This document shows positions 1-53,356 of a stretch of DNA of 53,356 nucleotides, one piece after another. The DNA is taken from positions 1 to 53,356 of IMG/VR virus record IMGVR_UViG_3300036861_000789. One strand, written 5' to 3'. Every line of letters starts with the position of its first letter. Within the stretch, counting starts at the first letter, position 1. This DNA is from a virus. The translations under genes were made by a program, and so were the position numbers. The notes beneath the pieces were generated by a model that searched no databases, had not been told where the DNA came from, and was given only the letters and a program-made list of their open reading frames with translations.

Positions 1-160
1 CGGAACCACAGATGGAACCCTTGAACACCCCGGGGAACCTGTCGCTCATCCGAACCACACCATCGCCTGTGACTGGGCCGTCAGGCAGGGCTAGCCCGAT
101 TCGGGTGCGAACGGTACGATCACGAAGTTCCAGCACGCCTGATATCTGCCGAGGAGTCAT
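1..160 (-). CDS. Possible partial ORF at left edge
   Basis: A minus-strand frame is open from an ATG at 160-158 to the window edge (about 53 codons, no stop). Its ATG lies back to back with the ATG of the plus-strand gene at 161. It contains a plausible LPDGPVTGDG stretch but no recognisable domain. In GC-rich DNA an open frame of this length can occur by chance, and the region also has to supply the ribosome binding site of the plus-strand gene. Treat it as tentative. Confidence 0.25.
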   Translation of the reverse strand, partial: MTPRQISGVLELRDRTVRTRIGLALPDGPVTGDGVVRMSDRFPGVFKGSICGS

Positions 161-1249
161 ATGAACAAGCTGAACCAAAACCTGATCAACCACGTCGCCC
201 TCGTCCTGGACGGCTCAGGATCCATGCGAGGTCGGGAGCGTGACCTGATCGCTGTCGTCGACGGGCAGATTGCCTGGCTGGCGAAGCGTTCCCAAGAGTT
301 GGACCAGGAAACCCGGGTCACCGTCTACGTCTTCGACAGCCAGGTGGAATGCGTCATCTTCGACAAGGATGTGCTGCGCCTGCCATCGATCGAGAAGCTG
401 TACTGGGTACGCGGGCAGACAGCCCTACGTGATGCGACGATCAAGTCGCAGGAAGATCTGGCGCAGACCTGCCAACTGTATGGCGACCACGCGTTCCTGA
501 CCTTCGTCCTCACCGACGGGCAGGAGAACGCTTCCCGGTCGTCGATCTTTCAGCTTCAGAACCTGCTGGCAGGTCAGCCGGAGAACTGGACTGTTGCGGT
601 GCTGGTGCCTAACGTGCGCGGCAAGCTCGATGCCGCTGCTTTCGGGTTCCCAACGGGCAACATTGAAATCTGGGATACCAACTCGGCAACAGGTGTAGCG
701 GAGGCTGGGGAGAAGGTCGCCGTGGCCATGAACACCTACATGGTCAACCGCACCATGGGCAACCGAGGATCGAAGACCCTGTTCGCTGGCTCTGCCCAGC
801 AAGTCAATGCTCAAACTGTGGCAGCCGCTGGCTTGAGCGCATTGGATCCGGACAAGTTCTTCCTGTTCCCAGCTGTCTCCGACGGCACCATCCCGGTCGT
901 CATGTCGGGTCGTAAGACGAAGAAGAACCCTGACGGCATGGCCTGCGTGGAGATCTCAGCCATGGTCCGTTCCACGGGACGGCCATATGAGCTGGGTAAG
1001 GCCTACTACGAGCTGGTGAAGTCGGAGAAGATCAGCGGCAACAAGGGTGTGGCCGTGGTCGAGCGGGCAACGTCGAAGGTATATGTCGGCAAGGCTGCCC
1101 GTCAGCTCATCGGCTTGGGTGACCATGACGCTCGGGTCCGTCCGATGCCGAAGGATTCTTCAGGCCATCCGCCGTTCAAGATCTTCGTCCAGTCCCAGTC
1201 GACGAACCGGCATCTGCCGCTGGGCACCCAAGTTCTGTACCTGAAGTAG
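161..1249 (+). CDS. VWA-domain protein
   Basis: A 362-residue protein with a von Willebrand factor A fold at the N-terminus. The metal-ion-dependent adhesion site is visible: DGSGSM at residues 17-22 (DxSxS), a threonine in RGQTALRD (T87) and the aspartate of VLTDGQEN (D119). VWA proteins bind partners through the metal ion; in phages and bacteria many work with AAA ATPases, but none is encoded here, so the partner is unknown. The C-terminal 150 residues are not recognised. The start is set by GAGGAG at 151-156. It opens the left plus-strand operon. The VWA call is secure; the role is not. Confidence 0.85.
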   Translation: MNKLNQNLINHVALVLDGSGSMRGRERDLIAVVDGQIAWLAKRSQELDQETRVTVYVFDSQVECVIFDKDVLRLPSIEKLYWVRGQTALRDATIKSQEDLAQTCQLYGDHAFLTFVLTDGQENASRSSIFQLQNLLAGQPENWTVAVLVPNVRGKLDAAAFGFPTGNIEIWDTNSATGVAEAGEKVAVAMNTYMVNRTMGNRGSKTLFAGSAQQVNAQTVAAAGLSALDPDKFFLFPAVSDGTIPVVMSGRKTKKNPDGMACVEISAMVRSTGRPYELGKAYYELVKSEKISGNKGVAVVERATSKVYVGKAARQLIGLGDHDARVRPMPKDSSGHPPFKIFVQSQSTNRHLPLGTQVLYLK

Positions 1250-1262
1250 GAAAGGATTCGGC

Positions 1263-1712
1263 ATGGATTCACAAGGCATTCTCACCGAAACCGAACGGGC
1301 TCACGAGGCTGTGGCATTCGGAGTCAGGTGGCTTGATGAGAAGTACCCGGGTTGGTGGGATTGGATCGACCTGGAGCGCCTGGACATGTGGTCATCATCT
1401 TGCTGTGTCGCTGCCCAGATTGAACACAAGCTGAGCACCGCGACCGATGGGTACATTTGCGATCCCCAGCAATTCTATGTGAGGTTCGTCGAAGACCGCC
1501 ATTCCATGCCTTTCGGGGATCGAAAGATTCTGGGGTTCGTCGGGGAATATCAATATCTTCAGGATGCTTGGAAGTCGATCATCCTGGTCAGGCAGCTGTG
1601 GTTCCAGGGGCAGGTGGACATAGTCCCGAATGATCTGAGCACCGGGGCCGCCACGATACAGCCAATCCACAAGCCCTCACGTGCACGCTGGTGGCCTTGG
1701 AGGTGGAACTGA
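1263..1712 (+). CDS. Hypothetical protein, paralogue of the next gene
   Basis: A 149-residue soluble protein of unknown function, 13 nt after the VWA gene, with an RBS (AGGAAAGGA) at about 1249-1257. It shares an aromatic-rich core with the following gene: WLDxxxxGWWDWxDLxxLDM, then a C-V-x-x-Q-I-E segment, so the two arose by tandem duplication. No catalytic motif was recognised. Its TGA overlaps the ATG of its paralogue, so translation is probably coupled. Confidence 0.75.
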   Translation: MDSQGILTETERAHEAVAFGVRWLDEKYPGWWDWIDLERLDMWSSSCCVAAQIEHKLSTATDGYICDPQQFYVRFVEDRHSMPFGDRKILGFVGEYQYLQDAWKSIILVRQLWFQGQVDIVPNDLSTGAATIQPIHKPSRARWWPWRWN

Positions 1713-2119
1713 TGGTAGGGATAGAGCCGATAGACTCAGCGCAGCATCCCAGGGTCGCTGCGGGAGCCCAATGGTTGGACCGTGAACACTACGGCTGGTG
1801 GGACTGGGTTGATCTGCGCACGCTGGACATGATTCATGGAAACCTTTGTGTCGTCGGGCAGATTGAGCAGCACCTGTCCGGCAGCCACTATGGCCTGTCC
1901 GGCAGCGGCTTCGGCACGTTCATGAGCCGCTATGGCTTCGTCGACATACACGGCTTGGGCTTCGTTTGCCGGGAAGGTGAACAGTATGCCATCAGGGATA
2001 TGTGGCGTTGGGAGATCCTGGCCCGGCGAAAGAATCCACCCAAGCGGCCTCGACTGTGGTGGCTCACCAGGTTCACCCACAAGTTCACCAAACGTGATCG
2101 AGATGCGGAGATCTGGTAA
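1712..2119 (+). CDS. Hypothetical protein, paralogue of the previous gene
   Basis: A 135-residue protein starting at the ATG at 1712 inside a TGATG overlap, with GGAGGTGG at 1699-1706 as RBS; an in-frame GTG at 1691 is a weaker alternative. It repeats the WLD...GWWDW.DL..LDM and C-V-x-Q-I-E core of the upstream gene, then diverges to a basic C-terminus rich in K, R and W. Unknown function. Confidence 0.75.
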   Translation: MVGIEPIDSAQHPRVAAGAQWLDREHYGWWDWVDLRTLDMIHGNLCVVGQIEQHLSGSHYGLSGSGFGTFMSRYGFVDIHGLGFVCREGEQYAIRDMWRWEILARRKNPPKRPRLWWLTRFTHKFTKRDRDAEIW

Positions 2120-2340
2120 TGGCCATTCCAGGGCAGCGTAAACCAGGCGGTTTCGGCGGTGGTGGCATGTCGGGTCACCGAAGTTCCCGCTACAGCTCCA
2201 TCAGTCGGGGCGGCAGTCCAAGTAAGGGTGGCGGAGGTGGCGGCAAGAAAGGTGGAGGCAACTGTGCCGTCTGGGCTGTCGGCTTCATCCTCACCGCCTC
2301 AACTGCAATGACCGCTGGCTATCAGCTGATTGTGGGCTGA
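2119..2340 (+). CDS. Gly/Ser-rich single-TM protein
   Basis: A 73-residue protein whose ATG overlaps the previous TAA. The first 45 residues are glycine-, serine- and lysine-rich with no predicted fold; the last 25 (CAVWAVGFILTASTAMTAG) form one membrane segment. It is probably a small membrane-anchored protein with the basic Gly-rich part in the cytoplasm. It is first of four consecutive membrane miniproteins. Confidence 0.65.
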   Translation: MAIPGQRKPGGFGGGGMSGHRSSRYSSISRGGSPSKGGGGGGKKGGGNCAVWAVGFILTASTAMTAGYQLIVG

Positions 2341-2341
2341 C

Positions 2342-2527
2342 GTGGACTGGGAGATTGCAGTCGGGGCTTTGGTGGGCATAGTGTGGATGGCCACAATCGT
2401 CCTTCTTGGATCGCAAGCTGTTGAGACATTTATGGATGACAGGCGGGAATTGACTGTCATCTTCGCTGTCCTCACTTGCGGGCTCATTGTGTTCGGCATG
2501 GGTGTCATGGTGGGACAGATCCGATGA
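2342..2527 (+). CDS. Small two-TM membrane protein
   Basis: Sixty-one residues from a GTG at 2342 directly after the preceding TGA; a TTG at 2330 is an alternative. Two hydrophobic segments (about residues 7-23 and 37-57) flank a charged loop containing DDRREL. No known family is recognised. Its position in a run of overlapping membrane miniproteins suggests a shared membrane role. Confidence 0.6.
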   Translation: MDWEIAVGALVGIVWMATIVLLGSQAVETFMDDRRELTVIFAVLTCGLIVFGMGVMVGQIR

Positions 2528-2706
2528 GTTGGACTTCTATCCCCATTATCGCCGGGTTCTTGGGCTGGATCGCTTGCATGGCCAGCCTTGCAGCCTTCGG
2601 GGCTGTGCTACTGGTCTCCAATCAGCGAGGCTGGGGCATCGTCGCCATTCTGGCTGCCATTTCTCTGCTTCTACTGGGCCTGTCTGCGATAGAGAGATTC
2701 GCATGA
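2524..2706 (+). CDS. Small two-TM membrane protein
   Basis: Sixty residues from an ATG at 2524 in an ATGA overlap with the previous gene. Two hydrophobic helices (about 5-28 and 34-55) are joined by a short NQRGW turn. Not recognised; the hairpin topology would also suit a small holin-like protein, but the gene is far from the endolysin. Confidence 0.6.
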   Translation: MSWTSIPIIAGFLGWIACMASLAAFGAVLLVSNQRGWGIVAILAAISLLLLGLSAIERFA

Positions 2707-2888
2707 AACGTGAACGCCTGAACTTCATCTACATCGCAGCCCTGCTCACATCCCTGACCTCCTACCACGGCTCTGCCGCCATCGCCAGCATTATCAAACA
2801 CGCCCCGAGCTGGGGCAGCATCTTCTGCACGGCGATCCTGCTACCAGCCATCTATCTACACTGGAGGGATAGACCCCATGACCTCTGA
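2703..2888 (+). CDS. Small membrane protein
   Basis: Sixty-one residues (MKRERLNFIYI...) from an ATG at 2703 overlapping the previous stop as ATGA. A basic N-terminus is followed by hydrophobic stretches at about 8-33 and 39-54. Function unknown. Confidence 0.6.
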   Translation: MKRERLNFIYIAALLTSLTSYHGSAAIASIIKHAPSWGSIFCTAILLPAIYLHWRDRPHDL

Positions 2889-2918
2889 TCCCCTCCCTTC
2901 CAGGATGAGCGGTGGAGC

Positions 2919-3329
2919 ATGAGAATTGCGATCACCGGGAGTCGAGATTGGACTGATCGGATCAGGTTGGTCGCTGCTCTCAACTACACCAGAATGAAAT
3001 GTGCCGAACGGTATGAATCCTTTGAGGTTGCCTTCGGTGATTGCCCAACAGGTACGGACGACATCACCTGGGATTACTGCAAGCACTGGGGTTTGCACTA
3101 CCAGCGGTTCGAAATCCCCCGTCACTCCGACGGGAGCTGGATCGGCGGCAAGGAGCAAGGCCCTCTGCGCAACCGCAGAATGATCAACCAGTTTCAGCCC
3201 AACTACCTCATCGCCTGCCTACTCGACGTCCACCTGAACAAGTCCCGGGGGACCCGCGATTGTGTCGCCTATGCTAAAAGCCTGGAAATACCCGTGTGGG
3301 AACTGAAGGAACCGAAGGAGTCGTGGTGA
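2919..3329 (+). CDS. SLOG-fold (DUF2493/YspA-like) nucleotide-binding protein
   Basis: A 136-residue Rossmann-like protein of the SLOG superfamily. The GSRDW loop at residues 7-11, GDCPTGTD at 40-47 and GPLRNRRM at 81-88 match the motifs of the DUF2493/YspA group, thought to bind nucleotides or nucleotide-derived signals. SLOG domains occur in several anti-phage and signalling contexts, but this single-domain form has no known reaction. Its stop overlaps the next gene, an XRE regulator. Confidence 0.75.
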   Translation: MRIAITGSRDWTDRIRLVAALNYTRMKCAERYESFEVAFGDCPTGTDDITWDYCKHWGLHYQRFEIPRHSDGSWIGGKEQGPLRNRRMINQFQPNYLIACLLDVHLNKSRGTRDCVAYAKSLEIPVWELKEPKESW

Positions 3330-3580
3330 CACCCAACGAACAATCACAAGCCCTGATGCTGCAACTCAACCAGATCCGAAAGGACAAAGGGCTGGGGCAG
3401 AATGATCTGGCTGACGCGACACGACGATCCCAGTCGCAGGTTTCCTCATGGCTGATGGGCAGATCATCCCCGATCCTGTTCAACGCCATAGCTTTGGCGG
3501 CGGCCTGCGGTAAGAAGCTGGTGCTGATCGACGACCCGGGGTATCAGTATCGTGACGAAGGAGGAATCAGTGAACGATAA
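3326..3580 (+). CDS. XRE-family HTH regulator
   Basis: Eighty-four residues starting at GTG 3326 (GTGA overlap, AAGGAG at 3315-3320). The helix-turn-helix runs over IRKDKGLGQNDLADATRRSQ and QVSSWLMGR, followed by residues that close the five-helix domain. Probably a small DNA-binding repressor of phage or host promoters. It overlaps the next gene by 11 nt, so the two are made together. Confidence 0.8.
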   Translation: MTPNEQSQALMLQLNQIRKDKGLGQNDLADATRRSQSQVSSWLMGRSSPILFNAIALAAACGKKLVLIDDPGYQYRDEGGISER

Positions 3581-3755
3581 CAAGTCGGTGTGGATGGTGG
3601 TGCCATGCGAGGCAGGCCACTGCATCCGGTATCTGAGGTTGCCCAGTGGCCAGATTGCCTTGGGCACCACCGGTGACAATCAGACGATTGTTGTCAATCA
3701 GGATGAGTGGGATGCGTTCAAGGAAGCCATCATCAGTGGCTCTATTGCCGTTTAG
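3570..3755 (+). CDS. Small protein with DUF397-like pattern
   Basis: Sixty-one residues from GTG 3570, preceded by AAGGAGGA at 3558-3565. The arrangement C-x-R-Y-L..., G-x-I-A-L-G, then DEWDAFKEAI resembles the small actinobacterial DUF397 family (C-V-E-V-A ... eWxaFl), whose genes usually sit beside XRE regulators, as here. The family call is an inference from pattern and neighbourhood only. Confidence 0.55.
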   Translation: MNDNKSVWMVVPCEAGHCIRYLRLPSGQIALGTTGDNQTIVVNQDEWDAFKEAIISGSIAV

Positions 3756-4023
3756 CCCACCGCAGCCGTGGACCGAGTTGTCTGCGTGTTCCAGTGTGGA
3801 TCCGGAGGTCTGGTATCCGGAGAAGGGCGGGAGTACGCGGGATGCCAAGAGGATCTGCCGACGCTGTCCTGTACAGGCACAGTGTTTCGACTGGGCCATG
3901 GAGTTCGATGATCGTTTCGGCGTGTGGGGTGGCTTCTCCGATCGGCAGCGTAAGAAGCTCAAACTTCTGGGAGTTCAGCGTTGGCAGGATATTGACAGAG
4001 GAATCCTTACCCGGTTAGGGTGA
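3736..4023 (+). CDS. whiB-like: WhiB-family Fe-S transcription factor
   Basis: About 95 residues with the four WhiB cysteines (C18, C41, C44, C50 from the GTG at 3736) that would bind a [4Fe-4S] cluster, the GVWGG turn at 62-66 and a basic C-terminal tail (RQRKK) for DNA contact. WhiB proteins are restricted to actinobacteria and their phages and act with the principal sigma factor; phage copies can alter host transcription. The start is uncertain: GTG 3736 leaves a usual N-terminus, with ATG 3703 and TTG 3745 as alternatives. Confidence 0.9.
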   Translation: MALLPFSPPQPWTELSACSSVDPEVWYPEKGGSTRDAKRICRRCPVQAQCFDWAMEFDDRFGVWGGFSDRQRKKLKLLGVQRWQDIDRGILTRLG

Positions 4024-4039
4024 GGGGTAAGCCCCCGGG

Positions 4040-4069
4040 CCTGCACTAGAGCCGAGATCTCGGTGCAGG
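4040..4069. promoter_or_regulatory. Nested inverted repeat downstream of whiB-like gene
   Basis: CCTGCAC (4040-4046) pairs with GTGCAGG (4063-4069), and the loop holds the perfect palindrome CCGAGATCTCGG (4052-4063). There is no T-run, so it is not a classical terminator. The palindrome would suit a dimeric DNA-binding protein or an alternative RNA hairpin ahead of the next gene. Confidence 0.45.
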
Positions 4070-4111
4070 TCAGGGGGGAGCCAGAACCCCTTCAGCCCTC
4101 AGGAGTCACCC

Positions 4112-4468
4112 GTGGATCGCAAAGGACTGCTCTACCAGCTCAACCCCACCCAGCGCGCCAAAGCCGCTGTTGACATCCGCGCCGCAGCTGATCTGGTCGA
4201 AAAGACCGGCTGGACTCAGGAAACGTACGCCGATGAACGAGGGCGCATCTGCCTTATCGAGGCGATAGTTCGGGCCACGGGCGGGGGGCCGCAAGGCGAG
4301 ACAGGGTTTGATGACCGCTACACCCTGGCCCTGATTGCCTTCGGCAAGTACACCGGCATGCTGGCCGTAGTCTGGAACGACATCGTGGCCACAGATCAGG
4401 CTTATGTCCTGACCACGATGCGCCAGTGCGCTGACTGGCTTGACGAGCTGGCTTTGGTGAGCGCATGA
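4112..4468 (+). CDS. DUF6197-family protein
   Basis: A 118-residue protein from GTG 4112 after AGGAGT at 4101-4106. The sequence shows W-x-Q-x-x-Y-A, then GRICLIEAI and a late NDI segment, the pattern of the DUF6197 family frequent in Streptomyces and its phages. No activity is known for the family. Its stop overlaps the next ATG. Confidence 0.6.
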   Translation: MDRKGLLYQLNPTQRAKAAVDIRAAADLVEKTGWTQETYADERGRICLIEAIVRATGGGPQGETGFDDRYTLALIAFGKYTGMLAVVWNDIVATDQAYVLTTMRQCADWLDELALVSA

Positions 4469-5106
4469 GCGACATCGAGATCTACAACAAGATCCTCAGG
4501 CAGGTCAGCGATCGCATCACTGAAACTCTAGTCGAGTTCCAGGCGGAGCTGGAGATCCAGCGCCTTGAACGTGATCGGGCCATCAGGCAGGCTGACATTA
4601 ACCAGCGCAAGTATCAGTCGGTCAACGAAGATCTTCAGCAGCTGCGAGCCGCCTACGATCGTCAGGTAAACAGCGTCAACGTTCTGTTCACTGAGCTGAA
4701 TGGTACACGCTTGCTGATGACTGGATTGCGGGCCGAGCTGGCGCAGGCCAATGCTTGCTTGGTGGAGCTGGAACCGCTGAGCACTCGGACTGAAAACGAT
4801 CAGCTTCGGGCACGGATGCTTGAGCTGGAAGCTGAGCTGCAACGGATGCGCAATATCGACAGGGCCGTAATGGAAGCCAATGAGCTGCGTCGGTATCCCC
4901 ACTACACCAGCACCTACTGCATCCACGGGCTGCACGATCAGTGTCGCAGGACATGCAAAACCTGCGGGTCTGCCTGCCGGTGCTCAGTCGGAGATTGTCT
5001 CTGCAACTCCCCGGTCGAGTGGGTGGAGTTGAACGAGGCGGGTCAGACTTATGTCGACGAGCACCCCGAGGTTCCCATCCCACCTGAAGCCGAACCCATC
5101 CCATGA
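4465..5106 (+). CDS. Coiled-coil protein with C-terminal Cys cluster
   Basis: A 213-residue protein. Residues about 10-140 are a long heptad-rich coiled coil. A C-terminal cluster of eight cysteines with two histidines (CIHGLHDQCRRTCKTCGSAC then CSVGDCLC) probably binds zinc. It may be an oligomeric adaptor; no family is recognised. ATGA overlap with both neighbours. Confidence 0.7.
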   Translation: MSDIEIYNKILRQVSDRITETLVEFQAELEIQRLERDRAIRQADINQRKYQSVNEDLQQLRAAYDRQVNSVNVLFTELNGTRLLMTGLRAELAQANACLVELEPLSTRTENDQLRARMLELEAELQRMRNIDRAVMEANELRRYPHYTSTYCIHGLHDQCRRTCKTCGSACRCSVGDCLCNSPVEWVELNEAGQTYVDEHPEVPIPPEAEPIP

Positions 5107-5459
5107 GCACCAGCGATCCTCAGCTCGTCGGCCCGTATGAGCAGCTGCATCGCAAGCTGAGTTCACTGGAGATACGATTCGTACGGAATTTGACGAAAAA
5201 CCCTTGGCGCGCTGAGGATCTGGTTTTCGAACCTTGGGATGAGCTGCACGGCCCTGAGTACGATGTGGAGTTTCAGCCTTACATTCCACTGGAAACCATG
5301 CTGGGCATGTTGCAGGCCCGCAATGCTCACTTGTTCGAGTCGACACAGATGCTAGAGGTGATCAAAGATGGCAACACGGGCAGAGATCAAAGCCAGCATT
5401 GCATTCCTGTTCCGGGAGTACAACGAAGCCATTCGCCAGGGCCGGGAGCTGGAGAATGA
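5103..5459 (+). CDS. Hypothetical protein
   Basis: A 118-residue acidic protein starting in an ATGA overlap. Residues 1-85 look well folded (mixed charge, ETMLGMLQARNAHLFEST helix). The last 30 residues, Gly/Pro/Ser-rich, lie inside the 92-nt overlap with the next gene and may be dispensable or reflect an old frameshift. Not recognised. Confidence 0.6.
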   Translation: MSTSDPQLVGPYEQLHRKLSSLEIRFVRNLTKNPWRAEDLVFEPWDELHGPEYDVEFQPYIPLETMLGMLQARNAHLFESTQMLEVIKDGNTGRDQSQHCIPVPGVQRSHSPGPGAGE

Positions 5460-5769
5460 GGCAGCTCGGGTGCGCATGGAAGCCTATGCGGCTCGCGATG
5501 ATGTCAGGCGGATGAAGTCGGAGAATCGGGAGCGCCGAGGCCATTCAGGCAACCCAACGGCAGGGCAGGCCAACGATGATGTCCGCTTTGCCTCCTTCGC
5601 GGTGGCTAAGGAGGGTATCGGGGACAACAAGTGGTTTCTTGGGCATTCGGCCATCGCCGCTGAGGCTACGATGAAGTACGCAAAGGCGACAGCCATCATG
5701 GGGGCACTGCAATACGAGATGGCGAAACTGAACATCATGGCAATCGGCGGCACCAGCGTCAAAGTTTGA
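5368..5769 (+). CDS. Hypothetical helical protein
   Basis: A 133-residue, Ala- and Glu-rich, mostly helical protein. The start ATG at 5368 lies 92 nt inside the previous gene, an unusually long overlap for this region, preceded by AGAGGTG at about 5353-5359. Its C-terminal part (YAKATAIMGALQYEMAKL) forms an amphipathic helix. Unknown function. Confidence 0.65.
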   Translation: MATRAEIKASIAFLFREYNEAIRQGRELENEAARVRMEAYAARDDVRRMKSENRERRGHSGNPTAGQANDDVRFASFAVAKEGIGDNKWFLGHSAIAAEATMKYAKATAIMGALQYEMAKLNIMAIGGTSVKV

Positions 5770-5778
5770 CAGCTCAAC

Positions 5779-5849
5779 GATCCTATGGCCGAGAGGACAG
5801 GCGGCAGCCTGCAAAGCTGCTCACGGCGGTTCGAATCCGCCTAGGGTCT
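5779..5849 (+). tRNA. tRNA-Cys(GCA)
   Basis: Acceptor GATCCTA (5779-5785) pairs with TAGGGTC (5842-5848). The anticodon stem GCAGC/GCTGC encloses CTGCAAA (anticodon GCA), and the T arm is GGCGG-TTCGAAT-CCGCC. It stands alone, 3 kb upstream of the main array. Confidence 0.92.
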
Positions 5850-5875
5850 CTACATCAAGGGAAAGGTAGGAGTCA

Positions 5876-6049
5876 ATGTTCGGGTTCGTCGCGAATCTTG
5901 CCATCGCCAGCATCGTTCTCGCCAGCGCTCTACTCATAGGGAACTGGCGCACATTCAGGCCGAAGATCGAATATGGGGCTAGGCACCGTCTCGACGTACG
6001 CGCTCCGCGCCAGCTAGGTTTCAAGGCATCACACCGGTTTGCTGGCTGA
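5876..6049 (+). CDS. Small membrane protein
   Basis: Fifty-seven residues (MFGFVANLAIASIVLASALL...) with a GTAGGAG RBS at 5865-5871 and a stop directly abutting the next ATG. One N-terminal membrane helix (residues 4-22) is followed by a basic tail rich in R and H, suggesting a cytoplasmic C-terminus. Unknown function. Confidence 0.6.
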   Translation: MFGFVANLAIASIVLASALLIGNWRTFRPKIEYGARHRLDVRAPRQLGFKASHRFAG

Positions 6050-6343
6050 ATGGAAACCGTAGTCACCATCGCTCTGGTCCTGGCCGCTTTCAACCTGATA
6101 GCCACCGGGGCCTTGATAATGTTCTGTTTTGAGGTTCTGCTCCCCCGCGACGACCGGTATACTGAACTGGCCAAAAGGGTGGACGAACAGGACAAGCTTC
6201 TAGATCTTTGCGGCGAAGCGAACAAGCAGCTGTTCCGCTACGTCGAGAGGCTGGACGATGTCACTGGCGGTTCCGGACATCACGTGCTCATACCCAGCCT
6301 GCGAAGCGCTTCGCCTCGCGGGTTCAACGATGCAAGCCACTGA
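6050..6343 (+). CDS. Small membrane protein with coiled coil
   Basis: Ninety-seven residues. A membrane helix at about 4-30 is followed by a charged helical segment (RYTELAKRVDEQDKLLDLCGEANKQL in pieces). The last 28 residues overlap the next gene by 86 nt and look low in structure. It forms a pair with the preceding TM peptide. Not recognised. Confidence 0.6.
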   Translation: METVVTIALVLAAFNLIATGALIMFCFEVLLPRDDRYTELAKRVDEQDKLLDLCGEANKQLFRYVERLDDVTGGSGHHVLIPSLRSASPRGFNDASH

Positions 6344-6491
6344 GAACTCGGCGAGGGCAGCTGGTTGGCACACATGGGCTGGTATGACCTTAGGTGGCCA
6401 CGTGGGCAGCATCGCCTTATGTCCAGATCACGCCCGTGGCCGACGCATCCCCGCCGTAAAGCCAGAACCCTACGATGAGCCACTGTGGTGA
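6258..6491 (+). CDS. Putative zinc-binding small protein
   Basis: Seventy-seven residues, GAGAGG RBS at 6245-6250. Two cysteine pairs are suggestive of a zinc site: C-S-Y-P-A-C near residue 10 and L-C-P-D-H near residue 54, joined by WHTWAGM. This C..C/C..H layout is frequent in short actinophage proteins of unknown role. It overlaps the upstream gene by 86 nt. Confidence 0.65.
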   Translation: MSLAVPDITCSYPACEALRLAGSTMQATENSARAAGWHTWAGMTLGGHVGSIALCPDHARGRRIPAVKPEPYDEPLW

Positions 6492-6511
6492 GCATTTAAC
6501 AAAAGGAGTCG

Positions 6512-6874
6512 ATGATGGCAATCAAGGTTGACAACCGTGAAAGCGTAAAGCTCGACCGCATCGCTGCGAAGTATGCGCAGCTCAAGCAGGCTCGCCAAGA
6601 CATCGCCGAGATGAAAGCCTTCGCCGACAAGCTGGAAGCTGAAATCCAACGTGCGATGAAAGATGCTGAGGTCGGTCTGATCAACGGGGCGAAAGTGATC
6701 TACTGGTCTCCGGCTGACGACTACGCCTGGGCTCAGTTCCGTGACGCCAACCCGGACATCTACCAGCAGTTCCTCATCCCCACCACCACTGAAGTTCTGG
6801 ACAAGGAGGCGCTGAAATCGGCTCACCCGGGCCTGCTCAAGCCGTTCCAGAAGCGTCCGTTCAAGGTCCTGTGA
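6512..6874 (+). CDS. Hypothetical protein resembling recombination-associated small phage proteins
   Basis: A 120-residue protein with AAGGAG at 6502-6507. An N-terminal coiled helix (YAQLKQARQDIAEMKAFADKL) is followed by a compact domain with G-A-K-V-I-Y-W, an AQFRDANPDIYQQFL helix, a second LKSAHPGLL helix and a terminal RPFKVL strand. This order is reminiscent of small proteins found beside YqaJ/Cas4-type nucleases, but the resemblance is from memory and the Cas4-like gene here is far away. Confidence 0.6.
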   Translation: MMAIKVDNRESVKLDRIAAKYAQLKQARQDIAEMKAFADKLEAEIQRAMKDAEVGLINGAKVIYWSPADDYAWAQFRDANPDIYQQFLIPTTTEVLDKEALKSAHPGLLKPFQKRPFKVL

Positions 6875-7101
6875 TGGTGGACCAGAAAGGCGAGAGGTCT
6901 GAGCTGGCGGGCTGCGTGGCGAACATGCTTTTCATGCTGATCTTTACGGCCACGGCTGGCCTTGTCCTGATGTTAGGCATGGGCGCTCTCCACAGCGGTT
7001 ATCCCCAGATCCCAGCCCCAAACTTTCTGGCCGCATGGGGTGGCGTAGCAGCTGCATGGACTCTGCTGCGGCTGATCCGCGTGGCGCTGGGGAGGAAATG
7101 A
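6874..7101 (+). CDS. Two-TM membrane protein
   Basis: Seventy-five residues from ATG 6874 (TGATG overlap). Two membrane segments, about 13-36 and 47-66, with a short loop between and a basic C-terminus. Not recognised. Confidence 0.6.
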   Translation: MVDQKGERSELAGCVANMLFMLIFTATAGLVLMLGMGALHSGYPQIPAPNFLAAWGGVAAAWTLLRLIRVALGRK

Positions 7102-7244
7102 TGCTCGATGAATGTCCCCGATGTGGGTGCGAATCCCTTGAATACCATCGGATCAGAGGGGTCCGGGAAGTCGGTCCAGAGCAGCGTTGCAAATGCGATG
7201 CGCACCCAGATTGTGGTTGGGATGAGAGGCCAAACAGTGATTGA
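7098..7244 (+). CDS. Zinc-ribbon miniprotein
   Basis: Forty-eight residues from ATG 7098 (ATGA overlap). CPRCGC near the N-terminus and C-K-C-D-A-H-P-D-C near the C-terminus form a probable zinc ribbon. It may bind nucleic acid or a host protein; no specific role can be assigned. Confidence 0.6.
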   Translation: MMLDECPRCGCESLEYHRIRGVREVGPEQRCKCDAHPDCGWDERPNSD

Positions 7245-7398
7245 GAAGATCAGCCTTCGTAAGGTTGATGGCAGGTGGAGGCTGCGCCGTCCCGGCCGTG
7301 GTGTTGTTGACACGCACAGCTGGGATGATGCGCATCGGATCATGCTGCGGTTGGTGGATTCGGATATCAGGATCGCGAAGTCGGAGAAGCGCAAATGA
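7237..7398 (+). CDS. Small basic hypothetical protein
   Basis: About 53 residues from GTG 7237 with GAGAGG at 7224-7229; ATG 7222 is an alternative start. The sequence has KVDGRWRLRRPGRG and HSWDDAHR segments. Strongly basic; unknown function. Confidence 0.5.
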   Translation: MIEKISLRKVDGRWRLRRPGRGVVDTHSWDDAHRIMLRLVDSDIRIAKSEKRK

Positions 7399-7425
7399 GC
7401 ATCCGTTGAGCGGTAAACTGGCATG

Positions 7426-7644
7426 ATGCAGATTGAAGATCTTCTACCCGCTGTTGAAGAGCTGCAAGCTGATCATCCCATGTGGGCCACTGAGTTCGGT
7501 CAGGACATGATCAAGCGAATGGCCTTGGACCTGGTAGCTAAAGGCATGCTCCCCGAAGATGTTCCGCTGTTCCTGCAAGCCATGCTGATCAACGCCGACG
7601 ACAAGTTTCCGAGGGAGTCAGGTGCCCACCACCAGGAACCCTAA
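7426..7644 (+). CDS. Small helical protein, leaderless start
   Basis: Seventy-two residues (MQIEDLLPAVEEL...). TAAACT at 7414-7419 lies exactly 6 nt before ATG 7426 and there is no Shine-Dalgarno sequence, so the mRNA is probably leaderless; ATG 7423 is the other candidate. All-helical, acidic, unknown function. It overlaps the next gene by 23 nt. Confidence 0.6.
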   Translation: MQIEDLLPAVEELQADHPMWATEFGQDMIKRMALDLVAKGMLPEDVPLFLQAMLINADDKFPRESGAHHQEP

Positions 7645-7891
7645 AACGCATCCGCTGATCCAGAGACTCATCCGGCGTCGCCTGCACCTTGGTCTGAGTC
7701 AGGCCAAGGTGGCCGAGCAGGGTGATATCGCCCGAGCCACCGTCAGTTCCATGGAATCGGGTCACTCCTCGCCCAGCCTGCGCGTTTTGGACGCTTACTG
7801 TCAGGTTGTGGGGCTTCGTCCTTACCTGGCTTTGATGGAAGAGGAAGACCACCCGCGCGGCTATGTCCTGGTGATAGACGATCCAGACTAA
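7622..7891 (+). CDS. XRE-family HTH regulator
   Basis: Eighty-nine residues from GTG 7622, RBS GAGGGAG at 7611-7617. The HTH covers RRRLHLGLSQAKVAEQ and ARATVSSMESG, with SPSLRVLDAY completing the Cro/C1-type domain. Probably a repressor-like DNA-binding protein; a promoter-like TAAACT within its 3' end serves the next gene. Confidence 0.8.
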   Translation: MPTTRNPKTHPLIQRLIRRRLHLGLSQAKVAEQGDIARATVSSMESGHSSPSLRVLDAYCQVVGLRPYLALMEEEDHPRGYVLVIDDPD

Positions 7892-7900
7892 ACTGCACAG

Positions 7901-8494
7901 ATGAATAAGCCTAAGATCAAAGGCACCACGGCTGAGACGGCTGTGGTGTCTTTTTTGCGCAAGAACGGCTGGCCTCATGCTGAGCGCCTGGCGTTGCAGG
8001 GCAAGCATGACAAAGGCGACATAACGGGATGCATAGGTCTCGTATTTGAGGTTAAGAATTATGCCGTCTCACACTGGCCCCAGTGGCTGCGGGAAGCTGA
8101 GACTGAGCGGGTCAATGCCGGAGCCGACTTCGGCATAGTCGTTGCCAAGCCCCCAGGCGTCGGTGTGACCCGAGTGGGCGACTGGTGGGCTGGGATGTAC
8201 CTTGGCTGCGAAGAGGCTTACATGTGCGGCTCAATGGGCTTTGATTACCTCTGGGTTCGCGCTGGTCTGGATCGCAGCGAGCTGCACCGGGCGAAGCTGC
8301 TCGGCCATCAGGTCAATCTGGGTCTGCCCATGGCAATGAGGCAGCTGAAGACCTTCCAAGGCCAGGCCAGGTTCGGCGTGGTAGAGATTTCCCCTAAAGG
8401 GGTCAAAGATCGGACATTGTGGTATAACGTAACTACATTAGATCAAATGACCCGGCTGCTGCGCCTCGCTGGGTTTGGCAGCCCGGAGGTCTGA
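7901..8494 (+). CDS. Holliday-junction-resolvase-like nuclease
   Basis: A 197-residue PD-(D/E)XK nuclease. Probable catalytic residues: E12, D40 in the KGDITG turn and E50-x-K52 in EVKN, followed by a W-x-x-E-x-E helix. Actinophage relatives are called Holliday junction resolvases and would cut branched DNA before packaging. A -10 box TAAACT (7889-7894) sits 6 nt before the ATG with no RBS, so the mRNA is probably leaderless. The exact substrate is inferred. Confidence 0.75.
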   Translation: MNKPKIKGTTAETAVVSFLRKNGWPHAERLALQGKHDKGDITGCIGLVFEVKNYAVSHWPQWLREAETERVNAGADFGIVVAKPPGVGVTRVGDWWAGMYLGCEEAYMCGSMGFDYLWVRAGLDRSELHRAKLLGHQVNLGLPMAMRQLKTFQGQARFGVVEISPKGVKDRTLWYNVTTLDQMTRLLRLAGFGSPEV

Positions 8495-8495
8495 C

Positions 8496-8720
8496 ATGGC
8501 TGAGCACCCGCTGATGACGGCTCGTGAAGTTGCCGAACTCTTCCGAGTGGATGTCAAGACGGTGTACAGCTGGGTCAAGAACGGCAAGCTTGGCAATGTG
8601 GCCACCCCGACTGGCGGTGTGCGCATCCGAGCCGACGAGGTCAGAGTTTTGTTTGAACAGGAAGCTGACCCCCAGGATCCCGATCTGGGCAAGTCTTCGC
8701 AGGTCAAGTATCATCCTTGA
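8496..8720 (+). CDS. BldC/MerR-like DNA-binding protein
   Basis: Seventy-four residues from ATG 8496 after GGAGG. The winged HTH is clear: LMTAREVAELFRVDVKTVYSW followed by NGKLG and the wing GGVRIRADEV, as in BldC of Streptomyces and in phage excisionases. With no integrase in the window a BldC-like regulator is more likely than an excisionase. It lies directly upstream of the tRNA-array promoter. Confidence 0.8.
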   Translation: MAEHPLMTAREVAELFRVDVKTVYSWVKNGKLGNVATPTGGVRIRADEVRVLFEQEADPQDPDLGKSSQVKYHP

Positions 8721-8738
8721 GAAACTTCCCAATCTGGG

Positions 8739-8769
8739 TTGACAGCACATCGGGGTGATGGGGTAGAGT
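8739..8769 (+). promoter_or_regulatory. Candidate promoter of tRNA array
   Basis: TTGACA at 8739-8744 and TAGAGT at 8764-8769, spacing 19 nt. It is the only good -35 before the first tRNA at 8838. A stem (about 8780-8789 with 8822-8831) lies in the leader. Confidence 0.6.
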
Positions 8770-8837
8770 CGTTCTTGTCAGTCAGGGCGATCCAAAGGTC
8801 TCCCCAGGTCTTCCCTGGAAAGCCCTGGCTGATATGA

Positions 8838-8910
8838 CGGGTAGTGGGTCCAAGGTGGGCCGCCTGGTTTGGGACCAGGACATTGGCAAGTTCGATTCTT
8901 GTCTACCCGA
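8838..8910 (+). tRNA. tRNA-Pro(TGG)
   Basis: Acceptor CGGGTAG/CTACCCG, anticodon stem CCTGG/CCAGG with loop TTTGGGA, T loop TTCGATT. First gene of the array. The spacer behind it carries CCTGCCC (8922-8928) pairing with GGGCAGG (8936-8942). Confidence 0.9.
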
Positions 8911-8979
8911 CGCGGAGGAGTCCTGCCCAGGGGATGGGCAGGGGTGAGCCGGGCATGCACTCCCGGGCTCCGATGCCAT

Positions 8980-9050
8980 AGCGGGTGTAGTGGAGTAGTA
9001 CCACGTCGGGCTCATAATCCGAAGGGGCCGTGCAAATCGGACACCCGCTA
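8980..9050 (+). tRNA. tRNA-Met(CAT), initiator-like
   Basis: Acceptor AGCGGGT/ACCCGCT, anticodon stem TCGGG/TCCGA with loop CTCATAA. The GGG run in the anticodon stem and the terminal weak A-T pair recall actinobacterial initiator tRNA. The T loop is TGCAAAT and the T stem has one mismatch, so the gene is somewhat degenerate. Confidence 0.75.
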
Positions 9051-9058
9051 CTTAGCAA

Positions 9059-9126
9059 GGGGTTAGTGCAGGGCACAGCTGATCTTTGCAAGATCGGCCC
9101 GCAGAGTTCGATTCTCTGTGACTCCA
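9059..9126 (+). tRNA. tRNA-Ala(TGC)
   Basis: Acceptor GGGGTTA/TGACTCC with wobbles, anticodon stem TGATC/GATCG, loop TTTGCAA, T arm CAGAG-TTCGATT-CTCTG. The D arm is short. Confidence 0.82.
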
Positions 9127-9130
9127 CGGA

Positions 9131-9167
9131 AGCCAGGATCAAATCTTCCACGGGTAGGATCCTGGCT
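9131..9167 (+). repeat. Spacer inverted repeat (10 bp)
   Basis: AGCCAGGATC (9131-9140) pairs perfectly with GATCCTGGCT (9158-9167). It fills the gap between tRNA-Ala and tRNA-Arg, leaving 4 and 6 nt. Confidence 0.85.
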
Positions 9168-9173
9168 CCCCAA

Positions 9174-9247
9174 CTCCATATAGCTCAGTCGGATAGAGCG
9201 CCGGGCTACGAACTCGGAGGCCGCAGGTTCGAATCCTGCTTTGGAGA
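9174..9247 (+). tRNA. tRNA-Arg(ACG)
   Basis: Acceptor CTCCATA/TTTGGAG (one T-T mismatch), D stem GCTC/GAGC, anticodon stem CCGGG/CTCGG, loop CTACGAA, T arm GCAGG-TTCGAAT-CCTGC. Reading CGN codons would need A34-to-inosine editing by the host deaminase. The 129-nt spacer behind it holds no tRNA that I can recognise. Confidence 0.88.
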
Positions 9248-9376
9248 CGGGTAAATGCCTAGTCATTGCGCTGGAGCCAGATTGCAAGCTGGTTTCAGCA
9301 GCACCGACCGCCACTCAACTGGCCTAAGGTGTTGCGGGGTTGAGACCGCGCGATGATGATCCCATGACAACTGAAT

Positions 9377-9448
9377 GGTCCCATTGTGTATTGGTTAGCA
9401 TCTCGGTTTTTCACACCGGGGGACAGAGTTCGATTCTCTGTGGGACTA
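9377..9448 (+). tRNA. tRNA-Glu(TTC)
   Basis: Acceptor GGTCCCA/TGGGACT, anticodon stem TCGGT/ACCGG, loop TTTTCAC, T arm CAGAG-TTCGATT-CTCTG. This is the conventional glutamate tRNA; the CTC isoacceptor is the permuted gene at 13047. Confidence 0.9.
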
Positions 9449-9451
9449 CGT

Positions 9452-9504
9452 TCGAAGATCATGCTCTGGCCTGAGGGGTAGCCAGGGGTCCCCATGATCT
9501 TCGA
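9452..9504 (+). repeat. Spacer inverted repeat (12 bp)
   Basis: TCGAAGATCATG (9452-9463) pairs perfectly with CATGATCTTCGA (9493-9504). It occupies the whole interval between tRNA-Glu and tRNA-Leu, 3 nt from each. Confidence 0.88.
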
Positions 9505-9507
9505 CAA

Positions 9508-9581
9508 GCCCTCGTAGCCTAATTGGTAGCGGCGTCTGATTTAGGATCAGAAGGTTGGGAGTTCGAATCTCTCCGGGGGTA
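9508..9581 (+). tRNA. tRNA-Leu(TAG), class I shape
   Basis: Acceptor GCCCTCG/CGGGGGT, anticodon stem TCTGA/TCAGA, loop TTTAGGA, T arm GGGAG-TTCGAAT-CTCTC. The variable loop is only 5 nt, whereas bacterial tRNA-Leu has a long variable arm. The next spacer contains the palindrome CGAAGTGCACTTCG (9591-9604). Confidence 0.88.
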
Positions 9582-9665
9582 CGGTGACATCGAAGTGCAC
9601 TTCGGAACGAGACTGGAATAGGAGACTTCAGACTCGGCCGGTCCCTCCAACTGGGTCGCCAACTA

Positions 9666-9737
9666 GCACTCTTAGCTCAGCGGCAGAGCGGCATCCTCAC
9701 ACGATGCTACGCGAAGGTTCGAGTCCTTCAGGGTGTA
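9666..9737 (+). tRNA. tRNA-Val(CAC)
   Basis: Acceptor GCACTCT/AGGGTGT, D stem GCTC/GAGC, anticodon stem GCATC/GATGC, loop CTCACAC, T arm GAAGG-TTCGAGT-CCTTC. The following spacer is closed by GGGAAG (9740-9745) pairing with CTTCCC (about 9829-9834). Confidence 0.92.
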
Positions 9738-9850
9738 CGGGAAGCCAGGAACCTGTGGTACCGCAGCGGACTGGGCGAAGACCTCCATCGTCCCGATGGC
9801 TGGATAGCGCGAAGACGAGGGAGCACGCCTTCCCACCTACAACTTCACAT

Positions 9851-9921
9851 ATCCCAGTGGTGCAGTGGAAGCACAACTGCCTCCAAAACAGTTGACCGGG
9901 GTCCGATTCCTCGCTGGGGTG
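9851..9921 (+). tRNA. tRNA-Trp(CCA)
   Basis: Acceptor ATCCCAG/CTGGGGT, D stem GTGC/GCAC, anticodon arm ACTGC-CTCCAAA-ACAGT with a C-A mismatch at the loop end, T loop TCCGATT. Confidence 0.87.
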
Positions 9922-9937
9922 CGCAACACAATTGAAT

Positions 9938-10013
9938 GCCCTTGTAGCTTAGTCAGGTCTAAAGCGCCTGGTCGTCAACCAGGAGAGCGCGGGTTCAAAT
10001 CCCACCATGGGCG
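9938..10013 (+). tRNA. tRNA-Asp(GTC)
   Basis: Acceptor GCCCTTG/CATGGGC (one T-T mismatch), anticodon stem CCTGG/CCAGG, loop TCGTCAA, T loop TTCAAAT. Confidence 0.9.
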
Positions 10014-10027
10014 CGCAGTCGTAAGGT

Positions 10028-10068
10028 CCCCTCACGAGGGGTACACATATATCTTGAGAACTGAACAG
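10028..10068 (+). promoter_or_regulatory. Hairpin plus rRNA-type boxA-like element
   Basis: CCCCT-cacg-AGGGG (10028-10041) is followed after 11 nt by CTTGAGAACTGAACAG (10053-10068). The second string closely resembles the TTGAGAACTCAACAG element in the leaders and spacers of actinobacterial rRNA operons, part of the Nus-dependent antitermination/processing signal. In the middle of a long untranslated array it could keep RNA polymerase elongating. The match is from memory of rrn leaders. Confidence 0.55.
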
Positions 10069-10078
10069 CCACACATAG

Positions 10079-10149
10079 TCTGCCATGGTCTAACGGTAGG
10101 ACATCGGCCTTTGGTGTCGAAAGTCTAGGTTCGAATCCTGGTGGCAGAT
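10079..10149 (+). tRNA. tRNA-Gln(TTG)
   Basis: Perfect acceptor TCTGCCA/TGGCAGA, anticodon stem TCGGC/GTCGA, loop CTTTGGT, T arm CTAGG-TTCGAAT-CCTGG. Confidence 0.93.
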
Positions 10150-10153
10150 CCAA

Positions 10154-10227
10154 TCCCCCTTGGTGTAAATGGAAACACGCCTGACTCTGAATCAGGAGAC
10201 GTTGAGGTTCGAATCCTTGAGGGGGAG
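10154..10227 (+). tRNA. tRNA-Gln(CTG)
   Basis: Perfect acceptor TCCCCCT/AGGGGGA, anticodon stem CCTGA/TCAGG, loop CTCTGAA, T loop TTCGAAT. Only 4 nt after tRNA-Gln(TTG). Confidence 0.93.
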
Positions 10228-10232
10228 CTGCG

Positions 10233-10291
10233 GCAGATAGAGAAATCCTGACCTGGGGTTTTAGCCACCTATCTGCTGCTCAACGAGCAGC
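10233..10291 (+). repeat. Spacer inverted repeats
   Basis: GCAGATAG (10233-10240) pairs with CTATCTGC (10269-10276); directly after, GCTGCTC-aac-GAGCAGC (10275-10291) forms a second hairpin that competes for two bases. Confidence 0.8.
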
Positions 10292-10310
10292 CCAGTGCGA
10301 ATGGGACTGC

Positions 10311-10387
10311 GCCGGGATGTGAAAGCCTTGAAGGGAAGGCAAAGGGCAGCGCAGAGCCTAGTCTGCAAAGCTGCTCTGCATCCCGGC
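10311..10387 (+). ncRNA. Structured RNA candidate, three-way junction
   Basis: A 77-nt element closed by a perfect 9-bp stem, GCCGGGATG (10311-10319) with CATCCCGGC (10379-10387). Inside are two hairpins: GCCTT-gaaggg-AAGGC (10325-10340) and GCAGAGC (10351-10357) with GCTCTGC (10373-10379), whose loop contains TCTGCAAAG. It has tRNA size and an acceptor-like stem but no T arm. It may be a degenerate tRNA or a separate small RNA. It ends 3 nt before tRNA-Leu(CAA). Confidence 0.5.
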
Positions 10388-10390
10388 ATT

Positions 10391-10463
10391 GCCCCGATAG
10401 CCGAATGGTATAGGCGTCTGATTCAAGATCAGAAATTTGGGAGTTCGAATCTCCCTCGGGGTA
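10391..10463 (+). tRNA. tRNA-Leu(CAA), class I shape
   Basis: Acceptor GCCCCGA/TCGGGGT, anticodon stem TCTGA/TCAGA, loop TTCAAGA, T arm GGGAG-TTCGAAT-CTCCC, followed by CCA in the DNA. As in the TAG isoacceptor the variable loop is 5 nt (AATTT), without the class II arm usual for leucine. Confidence 0.9.
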
Positions 10464-10658
10464 CCAAGGCAATGATGTCAACTGGGGTCCAAATCCTGCC
10501 GTGGAGTTCTTAGTCGTTCTTACTCGGCAGGCGAATTCGCCCTTAAGTGCGGTCATTCAGCGGTTTCGCTGATATAAACGCCCTCCCTAAGGGGTCTGCC
10601 GCAACTGCATCATTGCCTCAAACTCGCCGAAACGGACAAAGCGGTGTAGTTTTAATCT

Positions 10659-11102
10659 ATGCCGCAGTGCTCTAAGTGTTCGCAGTGGGCGGAGAAGTAT
10701 GCCAATGGCAAGCGCTGTCGAGAATGCTATAACGCCCATATGCGGATTTACATGCTCAAGCGATACCACGACTGGCGGGCGCTGGCTGTAGAGAAGCTCG
10801 GTGGCAAATGCGTTGACTGTGGCTCGACAGAACAGCTTGAACTCGACCACCGTAACCGTAGCCAGAAGGAATACGTTCTCGGCTCCCTTCGGGGTCGGGC
10901 CAAGTTCTGGAGCGAGATCGACAAATGCGATCTCCGATGCAAGCCGTGTCACATAGTGAAGACTAGAAACGAGAGCACGGTCGGCCACGGTGGTGGCCTG
11001 ACTGGAGTCAAAGGGTGCTATTGCGAGAAGTGTAGACGCATCAGAAATGTCTACATGAAGCAGTGGAAGGCGAACAGGAAACTTCGATCCGTCGTGGCCT
11101 AA
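10659..11102 (+). CDS. HNH homing-type endonuclease
   Basis: A 147-residue HNH nuclease inside the tRNA array. N-terminal C-x-x-C ... C-x-x-C knuckle, then CVDCGSTEQLELDHRNR (the H of the HNH site) and CKPCHIVKTRNE closing the zinc-stabilised fold. It would nick or cut DNA and may move as a free-standing homing gene. Its promoter is leaderless (TAGTTT at 10647-10652, 6 nt before ATG), so it is transcribed independently of the array promoter. The last 15 nt, including the TAA, lie within tRNA-Asn. Confidence 0.9.
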   Translation: MPQCSKCSQWAEKYANGKRCRECYNAHMRIYMLKRYHDWRALAVEKLGGKCVDCGSTEQLELDHRNRSQKEYVLGSLRGRAKFWSEIDKCDLRCKPCHIVKTRNESTVGHGGGLTGVKGCYCEKCRRIRNVYMKQWKANRKLRSVVA

Positions 11103-11159
11103 CGGTATGGCATCGTCCTGTTAAGACGAAAGGTCCCAGTTCGAATCTGGGCGACGGAG
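11088..11159 (+). tRNA. tRNA-Asn(GTT)
   Basis: Perfect acceptor TCCGTCG/CGACGGA, anticodon stem TCGTC/GACGA, loop CTGTTAA, T arm CCCAG-TTCGAAT-CTGGG. Its first 15 nt are also the end of the HNH coding sequence. Confidence 0.94.
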
Positions 11160-11164
11160 CTGCT

Positions 11165-11219
11165 GACAAGGCGGGAACATCATCCAGTCGTGCGGATGTG
11201 CCATTCCACCCGTCTTGTC
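11165..11219 (+). repeat. Spacer inverted repeat (11 bp)
   Basis: GACAAGGCGGG (11165-11175) pairs with CCCGTCTTGTC (11209-11219), one G-T wobble; CATCC/GGATG forms an inner stem. Confidence 0.82.
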
Positions 11220-11226
11220 GGCTCAA

Positions 11227-11298
11227 GTGTCCATAGCTCAGTTGGCAGAGCACTCGGTTGAAGCCCGAGGCGCGGACGTTCGACTCGTCCTGGACGCA
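11227..11298 (+). tRNA. tRNA-Phe(GAA)
   Basis: Acceptor GTGTCCA/TGGACGC, D stem GCTC/GAGC, anticodon stem CTCGG/CCGAG, loop TTGAAGC, T arm GGACG-TTCGACT-CGTCC. Confidence 0.92.
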
Positions 11299-11303
11299 CG
11301 GCT

Positions 11304-11404
11304 TGACATGCGCCAGTTCCGAGCGCGCCGTATGCAAGATGTTGGAGCGAAGCATGTCACGCCGGTGGGGATGGAAAGCCATCGTACGCCCGACTGTCCC
11401 CACC
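11304..11404 (+). repeat. Spacer with two consecutive inverted repeats
   Basis: TGACATGC (11304-11311) pairs with GCATGTCA (11352-11359); then GGTGGGG (11364-11370) pairs with CCCCACC (11398-11404), enclosing GATGG-aaag-CCATC. Confidence 0.82.
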
Positions 11405-11412
11405 AGCACAAC

Positions 11413-11485
11413 GCCCTTGAAGCATTGCGGATCGATGCACCGATCTTGTAAATCGGAGAGCGGGGTTCAACTCCTCGTTGGGGCT
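11413..11485 (+). tRNA. tRNA-Thr(TGT)
   Basis: Acceptor GCCCTTG/TTGGGGC (one T-T mismatch), D stem GCAT/ATGC, anticodon stem CCGAT/ATCGG, loop CTTGTAA, T arm CGGGG-TTCAACT-CCTCG. Confidence 0.87.
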
Positions 11486-11490
11486 CAGAT

Positions 11491-11564
11491 CCTCCTATAG
11501 CTCAGCCGGTTAGAGCACCCGACTCATAATCGGAAGGCCGTCAGTTCGAACCTGACTGGGAGGA
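11491..11564 (+). tRNA. tRNA-Met(CAT), elongator-like
   Basis: Acceptor CCTCCTA/TGGGAGG, D stem GCTC/GAGC, loop CTCATAA, T arm GTCAG-TTCGAAC-CTGAC. The overall sequence resembles elongator tRNA-Met; a lysidine-modified tRNA-Ile2 cannot be excluded from anticodon alone. Confidence 0.88.
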
Positions 11565-11566
11565 CT

Positions 11567-11627
11567 GGGTGAGGACCCAGATCACGGTAACGTCCTGAGG
11601 GCTGAGGGGCCTGCGCTGTCCTCACCC
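11567..11627 (+). repeat. Spacer inverted repeat (10 bp)
   Basis: GGGTGAGGAC (11567-11576) pairs perfectly with GTCCTCACCC (11618-11627), filling the interval between tRNA-Met and tRNA-Ala(GGC). Confidence 0.85.
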
Positions 11628-11631
11628 AACT

Positions 11632-11703
11632 GGGCCTGTAGCTCATTGGTAGAGCACCGCAATGGCACTGCGGAGGCGCACAGTTCGACTCTGTGCAGGT
11701 CCA
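11632..11703 (+). tRNA. tRNA-Ala(GGC)
   Basis: Acceptor GGGCCTG/CAGGTCC, anticodon stem CCGCA/TGCGG, loop ATGGCAC, T arm CACAG-TTCGACT-CTGTG. Confidence 0.92.
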
Positions 11704-11801
11704 CGACCATTCAGCTGGGGGAAGGCTTTCAAGCCGGGCGATCAGCTGACGAATTCAAGCGGACGGGTTAGCCGCTGGTCACAATGATCACCCAGGAACG
11801 G

Positions 11802-11831
11802 CCAGGTGAGCAGGCGCGCTGACTCACCTGG
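11802..11831 (+). repeat. Spacer inverted repeat (9 bp)
   Basis: CCAGGTGAG (11802-11810) pairs perfectly with CTCACCTGG (11823-11831), 9 nt before tRNA-Ile. Confidence 0.82.
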
Positions 11832-11840
11832 GGTTCTTGA

Positions 11841-11914
11841 GCTTGGGTAGCTTAACCGGTCAGAGCCCTTGCCTGATAAGCAGGGAGATCTCAGTTCAAC
11901 TCTGAGCCCAAGTA
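11841..11914 (+). tRNA. tRNA-Ile(GAT)
   Basis: Acceptor GCTTGGG/CCCAAGT, anticodon stem CTTGC/GCAGG, loop CTGATAA, T arm CTCAG-TTCAACT-CTGAG. Confidence 0.92.
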
Positions 11915-12023
11915 CGTGGAACGTTAAAGGGGTGCCGTTGAATGAGATCCACGGGTCCCCACCCCCAAGGATGGTCATCAAAGCCCGCGTCTCTAGGCGG
12001 GTTGCCATACCTGCGTTCCCTTT

Positions 12024-12109
12024 GGAAGTTCCAGCCGAAAGTTGGCGTCGGCCGCTGTCTTGAAAACAGTTGGGGGAAACCCGTAGGAGTTCGACCCTCC
12101 TAGCTTCCG
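12024..12109 (+). tRNA. tRNA-Ser(TGA)
   Basis: Class II tRNA of 86 nt: acceptor GGAAGTT/AGCTTCC, anticodon stem GCTGT/ACAGT, loop CTTGAAA, long variable arm GGG-gaaa-CCC, T arm AGGAG-TTCGACC-CTCCT. Confidence 0.9.
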
Positions 12110-12135
12110 CGTAATCAAACTGAGTAGGAGTCACA

Positions 12136-12888
12136 GTGGCAAAGCTGAACCAGATCATCGCCGTCAACAAGACGGTCAGAGCCGACACGAACAGAGTCGT
12201 CACCGACGCTTACCACGTTTTGCAGAAAGGCCCCCTGCTGACCGGTCTGACCCGGGTGTATCGGCCTCGCGGCGAGGATGGGGAGCAGCTGCCCGGCGAA
12301 GCCAGCCGGGTTCAGGTGCGAGTCCCCGAGGTGATGGATACGGTGAAGGCAGCTTTGGTGAAGCTGTTCGACCTGACCGCTACCTTGGACACCACCAACC
12401 AGGTCGCTAAGGCCGACATCGTCCTGGCCGATGGGACCATACTGGTTGAGCGGGTTCCTGTGTCGACGCTGCTGTTCGTGGAGAAGCAGCTGGTTGACAT
12501 CCGTACCTTGGTCATGAAGCTTCCACTGCTCGATCCGGCTGAGATCTGGTCGGAGTCAACGGAGGAAGGCGTGTGGTCAGCTGACCCGGTGTTTACGGTG
12601 CGGACGAAGAAGATCCCCCGCAATCACGTCAAGGCGGAAGCCACGGACAAGCACCCGGCTCAGGTTGAGCTGTACTACGAGGATGTGGTCGTCGGCGACT
12701 GGACCACGATGAAGTTCTCCGGTGCTGTGCCGCAGAAGGAAGTCAAGGCGATGTTGGCTCGGGTGTCGGAGCTGACCGAAGCGGTGAAGCAGGCTCGCGA
12801 GCACGCCAACAACACCCCGGTTGTGGACTGCAAGGTCGGCGAGCCGATCCTGTCCTACGTATTCTTCGGAGCTGCCCCGGCTTCGTGA
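12136..12888 (+). CDS. Conserved actinobacterial/phage hypothetical protein (DUF7873-like)
   Basis: A 250-residue protein from GTG 12136 with TAGGAG 10 nt upstream, inside the tRNA array. The start MAKLNQIIAV, the middle P-A-E-I-W block and KVPRNHVKAEATDKHPAQ-like segment (here KIPRNHVKAEATDKHPAQ) match, from memory, a hypothetical family spread through Streptomyces and actinophages. Mixed alpha/beta, cytosolic, no known activity. Well-conserved segments such as KFSGAVP and a C-terminal helix suggest a genuine fold. Confidence 0.75.
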   Translation: MAKLNQIIAVNKTVRADTNRVVTDAYHVLQKGPLLTGLTRVYRPRGEDGEQLPGEASRVQVRVPEVMDTVKAALVKLFDLTATLDTTNQVAKADIVLADGTILVERVPVSTLLFVEKQLVDIRTLVMKLPLLDPAEIWSESTEEGVWSADPVFTVRTKKIPRNHVKAEATDKHPAQVELYYEDVVVGDWTTMKFSGAVPQKEVKAMLARVSELTEAVKQAREHANNTPVVDCKVGEPILSYVFFGAAPAS

Positions 12889-12910
12889 TAAGCAGCCCGG
12901 CTTGACCGGG

Positions 12911-12998
12911 TGGAGCACAAGCTGAAGCTCAAGTTGATTGAAGGCCGGTGGCCAGTGGTATAGCCACGAAACACTATCAGGTTCAAGCTATTGCTCCA
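12911..12998 (+). ncRNA. Structured RNA candidate upstream of permuted tRNA
   Basis: An 88-nt element closed by TGGAGCA (12911-12917) with TGCTCCA (12992-12998), then AGCT/AGCT and GAA/TTC pairs, with an inner hairpin GTGGC-cagtggtata-GCCAC (12948-12967) that looks like a D arm. It may be a decayed tRNA 5' region, or a structural partner of the permuted tRNA that begins 49 nt downstream. A simple hairpin CCCGG-cttga-CCGGG (12896-12910) precedes it. Confidence 0.45.
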
Positions 12999-13046
12999 GT
13001 TTCAACCAAAGTTCCTTCACCGAATCGACCAGTCGCAGGCAGTGTT

Positions 13047-13124
13047 ATATGGGCCGGGGTTCGAACCCCCGTCGGGCCTCCAATCATGGCCCGGTCGTCT
13101 AGTGGCAGGACACATGTCTCTCAT
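13047..13124 (+). tRNA. Circularly permuted tRNA-Glu(CTC)
   Basis: The 3' half comes first: anticodon-stem strand ATATG (13047-13051), GGC, T arm CGGGG-TTCGAAC-CCCCG (13055-13071), acceptor TCGGGCC (13072-13078), T, CCA (13080-13082). After 5 nt the 5' half follows: acceptor GGCCCGG (13088-13094), D arm GTC/GAC, anticodon strand CATGT (13113-13117), loop CTCTCAT with anticodon CTC (13120-13122). Acceptor strands pair 7/7 (one G-T) and anticodon strands 5/5 (one G-T). Flanks also pair: 13031-13038 with 13131-13138 (8 bp) and 13017-13023 with 13150-13156 (7 bp). The rejoined 73-nt molecule reads as a normal tRNA-Glu, with the break in the anticodon loop after position 38. Confidence 0.8.
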
Positions 13125-13168
13125 AATGATCTGCGACTTTTAAACGCCGTCGGTGAGTGTATGAACCC

Positions 13169-13240
13169 ATTGAGAAAGCTCTTTTGGTAGAGCGCCTGTA
13201 TATGAAACAGGAAGTCCAGGTTCAAATCCTGGTCTCAAAA
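13169..13240 (+). tRNA. tRNA with anticodon ATG (His?)
   Basis: Acceptor ATTGAGA/TCTCAAA (terminal A-A mismatch), D stem GCTC/GAGC, anticodon stem CCTGT/ACAGG, loop ATATGAA, T arm CCAGG-TTCAAAT-CCTGG. A first-position adenosine in a His-type anticodon is very unusual in bacteria; a proper tRNA-His(GTG) exists at 13482. Could be a mutated duplicate. Confidence 0.75.
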
Positions 13241-13279
13241 TTTGGGGGGGCAGTCAGGGTAGGCTGCTCCCCCAGCCAA

Positions 13280-13351
13280 GGAACGGTAGCTTAACGGGAG
13301 AGCGCTTCGTTGACATCGAAGCAGATACTGGTTCGAATCCAGTCCGGTCCA
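13280..13351 (+). tRNA. tRNA-Val(GAC)
   Basis: Acceptor GGAACGG/CCGGTCC (one A-G mismatch), anticodon stem CTTCG/CGAAG, loop TTGACAT, T arm ACTGG-TTCGAAT-CCAGT. Confidence 0.9.
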
Positions 13352-13353
13352 CT

Positions 13354-13391
13354 GTGCACACCCAGCTCGACCTAGCGGGTTGGGTGTGCAC
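13354..13391 (+). repeat. Spacer inverted repeat (11 bp)
   Basis: GTGCACACCCA (13354-13364) pairs perfectly with TGGGTGTGCAC (13381-13391), 2 nt after tRNA-Val and 5 nt before tRNA-Ser. Confidence 0.88.
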
Positions 13392-13396
13392 TTCCG

Positions 13397-13479
13397 GGAA
13401 GAGTGCCAGAGCGGTTTAATGGACCCGACTGCTAATCGGGTAGGCGAAAGTCTCGCAGGTTCGAATCCTGCTTCTTCCT
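13397..13479 (+). tRNA. tRNA-Ser(GCT)
   Basis: Class II: acceptor GGAAGAG/TTCTTCC, anticodon stem CCCGA/TCGGG, loop CTGCTAA, variable arm about 14 nt, T arm GCAGG-TTCGAAT-CCTGC. Confidence 0.92.
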
Positions 13480-13481
13480 CT

Positions 13482-13554
13482 GTGACTGATCCGGAGGCCT
13501 CAGGAGCCACACTGTGAATGTGGTCATTCGTGAGTTCAAATCTCACCAGTCACC
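13482..13554 (+). tRNA. tRNA-His(GTG)
   Basis: Perfect acceptor GTGACTG/CAGTCAC, anticodon stem CCACA/TGTGG, loop CTGTGAA, T arm GTGAG-TTCAAAT-CTCAC, discriminator C as expected for histidine. Confidence 0.92.
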
Positions 13555-13599
13555 CGATGGGGGTGGGCTACGACTCGCATCCCCACCCATCCCCGTCTT

Positions 13600-13673
13600 G
13601 CCCTTATAGCTCAGTCAGGTAGAGCACTTCCTTGGTACGGAAGAGGTCCGGAGTTCGACTCTCCGCTGGGGCT
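13600..13673 (+). tRNA. tRNA-Thr(GGT)
   Basis: Acceptor GCCCTTA/CTGGGGC (last two pairs mismatched), D stem GCTC/GAGC, anticodon stem CTTCC/GGAAG, loop TTGGTAC, T arm CGGAG-TTCGACT-CTCCG. Confidence 0.87.
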
Positions 13674-13773
13674 CGAACGAATGCGACGTCAGTGAAGTAC
13701 AAGCTGATAAAGACGCATTGGCCCATGACGTCAGGGCGGTTTTTACCGGCTTTCCTTAAAAAAGCCGGGGTAA

Positions 13774-13846
13774 GTCCTTGTAGCCCAACGGATACGGCGT
13801 CCCGCTTCTAACGGGAGGAATGCAGGTTCGAATCCTGCCGAGGACA
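13774..13846 (+). tRNA. tRNA-Arg(TCT)
   Basis: Acceptor GTCCTTG/CGAGGAC, anticodon stem TCCCG/CGGGA, loop CTTCTAA, T arm GCAGG-TTCGAAT-CCTGC. A hairpin CCGGCTTT/AAAGCCGG lies 5-25 nt upstream. Confidence 0.92.
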
Positions 13847-13944
13847 CTATGTGGCCGACGCACCGCAAGTTCAGCAGGCATAAGTGATGTTGGTACACCT
13901 GCTGTCAAGCTCCCCGATCCAACTAGGGCGGCATGCGTCTTCAA

Positions 13945-14016
13945 GCCTTTGAAGCTCAACGGATGAGCACACCCCTCCTAAGGGTGCGGATGAGGGTTCG
14001 ACTCCTTCCAGGGGCA
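13945..14016 (+). tRNA. tRNA-Arg(CCT)
   Basis: Acceptor GCCTTTG/CAGGGGC, anticodon stem CACCC/GGGTG, loop CTCCTAA, T arm GAGGG-TTCGACT-CCTTC. Confidence 0.9.
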
Positions 14017-14067
14017 CTGCGGCGCTGTCCTCGCCGGGGCCTTCAGCCCCAGACTAGACAGCAGCGC

Positions 14068-14137
14068 GGGGTGGCGTATGGTGCCGCAGGAGATCTGCGG
14101 CCTTGCTTGTTATTGCGACATGAAACAAAGCCACCCC
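14068..14137 (+). repeat. Spacer inverted repeat (8 bp) with inner hairpins
   Basis: GGGGTGGC (14068-14075) pairs perfectly with GCCACCCC (14130-14137) around GCCGCAG-gagat-CTGCGGC. A second structure precedes it (GCTGTC with GACAGC around GGGGC/GCCCC, about 14024-14062). Confidence 0.82.
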
Positions 14138-14143
14138 AACCTT

Positions 14144-14216
14144 TCCCTCATGGGCCAGCGGACAGGCCGTCAGTCTCCGAAGCTGAAAATCGCAGGTTCG
14201 AATCCTGCTGGGGGAA
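14144..14216 (+). tRNA. tRNA-Arg(CCG)
   Basis: Acceptor TCCCTCA/TGGGGGA, anticodon stem TCAGT/GCTGA, loop CTCCGAA, T arm GCAGG-TTCGAAT-CCTGC. Fourth arginine tRNA of the set. Confidence 0.87.
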
Positions 14217-14230
14217 CGCAGCACCTTTAA

Positions 14231-14302
14231 GCCCCTGTAGCTCAGAGGCAGAGCAACCGACTCTTAATCGGTGGGCCGGGATTTCGAAATTCCCTGGGGG
14301 CA
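14231..14302 (+). tRNA. tRNA-Lys(CTT)
   Basis: Acceptor GCCCCTG/TGGGGGC, D stem GCTC/GAGC, anticodon stem ACCGA/TCGGT, loop CTCTTAA, T loop TTCGAAA with a weak last T-stem pair. Confidence 0.88.
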
Positions 14303-14330
14303 CTTCTCCGAAGAATGGGAAAGGAGAAGC

Positions 14331-14441
14331 ATGAAAGCTGTTCTCGTTCTGGGAATGGCCGGATTGATCCTAGCGGGGTTGTATCTCCTTTTTGGAGCCA
14401 TAACCCCCATAGTCAGAAGCTGGTGGAGAAAAAGCAAATGA
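14331..14441 (+). CDS. Single-TM miniprotein
   Basis: Thirty-six residues (MKAVLVLGMAGLILAGLYLL...) after AAGGAG at 14321-14326. One membrane helix (residues 3-25) followed by WWRKSK, which places the C-terminus in the cytoplasm. Its stop overlaps the ATG of the lipoprotein gene as ATGA, so the two are translationally coupled and may act together at the membrane. Confidence 0.65.
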   Translation: MKAVLVLGMAGLILAGLYLLFGAITPIVRSWWRKSK

Positions 14442-15397
14442 AGCTCTCTCGGATTACGGGAGGGCTCACCGCAGTCCTCCTCCTGTCAGCAGTCCTCACC
14501 GGCTGCTCCAGCACCACCGAACCCGATCAGGTTGGCCTGTACTACAAGCAGGGCAGCTCGGACGGCAACCAGTTCGACCACTGCACGGAGCCGTCGAAGA
14601 CCGATGACTTCGAGTGGAACAACGACATCATCTACCTGCCGACTTCGCTGCGGACATGGAACATCGCTGGCGACGGTGGGGATCAGACTGAACCGATCAC
14701 AGTCTCATCCAAGCCTCAGGACGGGCAGCCTTCCGGAGTGCCGGTAAATGTCTGGTCGCAGACGAACATGGTGCTCAACACCTTCTGCGACAAGAACGGT
14801 GGGGTGGTGAAGTCGTTCTGGGAGACGATCGGCCGACGTTACAAAGCTGACACCGAGGATGGCTGGAAAGCCATGATGAAGGTGACAGTTGTTCCAGCGC
14901 TGGAGAAGGCAACTCGCAATGTGGTGCGCGGCTATTTGGCCGATGATCTGGTCGCCAACAAAGACGGTGTTCACATCAAAGTTCAAGAGGCCATCGCCGT
15001 AGAGTTTTCGGTGGAGTTGGAGCGCCTGTCGGGTGGAAAGTTCTTCTGCGGCCCAGTGTTCAACCGGGCCAAGCCGGACTGCCCATCGGTCCAGTTGATC
15101 GTCAAGGACATCGACTACAATGATCCAGGCATCCAGGCGGCTCGCAACGAGAAGCAGAAAGCCATCGAGCAGGCTGCGGCGAACAAGGCCAGAGCTGAAG
15201 GCGATGCTGCTGCTCTACTCGCTGCGGCTCAAGGTCAGGTGGATGCGGCGAACAAGATTGCCCAGCTGTACAAGAACCCCGCCTGGGTGGCTTTGAAGAA
15301 GGCCGAGATCCAACTTCAGATCGCCCAGTCATGCGGACAGAACCCCAACTGCCGCATGATCATGGGGGCTGACGGGAACATCATCATCCAACCGTAA
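14438..15397 (+). CDS. SPFH/Band-7-like lipoprotein
   Basis: A 319-residue secreted lipoprotein: signal peptide with lipobox LTGC at residues 22-25 followed by a Ser/Thr-rich linker. The central part (VTVVPALEKATRNVVRGYLA, then IKVQEAIAVEFSVELERLSGG) and the C-terminal EKQKAIEQAAANKARAEGDA coiled helix are typical of SPFH/prohibitin-like proteins, which oligomerise on membranes. RBS GGTGGAG at 14421-14427. Phage SPFH lipoproteins are of unknown role; superinfection exclusion or envelope protection are guesses. It interrupts the tRNA array. Confidence 0.75.
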   Translation: MKLSRITGGLTAVLLLSAVLTGCSSTTEPDQVGLYYKQGSSDGNQFDHCTEPSKTDDFEWNNDIIYLPTSLRTWNIAGDGGDQTEPITVSSKPQDGQPSGVPVNVWSQTNMVLNTFCDKNGGVVKSFWETIGRRYKADTEDGWKAMMKVTVVPALEKATRNVVRGYLADDLVANKDGVHIKVQEAIAVEFSVELERLSGGKFFCGPVFNRAKPDCPSVQLIVKDIDYNDPGIQAARNEKQKAIEQAAANKARAEGDAAALLAAAQGQVDAANKIAQLYKNPAWVALKKAEIQLQIAQSCGQNPNCRMIMGADGNIIIQP

Positions 15398-15500
15398 GGG
15401 ATCTGCGGGGATGGGAGTTGGCGCTCTCGTCCTCGCCCGCCCATCTTTGCCCGAGTGGGTTGGTTTGCAGCCTGTGCCCTAACGTCCGGGAGCACGGCAG

Positions 15501-15560
15501 GGTCAGGTAGTTGAGCACCCTTGGAAGGGGTCCCGGGTGTGCTCACGTCTATACCTGACC
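15501..15560 (+). repeat. Spacer inverted repeat (9 bp)
   Basis: GGTCAGGTA (15501-15509) pairs with TACCTGACC (15552-15560), with an inner GAGCACCC/GGGTGTGCTC stem (2-nt bulge). It is 13 nt before tRNA-Gly(TCC). Confidence 0.82.
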
Positions 15561-15573
15561 TATCGGGCTTTAC

Positions 15574-15645
15574 GCGGTTGAGATGTTACGGCAGCATACC
15601 CGGCCTCCACCCGGGGTGAGTCAGGTTCAATTCCTGCCGACCGCA
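15574..15645 (+). tRNA. tRNA-Gly(TCC)
   Basis: Acceptor GCGGTTG/CGACCGC, anticodon stem CCCGG/CCGGG, loop CCTCCAC, T loop TTCAATT with one T-stem mismatch. Confidence 0.9.
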
Positions 15646-15721
15646 CGCAAATGACAGGGTGGCAGCCTGGGAAGCTCGCCATGTAAGCAACGCGGAATCC
15701 TCAACTCGTGCCCTGCCCCAA

Positions 15722-15792
15722 GTGGATGAAGTGTTAAGGCAGCACCCCACCTTGCCATGGTGGTAGTCAGGGTTCGATTCCCTGTATCCGCA
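15722..15792 (+). tRNA. tRNA-Gly(GCC)
   Basis: Acceptor GTGGATG/TATCCGC, D stem GTG/CAC, anticodon stem CCACC/GGTGG, loop TTGCCAT, T arm CAGGG-TTCGATT-CCCTG. Confidence 0.92.
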
Positions 15793-15811
15793 CTGCGCTC
15801 AGCGGCGCAAA

Positions 15812-15848
15812 GTTCGCAGGTCCCATTCCTTAGGTGGGACCTGCGAAC
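15812..15848 (+). repeat. Spacer inverted repeat (14 bp)
   Basis: GTTCGCAGGTCCCA (15812-15825) pairs perfectly with TGGGACCTGCGAAC (15835-15848), the longest perfect stem in the array, with a 9-nt loop. No T-run follows, so it is not an intrinsic terminator. Confidence 0.9.
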
Positions 15849-15865
15849 ACAGCAGCATAAAGTTT

Positions 15866-15944
15866 GGGAGTGTTGGGCAATTGGTGGCCCAGCTGGCTGT
15901 AACCCAGTGGCTTCGGCGTGCAGGTTCGAATCCTGCCATTCCCA
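15866..15944 (+). tRNA. tRNA-Tyr(GTA)
   Basis: Acceptor GGGAGTG/CATTCCC, D stem GGGC/GCCC, anticodon stem GCTGG/CCAGT, loop CTGTAAC, variable arm of 11 nt (class II as in bacteria), T arm GCAGG-TTCGAAT-CCTGC. Confidence 0.92.
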
Positions 15945-16011
15945 CATGGAACATCGGATGCGCACAGATGTCTGGCGTGATAGCAGGCCCAGCAAACTCG
16001 CCGAATCGGTT

Positions 16012-16182
16012 ATGCGGATCACATGCATCGACTGTGGTGCGGTCTTCACTTCTGAATCACATCGGGAGGGCGGCGGTCTTGCCGCCCAGTCTGAGGTGCT
16101 TGAATTGTGGAAAAAACACGTGGAATCAAGGCATTTTGGTGTGGCTGTTCAGTCCCAACCCGAGACTCGCCCCCGTAGCTGA
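16012..16182 (+). CDS. Small C2H2-type zinc-finger-like protein
   Basis: Fifty-six residues from ATG 16012; an in-frame ATG at 15946 would add 22 residues. C-I-D-C-G is followed 27 residues later by LELWKKHVESRH, a Cys2-His2 spacing. Such miniproteins are frequent in actinophages. The 3' end overlaps tRNA-Lys(TTT) by 14 nt. Expressed, if at all, from array transcripts. Confidence 0.5.
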   Translation: MRITCIDCGAVFTSESHREGGGLAAQSEVLELWKKHVESRHFGVAVQSQPETRPRS

Positions 16183-16240
16183 GGTGGTTTAGCTCCTTCC
16201 TTTTAAGTTGGAGACGCAGGTTCGATTCCTGTCGGGGGTA
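16169..16240 (+). tRNA. tRNA-Lys(TTT)
   Basis: Acceptor GCCCCCG/CGGGGGT, loop CTTTTAA, T arm GCAGG-TTCGATT-CCTGT. The anticodon stem CCTTC/GTTGG has two T-T mismatches. Last recognised tRNA. Confidence 0.85.
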
Positions 16241-16517
16241 CGTGAACATCTTGATGAGCCGATCCAGGTTTGAGCCCTGAGCAGGGGCCGCCTAGATAGG
16301 TGACAGTGTCCAGAACAGACAAGACTCGACCATTCTGGGTTCGAGTCAACGACCCTTTCAATTGCCCCTTCGTCCACACCGTGCATGATCACAGGTCTCA
16401 CGCGGTGGGGACATGCGAGCCAGCTCCCTGGTTTCAAGGCGCAGGCTGCTACCGATTCCCGAACTGGGCTAACCGCTGCGGTGAGCTTCTGGCAAGTAAT
16501 TGCAGCTCACGGTGCTC
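16241..16517 (+). other. Non-coding structured tail of tRNA array
   Basis: No gene or further tRNA is recognised here. It holds two perfect hairpins, GACTCGA (16323-16329) with TCGAGTC (16341-16347) and GTGAGCT (16481-16487) with AGCTCAC (16504-16510). The latter lies just before the next promoter and may end the array transcript, though no T-run follows. Confidence 0.5.
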
Positions 16518-16547
16518 TTGCAGAATCAAATCAGGGGAGGGTATAGT
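16518..16547 (+). promoter_or_regulatory. Promoter of DGQHR operon
   Basis: TTGCAG (16518-16523), 18-nt spacer, TATAGT (16542-16547), then ATG at 16552 only 4 nt further, so the transcript would have essentially no leader. Confidence 0.65.
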
Positions 16548-16551
16548 ACGG

Positions 16552-16665
16552 ATGAACCTGGTAAGGTTGCGTCAGGAGTTGCGCAAGACAGCACCACAAG
16601 ATCTCCAAGATCTTGACGAACTGTCCTATGACGACAGGTTCACCATCAAACGGCATCGCCGCTGA
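16552..16665 (+). CDS. Leader miniprotein
   Basis: Thirty-seven residues (MNLVRLRQELRKTAPQDL...), leaderless start at ATG 16552. Strongly charged and helical, with a basic C-terminus KRHRR. It is first in a three-gene operon; unknown function. Confidence 0.5.
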   Translation: MNLVRLRQELRKTAPQDLQDLDELSYDDRFTIKRHRR

Positions 16666-16686
16666 ACATCCCGGGAAAGGATGACC

Positions 16687-17643
16687 ATGGCCGAAACACA
16701 GTTGTCGTCGCTGGCAGGCGACCTCGACAACCCCTTCACGGCAAAACTTGACCACCCCAGTCTCGAAGGCGTCACCGTCCGTTTCGTTTACGTGACCCCA
16801 GAGCTGGCTGAGATCAAACTCGCCAACACCCCCGCCTGGCAGCGCAAGAAAAGCCCCCGGGCCATCGAAGTCCTCGCCACCGACATGGCCATGGGCAACT
16901 TCCTGTTCAACGGCGATGCCATTCGCTTCGACGAGACCGGCCAGCAGATCGACGGCCAGCATCGGTTCCAGGCCATCGTCGAAAGTGGCGAACCCCAGGT
17001 GATGCTCTGGGTCGAAGGCCTGGACCGCAAGGTCCTTGCGGCCATCGACACTGGCCGCAAGCGCACCTACGCCGACCTGATCGGCATGGACACACCTGGC
17101 GGTCGCATCAAGTACTACAGCATCACTGCGGGCACCATCAACCGCTACTGGTACTGGCTGCACGGCTGCTACGGTCGTCGGGGCACCGCGCGTCTGCACG
17201 GCACCCTCTACACCAATGCCTCACCCTCCTACGCCCAGCTCAACCTCATCGCAGCCGAGGGCAAGGCATGCGGGTTGGACTTCGTCATGGCGGCCACGGT
17301 CGGCAAGGCTGCCCATGCTGTCTCGAAGATCCCGCCTTCGATCATGGGTTTGGCGTGGCTCCTGTTCACCGAAATCGATGTCGACGCTCGGGAGAAGTTC
17401 TTCTTCGAGATGATCACAGAAGCCCCCAATGGTCGGCGTGAACATCCTCCGACCATGCTGCGTGAAACCGGCATGCGCCGCAACAAGGATGACAAGAAGG
17501 TGGAGGACTGGCTGTGGCTCCACCACGTGATCACCGCGTGGAACTATTGGCTGGACGGCAAAGACTTGAACACTCTTCGTCGGCCTGCCCAGGTCAGCCC
17601 GGACAGCCTGGCCATGCCCACAGGATGGGTCGAACACGCATGA
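16687..17643 (+). CDS. DGQHR/ParB-like protein
   Basis: A 318-residue protein with the IDGQHRFQAIVES motif near residue 82 and the following DTGRKRTYAD segment, features of the DGQHR/ParB-like nuclease fold seen in DndB-type and phage proteins. Start chosen at ATG 16687, six nt after GGGAAAGG; ATG 16681 abuts the RBS. Members bind DNA or nucleotides, but no reaction is proven for this phage group; there is no Dnd or other DNA-modification cluster nearby. Coupled by ATGA to the next gene. Confidence 0.7.
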   Translation: MAETQLSSLAGDLDNPFTAKLDHPSLEGVTVRFVYVTPELAEIKLANTPAWQRKKSPRAIEVLATDMAMGNFLFNGDAIRFDETGQQIDGQHRFQAIVESGEPQVMLWVEGLDRKVLAAIDTGRKRTYADLIGMDTPGGRIKYYSITAGTINRYWYWLHGCYGRRGTARLHGTLYTNASPSYAQLNLIAAEGKACGLDFVMAATVGKAAHAVSKIPPSIMGLAWLLFTEIDVDAREKFFFEMITEAPNGRREHPPTMLRETGMRRNKDDKKVEDWLWLHHVITAWNYWLDGKDLNTLRRPAQVSPDSLAMPTGWVEHA

Positions 17644-18182
17644 GCATCAGGCAGACTCTGGCAGGCGAAGGCGTTATCATCACTCGCGCCTTTCAGGTTG
17701 CCGAGTTTGTCAACACCGAGCGGATCCACCGGAAGATAAGCTTCGTCCGGTTCGGATCCATGTGCAACCAGTCAGCAGCAACGCTGTCCAACGTTCTTGG
17801 CTCACATGGAAACCATGCGTTGCTGGCGACGGTAATACCGTGGCTTGTGCCGTTCAACTGGAGACTGACCCTGGGGGGTGTGGAGGTGCGGGACACTCGT
17901 CATGCCTGCCAGATGCTTGACTCTCGGCGGATCGAAATGGGTGTGTCTGTATCACGCGCTCAGCGTGAAAACATACACAACTGGAATCGCATCAGGGGCA
18001 TCGCTGTCAACGGAAAATATAATGACGGGCAGGAAAACCTTAGCCTCGACACGGTAGTTCGGGCGGGTGCTTATGTCGACTGGGAGCTGCGGTTGAGTGC
18101 TAAACCCATTCAGTCCAAACGCGTCAAACGCTACCTAGCGCTGGGTATAGCGCCCGAACATGCCACCAAGGCAAGCGCATAG
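17640..18182 (+). CDS. Hypothetical protein
   Basis: A 180-residue protein from ATG 17640 (ATGA overlap with the DGQHR gene). Mixed alpha/beta with several R/H-rich segments (RIHRKISFVRF, QRENIHNWNRIRG). No family recognised. Last gene of the plus operon, ending 12 nt before a bidirectional terminator. Confidence 0.65.
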   Translation: MSIRQTLAGEGVIITRAFQVAEFVNTERIHRKISFVRFGSMCNQSAATLSNVLGSHGNHALLATVIPWLVPFNWRLTLGGVEVRDTRHACQMLDSRRIEMGVSVSRAQRENIHNWNRIRGIAVNGKYNDGQENLSLDTVVRAGAYVDWELRLSAKPIQSKRVKRYLALGIAPEHATKASA

Positions 18183-18194
18183 CGCAGTAGATCC

Positions 18195-18224
18195 AAAAGC
18201 CCCCAGGTGGCGCTGGGGGCTTTT
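18195..18224. terminator. Bidirectional intrinsic terminator
   Basis: AAAA-GCCCCCAG-gtggcg-CTGGGGGC-TTTT. The 8-bp GC stem flanked by A4 and T4 works on both strands and separates the plus operon from the convergent late operon. Confidence 0.92.
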
Positions 18225-18599
18225 CTATGCGCTCATCATGTCGGAGTGATCAATCAGTTCATCTTCGGGCAGTGGGGTGCTGCGCCCATCAGATGCCCGG
18301 GCTCTGGTTGATCTGCGATCCTCAGGTTTGTCAACGGCCAGCAGCCGAGCGTCTTTGAGCTTCAACCCGTTTTTGACCAAAATGGCCGCGACGGGAAAGA
18401 CAACCCGCTTTTTGATCCACCACTGGTCGTAGCCTTTCAAGGTGAGGACGAGCAGGATGTCCATCCCCGCCACCTGGACTTTGACTTCCTCGACGAACTT
18501 GTTGTGCTTGCGCACCAGCTCCGCCGTGGAAGCCATAGCCGCTGAGAGGGTCATGGGATCGTCGGGACGCTCAATCCTGAAGGTGTAGATACGTTTCAC
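18225..18599 (-). CDS. Hypothetical protein, last late gene
   Basis: A 124-residue protein, last of the minus operon. Residues 1-90 look like an alpha/beta domain (EVKVQVAGMDILLVLTLKGYDQWW); the C-terminus is charged and probably disordered. ATGA overlap with the upstream membrane gene. Not recognised. Confidence 0.65.
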   Translation of the reverse strand: MKRIYTFRIERPDDPMTLSAAMASTAELVRKHNKFVEEVKVQVAGMDILLVLTLKGYDQWWIKKRVVFPVAAILVKNGLKLKDARLLAVDKPEDRRSTRARASDGRSTPLPEDELIDHSDMMSA

Positions 18600-18787
18600 A
18601 TCCCCGCCTCTCCTGGGCGCTGTGAGGCCCCTCGCTGGTAGAAGGCTGTGGCAGCCTGGGCCGCACCGACGGTCAGGACGAACAGGCCAACCCAGCGGGT
18701 CTGCACGAACTCAGCCAGGATCGCCCCACCCGATAGGATGTGCGCGAACACCAGAGCCGACTGCCAGATCAGCATGGGCTTACTCAT
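18596..18787 (-). CDS. Two-TM membrane protein, holin candidate
   Basis: Sixty-three residues from the ATG at 18787. Two hydrophobic helices (about 7-27 and 32-50) separated by a short QTRW turn and a charged C-terminal tail give a class II holin-like topology. It lies 1 kb downstream of the endolysin in the same operon. The holin role is inferred from topology and position. Confidence 0.55.
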   Translation of the reverse strand: MSKPMLIWQSALVFAHILSGGAILAEFVQTRWVGLFVLTVGAAQAATAFYQRGASQRPGEAGM

Positions 18788-19061
18788 GGGGGACGAAAAC
18801 CCAATCCAAGGCCAGCACATCACTGACAGTGGGCACCCATGGCACGAATGAGTCATCGGCTGTGCACAGCATCAGATAGGGCCGGAAGACGCAGACAGTG
18901 CCCTCGGGGATGCCGGTAGCCTGCGCTGTGTTGGCGTTGATGGCAATCCCGTCCGGGTAGCCTTTCTGGAGCACCACATATTGGCCTGGGGCGTTCCAGC
19001 CTTGCCGAGTGACCTTGCTGCCCACCAGGCGTAGCCGTACTAGTGCTTCGCTGAAATCCAC
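18780..19061 (-). CDS. tad2-like: DUF2829/Tad2-like anti-Thoeris protein
   Basis: Ninety-three residues. MDFSEAL at the N-terminus, K-V-T-R-Q-G-W-N (16-23), P-Y at 61-62, VPW at 73-75 and SDVLALDW (80-87) reproduce the DUF2829 signature. This family includes Tad2, which sequesters the cyclic ADP-ribose-type signal made by the Thoeris defence system so that ThsA is not activated. Start GTG 19061 after GAGGAG. It sits among the lysis genes of the late operon, so the protein may be made late. Membership is clear; ligand binding is inferred. Confidence 0.8.
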   Translation of the reverse strand: MDFSEALVRLRLVGSKVTRQGWNAPGQYVVLQKGYPDGIAINANTAQATGIPEGTVCVFRPYLMLCTADDSFVPWVPTVSDVLALDWVFVPHE

Positions 19062-19071
19062 GATGACTCCT

Positions 19072-19377
19072 CTACTTGATCCATGCCGCGATGAAAGCTG
19101 CTGCGGCCACAGCTGCTGCGATCGAAAACCACATCCCGTTGAACTGGGTCTTCAAAGCCGCCCGATCTTTGGCCTGCTCGGCTTTGTCTGCGGCCATGGT
19201 CTGCTCCACGATCGTGACCCGCCGCACGATAGCTTCCTGCTCAGCGGCGTAAACGTCCCGGCGCACAAACGCGGTCATCTGAATGCGCCACTCTTCACGA
19301 AAGTCGCACAAAGTTCGGTACATCTCTCGGTTCGTCGGCATGTCATCGTCATACGCTGGCGCAGGTGTCACGGTCAT
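19072..19377 (-). CDS. Tail-anchored coiled-coil membrane protein (holin candidate)
   Basis: About 101 residues from the ATG at 19377 (RBS weak; ATG 19341 is possible). A helical charged region (residues about 20-75) leads to one C-terminal membrane segment, MWFSIAAAVAAAAFIAAWIK. This layout resembles XhlA-type or DUF2746-type phage lysis accessory proteins. Adjacent to the endolysin cluster, so a lysis role is likely but unproven. Confidence 0.6.
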   Translation of the reverse strand: MTVTPAPAYDDDMPTNREMYRTLCDFREEWRIQMTAFVRRDVYAAEQEAIVRRVTIVEQTMAADKAEQAKDRAALKTQFNGMWFSIAAAVAAAAFIAAWIK

Positions 19378-19402
19378 AACCAATGGTCGTGTTTTTCTCC
19401 GG

Positions 19403-19735
19403 TTAAAACAATGTAAAAGCAGCAAAAGTGAGATTCGCGTCGGAAACATCAAATTCCAGTACGGAGCCGTACAAATCCACCGGGAAAGGCCCCAGCTCGA
19501 CACCGAACGAATTAGCGGGGATGGTCAGGACAATGGGCGGCGGAGTCTGGAAGTCAACCGTTTCGACCAGGATCGTGGAGACGGTTGCATCCATACCGGC
19601 ACCCTGGACGTAAAGCAGCGTGGCCCCATCGTTGATCATGCGCATTCCGTTGGCGACATCACCCGGCGTCCCTGTGGCCACAGAGAACACCTGAAGCCGG
19701 GAAGTCCTTTGCACCGGCACGTCAGTCCTGGCCAT
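19403..19735 (-). CDS. Hypothetical beta-rich protein
   Basis: A 110-residue, beta-rich protein with RBS GAGGGG. The small-residue-rich sequence without Cys resembles phage decoration or tail accessory proteins. Located between the endolysin and the lysis-type membrane genes. No family assigned. Confidence 0.6.
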   Translation of the reverse strand: MARTDVPVQRTSRLQVFSVATGTPGDVANGMRMINDGATLLYVQGAGMDATVSTILVETVDFQTPPPIVLTIPANSFGVELGPFPVDLYGSVLEFDVSDANLTFAAFTLF

Positions 19736-19744
19736 CTCAGCCCC

Positions 19745-20350
19745 TCATTTCGTTCGTAGCGCCCCAAGTGTCTGCGGCCCAAGCCAGCCATCGACCTTCA
19801 GTCCATTGCGCCGCTGGAAAGCTCTGACAGCTGCCAGTGTCGCAGGCCCGAAACGCCCGTCGACAACCAAACTCGCCATATGCCCATTGAGATAAGCCTG
19901 AGCCTGGCGAACCGAAGTGCCCACCATGCCGGACTTCAAAGTCTTCCACGCCGGAGCCGTGGCGATCATCAGCCACGGGGCGCTCGAATTCTCCGCCACC
20001 TTCGAATGCTCAATCGAATCGTGGACGTGCTCGGTGTGCGGATTCGAGCCGGTGTAATCCTTCGGCTTGAACAGATTGTCGATGTGCCAGATCCGGCGGC
20101 GATGTATGACATAGCGTGTCGACGGGTGCAGGAACATCGACGTCAGGACGGTAGGGATATGGACGCCGTCCTTATCCAAGTCAATGGCCCGGACAACGCC
20201 GGTCACCGGATCCGGGTTGTGATCCGAAGTCCGAGCCGCATGGGCTTTGTCGCCTATCCAGCCGTCGGAACTGTGGTCGCGATGTGGCCAGCGGGTGTTG
20301 ATGGCATGTTGCAATCCACTCAGACTCGGTGCCAGATACGGTTCAGGCAT
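19745..20350 (-). CDS. Endolysin: zinc peptidase plus peptidoglycan-binding domain
   Basis: A 201-residue lysin from ATG 20350. The N-terminal domain has RTSDHNPDPVTGVVRAIDLD and HTEHVHDSI, placing His, Asp and His as zinc ligands of an M15/D,D-peptidase-like fold that cuts peptide stems in the wall. The C-terminal domain (KSGMVGTSVRQAQAYL ... DGRFGPATLAAVRAFQ ... DGWLGPQTL) is a PG_binding_1 module. No signal peptide, so release would depend on a holin. Overlaps the upstream small gene. Confidence 0.85.
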   Translation of the reverse strand: MPEPYLAPSLSGLQHAINTRWPHRDHSSDGWIGDKAHAARTSDHNPDPVTGVVRAIDLDKDGVHIPTVLTSMFLHPSTRYVIHRRRIWHIDNLFKPKDYTGSNPHTEHVHDSIEHSKVAENSSAPWLMIATAPAWKTLKSGMVGTSVRQAQAYLNGHMASLVVDGRFGPATLAAVRAFQRRNGLKVDGWLGPQTLGALRTK

Positions 20351-20483
20351 CGTCGGCCTCGTTGTCGTCAGCCGCATCGGAACCCATGTGCTGCTCAGGG
20401 TCGTCGTCTTCGGCCCACCTGGTGATCTCGTCGACTATGAGCTTCTCGGGGTCGAAACTGAAGCCCTTCATGGATTCGGTCAT
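20343..20483 (-). CDS. Small acidic protein, leaderless
   Basis: Forty-six residues, very acidic C-terminus (DAADDNEADDA). TATGAT (20490-20495, minus strand) lies 6 nt before the ATG with no RBS, giving a leaderless start and a private promoter for the lysis genes. Its stop overlaps the endolysin start. Function unknown. Confidence 0.6.
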   Translation of the reverse strand: MTESMKGFSFDPEKLIVDEITRWAEDDDPEQHMGSDAADDNEADDA

Positions 20484-20516
20484 AACAGCATCATACTCAC
20501 AGAATGAGACATTTCA

Positions 20517-21026
20517 TCACTGCGTCTGAAGAAGAGCCGACCACTGGACAATGACATTTACCCAAGTTGACGAAGGCCCATAAACGAACAACGTGAAACC
20601 TGTCGTAGAAACACTGATGGCTCGCGACTGCCAGCTGGCAGCAGAAGCCGTGCCATTGTCGATGTTGGCATGCACTGACGGCATAGCCGAGAATGGCACG
20701 GCGAACACGACAGCGACAGTAAACGAGGTCTGAGCCGAGAAGCTGATCAGATTCTGTCCTGCCTGCTGCTCCACCACCACCGGTGTCGGCAGAGCCTGCA
20801 CATTGCCCATGGCCAGCCACGATGTGGGATCCGAACCGGACTGAGGCGACTGGCCCAGCAGAGCCACTGTGTCGCCAACAGTGGGCAGGTAGGAACCCAG
20901 CACCCCCACATCGGTGAAAACGGCCGTTTGCACATTCACCGTTAAAGGCGACACCGTAACAACCACGCCGATCCGAACCGTGGCTGGCTGACCCACCGCC
21001 GAGCGGATCTGCGTAGGCAAACCCAT
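20517..21026 (-). CDS. Tail protein with C-terminal H-type lectin-like domain
   Basis: A 169-residue protein from ATG 21026 (TGATG overlap). Residues about 15-70 are a small beta barrel (VRIGVVVTVSPLTVNVQ ... VGDTVALLGQ) as in baseplate or spike OB domains. The C-terminal 80 residues (VFAVPFSAMPSVHANI, then a late VNVIVQWSALL strand) match the H-type lectin pattern. Probably part of the distal tail that touches the cell surface. Confidence 0.65.
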   Translation of the reverse strand: MGLPTQIRSAVGQPATVRIGVVVTVSPLTVNVQTAVFTDVGVLGSYLPTVGDTVALLGQSPQSGSDPTSWLAMGNVQALPTPVVVEQQAGQNLISFSAQTSFTVAVVFAVPFSAMPSVHANIDNGTASAASWQSRAISVSTTGFTLFVYGPSSTWVNVIVQWSALLQTQ

Positions 21027-21724
21027 CAGGCCACCCGCCACACCAGCAGACGCGAACCGATTCGGACAGTTGTATTCGTGGCATCCGAAGTGTTCTGCGC
21101 ATACTGGGTTTGCAGATTACCGGCCGTGCCGCCCATGACGATGTGACCATAGGTGGTGCAGATGGTTCGGGTTCCCACCGCCGCACCGCCGACTGGAGTC
21201 GCTGTGCCCGATGCGGTCTGGACGGCGAACTGGCCATCACCCGTGGTAGCTGTCGCCGTTGTGGCCAAGCCTTTCATGCCCCAGCTGGCCACAGCCCCGG
21301 CGGGCCAGGTGTAAGCCACTTTGAAGTCAGCGGTTTGGCTGGAATCGTAGAAGAACATCGCCTCCCACATGAAAGTTCCCGCCGTCGGCAAAGCGGAAAG
21401 CAGAACCGCGTCGGAAACCAGGGTCGTTGACCCATTGATGGGAGCAGCATCAGTGGTCCTGAAAGCTTTCGTGAACAATCCCCGGGTGTAGTCGCTGTAA
21501 TACACAGCCCCCTCGAAGCAGTCCCGGCGATTCTCGGCAGCCAGGTCGGTGACATCGCCTTCAACGGGGGCGGTGTGGCGGGCTGTGCGGTCGGCTTCGT
21601 TGGTGTACTTGAGAACCAATCGCGTTTCAACATCAGCGATCATGTCGGTGAACGCCAGCGGATTATTCGCGAGATCCGGGCCGACAGGGATGGTGATCTG
21701 CTGATCAGGCGTGTTCGTCGACAT
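21026..21724 (-). CDS. Minor tail / fibre protein
   Basis: A 232-residue protein. The N-terminal 60 residues look like an attachment segment; the rest is beta-rich, ending in TTVRIGSRLLVWRVA, a closing strand common in actinophage tail-fibre heads. Probably a surface-exposed tail component. Function inferred from position and composition. Confidence 0.6.
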   Translation of the reverse strand: MSTNTPDQQITIPVGPDLANNPLAFTDMIADVETRLVLKYTNEADRTARHTAPVEGDVTDLAAENRRDCFEGAVYYSDYTRGLFTKAFRTTDAAPINGSTTLVSDAVLLSALPTAGTFMWEAMFFYDSSQTADFKVAYTWPAGAVASWGMKGLATTATATTGDGQFAVQTASGTATPVGGAAVGTRTICTTYGHIVMGGTAGNLQTQYAQNTSDATNTTVRIGSRLLVWRVA

Positions 21725-21733
21725 GGCTTATCC

Positions 21734-22306
21734 TCACAGATCACAAACGAAAGCGATGGTCATATGGCAGTACACGAACATTGGGCCGCCCGTCCCGGAC
21801 CAGGTCCAGCGGGCCTCCAAAGGCAGCGTCGCCGGACCTAGAATGCCGACACCCGAGATGTTCATCGGATAGCCGTTGGTGGTGGCCACACTGCGGGCCA
21901 AAGTGCGGCTGGCGATGATCTCACTGGCCGTCTGGCCATGCAGCGAAGCTCTCTGCTGAGTCAACGTCGTAACCGCGTTGACGGGAGAGAACTCCGCCGA
22001 ACACATATAAACCCCGTCCCGCAAAGCGAGCACAGCTGACTTGATCGGGCCTGCGGCGATGAACATTCCGTTGTTGAACAGAACCTCGTCGAAAATGATG
22101 GTGGTCTCAGCGCCTGCGGGTACGGAGAAGCCCGTAGTGAAAGTCCGCACCGCCGCTGACGGTCTATTCAAAGCCAGCGTCCGCAGCGCCGAAACATCAG
22201 CCAGAGCCCCATCGACGTCTTCAGCAAAATTCTGGAAGTCATCGCATTTGATCTGCTCGCCCTGGCAGGGATAGCGAATGCCGAAGATAGGTGTCGTTCC
22301 CGGCAT
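21734..22306 (-). CDS. Tail protein, paralogue 3 of 3
   Basis: A 190-residue protein. The N-terminus PIFGIRYPCQGEQIKCDDFQNFAEDVDGAL aligns by eye with the starts of the next two upstream genes: two cysteines, an acidic helix, then a beta-rich body. Such an N-terminal helix plus beta head suits a trimeric fibre or receptor-binding tip. Confidence 0.65.
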   Translation of the reverse strand: MPGTTPIFGIRYPCQGEQIKCDDFQNFAEDVDGALADVSALRTLALNRPSAAVRTFTTGFSVPAGAETTIIFDEVLFNNGMFIAAGPIKSAVLALRDGVYMCSAEFSPVNAVTTLTQQRASLHGQTASEIIASRTLARSVATTNGYPMNISGVGILGPATLPLEARWTWSGTGGPMFVYCHMTIAFVCDL

Positions 22307-22977
22307 CAGGTCACCTCCACAATGTCACGAGGGCCGATATAAGTGACATAGGCGAATGGCAGCGCCTGCACGGTCACATCACTGGCGACATTGGTGTGGA
22401 AGGAAGTCAAAGTCACGTTGACTCCGCTGATGCCGTCAAGGACCACTTCGAATTTGACGTTCTGGCCGATGTTTCCACCACCGACACCCGGGTCGTAGGT
22501 GCGGTCGGTGACGGAGGGCGAATTGAACCCGGGTGGTGGGGCCGTTGGATCGTCGACGGTTATGTTCATACCCCGCTGGCTGAAAGCGGTCACAGCTCCC
22601 ACAGCTGTCATGCGGGTGGTGCCGCCGCAGATGTAAACGCCTCTTGGGTAGGGCACGGTGACAGCCGCCCCAGCCGGTGAGCCGATGGTTATCGTGTTCG
22701 TGTTCGGTGAGGAGTTCAGCACCAGGTTCATGAATGTGCTGTTGTTGAAATGAACGGTGGTGAACAGATTCGCGATGGTGGGAGTGCCCGTGGTGATCAC
22801 TTTGGCCAAAGGATTGGTAACAATGATGGTCGGGCGGTCCAGGAAGCCTTGCAGGGCGCCCTGCTGGGCACCCAGCGTGGTGTCGATGTCCTGCCCGAGG
22901 CATTGCATGTAAAGAGCCAGCGCCGCGAAGTCTTCCTCGCCGATGCAGGCAAGGCCGTGGGTGCCAATGGTCTGCAT
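22306..22977 (-). CDS. Tail protein, paralogue 2 of 3
   Basis: A 223-residue protein: GLACIGEEDFAALALYMQCLGQDIDTTL helix, RPTIIVTNP strand, then a beta-rich body with PYPRGVYICGGT. The same order occurs in both neighbours, indicating tandem duplication. Overlaps them end to end (shared ATG/TGA bases). Likely distal tail. Confidence 0.65.
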   Translation of the reverse strand: MQTIGTHGLACIGEEDFAALALYMQCLGQDIDTTLGAQQGALQGFLDRPTIIVTNPLAKVITTGTPTIANLFTTVHFNNSTFMNLVLNSSPNTNTITIGSPAGAAVTVPYPRGVYICGGTTRMTAVGAVTAFSQRGMNITVDDPTAPPPGFNSPSVTDRTYDPGVGGGNIGQNVKFEVVLDGISGVNVTLTSFHTNVASDVTVQALPFAYVTYIGPRDIVEVT

Positions 22978-23588
22978 CAGCTCACATCCGAATGCCAGTA
23001 GACGGCCAAGGTCGCCAATTCGATGGTCGCTGTCGCATTGGTGTCGAAGGCGGTGATGTCCCTGGGGGCTGGGACGGTGTCAGTGAACTCCCACATCGTG
23101 GAGGCTCGGATGGACGCTGCTGCGGTGGCCGAGGTCCGGGTGATGGCTGTGGCAACTCCGGTGACCGAGCCGCCGATGACGGGTTCGGTTTGGTTTCCCA
23201 CCCGGATGTAGGTGGTCAAACCTTCATTGTCGACCCAGCAGCATCCGAATCGGACATAAAGGTCGATGAGATATCTTCCGTTGCGGCTTGGTGTGATGCC
23301 GGGGAAGATGGTCAGATCGACCATGTTGTCAGTGTCGGCGAGGACGGTATCGAAGGGGATCGTGTCGGCGATGGCCACGGCCACAGCTGGCTCATAGTGG
23401 ATCACGGCCAGTGGAATCGCTGTTGCTGTCCGGGCCACCGCGCTGTCGGCCAGGACGATCTGATCTTCGACCAGGCCGACGAAGTCACACCAGATGGTGG
23501 AGAAGTCGCATGGGCTGCGCGGATCCCCGCATGGGCTGTCGGAGCATTCCTGGAATGGCAGAGCGAAGTTGGCTGTGCAGGAGGCCAC
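22977..23588 (-). CDS. Tail protein, paralogue 1 of 3
   Basis: A 203-residue protein from GTG 23588. A Cys-rich N-terminus (SCTANF ... CSDSPCGDPRSPCDF) leads to an acidic helix and a beta-rich body with SRNGRYLIDLYVRFGCC, equivalent to the YICGG and YMCSA segments of its neighbours. Most diverged member of the trio. Confidence 0.6.
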   Translation of the reverse strand: MASCTANFALPFQECSDSPCGDPRSPCDFSTIWCDFVGLVEDQIVLADSAVARTATAIPLAVIHYEPAVAVAIADTIPFDTVLADTDNMVDLTIFPGITPSRNGRYLIDLYVRFGCCWVDNEGLTTYIRVGNQTEPVIGGSVTGVATAITRTSATAAASIRASTMWEFTDTVPAPRDITAFDTNATATIELATLAVYWHSDVS

Positions 23589-23590
23589 CG

Positions 23591-24703
23591 CTACACCACC
23601 CCTTCCAGTGTGCCCAGGACCTGGGACCGACCCGAAACCGTCATCAAACCGGACACATCCAATGGTATGCGAAAATCTGCTACAACCTGCACAATACCGG
23701 TCCTGTCGCGAACGTCCAGACTCACCACATCACCCAGTTCCAGCGCCGCGTCCGGCGTCATCGTCCAGGACCATGAATCCACCAGAGCGCTCAACCGGCG
23801 TAGATTGTCAAACGCGGCACCTTGAGCTGAGGACTGGGTAGCCGGGGTCTGCAACCGCATCAGCTGATGACGACGGCCGAAGGCCCCGTTGATGTAAGTC
23901 AGTGACTCAGGTGTGGTGTCCTGGGCTGTGGCGTAAACGGGCGCATCCCCGTTGAGTCGCTCGCCGGTGACAGTCAGGGAGTTGTACACCGACTCACGGG
24001 AACGCGACGCAGCCGAGGCGATCACAGAGCCGCCAGGCCCATCGGAGTAGGTGACAATAGGATTGGCCGGGACGGTCCACTGGTAGCGGCGCAGCACGAA
24101 ATGCCCGTCGGCCAGGGGATACCAGAATGCGCCCACCGACTGGGCCAGCTCATCCAAAGCCTGAGCCCGGTCCAGCTGCCATGTCAAAGGCTGCACCGGC
24201 TGGGCGAACAAGTCGAAGGTGCCAAACGTCGCATCCGCTTTAGCATCCGAGATGAGCCGCATGATCTCGGTGGGGACGGTGACACCCGTTTGGGAGTTCT
24301 CCGGCAGCAGGAACTTCACATCACTGATGTCGGTGGCGAAGTCAGCGGCGAAGCACCGAACCGTCCCGTCCTCGTTCAGCTGGGTTTGCTGAATCCGGCC
24401 GATGAACACCGTCCACGCCATTCGGGAGTTGTCGGCGAACTCGATTCCCCGTTCGGCTTTCAGGATGTTGCCATACGGGGCGAGTAGATCCGTTGCCAGG
24501 TAAGGATAGAACGATTCATCGAAGCTGATGTCGCAGGTGCGTGATACTCGCGATGTCAGCGTCGCGGAAACAGAGCCACCCAGGTAGGTGAGTCCTTCTT
24601 CCAGAATGTTGCGGTTGCCGTCCAAAATGGAAATGTTGAAATACGGACGATGTGATGTCGCCAAAGCCGCCCGGTACATCGCATCCAAACCACCTGGGAG
24701 CAT
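23591..24703 (-). CDS. Minor tail protein (DUF5047-like)
   Basis: A 370-residue protein. N-terminal strands (YFNISILDGNRNILEEGLTYLGGSVSATL) followed by SRTCDISFDESFYPYL and a later RAQALDELAQSVGAFWYPLADGHF match the DUF5047/gp27-like hub proteins of actinophages, which sit at the tail tip below the distal tail protein. ATG overlaps the upstream gene stop. Confidence 0.7.
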   Translation of the reverse strand: MLPGGLDAMYRAALATSHRPYFNISILDGNRNILEEGLTYLGGSVSATLTSRVSRTCDISFDESFYPYLATDLLAPYGNILKAERGIEFADNSRMAWTVFIGRIQQTQLNEDGTVRCFAADFATDISDVKFLLPENSQTGVTVPTEIMRLISDAKADATFGTFDLFAQPVQPLTWQLDRAQALDELAQSVGAFWYPLADGHFVLRRYQWTVPANPIVTYSDGPGGSVIASAASRSRESVYNSLTVTGERLNGDAPVYATAQDTTPESLTYINGAFGRRHQLMRLQTPATQSSAQGAAFDNLRRLSALVDSWSWTMTPDAALELGDVVSLDVRDRTGIVQVVADFRIPLDVSGLMTVSGRSQVLGTLEGVV

Positions 24704-26319
24704 CAGTCGCCCACTTCCAGGTCATACCAGGTGCGGGTGCCGTTGTTGACAGCGTTCCAGTCGGCGAACTCGGCCAGCACATCATCCCAGGTGCGGAAGT
24801 CAACTGTCGGATTCGGCTGCCCGGCGCGGCCACGGACCAGATCATCCCAGTTCAGCCCGGCATCGACGATTTCCTGCCAGGTGGAAAAGGTGTCACACAG
24901 ATCTTTGAGACGCGAACCGCAGACACCCAAGGTGGGGCCAGCCACACGAGCCACTTCGACGTGAGGCAAGGTCGCTACCCGGACCTGGAATTTGTGGTCG
25001 GTCAGCCCTCGCTCAAAATCGGTTTCGCCGACATCCATGTAACGGTCGGGGATGCCATATTGCGGCGGGCCTTGGAACAGTAGCGGCGACCCGGGCTTGG
25101 TGATCAGTTTCAGTTCGTCGCGGTCAGCGAACGTGCGGGTCACGAGGGTGAGGACGGAGGTGACACCGCGACGGGTTCGGCTGATCGCAATCGGGAACTC
25201 CGCATTGGTCGGATTGACCGACATGCTGTTGGTGGCAAATGATTCCGTTGCCATGGATGCGAAGAAAACACCCGAGCCGGGCAGGCAATCAGCTGAGGCA
25301 ACCTGATCGAAACACAGCGGCACCACCAGATCCCGGCATGGGCGCACCGGATCTTTCAACCTGAACTTTCCATCCGAACCGATCGTCAACGGCGGGGTTT
25401 CGGCGGTGACGGGCACACAGGGGGCGCAGGGGTCAGAGACGTACAGGTTGTCCATGGCAACCACGACGGGCAAGGTGTTGGTGTTGCCAGCTGCGAGGAT
25501 GGTGCGGAATGCGACTGCTCCGCCGCTGGGGAATGATGTGTCGGTGGTGGTGGTCGTGAATGCCGCCGGTTCAGGTGCGCTGGCATCCCACAACTTCAGG
25601 CTGAGCGTGCTCCCATGCATGTGGAACAGCGCATCGATTTGGGTGGCCGCCGTGTAGGTGATGCCTGTGGCCACAGAGGTCAGGGTGGTGAAAACTCCTG
25701 CGACATTTTTGCGGATGCGAGCGGTCACCGTCCCGGCTGTCTCGAATCGTGCTTCAGCGAGATAAAAGTTGCTGGCGTCCATGAATCTGCCCGCCACGCC
25801 CATGTCTATAGCAGCCCCAGTGGCTACCACACCCGGCGCTAGAAGAGCTCTGATGTCCACGTTGGTCAGCGGGCCGTCGATGATGGTTCGTCGGGCAGCG
25901 TTGACGGAGCCGAGACTGTGCCGACCGAAGCCCCCGGAAACGGAGTAGTCGGTAGCCACTCCACCGCTCGTCGTCCACACCTGGCCCGAGTCGGCCGTGC
26001 CCCATCCGCCTGCGGCTACAGTGCGGGTAAAAGTGTCAACGATTATAGGATTGCTGATGCATGGTGCTCCGAGGCCTTGCGCCACATAGAACACTTGACG
26101 GTCCAGGGGCACTTCGGTGTCCCAGAAGATCGCATGCCCGCAGGATAGGGCCAGGTAGTCACCGTCGAAGCAGATGTAGGGCCGCAGCGGTGTGCAGACC
26201 CCGGTGACGGAGTCGACGCGCAGGATCTTCACGAAGTCAACGGCTGGGGTGTCAGCCCAGTTGGTTTCGACGCGAACGTAGGCTCGGATCGGATCCGGGT
26301 ATGCTGCGATGACGGGCAT
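24703..26319 (-). CDS. Minor tail protein with concanavalin/LamG-like insert
   Basis: A 538-residue protein. Residues 1-85 and 320-538 look like tail-tip scaffold. Between them, about 92-290, lies VDTFTRTVAAGGWGTADSGQ ... AMDNLYVSD, the pattern of a concanavalin-like/LamG carbohydrate-binding domain followed by a Cys-Pro linker. The terminal third repeats W-x-x-I/V-x-x-x-x-x-x-W units (TFSTWQEIVDAGLNWDDL, FRTWDDVLAEFADWNAV). It may contact cell-wall glycans. Confidence 0.7.
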   Translation of the reverse strand: MPVIAAYPDPIRAYVRVETNWADTPAVDFVKILRVDSVTGVCTPLRPYICFDGDYLALSCGHAIFWDTEVPLDRQVFYVAQGLGAPCISNPIIVDTFTRTVAAGGWGTADSGQVWTTSGGVATDYSVSGGFGRHSLGSVNAARRTIIDGPLTNVDIRALLAPGVVATGAAIDMGVAGRFMDASNFYLAEARFETAGTVTARIRKNVAGVFTTLTSVATGITYTAATQIDALFHMHGSTLSLKLWDASAPEPAAFTTTTTDTSFPSGGAVAFRTILAAGNTNTLPVVVAMDNLYVSDPCAPCVPVTAETPPLTIGSDGKFRLKDPVRPCRDLVVPLCFDQVASADCLPGSGVFFASMATESFATNSMSVNPTNAEFPIAISRTRRGVTSVLTLVTRTFADRDELKLITKPGSPLLFQGPPQYGIPDRYMDVGETDFERGLTDHKFQVRVATLPHVEVARVAGPTLGVCGSRLKDLCDTFSTWQEIVDAGLNWDDLVRGRAGQPNPTVDFRTWDDVLAEFADWNAVNNGTRTWYDLEVGD

Positions 26320-28127
26320 CAGATTCCCCGGGTTCCGTAGGCCAGGTCACGGGCCGACATGGTGAGTATTTCGCTGATCCGCGAATCAATGAACGCGTTG
26401 AGTTGGGTGTTGCCGACGAACACGTTCACGATCGGGGTGAACATGGAGGACAGGCCCGACTGGTTGAGTAGTTGCATGGCCCGGCTGGGGTCGTTGTTCG
26501 GGATGATGGTTTCCGATGAGCCGCCTTCACCGACGCGCACGATCTGACCGCCTGGGGTGGCGGGGACGATGCCGCCCTCAGCGAATTCTTGAACGCCCCC
26601 GCCGCCGCCTGTGATGGTTCGTTTGCGCAGTTTGCTTTGAGCTGCGACGGCGGCGTTGATGGCTGCGGCAAGGGCTCGGAATGCTGCGGCCAGGCTGGTG
26701 ACGGGTGGGATGGCCGCTGGGTTGATTCCGGGTGCGATGGGTGGTGGCACGGACAGGATCGCCCCGGTCAGCGCATCGAATTTGGCGGCGCTGATCCCTC
26801 CCGCTATGGCAAGGGCTCGCAGCCTGGCTGTGTTGGTGGCGAAGGTGGCGCTGGCTGCTTCGGTGTCGCGGGTGAGGTTGATGGTGTTGGCGCGCTGAAC
26901 AACCAGGGCTTTGGCTGCGGCGACGACTGCGGTTTGATGATCCCGGCCAGCTTGGGTGTCAAGGTTCCATGCGCCTCGGTGGATTTTCAGTGCCTCTGTC
27001 ATGTCGTCAAGTTTTTGTTCGAAGTCGACGGTGCCCTGAAATGCGCTGACGGTGGCGTCGATATAGTCGTTGATGGCTTTGTTGACTTCCTTCATCGCAT
27101 CTTCTTGGGCCTGTAGGGCTGTTGCGGTGCCCCGGACTCCGGCTTGCAATTTCGCCATGGCTTCGGCGCTGAGCAGACCTGTTTTCTGGAAGTGTTCCAG
27201 TTCGGGCTGGATCACGCCGAATACGTCCAGGGCGATGGCAACTTTGCGGATCAGTCCGAACAGGTCCAGGAAGGCGAGGGTCAGAGCACCGGTGAAGGTG
27301 ATCAGGTCCCGGATGAAAAGAAGAATTTCACTGAGGGCGGCTGTGGCATCATCATCGCTGGCTATGACGGCCAGGAAGTTGCCTGCCTCCGCGCCTATTT
27401 CGCGTAGCCCGTCGGCGAGGATGTCAACGAAACGATGCGACTGTCCCAGTGCGACGGTGAGTCCGGGGGCGAATTCCTCCACGAAGCCGAGCAGCGCATC
27501 GACGAGGGGCAGGATGATTTTCGCTGCTTCGCCGAAGACGTTCTGCCACAATGGTCGTAGTGCCATGAGCCGGTCTTCGACCATGACCAGGGCTGCGATC
27601 ATGGGAACGAACAGGACTTGACCGTCTTCGACGATGATGTTGCGCAGGTCTCCCATGAGCGCGGAGAACTCATCGCGGACTTCAGCGAACTGTGCGGCCA
27701 CGACGATGCCGATGACACCCAGGCCTATGGTCAGTCCTGCGACTATGGCTGCGGTGACCGCAGCGGCGACCAGGGCACCGGCGATGGGTGCCACAGCCAG
27801 CAGGGCAGCGCCGAGGACCACTTTGATTTCAGCTGGCAGGCCTGAGATGCCGTCGTCAAGGGCATCGACGATGCCTTTGGAGAATCGGGAGAAGAAGCCC
27901 TCATTTTCCTTAGGGTCGAAGGCCTCACCGAGGCGAGATGAGATTTTTTTCTTCTTGCGATTGACCCCGTCGGCTACCCCGTCGCCGACACTTTCGCCTA
28001 GTTTGCCACCTGATTTGCGGGTGTCCTTCTCGACATCACGGAGGATCTTGTCGATCTCTTTGCCGATTTCGCGGGCAAAGGGCTTGGTGTCCGCATGCAC
28101 CTCGATGAACGCTTTGCCCAATGCCAT
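26319..28127 (-). CDS. Tape measure protein
   Basis: A 602-residue protein that sets tail length and probably aids DNA entry. An N-terminal helical, Lys-rich region precedes a long hydrophobic Ala/Gly/Val stretch (about 95-150) and then mostly helical sequence to the end. TATGAT (28134-28139, minus strand) is 6 nt before ATG 28127 and no RBS is visible, so a leaderless promoter may drive tail genes. It follows the two chaperone-type genes, the standard siphovirus order. Confidence 0.88.
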   Translation of the reverse strand: MALGKAFIEVHADTKPFAREIGKEIDKILRDVEKDTRKSGGKLGESVGDGVADGVNRKKKKISSRLGEAFDPKENEGFFSRFSKGIVDALDDGISGLPAEIKVVLGAALLAVAPIAGALVAAAVTAAIVAGLTIGLGVIGIVVAAQFAEVRDEFSALMGDLRNIIVEDGQVLFVPMIAALVMVEDRLMALRPLWQNVFGEAAKIILPLVDALLGFVEEFAPGLTVALGQSHRFVDILADGLREIGAEAGNFLAVIASDDDATAALSEILLFIRDLITFTGALTLAFLDLFGLIRKVAIALDVFGVIQPELEHFQKTGLLSAEAMAKLQAGVRGTATALQAQEDAMKEVNKAINDYIDATVSAFQGTVDFEQKLDDMTEALKIHRGAWNLDTQAGRDHQTAVVAAAKALVVQRANTINLTRDTEAASATFATNTARLRALAIAGGISAAKFDALTGAILSVPPPIAPGINPAAIPPVTSLAAAFRALAAAINAAVAAQSKLRKRTITGGGGGVQEFAEGGIVPATPGGQIVRVGEGGSSETIIPNNDPSRAMQLLNQSGLSSMFTPIVNVFVGNTQLNAFIDSRISEILTMSARDLAYGTRGI

Positions 28128-28174
28128 GGGTCCATCATAGGGTGTTTACCCCATTGTGGCCCATCTTGTCCCTT

Positions 28175-28699
28175 TTACATCGCTGAGCGCATGGCGGCCA
28201 TGAACGCCCGCTCCTCGGCGTCGAAGTCGACTTCGGTCTCCCAGCCTTTAGGCGGGGCTTCGACGCTGGCCACCCAGCTCGTGACACGCTTGGGATCCAT
28301 CAGATTCATGATCTTGGCCCATACCTCGTCCAGCCAGCCAGCGAAGCTCATCCCCGCCGCATTGTTGACATGCAGCCTGTCCCAGACGTCCGGCACGCTG
28401 GCGAGGATGCGGAGCACCACCCACCAGGGCCGATCGGCCACTGTGGAGATCACATCCCAGGCGATGCGGGTGATCTCCTCATCGGTGGCCAGATGATCCC
28501 ATAGCGCATCCTCCACCAGTTCGATTGCGTCCTGACCAGCCATGACAGGAAAGATGTCATAGAGGTCCAGGTTCTTCGCAGTCAGGATGCGGAGCCAGCC
28601 CACAGCATCCAGGGCGGGGATTTCGAAGCTTCGGCCCAGCAGGCTCACCTCCACCGGGCATGGGACCAGGTGAAGGATGAGATCACTTGCGCCGGACAC
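28175..28699 (-). CDS. Tail assembly chaperone, second ORF
   Basis: About 174 residues from GTG 28699. Position between the first chaperone ORF and the tape measure, and an all-helical tryptophan-rich sequence with an acidic C-terminus, suggest the longer chaperone. Its frame is +1 (or -2) relative to the upstream ORF, which it overlaps by 17 nt, and no canonical slippery heptamer is visible, so independent initiation is assumed. Confidence 0.6.
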   Translation of the reverse strand: MSGASDLILHLVPCPVEVSLLGRSFEIPALDAVGWLRILTAKNLDLYDIFPVMAGQDAIELVEDALWDHLATDEEITRIAWDVISTVADRPWWVVLRILASVPDVWDRLHVNNAAGMSFAGWLDEVWAKIMNLMDPKRVTSWVASVEAPPKGWETEVDFDAEERAFMAAMRSAM

Positions 28700-29033
28700 T
28701 GGCCCTGGCCGCCTTGACCGCCTTGGCGGGCTTGACTTCCTCAACCGGTTTGAGTGCGCCGAAGATGGCCTGCAACAATGTCAGATGATCAAGCTTGCCC
28801 CGAAGAAACAGCTGATCAACAGTGTCGCGGTCCCCTTCAGCGATCAGAGACTCCATGAGCGTTCCCAGCCGGTCGATCTGCTTACCCCAGAACTCAGCCC
28901 TGTTGTCGTCGTCGCCCCTGGTCAGGGTGCGCGCCATCCGAGCCAGCGTCTCGAACTGGCCATCAGTCGGGGTGAGGATCCCGATGACTCGACCAGCGAC
29001 AATGGCCGTCTTCGGTCCAGCAGTGTCCGTCAT
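28683..29033 (-). CDS. Tail assembly chaperone, first ORF
   Basis: A 116-residue helical protein starting at ATG 29033. TACAGT (29040-29045, minus strand) is 6 nt upstream of the ATG, suggesting a leaderless transcript. The C-terminus is Lys/Ala-rich (VKPAKAVKAARASVRRK). Gene order before the tape measure gives the role: it would coat or guide the tape measure during tail-tube assembly. Confidence 0.65.
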   Translation of the reverse strand: MTDTAGPKTAIVAGRVIGILTPTDGQFETLARMARTLTRGDDDNRAEFWGKQIDRLGTLMESLIAEGDRDTVDQLFLRGKLDHLTLLQAIFGALKPVEEVKPAKAVKAARASVRRK

Positions 29034-29049
29034 GGGACAACTGTAGCGT

Positions 29050-29487
29050 TTAAGTCTGATATATCGTGACTTTGAAGCCTTTGCGTGGCGCAACCAGGAG
29101 CAAGGCGTCCGTCAGATATGGCTGAGCTTTCGTGCCCGGATGATTCACGGACCGGAAAGTTTCCACCTTGCCGGTCCTGCGCCAGAAGAATCTCAGGTTC
29201 TTGGCGCGTTTGGCCGTAATCTTTCTCGCCGGTTGTCCACCATGAACCGAGTTGGCGTAGATCAGAGACGACCCGGCTTCACCTCGGACCCCATCACGCC
29301 AGATGTGGGTGATCTTCCAGCCGATCGACCCTTTGAGCACCCCCGTGGAATAGGGGCCACCTGGAGCATTACGCTTTGCCTGGGTGGTGATAGCACGCAA
29401 TGTGCTCTTCACGAGGGTCTCCGCTTTGGCGTTGGCGAAGGCGGGGACCGCACCTGGTTTGAACTCAAGCCTGGCCATCTGACTCAT
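29050..29487 (-). CDS. HK97 gp10-like tail/neck protein
   Basis: A 145-residue protein from ATG 29487 (ATG 29478 possible). KRNAPGGPYSTGVLKGSIGW, then Y-A-N-S-V-H-G-G and PGTKAQPYLTDALL reproduce the HK97 gp10 / tail-completion family, which joins head connector to tail tube. Confidence 0.75.
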   Translation of the reverse strand: MSQMARLEFKPGAVPAFANAKAETLVKSTLRAITTQAKRNAPGGPYSTGVLKGSIGWKITHIWRDGVRGEAGSSLIYANSVHGGQPARKITAKRAKNLRFFWRRTGKVETFRSVNHPGTKAQPYLTDALLLVAPRKGFKVTIYQT

Positions 29488-29782
29488 CCAGAATCTCCGC
29501 CACGAAAGCTGAGATGTCAGCGGCGTCAACGGCTTTGCGTCGGCTGCGCTTGGTCGAATTCGTCTTAGGGGCCACAATGGGCCGAGCCTCTTCCACACCT
29601 GAGTCCTGGCCCACTAGGATTTGCGAGGTGACGATCCCACCAGTGGCAAGCTGAGGCAGCTGACGCAGCAGACCAACCATGGTGGCGTTGAGAATGATCT
29701 GCGGCACCGGTTCGGTAAAGGTGTAGATCTCGCCGAACTCAAAACGGCCCCAGGTTGCCAGGGCTTCAAAGCGTCGCATCAT
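29465..29782 (-). CDS. Hypothetical structural-operon protein
   Basis: A 105-residue protein from ATG 29782 (TGATG). A short beta region (RFEFGEIYTFTEP) and a hydrophobic helix precede a basic stretch KTNSTKRSRRK and an acidic tail. It may be a neck accessory; not recognised. Confidence 0.55.
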   Translation of the reverse strand: MMRRFEALATWGRFEFGEIYTFTEPVPQIILNATMVGLLRQLPQLATGGIVTSQILVGQDSGVEEARPIVAPKTNSTKRSRRKAVDAADISAFVAEILDESDGQA

Positions 29783-29970
29783 CACACCACCGTCACCATA
29801 TTTATCTTGACCCAATGCAAGCCGTCGCGCTGATCATCAGCCCGGCGAAACATCTGACCGCATGAGCATTGCACCTGCGAACCAACCCACAGGTTCGCCA
29901 ACTCCACCTGCTGAGCCAATTCAATATGGCATGGGTGGGGGCGAAGAACCTCTTTGATGATCTTAGCCAT
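29782..29970 (-). CDS. Small CxCG protein
   Basis: Sixty-two residues from ATG 29970 overlapping the previous stop. PHPCHIELA and VQCSCGQMF supply Cys/His residues that may bind zinc. Located among head-tail joining genes. Unknown. Confidence 0.55.
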   Translation of the reverse strand: MAKIIKEVLRPHPCHIELAQQVELANLWVGSQVQCSCGQMFRRADDQRDGLHWVKINMVTVV

Positions 29971-30503
29971 CAGCACGGCTCACAATCGTTGATGATCTGC
30001 ACCGTTACCTGCCAGGTGGAGCCAGCACACCCGCCCGTGGTCGGTAGAGGCGACCAGGCCCCAATCGCCACCGAAGATGGATCGAACTGGCCGATCCAAC
30101 AGCACATGGCCCGGCGCATAGCCCTAGCGTCATTGAAAATATCAGTGTTCAGCTCCGTCCACTCAGCACAGGTGGGGATGGTGGTGGCTGAACCCGTTGG
30201 GGCGCAACGCAGAACACCCATCTCCAAGGTGAGACCCCAGGCGAAAGGCCCGCAGGCGTTGACGACCACAGCCGTGTCAGGGTTGGGGAAATCCTCACCG
30301 GAGGAGAACATTTGCACCGGACGAACCCAGGCCAAACCTGAGCAGCACAGATCCTCATAGACACTGGCATCTGAGGAAACGATCTCACCTGTGCGGAAAC
30401 AACATTCGTCAGGGACCTTGTCGGCTGCCATCTCCAAGGGCAAAGCCTCACACAGGCAGGTCAGCAGGGCCTGGGCCACAGGGAGGACCAGAGTGTCTGC
30501 CAT
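29970..30503 (-). CDS. Head-tail joining protein candidate
   Basis: A 177-residue Cys-rich protein. The arrangement TLEMGVLRCAP and DDARAMRRAMCCW-like segment (here NDARAMRRAMCCW), ending GSTWQVTVQII, resembles tail-terminator/neck proteins of actinophages that follow the head-tail adaptor. Twelve cysteines are unusual. Role inferred from order. Confidence 0.5.
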   Translation of the reverse strand: MADTLVLPVAQALLTCLCEALPLEMAADKVPDECCFRTGEIVSSDASVYEDLCCSGLAWVRPVQMFSSGEDFPNPDTAVVVNACGPFAWGLTLEMGVLRCAPTGSATTIPTCAEWTELNTDIFNDARAMRRAMCCWIGQFDPSSVAIGAWSPLPTTGGCAGSTWQVTVQIINDCEPC

Positions 30504-30793
30504 TAGATCCCTACCAAAAATTCAGTATTGGCTTCAGCCCATGCAACGCAATCCTGAATGTAGAAACCAGCTATCTCTGCCAGTTTCGCCTTCAGCGACG
30601 ACGCCTGAGCTGGGCCGATTTCAATGCACCAGCATGCGTTCTGCCAGGCACTGGTGGGCTCACTGACCCACTGGCCATGGACTGTGGTCGCAGCGTCCCT
30701 GATGGCGACACAGGCTTCCCGGTAAAAGCTGGCCCAGTCGGCTTGGGTCAGCTTGTCATCACTGTTGCCGATGCTGATATACACGGTGATCAC
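30503..30793 (-). CDS. Small neck-region protein
   Basis: Ninety-six residues from GTG 30793 (GTGA overlap). VYISIGNSDDKLTQADW and two helices follow. The SIGNSDDKL opening recalls small conserved proteins of actinophage neck clusters. No function known. Confidence 0.55.
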   Translation of the reverse strand: MITVYISIGNSDDKLTQADWASFYREACVAIRDAATTVHGQWVSEPTSAWQNACWCIEIGPAQASSLKAKLAEIAGFYIQDCVAWAEANTEFLVGI

Positions 30794-31593
30794 GGGATGG
30801 TCACCTGCCGGGTCACGGGCAGATCTGGCGAGTACACGCGCAGGCGATGCTTGAGCCCATACGGGTTGAGCGAGGTGATGATCTGATCGACTTCGGTGAT
30901 GCCGGTGAGGCCACGATCCAACAAAGTGTCGATATCGACGAAGGTCAGCTGCACGCCTTGGCGGGCGACAGTACTGAGTCGCTGGGGCAGCCTGCATGGT
31001 GAGTCGCAGCAAGCCTTGGCGAACTCACAAGCAAGAATGCCCGTGGCTGAGGCAAGAGCAGCTGGACCAGCCTGACCCCGCTGATAGACCACATTGAGCG
31101 TATTGGCTCCGGTGTCGACGTTGAAGTCCTGACAGCTCGGCCAGCACAGCCCGTCCGTCCTCACCAGCCACTTGTTGTTATCGACTCGCCATGAGCTGGC
31201 AGGGACGAGAAGCCCATCCTGGGTGACGGTGGTGACTGAGTTAACTGGCCCGGGTAGATAAACCTGGCAGCGTGGCTCGCAGGTGCAGCCCGTAGATCCA
31301 CACCAACAGTTGCGCCACTGGCCGTTCCAGATGTAGGGAATCCACGTCCCGTAGGACCAGTAGGAGCCCTGGAAGCAGTTGGTGCACTGCTGACCGCAGG
31401 GCCGCACTGTCATCTCACACAAGCCGAATCTGCGGCCTGTGGCAGCCCACAGGACCAGGGAGGCGTAAGCCGCTGCGGAAGCCTGCAAAGGAGCGCCCAA
31501 ACTGTCCCAGGTCGAGCAGCAGTCAGTGTCAATGGTCCAGGTGCAAGGGCCGCCTGGGTCTCCCGTGTCGAGCGGGATGGTTTCAATTGCCAC
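30790..31593 (-). CDS. Head-to-tail adaptor-like protein, Cys-rich insert
   Basis: A 267-residue protein from GTG 31593 with GAAGGGGG RBS. The helical start (AAAYASLVLWAATGRRFGLCEMTVRP) and end (EVDQIITSLNPYG) match head-tail adaptors. Residues about 65-110 are a Cys/Trp-rich insert (C-x-x-C, WCGSTGCTCEPRC) that may be disulphide- or zinc-stabilised. Confidence 0.65.
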   Translation of the reverse strand: MAIETIPLDTGDPGGPCTWTIDTDCCSTWDSLGAPLQASAAAYASLVLWAATGRRFGLCEMTVRPCGQQCTNCFQGSYWSYGTWIPYIWNGQWRNCWCGSTGCTCEPRCQVYLPGPVNSVTTVTQDGLLVPASSWRVDNNKWLVRTDGLCWPSCQDFNVDTGANTLNVVYQRGQAGPAALASATGILACEFAKACCDSPCRLPQRLSTVARQGVQLTFVDIDTLLDRGLTGITEVDQIITSLNPYGLKHRLRVYSPDLPVTRQVTIP

Positions 31594-31634
31594 AATCGCC
31601 CCCTTCCCGACCAGTCTAGGCCTTAAGACGCGAA

Positions 31635-31662
31635 AGGGGCACACCCCGTTGAGTGTGCCCCT
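31635..31662. terminator. Intra-operon hairpin after major tail genes
   Basis: AGGGGCACAC (31635-31644) pairs perfectly with GTGTGCCCCT (31653-31662). On the minus strand only a short T-run follows, so it may attenuate rather than end transcription, leaving capsid and tail-tube genes expressed above downstream ones. Confidence 0.55.
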
Positions 31663-31676
31663 CAAACCGTGTTGAC

Positions 31677-32189
31677 CTAGGTCGCGGTGACCAGGATTTG
31701 CAGACCATTGAATGACGCCAAGCTGGTCTGGACGGAAACATCCACTGTGTTCGTGTCGATCACCGTTACTGAGTTGATGATGATCGACGACAGATCCGTT
31801 CCGCCGAACAGATCAACATGGGGTGTGTATGACGCGTCGGGCATGGCTGGTGTGATATCCACTGATACGGTCGCCGGAATGTCCAAGATCAGCGTTGGAG
31901 CCGTGGCTATCCCCGCAGATTTCAGCGAAGCCGATTTCACCGTGATCTCGCTGTAGTAGTTCTCATACTGAGACTGAGTGAACACGGCGTAGACGAAACC
32001 TTGAAGAAAAATCACCTGGTTGCTGGTATTCGCGGTGAACGACGAACCGCCGGAGTCGAAGTGCAGCACCCCGCCGGACTCGGATGTGATAACGAAGTCC
32101 GTGATAGCGGCGTCCAGGTCGGCGGAGTTGCTGCCCGTGTAGACCATGGAACTTCTGCGTTCGCAAAGTTCCCTGATTGGCGTGGCCAT
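31677..32189 (-). CDS. Hypothetical structural protein
   Basis: A 170-residue beta-rich protein starting in a TAATG overlap. Ser/Thr/Val-rich, with a C-terminal Ig-like strand pattern (IIINSVTVIDTNTVDVSVQTSL). Next to two PKD-containing tail genes, so a decoration or tail-surface role is likely. Confidence 0.6.
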   Translation of the reverse strand: MATPIRELCERRSSMVYTGSNSADLDAAITDFVITSESGGVLHFDSGGSSFTANTSNQVIFLQGFVYAVFTQSQYENYYSEITVKSASLKSAGIATAPTLILDIPATVSVDITPAMPDASYTPHVDLFGGTDLSSIIINSVTVIDTNTVDVSVQTSLASFNGLQILVTAT

Positions 32190-32731
32190 TACGGAACGTG
32201 AACGGTCGTGACAGCCAAATCCGTTGGCACCGAAACATCACGGATGGTGATGTTGTAGATCCCATTGCTCGGATAGGTGTGAGCGATGGTCGCAGCTTCA
32301 GCCTGAGCCAGATCCGACGTGCCATCACCCCAGAGAATGTCCACCGTGCCAGCCGCGCCAACGTTGGCATACACCAGCGAAGTGGCCAGCGGATTGCCGC
32401 CGACATTGGTGGTGAAGCTGGTGACGGTCGGCTGATTCGTCGATGCCGGGCAAGTGTTGACGTTCTGCTGGATCGCTGAACCGTTGCCGGAGCTGGCGAC
32501 GATGTTCGTCCCCGCCACATAGCCTGCGACAAGATCAGTGCCAGCGCGCTTGAGGACCAGAGCGCCCTTACCGGCGAATACGGCTTCGGGAACAACGATT
32601 TTCAGCACCGGGCCGCTGGAGTCGGTGAAGACTTTGCCCCGATCGGCAGCAGCCCAGCACAGCACCCGCTGAAACGTCTGCTTCAACTGAACATAGGTGT
32701 CGGTTTGGATGGTCAAAGACCCATTCGCCAT
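32189..32731 (-). CDS. Structural protein with PKD-like domain
   Basis: A 180-residue protein. Residues 1-80 are a compact beta domain; residues about 100-180 show VDILWGDGTSDL ... HTYPSNGIYNITI, the PKD signature (WGDG, H-x-Y, G-x-Y). PKD modules on phage tubes or capsids are surface-displayed and may bind carbohydrate. RBS AAGGAG. Confidence 0.75.
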   Translation of the reverse strand: MANGSLTIQTDTYVQLKQTFQRVLCWAAADRGKVFTDSSGPVLKIVVPEAVFAGKGALVLKRAGTDLVAGYVAGTNIVASSGNGSAIQQNVNTCPASTNQPTVTSFTTNVGGNPLATSLVYANVGAAGTVDILWGDGTSDLAQAEAATIAHTYPSNGIYNITIRDVSVPTDLAVTTVHVP

Positions 32732-32741
32732 GTCAGGCTCC

Positions 32742-33662
32742 TTATGCTACGGCCAAGCTGATCTGATACGCGGCTGACGAGTAGTTCATCGGCCACAGGC
32801 GGATGAGATAAGTGCCCGGAGCGCCATACACATGCATGGCAGTCGGGCCGACGGTCACCGTCTCCGTTGGTGTCGAGTCACCCCAGTCGATGATGGCCGG
32901 TAGCGTGCCGGTAGGGATCGTGACCGTGGCAGTCAGGACGCCTGAGTCGACAGCAACCAGATCCAGCGGCAGATCAATGCAGCCACAAGCAGCCAGCGGT
33001 GGAGCCAAAGTGCTCCACAGCCACAGCTCATGATCGGTGGAGCCCACTGGTGACAGCAGCGGAATCGGGTCGCCCAGATTGACAGCGGCCTGGGAGTGCT
33101 GGACGGTGTATGGTCCGACACCCCAGTTGCCGCCGGACTTGGTGCGCCCGGTCAGGACGAAGTCCGCAGCGCCATTCTCCAAAGTCAGATCACCGATGGT
33201 GCCTTCCACGAACCAGGGGAACAGTAGGTAGCCGAAGCGTGGCGCTGGAACCCCTTCGACGCAGGTGTTGCCTGTGGTTCTGGTCCACACCTCCACACCG
33301 GCGTTGACAAGCGCTGAGGATCCTTCGGAGTTGCGGAACCCGATGACGTTGGGTGGGGTGGCATTGTCTTCGATGACGGTTTCCCCGGCGAGGAAGTTGA
33401 CCAGGCGGGGATCGACGTTGCAGAACGTCATCGTCAGGTTGATCCACTTCAGGATCGGCGGATCGGTTTCCTTGACACAGAAAACACCATCACCGTTCTT
33501 CTTGAAGAAATCTTCCCGATCCTCATACTCCCGGGCGATCTCAACAGTGATGATGCCGTCGGAGACGACAGTGGAACAGTTCTCCACGACATCGCCACAG
33601 CTGTTGAGGAGTGTGGCCCGGATGCGAGGGACCTTAAACGGTGTGGCACAAATGGTTGCCAT
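32742..33662 (-). CDS. Major tail protein with C-terminal PKD-like domain
   Basis: A 306-residue protein from ATG 33662 (TGATG). The first 220 residues fit tail-tube proteins of actinophages by position and composition (TVEIAREYEDREDFFKKNGDG). The last 80 (PAIIDWGDSTPTETV ... HVYGAPGTYLIRL) are a PKD-like Ig domain that would decorate the tube. Confidence 0.7.
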   Translation of the reverse strand: MATICATPFKVPRIRATLLNSCGDVVENCSTVVSDGIITVEIAREYEDREDFFKKNGDGVFCVKETDPPILKWINLTMTFCNVDPRLVNFLAGETVIEDNATPPNVIGFRNSEGSSALVNAGVEVWTRTTGNTCVEGVPAPRFGYLLFPWFVEGTIGDLTLENGAADFVLTGRTKSGGNWGVGPYTVQHSQAAVNLGDPIPLLSPVGSTDHELWLWSTLAPPLAACGCIDLPLDLVAVDSGVLTATVTIPTGTLPAIIDWGDSTPTETVTVGPTAMHVYGAPGTYLIRLWPMNYSSAAYQISLAVA

Positions 33663-33919
33663 CACTCACCTTCAACTTCTTGAACCTTGCGTGGTCGGCC
33701 GGGACGGCGCTTGAACTGGTCGGCTAGAACCGGTTCGACGTCAGGCTTGAGTGCTTCCAGATACAGCTCATACAGATACTGGGGAACCAGGAACGCGAAC
33801 CCGTTATCAGTGTTGGTTTTGACATCGTTGATGTCATCAGCCAGGGCGAGAAGCAGGGAAGCGGTTTCCTTGTCTTTGCCCAACCCGCGCGGCGGATAGA
33901 CGACTGCTGTTTCGCTCAT
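33662..33919 (-). CDS. Small structural-operon protein
   Basis: Eighty-five residues from ATG 33919 (ATGA overlap). ALADDINDVKTNTDNGFAFL and YLYELYLEALK helices, then a basic KRRPGRPRK tail that could bind nucleic acid. Unknown. Confidence 0.6.
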   Translation of the reverse strand: MSETAVVYPPRGLGKDKETASLLLALADDINDVKTNTDNGFAFLVPQYLYELYLEALKPDVEPVLADQFKRRPGRPRKVQEVEGE

Positions 33920-33920
33920 G

Positions 33921-34769
33921 TCACACCACGTCCAGGGTCGGATTGGAAGCGAAAGCGGCACATTCGAAGGTGACGATGTATTCACGTTCGCGGAACCCGT
34001 TGACCTGATTGGTGGAACGGTTCAACGCACCCGACAAAGGCGTGTAGAACACATCGGATTCCGGTGCCCGCCAGATCGAAACCTGGCCGGTGATGTAGAA
34101 CCAGGTGGTGTTAGCGGCTGGAGCAGCGCCGACTGGGCTGAGCCCGGCGTAGTTGCCGATGGACACATAAGTGCCCAAAGGTGTGCGCCATACTCCGGCT
34201 GAGTCGCGGTACATCTGCAACGCCTGCATGAGGAAAGCCGAGCCGACGTAAGGAATGTGCAGCACCCCAGGAAGGCCGTAGCCCGCGTAGAATGCCGCCT
34301 CCAGAGCCGAGACAGCTTCGACAACGTTTGTCACCGCACCAAGGCTTGTAGCTGCCGGAGTGTTGTTGGCCAGGCTAGGTGCCTGGCCGCAGGCACCAGT
34401 GGAAAACGTTGCCTCCACAGTCATCTGCTCACCAGCGATGGCCCGCTCACGCAGCTTCTCGCGAAGGATTTCCTCCGTCATCCCCACCGAACCGCACAGC
34501 AGCGAGGTCAGGACAACAAACGGGTCCCCGTCGATTACGTCGTATGGCGTGCCCGGTGCTTTGGCGTCCAGGTCCGGCAAGCAGTTGGTTTCAAAGCAGA
34601 CCGGCTGATCGCAGACAGCTGTCTCGTATTCGATCCCACCTTGGCGGGCGTGGCCGGGGAGCTGATCTGACAAGGTGCCCATCGCCTGGGCGACGGTGAA
34701 AAGGCCATACTGCGGGGTGATGCTGCCTGGGCGGCGCACCAGTTCCCGCTGATTTGCCAGGACTGCCAT
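33921..34769 (-). CDS. Second capsid-type protein (pentamer-like candidate)
   Basis: A 282-residue protein with AGGAG RBS, directly after the major capsid gene. The order capsid hexamer protein then a roughly 280-residue protein with PQYGLFTVAQAMG, ALEAAFYAGYGLPGVLHIPYVG recalls Streptomyces phages with separate hexamer and pentamer capsid proteins; the two genes also share PQ..GL and Cys-rich segments. The pentamer role is inferred. Confidence 0.55.
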   Translation of the reverse strand: MAVLANQRELVRRPGSITPQYGLFTVAQAMGTLSDQLPGHARQGGIEYETAVCDQPVCFETNCLPDLDAKAPGTPYDVIDGDPFVVLTSLLCGSVGMTEEILREKLRERAIAGEQMTVEATFSTGACGQAPSLANNTPAATSLGAVTNVVEAVSALEAAFYAGYGLPGVLHIPYVGSAFLMQALQMYRDSAGVWRTPLGTYVSIGNYAGLSPVGAAPAANTTWFYITGQVSIWRAPESDVFYTPLSGALNRSTNQVNGFREREYIVTFECAAFASNPTLDVV

Positions 34770-34800
34770 CTGATTCTCCTTTCGTGGCCTCGTGGCTTTT

Positions 34801-34830
34801 GGGGAGAGCCAGCTTCAGCCAGCCCTCCCC
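34801..34830. terminator. Intergenic hairpin after capsid gene
   Basis: GGGGAGAGC (34801-34809) pairs with GCCCTCCCC (34822-34830) with one G-T wobble and a CAGCTTCAGCCA loop. No T-run on either strand, so a processing or stabilising hairpin is more likely than a terminator. Confidence 0.5.
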
Positions 34831-34841
34831 TCTCGAAAGGA

Positions 34842-36533
34842 CTACACGGTGATATCGGTGCAGGTGACTGTCTGGAGTGCTGAGGTGGCACCAGATGGGC
34901 AGATGTTGACGGTGTAGACCCGGCTCAGTGGGCACATGCGCATCACAGCCCAGCCGTCTTCCATGAACAGCTGAGTCACCAGGTTCTGCGGCAGGTTCAC
35001 CGAGTCGTAGATGCTCTCCAGCCGGATAACGTCCTGACGTGCCAGGACCCATGTGCCCGCCGGGTAGGCCAGGAACTGGACCTGCTTCGGTGAAACCTGG
35101 GCTGGCAGGGTCAGGATCGGGGTGTCCGCACCTGGTCCGGTGACCACACCTGAGAACGCGTCCTGCCAGTCGTAAACCCACTGGACCCGAGCGTTTCGCA
35201 TGGTGAACCAGGCGGTGATGTCAGCATCGGTCAGACCGACACCGTCGAAGCCCGTGCGGCGGCTGAAGTCCTGACGGAACAGAGCCTTGAGCCAGTACGG
35301 CAGAACGATTTCGACAGTTGAGTTCTGTGCCATGCGAAGCCGGTATTGGATGTCGACGATCGCCATCTCCACGATGCCGAGCACGTTGGAGATGAGACTG
35401 TTGTCGCTGGCCCATGGGTCAACGGCAGATGGGGCTACGGCTGTTGACCCGGCCACGATGTCGGCGATGATTTCGCGGTTGACGAAGTGGGCATAGGTTG
35501 CCAGCGCACCCTGCACGAAGGTGCTGACGAACTCCGGGTAGGCCCGGTTCTGGAGAATCGCCCCGGTCAGGCAGAGAACGGTCACCTTGAGGCGATCGTC
35601 CACAAACGGAGGACATGGGATTTCGACACAGGTCTTGGTGGTGTCGGCGATGACCTGAGCTTCAGTCAGCTCGTTGAAGCCGGTGCCGGTGCCGAAGATC
35701 GAGTCGAATTCGATGCCCTGGTTGTGCCGGATGCCGCCTCGGCGGGCCAGAACCTCGGGACCCTGCCACATGCCGTCGGTGGCGATCTGGAGACATGTGG
35801 TGTACAGGGTCTCCGATGGTGAGCACCAGCCGTTGGCCGCGACCAGTGAGCCACCTTCAAGGCGGGTTTCGTCGGCTGCGCGCAGGAGAACCTGGTGCAT
35901 CGACTCTTCGCCCATCTCCTCGGTGAGGATGAACTCCGGCGAGAAATTGCGTCGCAGCTCAGCGATCGGGTGCTGGAGCACGTTGGTGGACGCGCCCGTC
36001 TTCGGATAGGTCCGGATCCGTGAGCTGAAAGCGTCGGCGAAGTCGCGCCAGCTGGTGAACTCCCGGCCGTCGGCTACACCTGGGATGTTGTTGGCCGCGA
36101 CCAGCGAGTGATTCGGTCCGAGCCAGCTTTCCTCGGTGAGGACCAGTTCGGTGGCGGGGGCCAGCTGGGCGACCTGGGCCATGGTTGGTCGTGGTGCCGG
36201 AGTGATGTCGTCGATGGAGGCGACGATGACTTCAGTCTCGACTGGCGCTGGTGTCACCGGCTCGACCGGCGCAGGGACCTCCGCTGGGGGCAGGTCTTCC
36301 AGGGTCAGGGTGGCGAAGCTGGCTGCCCGTTCGCGGCGTGCGGTGATGTCTGTCTGGGCTGCGAGACCGAAGGCGTGAAGTTCGGTGATGCGGTTCAGGG
36401 TTTCATCGTCGACGCTTTGTGGGTCGGCTACACCTGCTCGTAGGGTGCGTAGTTCTTCGGTGGCTACGCGAAGCAGATCTTCGAGTCCGGCGACGCTGAA
36501 GACGCTCAGGTCGGCGGGGATCTGGAATGGCAT
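34842..36533 (-). CDS. Major capsid protein
   Basis: A 563-residue HK97-type capsid protein. Residues 1-130 are a helical plus Pro/Val-rich region (PPAEVPAPVEPVTPAPVE) acting as scaffolding delta domain, probably removed by the upstream protease. The fold proper follows (VLQHPIAELRRNFSPEF, then VDDRLKVTVLCLTGAI and late FLAYPAGTWVLARQDVIRLESIYDS). RBS AAAGGA and a strong promoter 90 nt upstream suit high expression. Confidence 0.85.
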   Translation of the reverse strand: MPFQIPADLSVFSVAGLEDLLRVATEELRTLRAGVADPQSVDDETLNRITELHAFGLAAQTDITARRERAASFATLTLEDLPPAEVPAPVEPVTPAPVETEVIVASIDDITPAPRPTMAQVAQLAPATELVLTEESWLGPNHSLVAANNIPGVADGREFTSWRDFADAFSSRIRTYPKTGASTNVLQHPIAELRRNFSPEFILTEEMGEESMHQVLLRAADETRLEGGSLVAANGWCSPSETLYTTCLQIATDGMWQGPEVLARRGGIRHNQGIEFDSIFGTGTGFNELTEAQVIADTTKTCVEIPCPPFVDDRLKVTVLCLTGAILQNRAYPEFVSTFVQGALATYAHFVNREIIADIVAGSTAVAPSAVDPWASDNSLISNVLGIVEMAIVDIQYRLRMAQNSTVEIVLPYWLKALFRQDFSRRTGFDGVGLTDADITAWFTMRNARVQWVYDWQDAFSGVVTGPGADTPILTLPAQVSPKQVQFLAYPAGTWVLARQDVIRLESIYDSVNLPQNLVTQLFMEDGWAVMRMCPLSRVYTVNICPSGATSALQTVTCTDITV

Positions 36534-36624
36534 CGCAGATTCCTTTTGGCTTGTGGGCTTTGAAAAGGCGCTCGGCTTTTTCGGTTGCTGTTCAACGCAC
36601 GGCCCACAGCCAGCTGCTTATGTC

Positions 36625-36653
36625 ATGTTAGGTGGCTTTACTTCCTTTGACAA
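36625..36653 (-). promoter_or_regulatory. Late capsid promoter
   Basis: On the minus strand TTGTCA (36653-36648), 17-nt spacer, TAACAT (36630-36625). It would give an 85-nt leader ahead of the capsid ATG at 36533. Confidence 0.7.
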
Positions 36654-36686
36654 CTTTTGCCCGTTTTGACACCCCGATTTGCCTTG

Positions 36687-36715
36687 TTGCCAACATGTAT
36701 GGCATGGGGTAGGGT
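36687..36715 (+). promoter_or_regulatory. Promoter of plus-strand cassette
   Basis: TTGCCA (36687-36692), 17-nt spacer, TAGGGT (36710-36715), then 7 nt to ATG 36723: a leaderless promoter divergent from the capsid promoter. Confidence 0.7.
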
Positions 36716-36722
36716 CCCCGAT

Positions 36723-36956
36723 ATGCCAAAGTACGAACTGGATCCCCGCGTGCCCCGAGAAATCTTCCCCATACTTCACCGCGCCCGGCTGGACGCTGGC
36801 CTGACCTTGGACCAGGTGGCCAAGAACATGCCGGTCACCACAGCCAGGCTCGAAGTCCTGGAACGCGGCAACGTGTCTCACATCAGCCTGGAAAAGGTCC
36901 TGCACTGGGCCAACGCAGTTGGCGGGAAGGTGGAGATCTCATGGAATATGGACTGA
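36723..36956 (+). CDS. XRE-like HTH protein
   Basis: Seventy-seven residues. RARLDAGLTLDQVAKNMPVTTARLEVLERG is a Cro/C1-type HTH, followed by HISLEKVLHWANAVGGKVEISW. First gene of a cassette inserted in opposite orientation within the late operon; it may regulate the divergent capsid promoter or its own. Confidence 0.8.
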   Translation: MPKYELDPRVPREIFPILHRARLDAGLTLDQVAKNMPVTTARLEVLERGNVSHISLEKVLHWANAVGGKVEISWNMD

Positions 36957-37099
36957 GGCTGCTCGGAGTCGGAATCGTTTCAGCTCTTGTGGCAGCAGCA
37001 TCAAACATCTTCAACTGGGGCCTGGCCTGGTGGGCGTCGATACTCATCGGGTTCTTCATCGTCTTCGGCGCTTCGGTGCTGATGGAGATGGACCTATGA
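36941..37099 (+). CDS. Two-TM miniprotein
   Basis: Fifty-two residues (MEYGLRLLGVGIVSALVAAAS...) after GGTGGAG. Two hydrophobic helices (5-21 and 25-46). Overlaps the HTH gene by 16 nt and the next gene by ATGA. Unknown. Confidence 0.6.
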   Translation: MEYGLRLLGVGIVSALVAAASNIFNWGLAWWASILIGFFIVFGASVLMEMDL

Positions 37100-37320
37100 C
37101 AGCCATCATCGAAGCGGAACTGTCCTGCGACGGACCCAACGCAGACCTGTTCATGGCCTGCCCGCATGACAGCAAACTGTTCGGCAACAGCGCCACCCTG
37201 GCCCGCAGGCAAGCTCGCACTCAAGGTTGGATCCAGTCACGTCGACGAGGCAAACTGGTGGACATCTGCGCAGATTGCCAGCGGGTGACCGGTCCGGATG
37301 TGAATCGAGGTGCCCCATGA
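37096..37320 (+). CDS. Small zinc-type protein
   Basis: Seventy-four residues. MACPHDSKLFG and DICADCQRVTG give two Cys/His pairs around an arginine-rich helix (ARRQARTQGWIQSRRRGK). Ends in VNRGAP, like the endings of the next two genes. Confidence 0.6.
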   Translation: MTAIIEAELSCDGPNADLFMACPHDSKLFGNSATLARRQARTQGWIQSRRRGKLVDICADCQRVTGPDVNRGAP

Positions 37321-37487
37321 AGCAGAACATTCGTGAACTGATCGACGAATGGGCCAGGGATTGGGATCGAACACAGCTGCTGCACGAGTGCCTAGGCTTG
37401 ACCCAGGAGCAGTACCTAACCTGGGCTGGGGGCGGAGAACTCCCCCTTGACTGCGGTCTTTACGATCCAGATCGAGGTGCCCCATGA
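37317..37487 (+). CDS. Tandem duplicate miniprotein A
   Basis: Fifty-six residues. LIDEWARDWD, LLHECLGLTQEQYLTWAGGGELPLDC and the ending YDPDRGAP are shared almost residue for residue with the next gene. The QEQYLTWAGG segment resembles small phage proteins of unknown role. The RBS GAGGTG lies inside the preceding gene's last codons. Confidence 0.7.
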   Translation: MKQNIRELIDEWARDWDRTQLLHECLGLTQEQYLTWAGGGELPLDCGLYDPDRGAP

Positions 37488-37654
37488 AGCACGACATCCA
37501 CGATCTCATCGGCGATTGGCACGATGGGTGGGGATCAGCCCAGCCGCTGCATGAATACCTGCACCTGACCTGGGAGCAATACAAAACTTGGGCCGAAGGT
37601 GGGCAACTCCCTCCCGACTGCGATCTCTACGACCCGGATCGAGGTGCGCCATGA
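37484..37654 (+). CDS. Tandem duplicate miniprotein B
   Basis: Fifty-six residues, a recent-looking copy of the previous gene: LIGDWHDGW, PLHEYLHLTWEQYKTWAEGGQLPPDC, YDPDRGAP. Same length and same ATGA junction. Function unknown. Confidence 0.7.
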   Translation: MKHDIHDLIGDWHDGWGSAQPLHEYLHLTWEQYKTWAEGGQLPPDCDLYDPDRGAP

Positions 37655-37854
37655 TACTCAATCCGGCAATCCAGGTGGCTTTTACGGCGCTGGCAATCGC
37701 AATGGGCTGCCCGCCAGACCGGGTTGATGAGGCTTGGGGTGTAATCGGAGGCGAGTATCCAGGCTATTCGCCCAGCGACCACGTCGACACAGTTCGCCGA
37801 GCTATTGCTGGTCTGAAACCTGAAGCGGAGGTGCGCCATGACTTAGGGGCCTAA
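37651..37854 (+). CDS. Small hypothetical protein
   Basis: Sixty-seven residues from ATG 37651 (ATGA). A hydrophobic N-terminal helix (QVAFTALAIAMG) is followed by PDRVDEAWGVIGG and HVDTVRRAIAGL. Probably soluble and helical. Unknown. Confidence 0.6.
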   Translation: MILNPAIQVAFTALAIAMGCPPDRVDEAWGVIGGEYPGYSPSDHVDTVRRAIAGLKPEAEVRHDLGA

Positions 37855-37878
37855 ATCAGGTCCTCTAAGGAGGACGCA

Positions 37879-38055
37879 ATGTATAGCAGATCAGCGCCGA
37901 AGTGGTTCATCGACCACAGGTGGAACAACGTCGAGCGGGTTCGGATGCGCGATGAGTTGCTGGACATGGTCAAGGAGTTCAACGCGTCGGGTGAAGTGGT
38001 CCATGAGCCGCAGAGCTGGCAGCATCGCCATGGTGCCCAGTGGGATTGGACCTGA
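37879..38055 (+). CDS. Small basic/aromatic protein
   Basis: Fifty-eight residues after AAGGAGG. KWFIDHRWNNVERVRMRDELLDMVKEF helix and a Trp/His-rich tail (SWQHRHGAQWDWT). Last gene of the cassette, 8 nt before a terminator. Unknown. Confidence 0.6.
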   Translation: MYSRSAPKWFIDHRWNNVERVRMRDELLDMVKEFNASGEVVHEPQSWQHRHGAQWDWT

Positions 38056-38063
38056 GCCAACAG

Positions 38064-38109
38064 AAAACCCCAGGTCTGGAGGGAGTCACTGCCCCAGACC
38101 TGGGGTTTT
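38064..38109. terminator. Bidirectional intrinsic terminator
   Basis: AAAACCCCAGGTCTGG (38064-38079) pairs perfectly with CCAGACCTGGGGTTTT (38094-38109), with A4 and T4 flanks included. It ends the plus cassette and also faces the minus-strand protease operon, so the capsid genes would depend on their own promoter. Confidence 0.92.
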
Positions 38110-38160
38110 CCATCTTGGGAAAGGAGATGACCCGCGAAGGTCTTCCTATCTGATTCTATC

Positions 38161-38295
38161 TCACTTGGCCTTGGGCGTGTAGGAGCCGCCCTTGATTCTC
38201 ACCAGCGTGCGTGCCTCTTGTTCGGAGGCAACGACTTTGGTGGTCCCGTCGTCCATGGTGACGCTGAACTGGGTCTTGGCTTTGTTGCAGCACAT
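38161..38295 (-). CDS. Small conserved-type phage protein
   Basis: Forty-four residues (MCCNKAKTQFSVTMDDGTT...) with GAGAGGAG RBS. Beta-rich: QFSVTMDDGTTKVVAS, RTLVRIKGGSYTPK. Similar minis sit near capsid genes in actinophages. Last gene before the terminator. Confidence 0.6.
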   Translation of the reverse strand: MCCNKAKTQFSVTMDDGTTKVVASEQEARTLVRIKGGSYTPKAK

Positions 38296-38306
38296 GCGGA
38301 CTCCTC

Positions 38307-40574
38307 TCAGGCTGCGCAACCGCAGCTGTCATCGGAAGGTAGCAGATCTTGAAAGGCTTGAGTGACCACGCTGGCACGGTGCGCCCGGTCGGCAGCATTC
38401 AGGAAGATGTCAACATCGTTGAAGATGTTCACATGCTCGACCTCGTGGCCCTGCGCATTTTCAAGCATGCCAGCGGCCGTAAGCGATACAACCTCATCGC
38501 CATCCTGGTGAAGCACGGGGAAGCCTGGGCTGTTGACAGCAAGCGCAGCGCAAAGTTCAAGGTTGCCGTCAGTACGTCGCCAGTCGCCCGACAATGGGCT
38601 GCGACGCAGCTCTGCGATCCTCTCTTCGGACACACCTGCCACGAGTGCTCCGGCTAGCCATGGGCCGAAGCGGTCCTCACCTGCGTTGACCACTGCGACA
38701 CAGGTTCCTGTGTGATCGTAGTGCTCGATGGCCGGGATGAGGCCGAAGCTCTTGTCCGCATGACCAGTCCCCAGGGTGATCTTACCGACGGGAATGACGG
38801 TGCCGTCATCGCATTTGACTGAACCCAGCTTGAAATGCTTGTAGTTGGTCGCTGACCTCGGTGCCATTACACACTTGTTGCCGACGCCCTGGTGGCATTT
38901 GCGCCACAACGCGAAGTGTCCGAACACCCGGCCGTCGTCGGTGATGGTCAGCGGGGTCGGCTTGGTCAGCTTCGGGTCAGCGAATGCAGACTTTGGTGGG
39001 TATAGGACCCCAGCCGCAGTGACAGCATCCATCGAAGCTTCGTTTTCGCTGCCCTGGTAACGCTTCTGAATGCGATCCAAGATGGCCTGGATCCGGGCTT
39101 TGTCGGCGGCGGGGATGTTGGCCTGGGACAGGCGAGCGTCAGCGTTGTTGACAGCCCGGATGAAGATGGTCAGCGTGCCGTTGACGGGCTTGGCGATGGG
39201 GAACTTGAACCCGGTTTTGTTTCCTGAGCCGTCGGTCCACAGGAAAGCCCGGCCATACTTTTCGATGCTGTCCCCAGCCCAGGCGTCCAAAGCCGACCGG
39301 GCCGCACCTTCATCCCAGGCACCGGTGCTTGTCGGCATGGAGTCCCAGCCGCCTGAGCGAACAGCGAAAGTGCTGTCCTCATCAGAGTTGATGAACATGA
39401 TTCCAGCTCCTTCTACTGAATGCTCACTGTGATGTTTTCCCTCAGCTGGCCATTTACCAGTTGCCTCGTGGTGCAGGTTGGCGCACAAACCTTCGGTGTC
39501 GCGGGGAAACTTGTCACGCAAAGCCCGAACGCATCGGTCGAAGGAACCTTCAGTGCCCCAACGGATTTTGGCTGCGCCTTCACCTTTGATCCAGTAATCG
39601 TGCAACGGCCCGGTGAGGCGGGACTGGAATGTTTCCATGGCATCCAAACCTGCTGTAGTGGTTGGTTTAGCCTCAGCTGATGTGGCCCCAGCCCGGCCCC
39701 CACGCTGCCAAGGTGCGATAACTCTTGGATCCGCGTAGGTTTCACGCAACATGTCATAGATTTCGGTGATGACTTCCTGAAGCTGCGTGATCTCGGCTGC
39801 GGGCACTGTCTCAAGACCACCATGTCCGTTGGACAGGAAGGTTCCCGCGCTGAACACAGCCCTGGGGATGAGGGTCAGCCTGCTGTTATGGATGTCGGCA
39901 ATGGGCAGCCGGTATGATTCCCGGCTGGTAGGTGGCAGTGACTTATCCTGGTGCAGGAATGCTTGACCGAATCGGCTCGGATCCCCACCTGACCATTCGG
40001 CGATACGCGCGATGGCTTCATCAAAGGTGAACTCGGTTTCGCGTGGTGCCACCGGCCATGAGCGCCAGGATGATTTGTTAACCGCGAAGGTCACATGTTC
40101 GACACCCGCGCTGGCGAGGATAGTCATCTCCTCATCGTCGTCGACGGTGATGTGAACCTGCGGAAAAGCTGGCCCCATGACGAAAGTGAGCGCGTGAACG
40201 TTGGCCCGGGTTACTTTGATGGCGAAGTCTTCGTCTGGCCGGTTGGGATGTGGGACGACTTCGTAGGCCATGTCGGGGTCGAGGTCCACGCTTGGACCTA
40301 TGAGTCCCTTATCCAGGAGGTAGACAGCTTCGACTACCTCTGGCACGATCCGGGGGTCCAGGAACTCTCCCCGACCCCAGATGCCACCATCGCCTGCGAA
40401 CTGGGCATCCCAGCTGGCCACGATCACGGACCCGGCGTGCTTGGATGAGGTGACTCGCTGCCATCCGGCTGGTAGTGGGAAGTCTCGGTAGGTTAGGGCC
40501 TGGGAGGCGAACATGCGCCGATCTCCGGTGGCTGCCTCTTCGGGAGCTACCAGGCCATGCCAGCGGATCGTCAT
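38307..40574 (-). CDS. Capsid maturation protease-like multidomain protein
   Basis: About 755 residues from ATG 40574 after AAGGAGG. Residues about 45-145 (VIVASWDAQF ... GRGEFLDPRIV ... LLDKGLIGPSVDLD) fit the phage prohead protease region. Two copies of a module follow: AEWSGGDPSRFGQAFL ... LPIADIHNSRLTLIPRAV and DAWAGDSIEKYGRAFL ... FPIAKPVNGTLTIFIRAV. Between them is a DRCVRALRDKF ... CANLHHEATGKWP domain. The C-terminal 230 residues contain GHFALWRKCHQG and GTCVAVVNAGEDRFGPWLAGAL. Position between MuF-like and capsid genes supports a head-maturation role. Confidence 0.7.
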   Translation of the reverse strand: MTIRWHGLVAPEEAATGDRRMFASQALTYRDFPLPAGWQRVTSSKHAGSVIVASWDAQFAGDGGIWGRGEFLDPRIVPEVVEAVYLLDKGLIGPSVDLDPDMAYEVVPHPNRPDEDFAIKVTRANVHALTFVMGPAFPQVHITVDDDEEMTILASAGVEHVTFAVNKSSWRSWPVAPRETEFTFDEAIARIAEWSGGDPSRFGQAFLHQDKSLPPTSRESYRLPIADIHNSRLTLIPRAVFSAGTFLSNGHGGLETVPAAEITQLQEVITEIYDMLRETYADPRVIAPWQRGGRAGATSAEAKPTTTAGLDAMETFQSRLTGPLHDYWIKGEGAAKIRWGTEGSFDRCVRALRDKFPRDTEGLCANLHHEATGKWPAEGKHHSEHSVEGAGIMFINSDEDSTFAVRSGGWDSMPTSTGAWDEGAARSALDAWAGDSIEKYGRAFLWTDGSGNKTGFKFPIAKPVNGTLTIFIRAVNNADARLSQANIPAADKARIQAILDRIQKRYQGSENEASMDAVTAAGVLYPPKSAFADPKLTKPTPLTITDDGRVFGHFALWRKCHQGVGNKCVMAPRSATNYKHFKLGSVKCDDGTVIPVGKITLGTGHADKSFGLIPAIEHYDHTGTCVAVVNAGEDRFGPWLAGALVAGVSEERIAELRRSPLSGDWRRTDGNLELCAALAVNSPGFPVLHQDGDEVVSLTAAGMLENAQGHEVEHVNIFNDVDIFLNAADRAHRASVVTQAFQDLLPSDDSCGCAA

Positions 40575-41281
40575 CACGCCTCCTTAATGATCAGATCGCA
40601 GCGACACGCGATCACGTTTGCGGCCAAACCTCGTGGGTCGCCCGGATACGCCAGGTCTTCCCCACCGACTTGGAACATGTCGCGAAGCCGCCGGGTTTGG
40701 CCATCTGCCCGGACGTGCGCTGGCCTGGTCCTGTCGTCTTCTTCGGCTGCCCACGTTTTCGTCCATCCACGCCCTGTTGGCGGCTCGTAGTACATTGCTG
40801 CCCCAAGTGTCCCACTTTGCCAGGCTCGGTGTGTTTCTGTCACCGCTATGACTTTTGCCCGATTATCCCAATTTTCACTGCCGGTGAAAGTGAGGACCGC
40901 ATCTACTCGCTGGGCTATCTGCTCGACATCTTCGCCAGCACGGTGCCCGGCTTCGATGGCTTGGAAGATGAGCCGGTAGACCTCGTCAGGTATCCGGACC
41001 AACAGGTTCTGGGTGAGTTGAAGCTGAGCGATGACGAAGCTGTCAACCTCGATGAAGTCCTGACCTGATTGCAACTCCCAGGCAGCCCCGGCCACATGGG
41101 CCAGTTCGGGTAGCAGATCGGCGACTTCGGCGTTCCACGCGGTTCTGGTGGCGTCAACGGCACTGGGATCGGGGTGCAGCCGATCACGCATGACGAGTCG
41201 GCGCACCAGTTCCAGCCAGCGGCTGAACATGCCCCGCACGTGACTCAGGATGCGTGGCTCGAAGTCGCGTGGGTCTGCCAT
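40574..41281 (-). CDS. MuF-like head morphogenesis protein
   Basis: A 235-residue protein in ATGA overlap with the portal gene. The C-terminal half carries VTETHRAWQSGTLGAAMYY, KTWAAEEDDRTRPAHVRADGQTRR and FQVGGEDLAYPGDPRG ... NVIACRC, the SPP1 gp7/Mu F minor-head signature. It binds the portal and enters the prohead. Confidence 0.88.
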   Translation of the reverse strand: MADPRDFEPRILSHVRGMFSRWLELVRRLVMRDRLHPDPSAVDATRTAWNAEVADLLPELAHVAGAAWELQSGQDFIEVDSFVIAQLQLTQNLLVRIPDEVYRLIFQAIEAGHRAGEDVEQIAQRVDAVLTFTGSENWDNRAKVIAVTETHRAWQSGTLGAAMYYEPPTGRGWTKTWAAEEDDRTRPAHVRADGQTRRLRDMFQVGGEDLAYPGDPRGLAANVIACRCDLIIKEA

Positions 41282-43158
41282 CAGATCAGCCCACAGACCC
41301 GCAACTGCTTACGCAGATCCTCGATATCGTGAGGACGCGAAGCGATGAGCAGATCAGCGCAATAGCTGCGCAGGGCTCGCTCCAGGTGCTCCACATCCAC
41401 ATCGATGGCAGCAAGATCTGAAGCCAGGTAATCAAATCCACGGTCCAGCAATCGGCCGGTCTCATGAGCTGGCACCCGTATCTTCGTGTGCAGCTCAAAC
41501 TTCGGCAGATCCGGCCACTGACCCCGATGCTGGCGGGTCAACAGCTGACCACCGGCAAGCTCCAAAGCCCTGCGCACCACCACATTCGAGGCGGCAAGGA
41601 TCGGGTCGGGTGCGAAAGTGATCTCACCTGAGGCCAGGATCGGCGTGCCGCCCTGGCTGCCTCGGCTGGGGCCTGGCTCACCTGGGGCCACAGGTCTCGG
41701 CTGGTTGTCCACTGAGCGTTGCGGAGTCGGTGGGGCTGCTGGCCCTGGGGCGTTCAAATCTCCGGGTGCCAATGCCAGCGGCTCAGGCATCTCAATGTCC
41801 AGGCCAGCTGCTTCAACCAGCTGTGGCACGTTGATCAGCGTTGGGTCGCGTTCCATCAGGGTGCGGACGAACTTGCGGGTGTCCTCTTCCTCTTCCATGG
41901 CGTCGGTGGCCGGGTTGTAGTTGCCTGCGATGAGTACGGCGTGGGCGTTGGCGATGCCTAGGGTGTACAGGTTGATGGTGTCCTGGAGCCGGTTGGGACG
42001 CACGGTGAGGGGAGCTGTGTCGAAGGCCAGCTGGTAGCGCTCGGGGTCTTTGCCCATGGCTTGCAGCAGCGGCTGAAGGTAGGCCCGGGTGAGGCCGTCG
42101 CAGATCCTGTTCATCAAAGGCTCGATGTGGATCTTCACAAACGACTCTTCGATGTGCCAGGAGCTGAGATGGTTCGTGTCGCCCATGCCCAGTAGAACTT
42201 CCTGCGGAATGTTCATACCGTTGGCGATGCGGCGAATCGCGGTCTCGCGGTACTCCTTCACCTTGTCCGACAGTTCCGAGTCGAAACGAACCGGCTTGTC
42301 GGGCATGTCTTTCAGGAACTCGCCGGGGATCTCGACGAACACGGGCACGACGCCACCAGCGGCCCCGCGCTGCGTCCGAGCCGCCCGAGCTGCTTCAGCC
42401 AGGATCTGGAACAGATCATCGGCGCTCTGCGGGGCAGTCGAATCCGATACCGGGCTGCTCATCTCAGCCGGAACCCAGTACAGACCGGCACCACTCAACC
42501 GGCTGTCGATCTGCGACAGCTCAAACAGGTTCAGCTGCTCCAGCTCATACAGCTGCTCCATACATGAACGGGTGGAAGAGTCGGCGAAACGCATCCGCTC
42601 CGGGTCAGGAGTCCACAGTCGGATGACCAGATCGGTGCCCGACAGGATCTTCTCCGGGCCATACCCGAAGTCGATGGTGATCTGACCAGCCCGGCGCTTC
42701 AGCTCAGTGGTGGACACCACCGACCAGGAGTCAGGGTCGAATCCTCGCCTGGCCTTGCCGATGATGTAGCACTCACCGGCAATGGTCAGGTTCGCTCCGA
42801 TGGCTTTAAGAGCTTCGGCTTTGCTCGCCGGGCCACCGAACAGGGTGTCGGAGATGGCGACGATCTCATTGTCATCGGTGACTTCATCGCCGACCCGGCC
42901 CAGCTCATCGACATCGGCTACGAAGATGCGCACCCGGGAGCAGGCTGAACCGACATAGTCGGTGATGTAGTGCAGTTCAGGGGTGGTGTGGAAGTAGCGC
43001 CAGCATTCGGTCTGCCATGTTTCCATGGTGAACCGGTAGGTGCCCCACAGCTGATCGTTGGGTTTGATCTGTGCCGCTGAGGCGACAAGGGATTTAGGCA
43101 CAGGCAGCACCAGAGCCGAATCGCTGGCTGGGACTGAGGAGATCATGGGCTTAGGCAT
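41281..43158 (-). CDS. Portal protein
   Basis: A 625-residue portal. The WQTECWRYFHTTPELHYITDYVGSACSRV start, the ELEQLNLFELSQIDSRLSGAG stem helix and RIANGMNIPQEVLLGMGDTNHLSSWHIEESFVKIHIEPL are typical of long actinophage portals. A Pro-rich linker (PGPAAPPTPQ) leads to a helical C-terminal domain. Twelve copies would form the DNA channel at the capsid vertex. Confidence 0.9.
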   Translation of the reverse strand: MPKPMISSVPASDSALVLPVPKSLVASAAQIKPNDQLWGTYRFTMETWQTECWRYFHTTPELHYITDYVGSACSRVRIFVADVDELGRVGDEVTDDNEIVAISDTLFGGPASKAEALKAIGANLTIAGECYIIGKARRGFDPDSWSVVSTTELKRRAGQITIDFGYGPEKILSGTDLVIRLWTPDPERMRFADSSTRSCMEQLYELEQLNLFELSQIDSRLSGAGLYWVPAEMSSPVSDSTAPQSADDLFQILAEAARAARTQRGAAGGVVPVFVEIPGEFLKDMPDKPVRFDSELSDKVKEYRETAIRRIANGMNIPQEVLLGMGDTNHLSSWHIEESFVKIHIEPLMNRICDGLTRAYLQPLLQAMGKDPERYQLAFDTAPLTVRPNRLQDTINLYTLGIANAHAVLIAGNYNPATDAMEEEEDTRKFVRTLMERDPTLINVPQLVEAAGLDIEMPEPLALAPGDLNAPGPAAPPTPQRSVDNQPRPVAPGEPGPSRGSQGGTPILASGEITFAPDPILAASNVVVRRALELAGGQLLTRQHRGQWPDLPKFELHTKIRVPAHETGRLLDRGFDYLASDLAAIDVDVEHLERALRSYCADLLIASRPHDIEDLRKQLRVCGLI

Positions 43159-43161
43159 GGG

Positions 43162-43464
43162 CTACCCGCTCCGGCTGGCGATGAAGGAACCTGCAAATGC
43201 CACAGCGAGGAAGCCGATGAGGGCGTACCAGGCTGTGGCGAGGCTGAGAGGCATGGTCAGGCTGTAGGTTCCGAAGGTGAGCGCACCGGAGAACCAGATG
43301 CCCCAGCACCAGTGGCAGTTGACTCCGCGATACAGCAAATGGTCGATGCCGAACTTGCGTCCGACGGCCACCCGGATGAATTCGGTGATGTCGTCTTCCA
43401 CCATGAGAACGCACAGTCGAGCCACTGCCAGCGCCAAGATGAGCAGGACATAAGGTGCGATCAC
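43162..43464 (-). CDS. DUF1360-family membrane protein
   Basis: One hundred residues from GTG 43464. TM helices at about 3-20, 54-75 and 77-96. The R-L-C-V-L-M-V-E-D-D-I-T-E segment and the NCHWCWGIW motif match DUF1360, small membrane proteins common in sporulating bacteria and actinophages. TACTCT (43471-43476 region, minus strand) lies 6 nt before the GTG, so the mRNA may be leaderless. Its place between terminase and portal is unusual. Confidence 0.75.
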   Translation of the reverse strand: MIAPYVLLILALAVARLCVLMVEDDITEFIRVAVGRKFGIDHLLYRGVNCHWCWGIWFSGALTFGTYSLTMPLSLATAWYALIGFLAVAFAGSFIASRSG

Positions 43465-43501
43465 GATCTAAGAGTAAACGGACATACCCCAACAAGGTAA
43501 C

Positions 43502-44908
43502 TCAACGGGTATTAATCCACATAGAAGATGGCATAGCGGCGCGCATGTGCTTGCGTTCCCCGGCCATCAGATGCCTACAGGCATGGACCAGTGCGTCCAT
43601 CCGGTTGGGTGAGCTATGGGTGTCGGTGGGGTCGAAGTTCAGCATCTCTTCTTCCAGCTGGGAGAAGGTGCCGTGATGGTGGACGGTGTTCTGCTCGTAT
43701 CGCAGGGCCACCGGCTCAGCTCGCAGGCGCTTGTTGATGCGCGAGTCGGTTGACTTCATGGGCGGCTTGGCGGATTGGGGGAACATCAGATCCTGGTCGC
43801 GCATCTCCATGAACGTGTCGGTAAGAGCCTCTTTCATGAGCTTCTTGCCCATGTTGTCCTCGTAGACGACGGTGTCAGCACCCCAGCGGAAGTAGACCTG
43901 CCAGACGTGCTTGTACGCGACACGCCCGGCTGCTGGGATGGATTCGTCGGCCAGGACATACATGTGGTTGCGCGCATCCCTGCCCACGACGACGACACCC
44001 ATTTCATCGCCTTCGTCGGTAAGAGTCGGGTCCACGCCGACAGTGATGTGAGTGAATAGAATCTCATCAACGGATTCAAGCCGGTTGAGGTCAATGTCGG
44101 CGAAGTTCCAGATGCTTCCATCGCGAGCGTCAAGCAGTTCACCGTGTAGCTCTTGGCGGCCTATCAGCGTGCCCGCATAGCGACGCTCCAGCTCTTGCAG
44201 GGTGTAGTGCGACAGGTTCGCTGCGTTATCAAAGGTTGAGCCGCGAATGAGCGTGACGGTGCCGTCGGTGCGGCCGACCCACTCACGAAGCAGTTCGATG
44301 GGCTTGGGTGTGGTGGTGATCAGGGTGCGTGGGTGATCGTCGATGAGATCAGCGCGCAGGGAAGGCATGATGCCCTCGTACCAGGACTCTTTTGCTCTCC
44401 TCCATTTCGCAAGCTCGTCAAGGACGGCACCTGCGGCGTTGTATCCACGACCGACGTCAGGGGAGTCCGCGCCGAGGAAATAGATGCGCGATCCGGTATC
44501 GGTGAAAACAATGGTCGGCTTCGGGTGGCGGACGTAGGTATAGGGGATCTGACGCCGATCCAGGACGCGCAGAACACCCGACGGACCTTCAATGGAAATG
44601 GTCCTTGCATCGCTCAGGGTCTGGGCGATCATCAACCACTCAGTGGGGAATCCTTGCCGATCGTAAGGGTGGTCTATTGCCCGCTGGACAAGCCATTCGG
44701 AAGCAAGCCTGCTTTTTCCGAAACCTCGCCCAGCAAGGATGAGGCACAAGGCCCAGTCCCCGTTGGGTGGAATCTGTTCCGGCCGGGCTGTCCACCACCA
44801 TTCTTCACGAGCTACTTCCTGTAGGACATCGAATGGTTGGGACAGCACCCATTCACGCCTTTCCTCCTCGGGGAGGTAGGCGAATCGTTCTGCCAGTGAA
44901 AGCCCCAT
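43502..44908 (-). CDS. terL: Terminase large subunit
   Basis: A 468-residue packaging motor. Walker A GRGFGKS at residues 60-66, Walker B AVLDE at 161-165, C-motif TTTPKP about 198-203, and an RNase H-like nuclease beginning VGVDPTLTD (D293) and ending NRMDALVHA. It cuts concatemeric DNA and drives it into the prohead. No small subunit is recognised nearby. First gene of the late operon, leaderless: TATAGT is 6 nt before the ATG. Confidence 0.93.
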   Translation of the reverse strand: MGLSLAERFAYLPEEERREWVLSQPFDVLQEVAREEWWWTARPEQIPPNGDWALCLILAGRGFGKSRLASEWLVQRAIDHPYDRQGFPTEWLMIAQTLSDARTISIEGPSGVLRVLDRRQIPYTYVRHPKPTIVFTDTGSRIYFLGADSPDVGRGYNAAGAVLDELAKWRRAKESWYEGIMPSLRADLIDDHPRTLITTTPKPIELLREWVGRTDGTVTLIRGSTFDNAANLSHYTLQELERRYAGTLIGRQELHGELLDARDGSIWNFADIDLNRLESVDEILFTHITVGVDPTLTDEGDEMGVVVVGRDARNHMYVLADESIPAAGRVAYKHVWQVYFRWGADTVVYEDNMGKKLMKEALTDTFMEMRDQDLMFPQSAKPPMKSTDSRINKRLRAEPVALRYEQNTVHHHGTFSQLEEEMLNFDPTDTHSSPNRMDALVHACRHLMAGERKHMRAAMPSSMWINTR

Positions 44909-44914
44909 ACGATC

Positions 44915-44920
44915 ACTATA
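44915..44920 (-). promoter_or_regulatory. -10 box of terminase promoter
   Basis: TATAGT on the minus strand, then GATCGT and ATG at 44908. A possible -35 (TTGAAA) is 15 nt further upstream, slightly close. Divergent from the replication promoter. Confidence 0.65.
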
Positions 44921-44955
44921 CAGATGTTATGTCCGTTTCAATGCTTATCTGGTGC

Positions 44956-44986
44956 TTGACATGTAAGGGGTGCTCAGGGCTAGGAT
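44956..44986 (+). promoter_or_regulatory. Replication-operon promoter
   Basis: TTGACA (44956-44961), 19-nt spacer, TAGGAT (44981-44986), then 7 nt to ATG 44994. Same consensus -35 and 19-nt spacing as the tRNA-array promoter. Confidence 0.7.
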
Positions 44987-44993
44987 CTCCCTC

Positions 44994-45407
44994 ATGGCCC
45001 AACCGACACGCGATGACCTGCTGAAGCTTGGCTTTAATGTCACCCTTGAGGGCGATCTTGCACGGCTGCGCCAAAAGGTCGGTTTGACCCGAAACGCCAT
45101 GGCCCGTCTGATAGGTGTGGATGCTGAGGGTTTGCGTGAATGGGAAGCCCTGCGACGTGCCATGACCTTGGAGACCGCATTGCGTATCGGGGAATGGTTC
45201 TGGTGGGCCGAAGAAGCCCTCAGCGAACTGTCAGACTCGGGTGTTAATGTGCGCGCTCTCGTCCCCGCCAGCGTGGCTGCCCAGCATCTGGGGGTGACCA
45301 CAGAAGACCTGGAGAATGGGGCTCATATGGGAAATCGACGGCATGAGGTTCTGGGCGTTTTGGGCACCTTCCTGTACCGCGCCGACTTCCCGAAGATGAG
45401 TCGCTGA
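44994..45407 (+). CDS. HTH protein with two DNA-binding-like segments
   Basis: A 137-residue protein, leaderless start. LRQKVGLTRNAMARLIGVDAEGLREWEALRR is an XRE-type HTH; VPASVAAQHLGVTTEDL later looks like a second, MerR-type helix pair. It may autoregulate the divergent terminase/replication promoters. Confidence 0.7.
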   Translation: MAQPTRDDLLKLGFNVTLEGDLARLRQKVGLTRNAMARLIGVDAEGLREWEALRRAMTLETALRIGEWFWWAEEALSELSDSGVNVRALVPASVAAQHLGVTTEDLENGAHMGNRRHEVLGVLGTFLYRADFPKMSR

Positions 45408-45410
45408 CCC

Positions 45411-46274
45411 ATGAAGCTGTGCCTCAAATGCGGCAAGCGAATGGACGGGGTTCTCGTCCTGGCCGGGATGCTGAGACACCCCACCTGTGATCCCATCGAG
45501 CCGCTGGAGATAGCAGCAGAGAATCTGCGCCAAGACCTAGTCGACATCATCAGATGGACCGATAACCGCTCCGCCCGCAGCATGCAGAAGACCATCGGCC
45601 CATCTGAGCTGGGCGACCCCTGCGAACGCAAAATCGCCTACCGGCTCGCCGGGATACCGGAAGTCAACGACTGGATGGATCCCCTGCCAGCCATCGTCGG
45701 CACTGCCATCCATACCTGGATGGAGTCAGCGGTCAGCCAGTTCCAGAAGATCCACCACATGGACCGCTGGGCCACCGAAGTCACCGTGCACCCCGATCGC
45801 AACGTTGTCGGCCACGCCGACCTGTATGACAGCGAACTCCAAGCCGTCATCGACTACAAGACGGTATCGCCCAGCAAGCTCAAAGACTGGAAGGCCCACG
45901 GACCATCTGAGCAGTACAAGGACCAGGTGAACCTGTATGCCCGAGGATGTATCAACGCCGGTCTGCCAGTGCAGTTCGTCTGCCTCGTCGCGATCCCGCG
46001 CTCCGGCTGGCTTTCTGACATCCGCGTCTGGCTGGAACGCGCCGAGCCAGATCGAGCACAGCGTGCTCTGGACCGAATGTACGGACTTGCCGACAAGCTC
46101 ATCGCCCAAGGTGATCAGCTCGACTTCGAAGCCATCGGAGCCAGCCCAGGACGAGGCTGCTCCTACTGCCCCTGGTATCGAGGCGGAGTGGGGCAGGCAG
46201 GTGTGGACGGATGCCCAGGCAACGCCACTGACGCGATGAGCAAGTTCGGTGAGGGGATGGTGGAGGGTGTCTGA
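45411..46274 (+). CDS. Cas4-like RecB-family exonuclease
   Basis: A 287-residue nuclease. An N-terminal knuckle (C-L-K-C ... HPTC) precedes the PD-(D/E)XK core: H101 in GTAIHTW, D137 in GHADLYD, D148-Y-K150, and QVNLY at 172-176. C71, C250, C253 and C268 would ligate a [4Fe-4S] cluster as in Cas4/AddB. It probably resects phage DNA ends for recombination-dependent replication. No CRISPR genes are present. Confidence 0.88.
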   Translation: MKLCLKCGKRMDGVLVLAGMLRHPTCDPIEPLEIAAENLRQDLVDIIRWTDNRSARSMQKTIGPSELGDPCERKIAYRLAGIPEVNDWMDPLPAIVGTAIHTWMESAVSQFQKIHHMDRWATEVTVHPDRNVVGHADLYDSELQAVIDYKTVSPSKLKDWKAHGPSEQYKDQVNLYARGCINAGLPVQFVCLVAIPRSGWLSDIRVWLERAEPDRAQRALDRMYGLADKLIAQGDQLDFEAIGASPGRGCSYCPWYRGGVGQAGVDGCPGNATDAMSKFGEGMVEGV

Positions 46275-46728
46275 GACCAGGCGGTGTCCTTTTTGCAAGG
46301 AGGTGAAGCTACTCGATGGCTTCGGCGTCGTTACGTCGAGGGGCCGCCGTTACCACCTGCGTAAATGCAGGACATGCAGCAATGAGTCGAAGCGTGATAG
46401 TCGTAGAACCAGCCATGGCAGTGCCTTATTTCTTGACAACAGGCTTAAGCGTCTTTACGGAATAACCACAAATGACTACGAGTCTCTAGCGGAGCGGCAG
46501 CAGAAGGTCTGCGCTATTTGCAAAAATCCCGAAACTGCTCGGGATTGTCGGACCGGCCGGGCTCGTCGTCTGTCTGTGGATCACTGCCACTCGACCGGCC
46601 GAATACGCAAACTTCTATGCATTCGCTGCAACTTTATGGTCGGACAGGTCGAGAATTCCCATGTTCCGCTCTGGGCTGTCCTGGCTTACCTGGCAGAGTT
46701 CAAAGTTGATCAACCAGTTTCCGCATAA
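46267..46728 (+). CDS. Endonuclease VII-family recombination nuclease
   Basis: About 153 residues from GTG 46267 (GTG 46249 possible). An N-terminal C-P-F-C / C-R-T-C zinc site leads to LKRLYGITTNDYESLAERQQKVCAIC, then LSVDHCHSTGRIRKLLCIRCN, the His-Me finger endonuclease VII motif with zinc cysteines. It resolves Holliday junctions and branches before packaging; a second resolvase-like gene is at 7901. Confidence 0.9.
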   Translation: MSETRRCPFCKEVKLLDGFGVVTSRGRRYHLRKCRTCSNESKRDSRRTSHGSALFLDNRLKRLYGITTNDYESLAERQQKVCAICKNPETARDCRTGRARRLSVDHCHSTGRIRKLLCIRCNFMVGQVENSHVPLWAVLAYLAEFKVDQPVSA

Positions 46729-46738
46729 CAGCACACAA

Positions 46739-46764
46739 ACTAACTAAAACGACTAACAACTAAC
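46739..46764 (+). repeat. ACTAAC short direct repeats in leader
   Basis: ACTAAC occurs at 46739-46744, 46752-46757 and 46759-46764 in an A/C-rich, G-poor leader. It could be an unstructured translation enhancer for the next gene or a protein-binding site. Confidence 0.5.
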
Positions 46765-46777
46765 CAAAGGGGATGAG

Positions 46778-47602
46778 ATGGACGCACAGTCGTTCCTCAT
46801 GGGCTCCAGCAACCCAGGTTTCAGCTTCCGAGTGCCAGGTGATCGGATCGTAGGGCAGATCATCGCCCCGCCTACGGTTCAGCAGCAGAAAGTCTTCAAC
46901 ACCAACGATCCAGCGTTCTGGCCTTCCGGGGACCCGAAGTTGCAGATGCTGGTGCCCGTCCAGACCTCCTTTCGCAACTGGGAAGGTGTCGTCACCCCGG
47001 AACCAGGTCGCCCGGACACGGGCGTTCGCACCATCTACGTCAAAGGTAAGCACTTCGAGAAGTCGACGAAGCAGGCCATCTTGGACGCTGGTGCCAAGTT
47101 CCTGGAGGTAGGCGGCTGGGTCGACATGACCATGACCGGTGAGGACTTGGAGAGCAAGGCAGGCTCGAAGCCGAAGCTGTTCTCGGTGCGTTACATGCCA
47201 CCCCCACCGGGGTCTGCGCCCGCTCAAGCTGCCCCAGTTCAGCCGAGCTACCCGCAGCAGCCAGGCAGCTGGGTTGCCCCAACTCGGTCTGAGGTCTATC
47301 CGCCACAGCCACCTCGACCACCGCGTCAGCCAGATCCTTGGACGACTACACCTCAGGCTGCCCAATGGCCGCCAGCTCAGGCTCAGCCGGTTTGGTACCC
47401 GCAGCATGCGCCTGTTGGCTACGCCGACCCGACTCCGGTGTCACCGGCTCATCATGAGCAGGGTCCGCCACCGGCTTGGGCGACTGGGGGTCCATCAGCT
47501 CCACCGGCTCAAGTCAGCCCGGCACCCCAAATGTCCACTTTAGCCGCAATTCGGGCAACACAGGCAGAACCTGCAAATGGGGCAGATCAGGCTCCGTTCT
47601 AG
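46778..47602 (+). CDS. Probable single-stranded DNA-binding protein
   Basis: A 274-residue protein with AAAGGGG RBS. Residues about 20-145 look like an OB-type core (MLVPVQTSFRNWEG, GVRTIYVKGKHFEKSTKQAILDAG, LEVGGWVDMTMTGED, LFSVRYMPPP). The rest is a Pro/Gln/Ala-rich disordered tail ending NGADQAPF, as in SSBs whose acidic/hydrophobic tip recruits partners. Context between recombination nuclease and primase-helicase supports the call. Confidence 0.65.
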   Translation: MDAQSFLMGSSNPGFSFRVPGDRIVGQIIAPPTVQQQKVFNTNDPAFWPSGDPKLQMLVPVQTSFRNWEGVVTPEPGRPDTGVRTIYVKGKHFEKSTKQAILDAGAKFLEVGGWVDMTMTGEDLESKAGSKPKLFSVRYMPPPPGSAPAQAAPVQPSYPQQPGSWVAPTRSEVYPPQPPRPPRQPDPWTTTPQAAQWPPAQAQPVWYPQHAPVGYADPTPVSPAHHEQGPPPAWATGGPSAPPAQVSPAPQMSTLAAIRATQAEPANGADQAPF

Positions 47603-47612
47603 TAAGATCAAG

Positions 47613-47653
47613 GATCCGGGTTGGGCTAGCCCCGCCGCTTCCCAGCCCGGATC
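47613..47653 (+). repeat. 13-bp inverted repeat after SSB-like gene
   Basis: GATCCGGGTTGGG (47613-47625) pairs with CCCAGCCCGGATC (47641-47653), one T-G wobble. No T-run. Confidence 0.7.
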
Positions 47654-47703
47654 AAGACAGCTATGATCAGCCATCACTCTTGGTTAGCCCAGGAACGCAA
47701 AAA

Positions 47704-47725
47704 GCCCGAAGCGTCAACTTCGGGC
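47704..47725 (+). terminator. Weak intrinsic terminator or attenuator
   Basis: GCCCGAAG-cgtcaa-CTTCGGGC preceded by A5 and followed by only TT. It lies between the SSB-like and primase genes and may reduce transcription into the latter. Confidence 0.6.
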
Positions 47726-47765
47726 TTGCGGCCCACTCCTTGGCTACCAACCTGGAGTGAGCGAT

Positions 47766-50402
47766 ATGAAAGAGATCTGTATGCTACCAATCGAAGAACC
47801 CCAGGTCAAACACTCATACGACAACGATGCCGTACGAGCCTGGATTGATCTTCTCCATGGCACCTCACCAGGACTTATACACATCTGCTCTGTGGGCAAC
47901 TGGACCGGGCGCACCTTCTCCGAGCCCACTGACGCAGCTGACTACGTAGCTCGGCTGGACGCCTCAGGTGCCGAAGGCATCTACATGCGGACCACCACCC
48001 TGGCCCGGGTGCCCCGCAACGAAAAAGGTCAAATCGTTCGGGGCTCAGTCGCCGACTCCCTGTCCCTGCCCGGCTTCGCGGCTGACATCGACATCGAAGG
48101 CCCAGGCCACAAGCACGACCCGGCCAAGCATGAAGGGCGTCGACTACCACCCGACATTGCCTCAGCGATGCAGATCGTCACCGAATCGGGCCTGCCAACG
48201 CCAACGATCTGGGTTCACTCCGGTGGCGGGCTCTACCCATGGTGGCTGCTTGAAGAAGTCTGCCTCATCGACGATCCAGAGAAGCTGAAAGCCGCCGAGG
48301 TCGCCGCCAATCGGATCCAGGGAATCCTGAAGGCCACCGCGAAGAGGCTGGGATGGCACTACGGTGCCGAGGTGGGCGACCTGGCCCGGGTGCTTCGCAT
48401 CCCAGGCACGGTGAACCGTAAAGCTGGTGGGGCTGTCACAGCTGCGGTGCTAGAGCCCGCCTCATATGAGTTCTACGAAATCAGTGATCTGATCGCACGA
48501 GCCGAGGCGCTGTTCAGGGATCTGCCAATTGAGCAACCGGTCCGGCCGATCAACCCGCCTCGTATTCTCACCTCGGGTGAGGGCCTGTCGCCTGGCGATG
48601 ATTTCGAGTTGAAGACATCATGGTCGCAGATTCTGCTGCCCTTGGGCTGGACTTTCATGTACCAGCGGGGGCGAACTTCCTACTGGCGTCGGCCAGGCAA
48701 GGATTCGGGTGGCCATTCTGCCACCACGGGACGTGACCCTTCGCGGGATCGCATTTACATCATGTCCAGTGAAGCCGGTCTGCCGATCCAGGAGCCGCTG
48801 ACCAAGTTCCACTTCTATGCTTTGCATTACCACGGCGGAGATCACAGCGCAGCAGCTTCCCATCTTCGCAGGCTTGGCGGCTACGGTGGGGCGCGGGAGC
48901 CTTCCGTGGCACGAGTCGATTTGACGTCCATGATCGAGCCGAAGATGGTCGAGCAGGCTAAGGCTCCATCCTCACCACCAGCTCCACCAAGTGACCCTGC
49001 ACCCCAGATTGACACGGTACCCCCAGCCGACTATGTTCCATCCGACGTGGGCAACGCGGTGCGGATGAAGAGCATGTTCGGTGACAGTTTCCGCTGGCAC
49101 TTCCACCAGAACACCTGGTATCAGTGGAATCAGGTGAGCTGGCGTCCCGACATGACAAATGGGATCAACCAGGCCGCTGTGAAGATGACGGAACAGATCT
49201 TCGCTGAAGCTCGCCAGCTCAGCGCAGAAGACCCCAAGAAAGGCGAGAAGCTATATAAGTGGGGCATATCCTCACAATCCCATCAGCGCATCCGCTCAGC
49301 CATCAGCCAGTTCGCCGCGCAGCCCAACGTCACGGCAGTTTCAACTGACTTCGATGCGAGAAGAGAGCTGATCACTGTGGCAAATGGAACACTCAACCTA
49401 CTCACGGGCGAGCTTGGTCCGCACGATCCGAAGCTGATGCTCACTCGCGTCTTCGGGGCACGGTATGACAAGGCGGCTAAAGCCCCAAAGTTCGAAGCGT
49501 TCCTGGCTCAGCTCATGCCCGATCCGACGGTGCGTGACTATATTCAACGCGCCATGGGCTACACCCTCGCAGGTGAAGTCGACGAACGATCCATCTTCAT
49601 CCTGTACGGACCATCGGGCACTGGCAAGTCCCAGTTCCTGAGCCTGATGACGAAGTTGTTCGCTGATTTCGGCGGCACCGCAGCCGCAGCTGCTTTGCGG
49701 GTCAACAGGTCCGGGCAGACCAATGACCTACACGGCTTGCGTGGCAAGCGTTTCGTCGCGACCTCGGAAACTTCGGAGCGGGCCGTCCTGGATGAGGAGC
49801 TGATCAAACGCCTCACCGGCAGCGACGAGATCGTATCCAGGGATTTGTATGAGAAAAACCAGTCCTGGGACCCCGAGTGTTCCATCTGGATGGCAACGAA
49901 CTTCCTGCCACAACTGGATGCTGACGACTCGGCGATCTGGGCACGGGTCAAGCCGATCCACTTCAACACCCAGTTCAGCCGCGACGGGGCCAACAAAGCT
50001 ATCCCCGACATCGGTGCGAAGATCCTCGCCGAAGAGGCCTCGGGCATTTTGAACTGGCTTCTAGCAGGTTTGGCCAAGTATCGCGAATCCGGCCTGGGTG
50101 AGCCGGGGGCAGTGAAAGCTTCGGTGGCTCAGCACAAGTTGGAGTCGGACAATGTGGCACAGTTCATCGAAGACGGTCTCGCTGAGGGCTTGATCGTCGA
50201 AGCCGCCGAAGAAATGATCGACTCGGGCCACTTGTTCCGGATCTATCAGGAATGGTGCGGACGGAACATGCTCAAGCCGTTGGGTGCGAAGAAGGTTGTA
50301 CGCAGGCTCATCGACATGGGCTATATGCGCAAACGCAAATCGACCTGGCATTGGGTGGGGCTGAGAGTCGGCACCTCCCATGGCATCCTGGGGACGATGT
50401 AG
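47766..50402 (+). CDS. Primase-helicase (AEP primase plus D5-type helicase)
   Basis: An 878-residue replication protein; start ATG 47766 with GGAG nine nt upstream. The N-terminal primase-polymerase-like part has GFAADIDIEGPGHK (paired Asp), IWVHSGGGLYPWWLL and DLARVLRIPGTVNRK. The C-terminal half is a D5_N/superfamily 3 helicase: TVANGTLNLLTGEL, YIQRAMGYTLAGEVDE, Walker A YGPSGTGKS (about 612-620), and WMATNFLPQLD as sensor. It would prime and unwind phage DNA. Confidence 0.9.
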   Translation: MKEICMLPIEEPQVKHSYDNDAVRAWIDLLHGTSPGLIHICSVGNWTGRTFSEPTDAADYVARLDASGAEGIYMRTTTLARVPRNEKGQIVRGSVADSLSLPGFAADIDIEGPGHKHDPAKHEGRRLPPDIASAMQIVTESGLPTPTIWVHSGGGLYPWWLLEEVCLIDDPEKLKAAEVAANRIQGILKATAKRLGWHYGAEVGDLARVLRIPGTVNRKAGGAVTAAVLEPASYEFYEISDLIARAEALFRDLPIEQPVRPINPPRILTSGEGLSPGDDFELKTSWSQILLPLGWTFMYQRGRTSYWRRPGKDSGGHSATTGRDPSRDRIYIMSSEAGLPIQEPLTKFHFYALHYHGGDHSAAASHLRRLGGYGGAREPSVARVDLTSMIEPKMVEQAKAPSSPPAPPSDPAPQIDTVPPADYVPSDVGNAVRMKSMFGDSFRWHFHQNTWYQWNQVSWRPDMTNGINQAAVKMTEQIFAEARQLSAEDPKKGEKLYKWGISSQSHQRIRSAISQFAAQPNVTAVSTDFDARRELITVANGTLNLLTGELGPHDPKLMLTRVFGARYDKAAKAPKFEAFLAQLMPDPTVRDYIQRAMGYTLAGEVDERSIFILYGPSGTGKSQFLSLMTKLFADFGGTAAAAALRVNRSGQTNDLHGLRGKRFVATSETSERAVLDEELIKRLTGSDEIVSRDLYEKNQSWDPECSIWMATNFLPQLDADDSAIWARVKPIHFNTQFSRDGANKAIPDIGAKILAEEASGILNWLLAGLAKYRESGLGEPGAVKASVAQHKLESDNVAQFIEDGLAEGLIVEAAEEMIDSGHLFRIYQEWCGRNMLKPLGAKKVVRRLIDMGYMRKRKSTWHWVGLRVGTSHGILGTM

Positions 50403-50663
50403 CTATGCCTGGCGCACCCTGATATAGCCGACCGGGTAGAAGCCGTCAGAGCGGGCCTGCAACGTTGGGCTGGTGCCCGGGATGTTTTCCCAGCCATCGG
50501 TGGGGATGTACAGGCCCGTTCCCTGGTGGGTGTTGAGCCGGATGCGCTGCGAGCCGATGGGATCGCCTTCGTTGTTGGCGGTGATCTGCAACTCCTGGCT
50601 TAGGTAGTTGATGGTGCTGTCGTCGGAGGTGTCCCAGTGGATGTGGCCTTCGTTGCTGGGCAT
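50403..50663 (-). CDS. Small tail-associated protein
   Basis: Eighty-six residues from ATG 50663, six nt after GAGGAG; ATG 50684 (ATGA overlap) would add seven. GHIHWDTSDDST, QRIRLNTHQGTGLYIPTDGWENI and a terminal VGYIRVRQA suggest a small beta protein partnering the fibre gene upstream. Ends abut the primase stop (convergent, no terminator between). Confidence 0.6.
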   Translation of the reverse strand: MPSNEGHIHWDTSDDSTINYLSQELQITANNEGDPIGSQRIRLNTHQGTGLYIPTDGWENIPGTSPTLQARSDGFYPVGYIRVRQA

Positions 50664-50680
50664 GGTGGTCTCCTCAGTGG

Positions 50681-52081
50681 TCATGGGGTGGCGAACCTGG
50701 CTGCCTTGGTGAAGTTGGCTTGCGCCGCATTGGACAGATCGGTGGCAGCCCGGGTGGCTACGATGTAGGCGACAAGTGCCCCGTTGACGAACAGGGGGTT
50801 CTCGACGAAGGAACCGGTGCCGATGGCTGCTATGGCGGCGGCAAGGCTGGCATAGGTGCTCTGACCATATTGGATAGCCATCTGCTCGTTGACGGCCGTT
50901 GAGCCGAAGGCGTAAACCCTGTGGATGGTGGAGGTGTTGATGCCACCACCGATGGGAGTGATAACGCCTAGGCCGCCCGGGTCGTAGTTCGCTACGTCCA
51001 ATGTGTTCACTACGACACCCCCGACAGCTGTCGCTGTGGCTCGCCGGAAGTTAGCCGGTGACTGCGCTGCGATGATGGCGATGTTGGGATCCTGGTAGGC
51101 GGGCAGCGCGAAGGCTCGGCTGAACAGGCTCCCACCGGCCGTGTTGATCATCAGATTCGCGCCATTGGCACTGATGGTGTTGCTGAAACCAGGGGAGTTG
51201 AACGGTCCCAGCGCTTCAGCAAGATCAGCGAACTGATTCGCGGGCTGGTTCAGGATGGTCGGGATGTCCTGGACAAGGAAGTTGATACCAGCGAACTGAG
51301 CTGAAGCTCCCAGCACAATATGAGTGCGCCGCTGCGTTGGCGTCGGCTCGGGAGCCTGCTGAAGGATAGTGCCAACGGAGTCGACAAGCCACCAGGTGGC
51401 ACTCTGGGTAGGCGGCCCGGTAAGCGCGATGCCAGCGGTGCCGGGGATGCTGACGAAGGTCAGCTGCGGATTGGTGGGACCGATGACACCTGAGCTGTTG
51501 TAGTTGACGATCCAGCCGGTCATCGGGCCGATGTCGATCAGCGCCGGGTTGGCGTTGATGGTGATGGCCCCACCAGAGGTGACACCTGTTGACAGGGCGG
51601 TAGACATGAATCTGGTGATGTCTCCGGTGATGCCCTGGTAGCTGGTGGTGGTGGTGCCGGGGACGGTCAGGTTTTCGATGAAGAAGTCTTCGTGGGTGTG
51701 GCTGATGGGTGCGCAGGCTGTGCCGTCGGGGGTGCAACTGGATCCATTGCCCGAAACGGGGGGCAGTAGATCAGCGAACTCCACGATGGGGCCTGGGCCT
51801 GGTAGGGACATGCGGAAGGTCTCTGTCCACACATCCGTGGCCACGACGACTCGGTACGTCCAGTCCAGGGGGGTTATCTGGGCGTTATCGGTGGTGGGTA
51901 GTATGATGGTGAACTCGCCGGTTCCGTTAAGGGTGACCATGAACTCGGTCGGCGAGTAGATGACATTGGAGACGGTGTCGCGCAGCTCCTGGGTGATCTG
52001 GAACCTGACCGTCCCGACGGCTGGGGTCAGCCCATCAGGGTCGAGGATCTGCCCATGCAGCGTCACAGTCACCAAAGCCAT
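50681..52081 (-). CDS. Tail fibre / receptor-binding protein
   Basis: A 466-residue protein. The first 110 residues (VTLHGQILDPDGLTPAVGTVRFQIT ... LDWTYRVVVATDVWTETFRMSLPG) are the beta-sandwich anchor common at the N-terminus of actinophage fibres. A central repeat-rich beta region and an Ala-rich C-terminal helix bundle follow. TATCAT is 7 nt before the ATG, so it is transcribed separately from the main late operon. Confidence 0.7.
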   Translation of the reverse strand: MALVTVTLHGQILDPDGLTPAVGTVRFQITQELRDTVSNVIYSPTEFMVTLNGTGEFTIILPTTDNAQITPLDWTYRVVVATDVWTETFRMSLPGPGPIVEFADLLPPVSGNGSSCTPDGTACAPISHTHEDFFIENLTVPGTTTTSYQGITGDITRFMSTALSTGVTSGGAITINANPALIDIGPMTGWIVNYNSSGVIGPTNPQLTFVSIPGTAGIALTGPPTQSATWWLVDSVGTILQQAPEPTPTQRRTHIVLGASAQFAGINFLVQDIPTILNQPANQFADLAEALGPFNSPGFSNTISANGANLMINTAGGSLFSRAFALPAYQDPNIAIIAAQSPANFRRATATAVGGVVVNTLDVANYDPGGLGVITPIGGGINTSTIHRVYAFGSTAVNEQMAIQYGQSTYASLAAAIAAIGTGSFVENPLFVNGALVAYIVATRAATDLSNAAQANFTKAARFATP

Positions 52082-52121
52082 GCTTGCGATGATAACGGCA
52101 AAAGGGACTTAAGGAGTCAAC

Positions 52122-52274
52122 ATGGACCTGGTCGATGATCACCTCGACGGGCATCGGGCGGACGAGATCGACATAGATGTCCCCTGCAAGAAGATGGCCA
52201 TGGCTTTCGCGGCCTGGGGTGCTTCGCTCCTGGCGGGCATGAGCATCCTGATCGCGACCTTCACCCTGTCATGA
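52122..52274 (+). CDS. Small single-TM protein
   Basis: Fifty residues after AAGGAG. A charged acidic N-terminus (DDHLDGHRADEIDIDV) precedes one membrane helix (residues 25-48). ATGA overlap with the next gene. Unknown. Confidence 0.6.
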   Translation: MDLVDDHLDGHRADEIDIDVPCKKMAMAFAAWGASLLAGMSILIATFTLS

Positions 52275-52363
52275 AGTTATTCATTTTGGTGCCGATGATC
52301 CTGTCGTTCATGGCCGGGATGATGTGCATGCTGGTTGCCATGCTCTGGATGATGTGGGCATGA
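52271..52363 (+). CDS. Met-rich TM peptide
   Basis: Thirty residues, almost entirely one membrane helix with nine methionines (LVPMILSFMAGMMCMLVAML). ATGA junctions on both sides. Possibly a small membrane-active peptide; function unknown. Confidence 0.5.
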   Translation: MKLFILVPMILSFMAGMMCMLVAMLWMMWA

Positions 52364-52545
52364 GCACCTTCGGATCAACGGCCAGATGCCGCTGTCGCCG
52401 ATGGGGGCATGCTCACCTACCACTGCTGCGCTGCGGGGCTCTGGTGAGCCTCTGGGGGGCTTACCGCCCGGGTGAGAGAAGCCAGCACGTCTGTGACACT
52501 TGCCGGTCGTTCAACAAGTTGGATCTACGGGAAAGGAATGCCTGA
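52360..52545 (+). CDS. Cys-rich miniprotein
   Basis: Sixty-one residues from ATG 52360. C-R-C near the N-terminus, a third Cys in LLRCGALVSLW and C-D-T-C near the end could form a zinc site. Overlaps both neighbours. Unknown. Confidence 0.5.
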   Translation: MSTFGSTARCRCRRWGHAHLPLLRCGALVSLWGAYRPGERSQHVCDTCRSFNKLDLRERNA

Positions 52546-52787
52546 TGCTGACACAGCAACAGTTCAACACCGATCAGGAGATCGCTGAGATCGCTGAGAT
52601 CGAAGGCATGCTTCAGCAACTGATCGAAATGGCCGAAGGGTCACTGGTCAAAGGGATTGACCCGACCCTTGTCGCCGCGACCATACATCAGGTGGGCATG
52701 AGCAACCTGGGCGACGATCCCAGCTCCCTGTCAATTCTGTTCGCGTTCGCGGTGCTGCGGCTGGCCCAAGCTCGTCGAGCGCACTGA
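52545..52787 (+). CDS. Small helical protein
   Basis: Eighty residues from ATG 52545 (TGATG, AAAGGA upstream). Acidic N-terminal helix with an EIAEIAEIEG repeat, then TIHQVGMSNLG and a hydrophobic FAFAVLRLAQ helix. Ends 7 nt before a terminator. Unknown. Confidence 0.6.
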   Translation: MLTQQQFNTDQEIAEIAEIEGMLQQLIEMAEGSLVKGIDPTLVAATIHQVGMSNLGDDPSSLSILFAFAVLRLAQARRAH

Positions 52788-52794
52788 ACACAGC

Positions 52795-52833
52795 GAAGCC
52801 CCCCAGGATTCTTCCCTGATCCTGGGGGGCTTC
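52795..52833. terminator. Strong bidirectional terminator
   Basis: GAAGCCCCCCAGGAT (52795-52809) pairs perfectly with ATCCTGGGGGGCTTC (52819-52833): 15 bp between convergent genes. The T-run is short but the stem is very stable. Confidence 0.85.
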
Positions 52834-52842
52834 ATGCTGCGT

Positions 52843-53121
52843 TCATGCCATCCATTGGGTGTCTTCCCAGAATCCGTCTCCGCCCGGCTGAAATGCACGG
52901 GGCCGCTTATCCTGCGGAGCCCAGATCAGAAGCCGGGAGCCAGGTTCGACAACGTATCCGGCCAGGACGATCGACGCTGCTTGCAGGTGATCGTGGGCTA
53001 ATACGGTCAGCGGGCCATGGTTGAACCAGTTCGCTGAACCTACTCGCCGGTATTGGACCTGGACGATGAACTTCGGCGGTTTAGGCCGCCGGATGATCAA
53101 CTTGCTCAGATGTTTCAACAT
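52843..53121 (-). CDS. Hypothetical protein
   Basis: Ninety-two residues with AAAGGGG RBS. A basic N-terminus (KHLSKLIIRRPKPPK) is followed by a beta-rich domain (FIVQVQYRRVGSANWF, RLLIWAPQDKRPR). Not recognised; two conserved-looking Trp residues near the end. Confidence 0.6.
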   Translation of the reverse strand: MLKHLSKLIIRRPKPPKFIVQVQYRRVGSANWFNHGPLTVLAHDHLQAASIVLAGYVVEPGSRLLIWAPQDKRPRAFQPGGDGFWEDTQWMA

Positions 53122-53163
53122 CCCGACTCACCCCTTTCGGATACCGCCAGAAGTACAGGGGAA

Positions 53164-53356
53164 TCATCGGAACAGTAGTGGCCGACTCCAGCCATCCGAT
53201 TCCCAGCCATACTTTGCGGACTCGGATTCGTCTTGCATAAGGCCGCCGGGTCCCAGCTCGTCCCGCAGAAGCTGAGCGGCGAAGCTGATGGCCCGTCTCA
53301 TGTCCTTCATGTCGGCTAGCAACTGGGCATCTTGCGGTGGGGACGGGGGCTCTGTT
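53164..53356 (-). CDS. Partial gene at right edge
   Basis: C-terminal 63 codons of a minus-strand gene that continues beyond the window. The visible part has a Pro-rich start, LLADMKDMRRAISFAAQLLRDEL helix and a KYGWESDGWSRPLL tail. Internal ATGs (53310, 53301) could also be true starts, giving about 48 residues. Not recognised. Confidence 0.55.
   Translation of the reverse strand, partial: TEPPSPPQDAQLLADMKDMRRAISFAAQLLRDELGPGGLMQDESESAKYGWESDGWSRPLLFR

Follow-up and report, generated by a model that had tools for sequence, protein, structure and literature searches.

A Tad2-like gene in the late head-to-lysis operon of an uncultivated phage: a probable late-made sponge for a nucleotide immune signal

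The Tad2 proteins that have been tested are sponges, i.e., they form homotetramers composed of V-shaped dimers, in which two gcADPR molecules are held at interfaces of the β1-β2 loop, the β3-β4 loop, and helix α3 (PMC12043709). Some Tad2s, such as HgmTad2, also hold two cyclic dinucleotides at a separate insert, the β2-β5 insertion (PMC12043709). Tad2 of phage SPO1 binds gcADPR and blocks type I Thoeris (PMC12043709) and does not bind 3'3'-cGAMP (PMC11722364); ModTad2/MoTad2 binds His-ADPR and blocks type II Thoeris (PMC13299392). In staphylococcal and streptococcal Thoeris, as studied with other phages, signalling begins when the system meets the major head protein (PMC12578639). Expression of other immune evasion proteins falls in the early to middle phase of infection (PMC13232231).

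The window analysed here is the whole stretch of 53,356 nucleotides of the viral record IMGVR_UViG_3300036861_000789. It carries a tad2-like gene on the minus strand, with coordinates of exactly 18780-19061, a GTG start, and a product of 93 amino acids. The motifs that the initial annotation had reported there are all found in the translation, as (V/M)DFSEAL, RQGWN, FVPW, and SDVLALDW, and the proposed membership of the Tad2/DUF2829 family is backed by Pfam, by PHROGs, and by homology to solved Tad2 proteins. PF11195 (Tad2-like, formerly DUF2829) covers the whole length of the protein, with profile positions 1-73 of 73 aligned to residues 1-90 (E 2.3e-20); because the match scores 73.3 bits against a gathering cut-off of 25, chance is excluded. 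A search of the whole raw record gave no other PF11195 site. The protein also matches two PHROG families of unknown function (E about 1e-22 and 1e-19). The core motifs of the PF11195 family, RxGWN ... PY ... W ... D-x-L-x-x-D-W, are present. In a set of 45 relatives taken from viral contigs, there is no variation at R19, W22, P61, Y62, or D86 and almost none at G21, N23, W75, D81, L83, and W87, and the window protein keeps every position that is invariant or at least 90% conserved in this set. Residue 85 is E or D in most relatives but hydrophobic (L/M) in the window protein, where it is L, and in that of a sister phage contig from another metagenome (L002). GC content and third-position GC of the gene equal those of the operon. 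Judged on these sequence features, the gene can securely be regarded as a real, conserved member of the Tad2/PF11195 family.

Solved structures matched in phmmer or profile searches were those of ModTad2, SPO1 Tad2, HgmTad2, SptTad2, and AcrIIA7. ModTad2 was the best match in the structural database (phmmer E 1.2e-11, profile E 1.4e-22); SPO1 Tad2 was matched with E 8.8e-7 and the AcrIIA7 chain with E 5.5e-6. The profile search also matched a chain of 8kbi (E 3.5e-18), which bears the deposited name 'Inhibitor of Type II CRISPR-Cas system' and which we take to be the sponge HgmTad2. The window protein belongs to a subfamily whose members share a block, GYPDGIxxNxxTAxAxGxxEG, in the stretch that joins the GWN segment to the PYL strand; the exactness of this block is in part due to the search patterns, since these included QKGYPDGI. 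The block itself is confirmed because residues outside this pattern (N42, T45, A46, A48, G50, and G54) are also conserved, and it recurs, with variation, in three phage proteins found by plain tblastn (Listeria A511, Brevibacillus Abouo, and Vibrio 1.205). The aligned solved Tad2s lack the GYPDGIxxNxxTA block and differ among themselves in that region. In a tree of 56 rows, the forks are poorly resolved, and the window protein is not close to any structurally characterised member. ModTad2 had been considered as a guide to the ligand, since it is the nearest BLAST match and would thus point to His-ADPR; this assignment was dropped because the two proteins do not fall together in the tree, whose resolution is poor. 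As for the pocket, several conserved residues fall in segments that we assign, at segment level, to the β1-β2 loop and helix α3, which form walls of the gcADPR pocket (PMC12043709). The conserved residues of the GWN loop and α3 are kept, but position 85 has L in place of the usual acidic residue, and the central loop is unlike that of the solved members.

The late-operon setting proposed in the initial annotation is confirmed by family and profile matches. On the minus strand, like tad2, lie in order the terminase (43502-44908), portal (41281-43158), major head protein (34842..36533; phrog_777), tail genes (one at 23591-24703), and endolysin, and the operon ends at 18225. The major head protein, encoded in the same late gene cluster as tad2, is of the class that triggers known Thoeris systems. 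A 756-aa protein encoded at 38307-40577 (minus strand) matches PHROGs named portal protein and head maturation protease, despite the separate, clear portal gene. At the distal end, six minus-strand genes form a compact block, in which neighbours overlap or lie about 10 bp apart. The block begins with the endolysin (19745..20377; C-terminal peptidoglycan-binding domain, PF01471; PHROG endolysins) and a 110-aa protein of unknown function (19403..19735; phrog_38030). The next protein (19072..19503), directly upstream of tad2, has a C-terminal hydrophobic segment and is holin/XhlA-like by architecture only; its real start is probably an internal ATG near 19339. Tad2 follows as the third gene from the distal end, and then a small membrane protein (18596..18793; about 62 aa from its ATG), holin-like by context only. 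A 124-aa protein (18225..18599), whose gene overlaps the preceding stop (GTGA) and is the last of the leftward operon, has no family match in Pfam or PHROGs. Thus, the earlier description of the neighbours as holin-type stands insofar as both flanking ORFs encode a hydrophobic segment, but neither matches a named Pfam or PHROG family. In another relative, L005, the gene order is endolysin, holin, tad2, and there the immediate upstream neighbour of tad2 does have a PHROG holin match. Just upstream of the window's endolysin, 20517-21041 (minus strand) encodes a protein whose C-terminus resembles H-type lectins (PF09458, 23.6 bits, the cut-off being 24) and which is possibly a receptor-binding or wall-binding part.

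The tad2 gene is closely fitted to its neighbours. The gap to the upstream gene is 10 bp, which leaves no space directly upstream of tad2 for a dedicated promoter. The translation-initiation region (19062..19074, minus strand) contains a Shine-Dalgarno-like motif, AGAGGAG, that overlaps the TAG stop of the gene before it, and the tad2 stop codon shares bases with the ATG of the following gene (ATGAGTAA). L002 retains both features, its Shine-Dalgarno-like motif being identical, and there the whole block from the endolysin to the 124-aa protein has an unchanged order. The Tad2-like protein of L002 is 86% identical to the window protein, and with L002 as the reference, dN is 0.078, dS 0.624, and dN/dS about 0.13, which indicates that the gene is under purifying selection. 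A scan of 7.3 kb for a promoter of tad2 itself gave two promoter-like sites against 2.5 expected, none of them upstream of tad2 within the lysis block, although actinobacterial promoters are poorly covered by such a scan.

The initial annotation had considered a place at the end of the late operon unusual for an early-acting inhibitor. However, the relatives do not bear this out. The survey covered 39 viral or genomic loci in which one or more genes close to tad2, no further off than about two or three genes, had been scanned. Matches to head, packaging, connector, or lysis families occurred in 20 of these loci, clearly non-late matches in six, and no match in 13. In a wider tally of 103 neighbours, most belong to the portal, minor head, major head, and scaffold families. 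In annotated phages, tad2 lies between minor head and scaffold genes in SpaA1, near the major capsid gene in Vibrio 1.205, and beside the terminase in Lactobacillus Lb. In L006 (4090-5267), the major head protein gene ends in TGATGG, and tad2 starts inside its stop codon; if Thoeris of the L006 host senses the head protein, this would be a direct trigger-inhibitor gene pair. Exceptions among annotated phages are Listeria A511 (tRNA cluster), Abouo (right arm), and N4. A small phiNM1 ORF, gp41, occupies the position of SpaA1 tad2 and, at 56 aa, was judged too short for a Tad2. The recurrent late-module placement should be read as a strong trend, and not as a measured enrichment, because the counts lack a control set of random genes, structural genes are named more readily than others, and the loci are partly dependent on one another. 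The suggestion that the placement might imply a separate promoter or another role likewise finds no support: promoter-like sites do not exceed chance, the late position recurs, and the known trigger of Thoeris in staphylococci and streptococci is itself a late protein (PMC12578639).

It appears probable that the 93-aa protein is a late-made Tad2-type sponge for an ADP-ribose-derived or related nucleotide immune signal. That it acts as a sponge for a signal is the best inference, with gcADPR, His-ADPR, or a cyclic dinucleotide as candidate ligands, and it is reasonable to infer that a Thoeris signal is trapped. The protein would be made late in infection from the structural/lysis operon and assemble into a Tad2-type homotetramer, which would bind the immune signal produced by a host TIR enzyme such as ThsB. 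Sequestration of the signal would keep the effector from killing the cell before lysis, i.e., Thoeris would be inhibited. The late timing would suit a defence triggered by a capsid protein. Late co-expression of tad2 makes sense given that the major head protein is what Thoeris senses in staphylococci and streptococci, and a sponge encoded in one late gene cluster with the head protein would therefore be made when the signal is expected. More speculatively, and with considerable doubt, the GYPDGIxxNxxTA Tad2s might be a distinct sponge subclass with its own immune signal, wired into head and lysis operons for co-production with the Thoeris-triggering capsid protein, in what would be a trigger-coupled counter-defence.

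Other roles have to be weighed against a sponge for a Thoeris signal. The protein might have the Tad2 fold and yet trap a CBASS or other cyclic dinucleotide through the β2-β5 insert, as published for HgmTad2. The profile match to 8kbi, if it is HgmTad2 as we presume, and the conserved insert between the GWN segment and the PYL strand are consistent with such a role, the β2-β5 insertion being the dinucleotide site in Tad2 (PMC12043709). However, the insert of the window protein is shorter than that of HgmTad2 and unrelated in sequence, and since SPO1 Tad2 does not bind 3'3'-cGAMP (PMC11722364), dinucleotide binding is not family-wide. We therefore regard this ligand class as unlikely. It is quite improbable that a PF11195 protein has turned into a structural, assembly, or lysis-timing factor and is retained in head and lysis operons for that reason. 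The repeated embedding of tad2 in head and lysis modules would agree with such a change, as would the translational overlaps of tad2, which in the window and L002 involve a membrane protein gene and in L006 the gene for the major head protein. Nonetheless, the neighbours vary among relatives (terminase, portal, minor head, major head, endolysin/holin, tRNA cluster, and right arm), and thus a movable accessory gene fits better than an assembly part; moreover, the protein has no hydrophobic segment and keeps the family-conserved positions. Least credible is an AcrIIA7-like type II anti-CRISPR protein, to which the name of the neighbouring family, the homology to the AcrIIA7 chain, and the anti-CRISPR annotation of the Tad2-like protein of Escherichia phage Louie would point, because the AcrIIA7 match is weaker than those to ModTad2 or SPO1 Tad2, the Louie annotation is probably a name transfer inside the same fold family, and 8kbi, with its CRISPR-inhibitor title, is presumably a sponge.

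Neither megablast nor blastn found a DNA-level relative of the phage in the phage collection. Its nearest terminases are those of Microbacterium, Gordonia, and Arthrobacter phages, at less than 40% identity, which makes an actinobacterial host plausible. Matches to ThsB_TIR in genomes that carry related genes (Actinoplanes and others) were set aside as evidence of Thoeris in candidate hosts because the frames are mostly longer than 1000 aa (one of 404 aa) and more like large multidomain TIR proteins than like the ThsB of Thoeris. No TIR (ThsB) gene was found in the phage itself. On the plus strand, 2919-3329 encodes a 136-aa protein matching PF10686 YAcAr (YspA/cpYpsA-related SLOG family; E 7.5e-7). 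SLOG is the fold by which Thoeris ThsA senses cADPR isomers, and the presence of a SLOG protein and a Tad2 protein in the same phage may be a coincidence. There are also 32 tRNA genes (5779-16241), all on the plus strand, including two for tRNA-His, one of which has the unusual anticodon ATG. Adjoining this cluster, 14315-15397 (plus strand) encodes a 360-aa protein with weak Band_7/SPFH similarity and a match to a phage lipoprotein PHROG.

With this gene, the counter-defence family Tad2 gains a member from an uncultivated phage; the family is known, and the linkage of this subfamily to head and lysis genes is a mildly interesting genomic pattern. This recurrent linkage removes the apparent puzzle of a 'late' inhibitor, and it predicts that late sponges suffice against capsid-sensing Thoeris, but not against systems that sense early. 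If transcription confirms it, the late timing of tad2 would be a real difference from the early-to-mid evasion proteins (PMC13232231).

Among the described systems, ModTad2/MoTad2 of a Myroides odoratus prophage (PDB 8v3e, 9eib) resembles the window protein in length class, RxGWN, RPYL, and W-P-S-V-S-D-hydrophobic-L-A-x-D-W, but it lacks the GYPDGIxxNxxTA block and falls in the other half of the tree. SPO1 Tad2 (Gp34.65; PDB 8sme, 8smf, 8smg, 8wje) shares the family and the core motifs and differs in the sequence of the central loop. HgmTad2 (PDB 8kbi and others) and AcrIIA7 (9kzr) are of the same family, but their central insert is longer and unrelated in sequence. Escherichia phage Louie CDS0064 lies directly after holin-endolysin-spanin genes; however, it has an extra N-terminal part and lacks the GYPDGI block. 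Similar proteins also occur in phages of Bacillota, and among these, P7 of Staphylococcus phage SpaA1 has a GYPDGI block like that of the window protein, to which it is 50% identical, and is likewise encoded within a late module, although in its case this is the head operon, between minor head and scaffold genes, rather than the lysis block.
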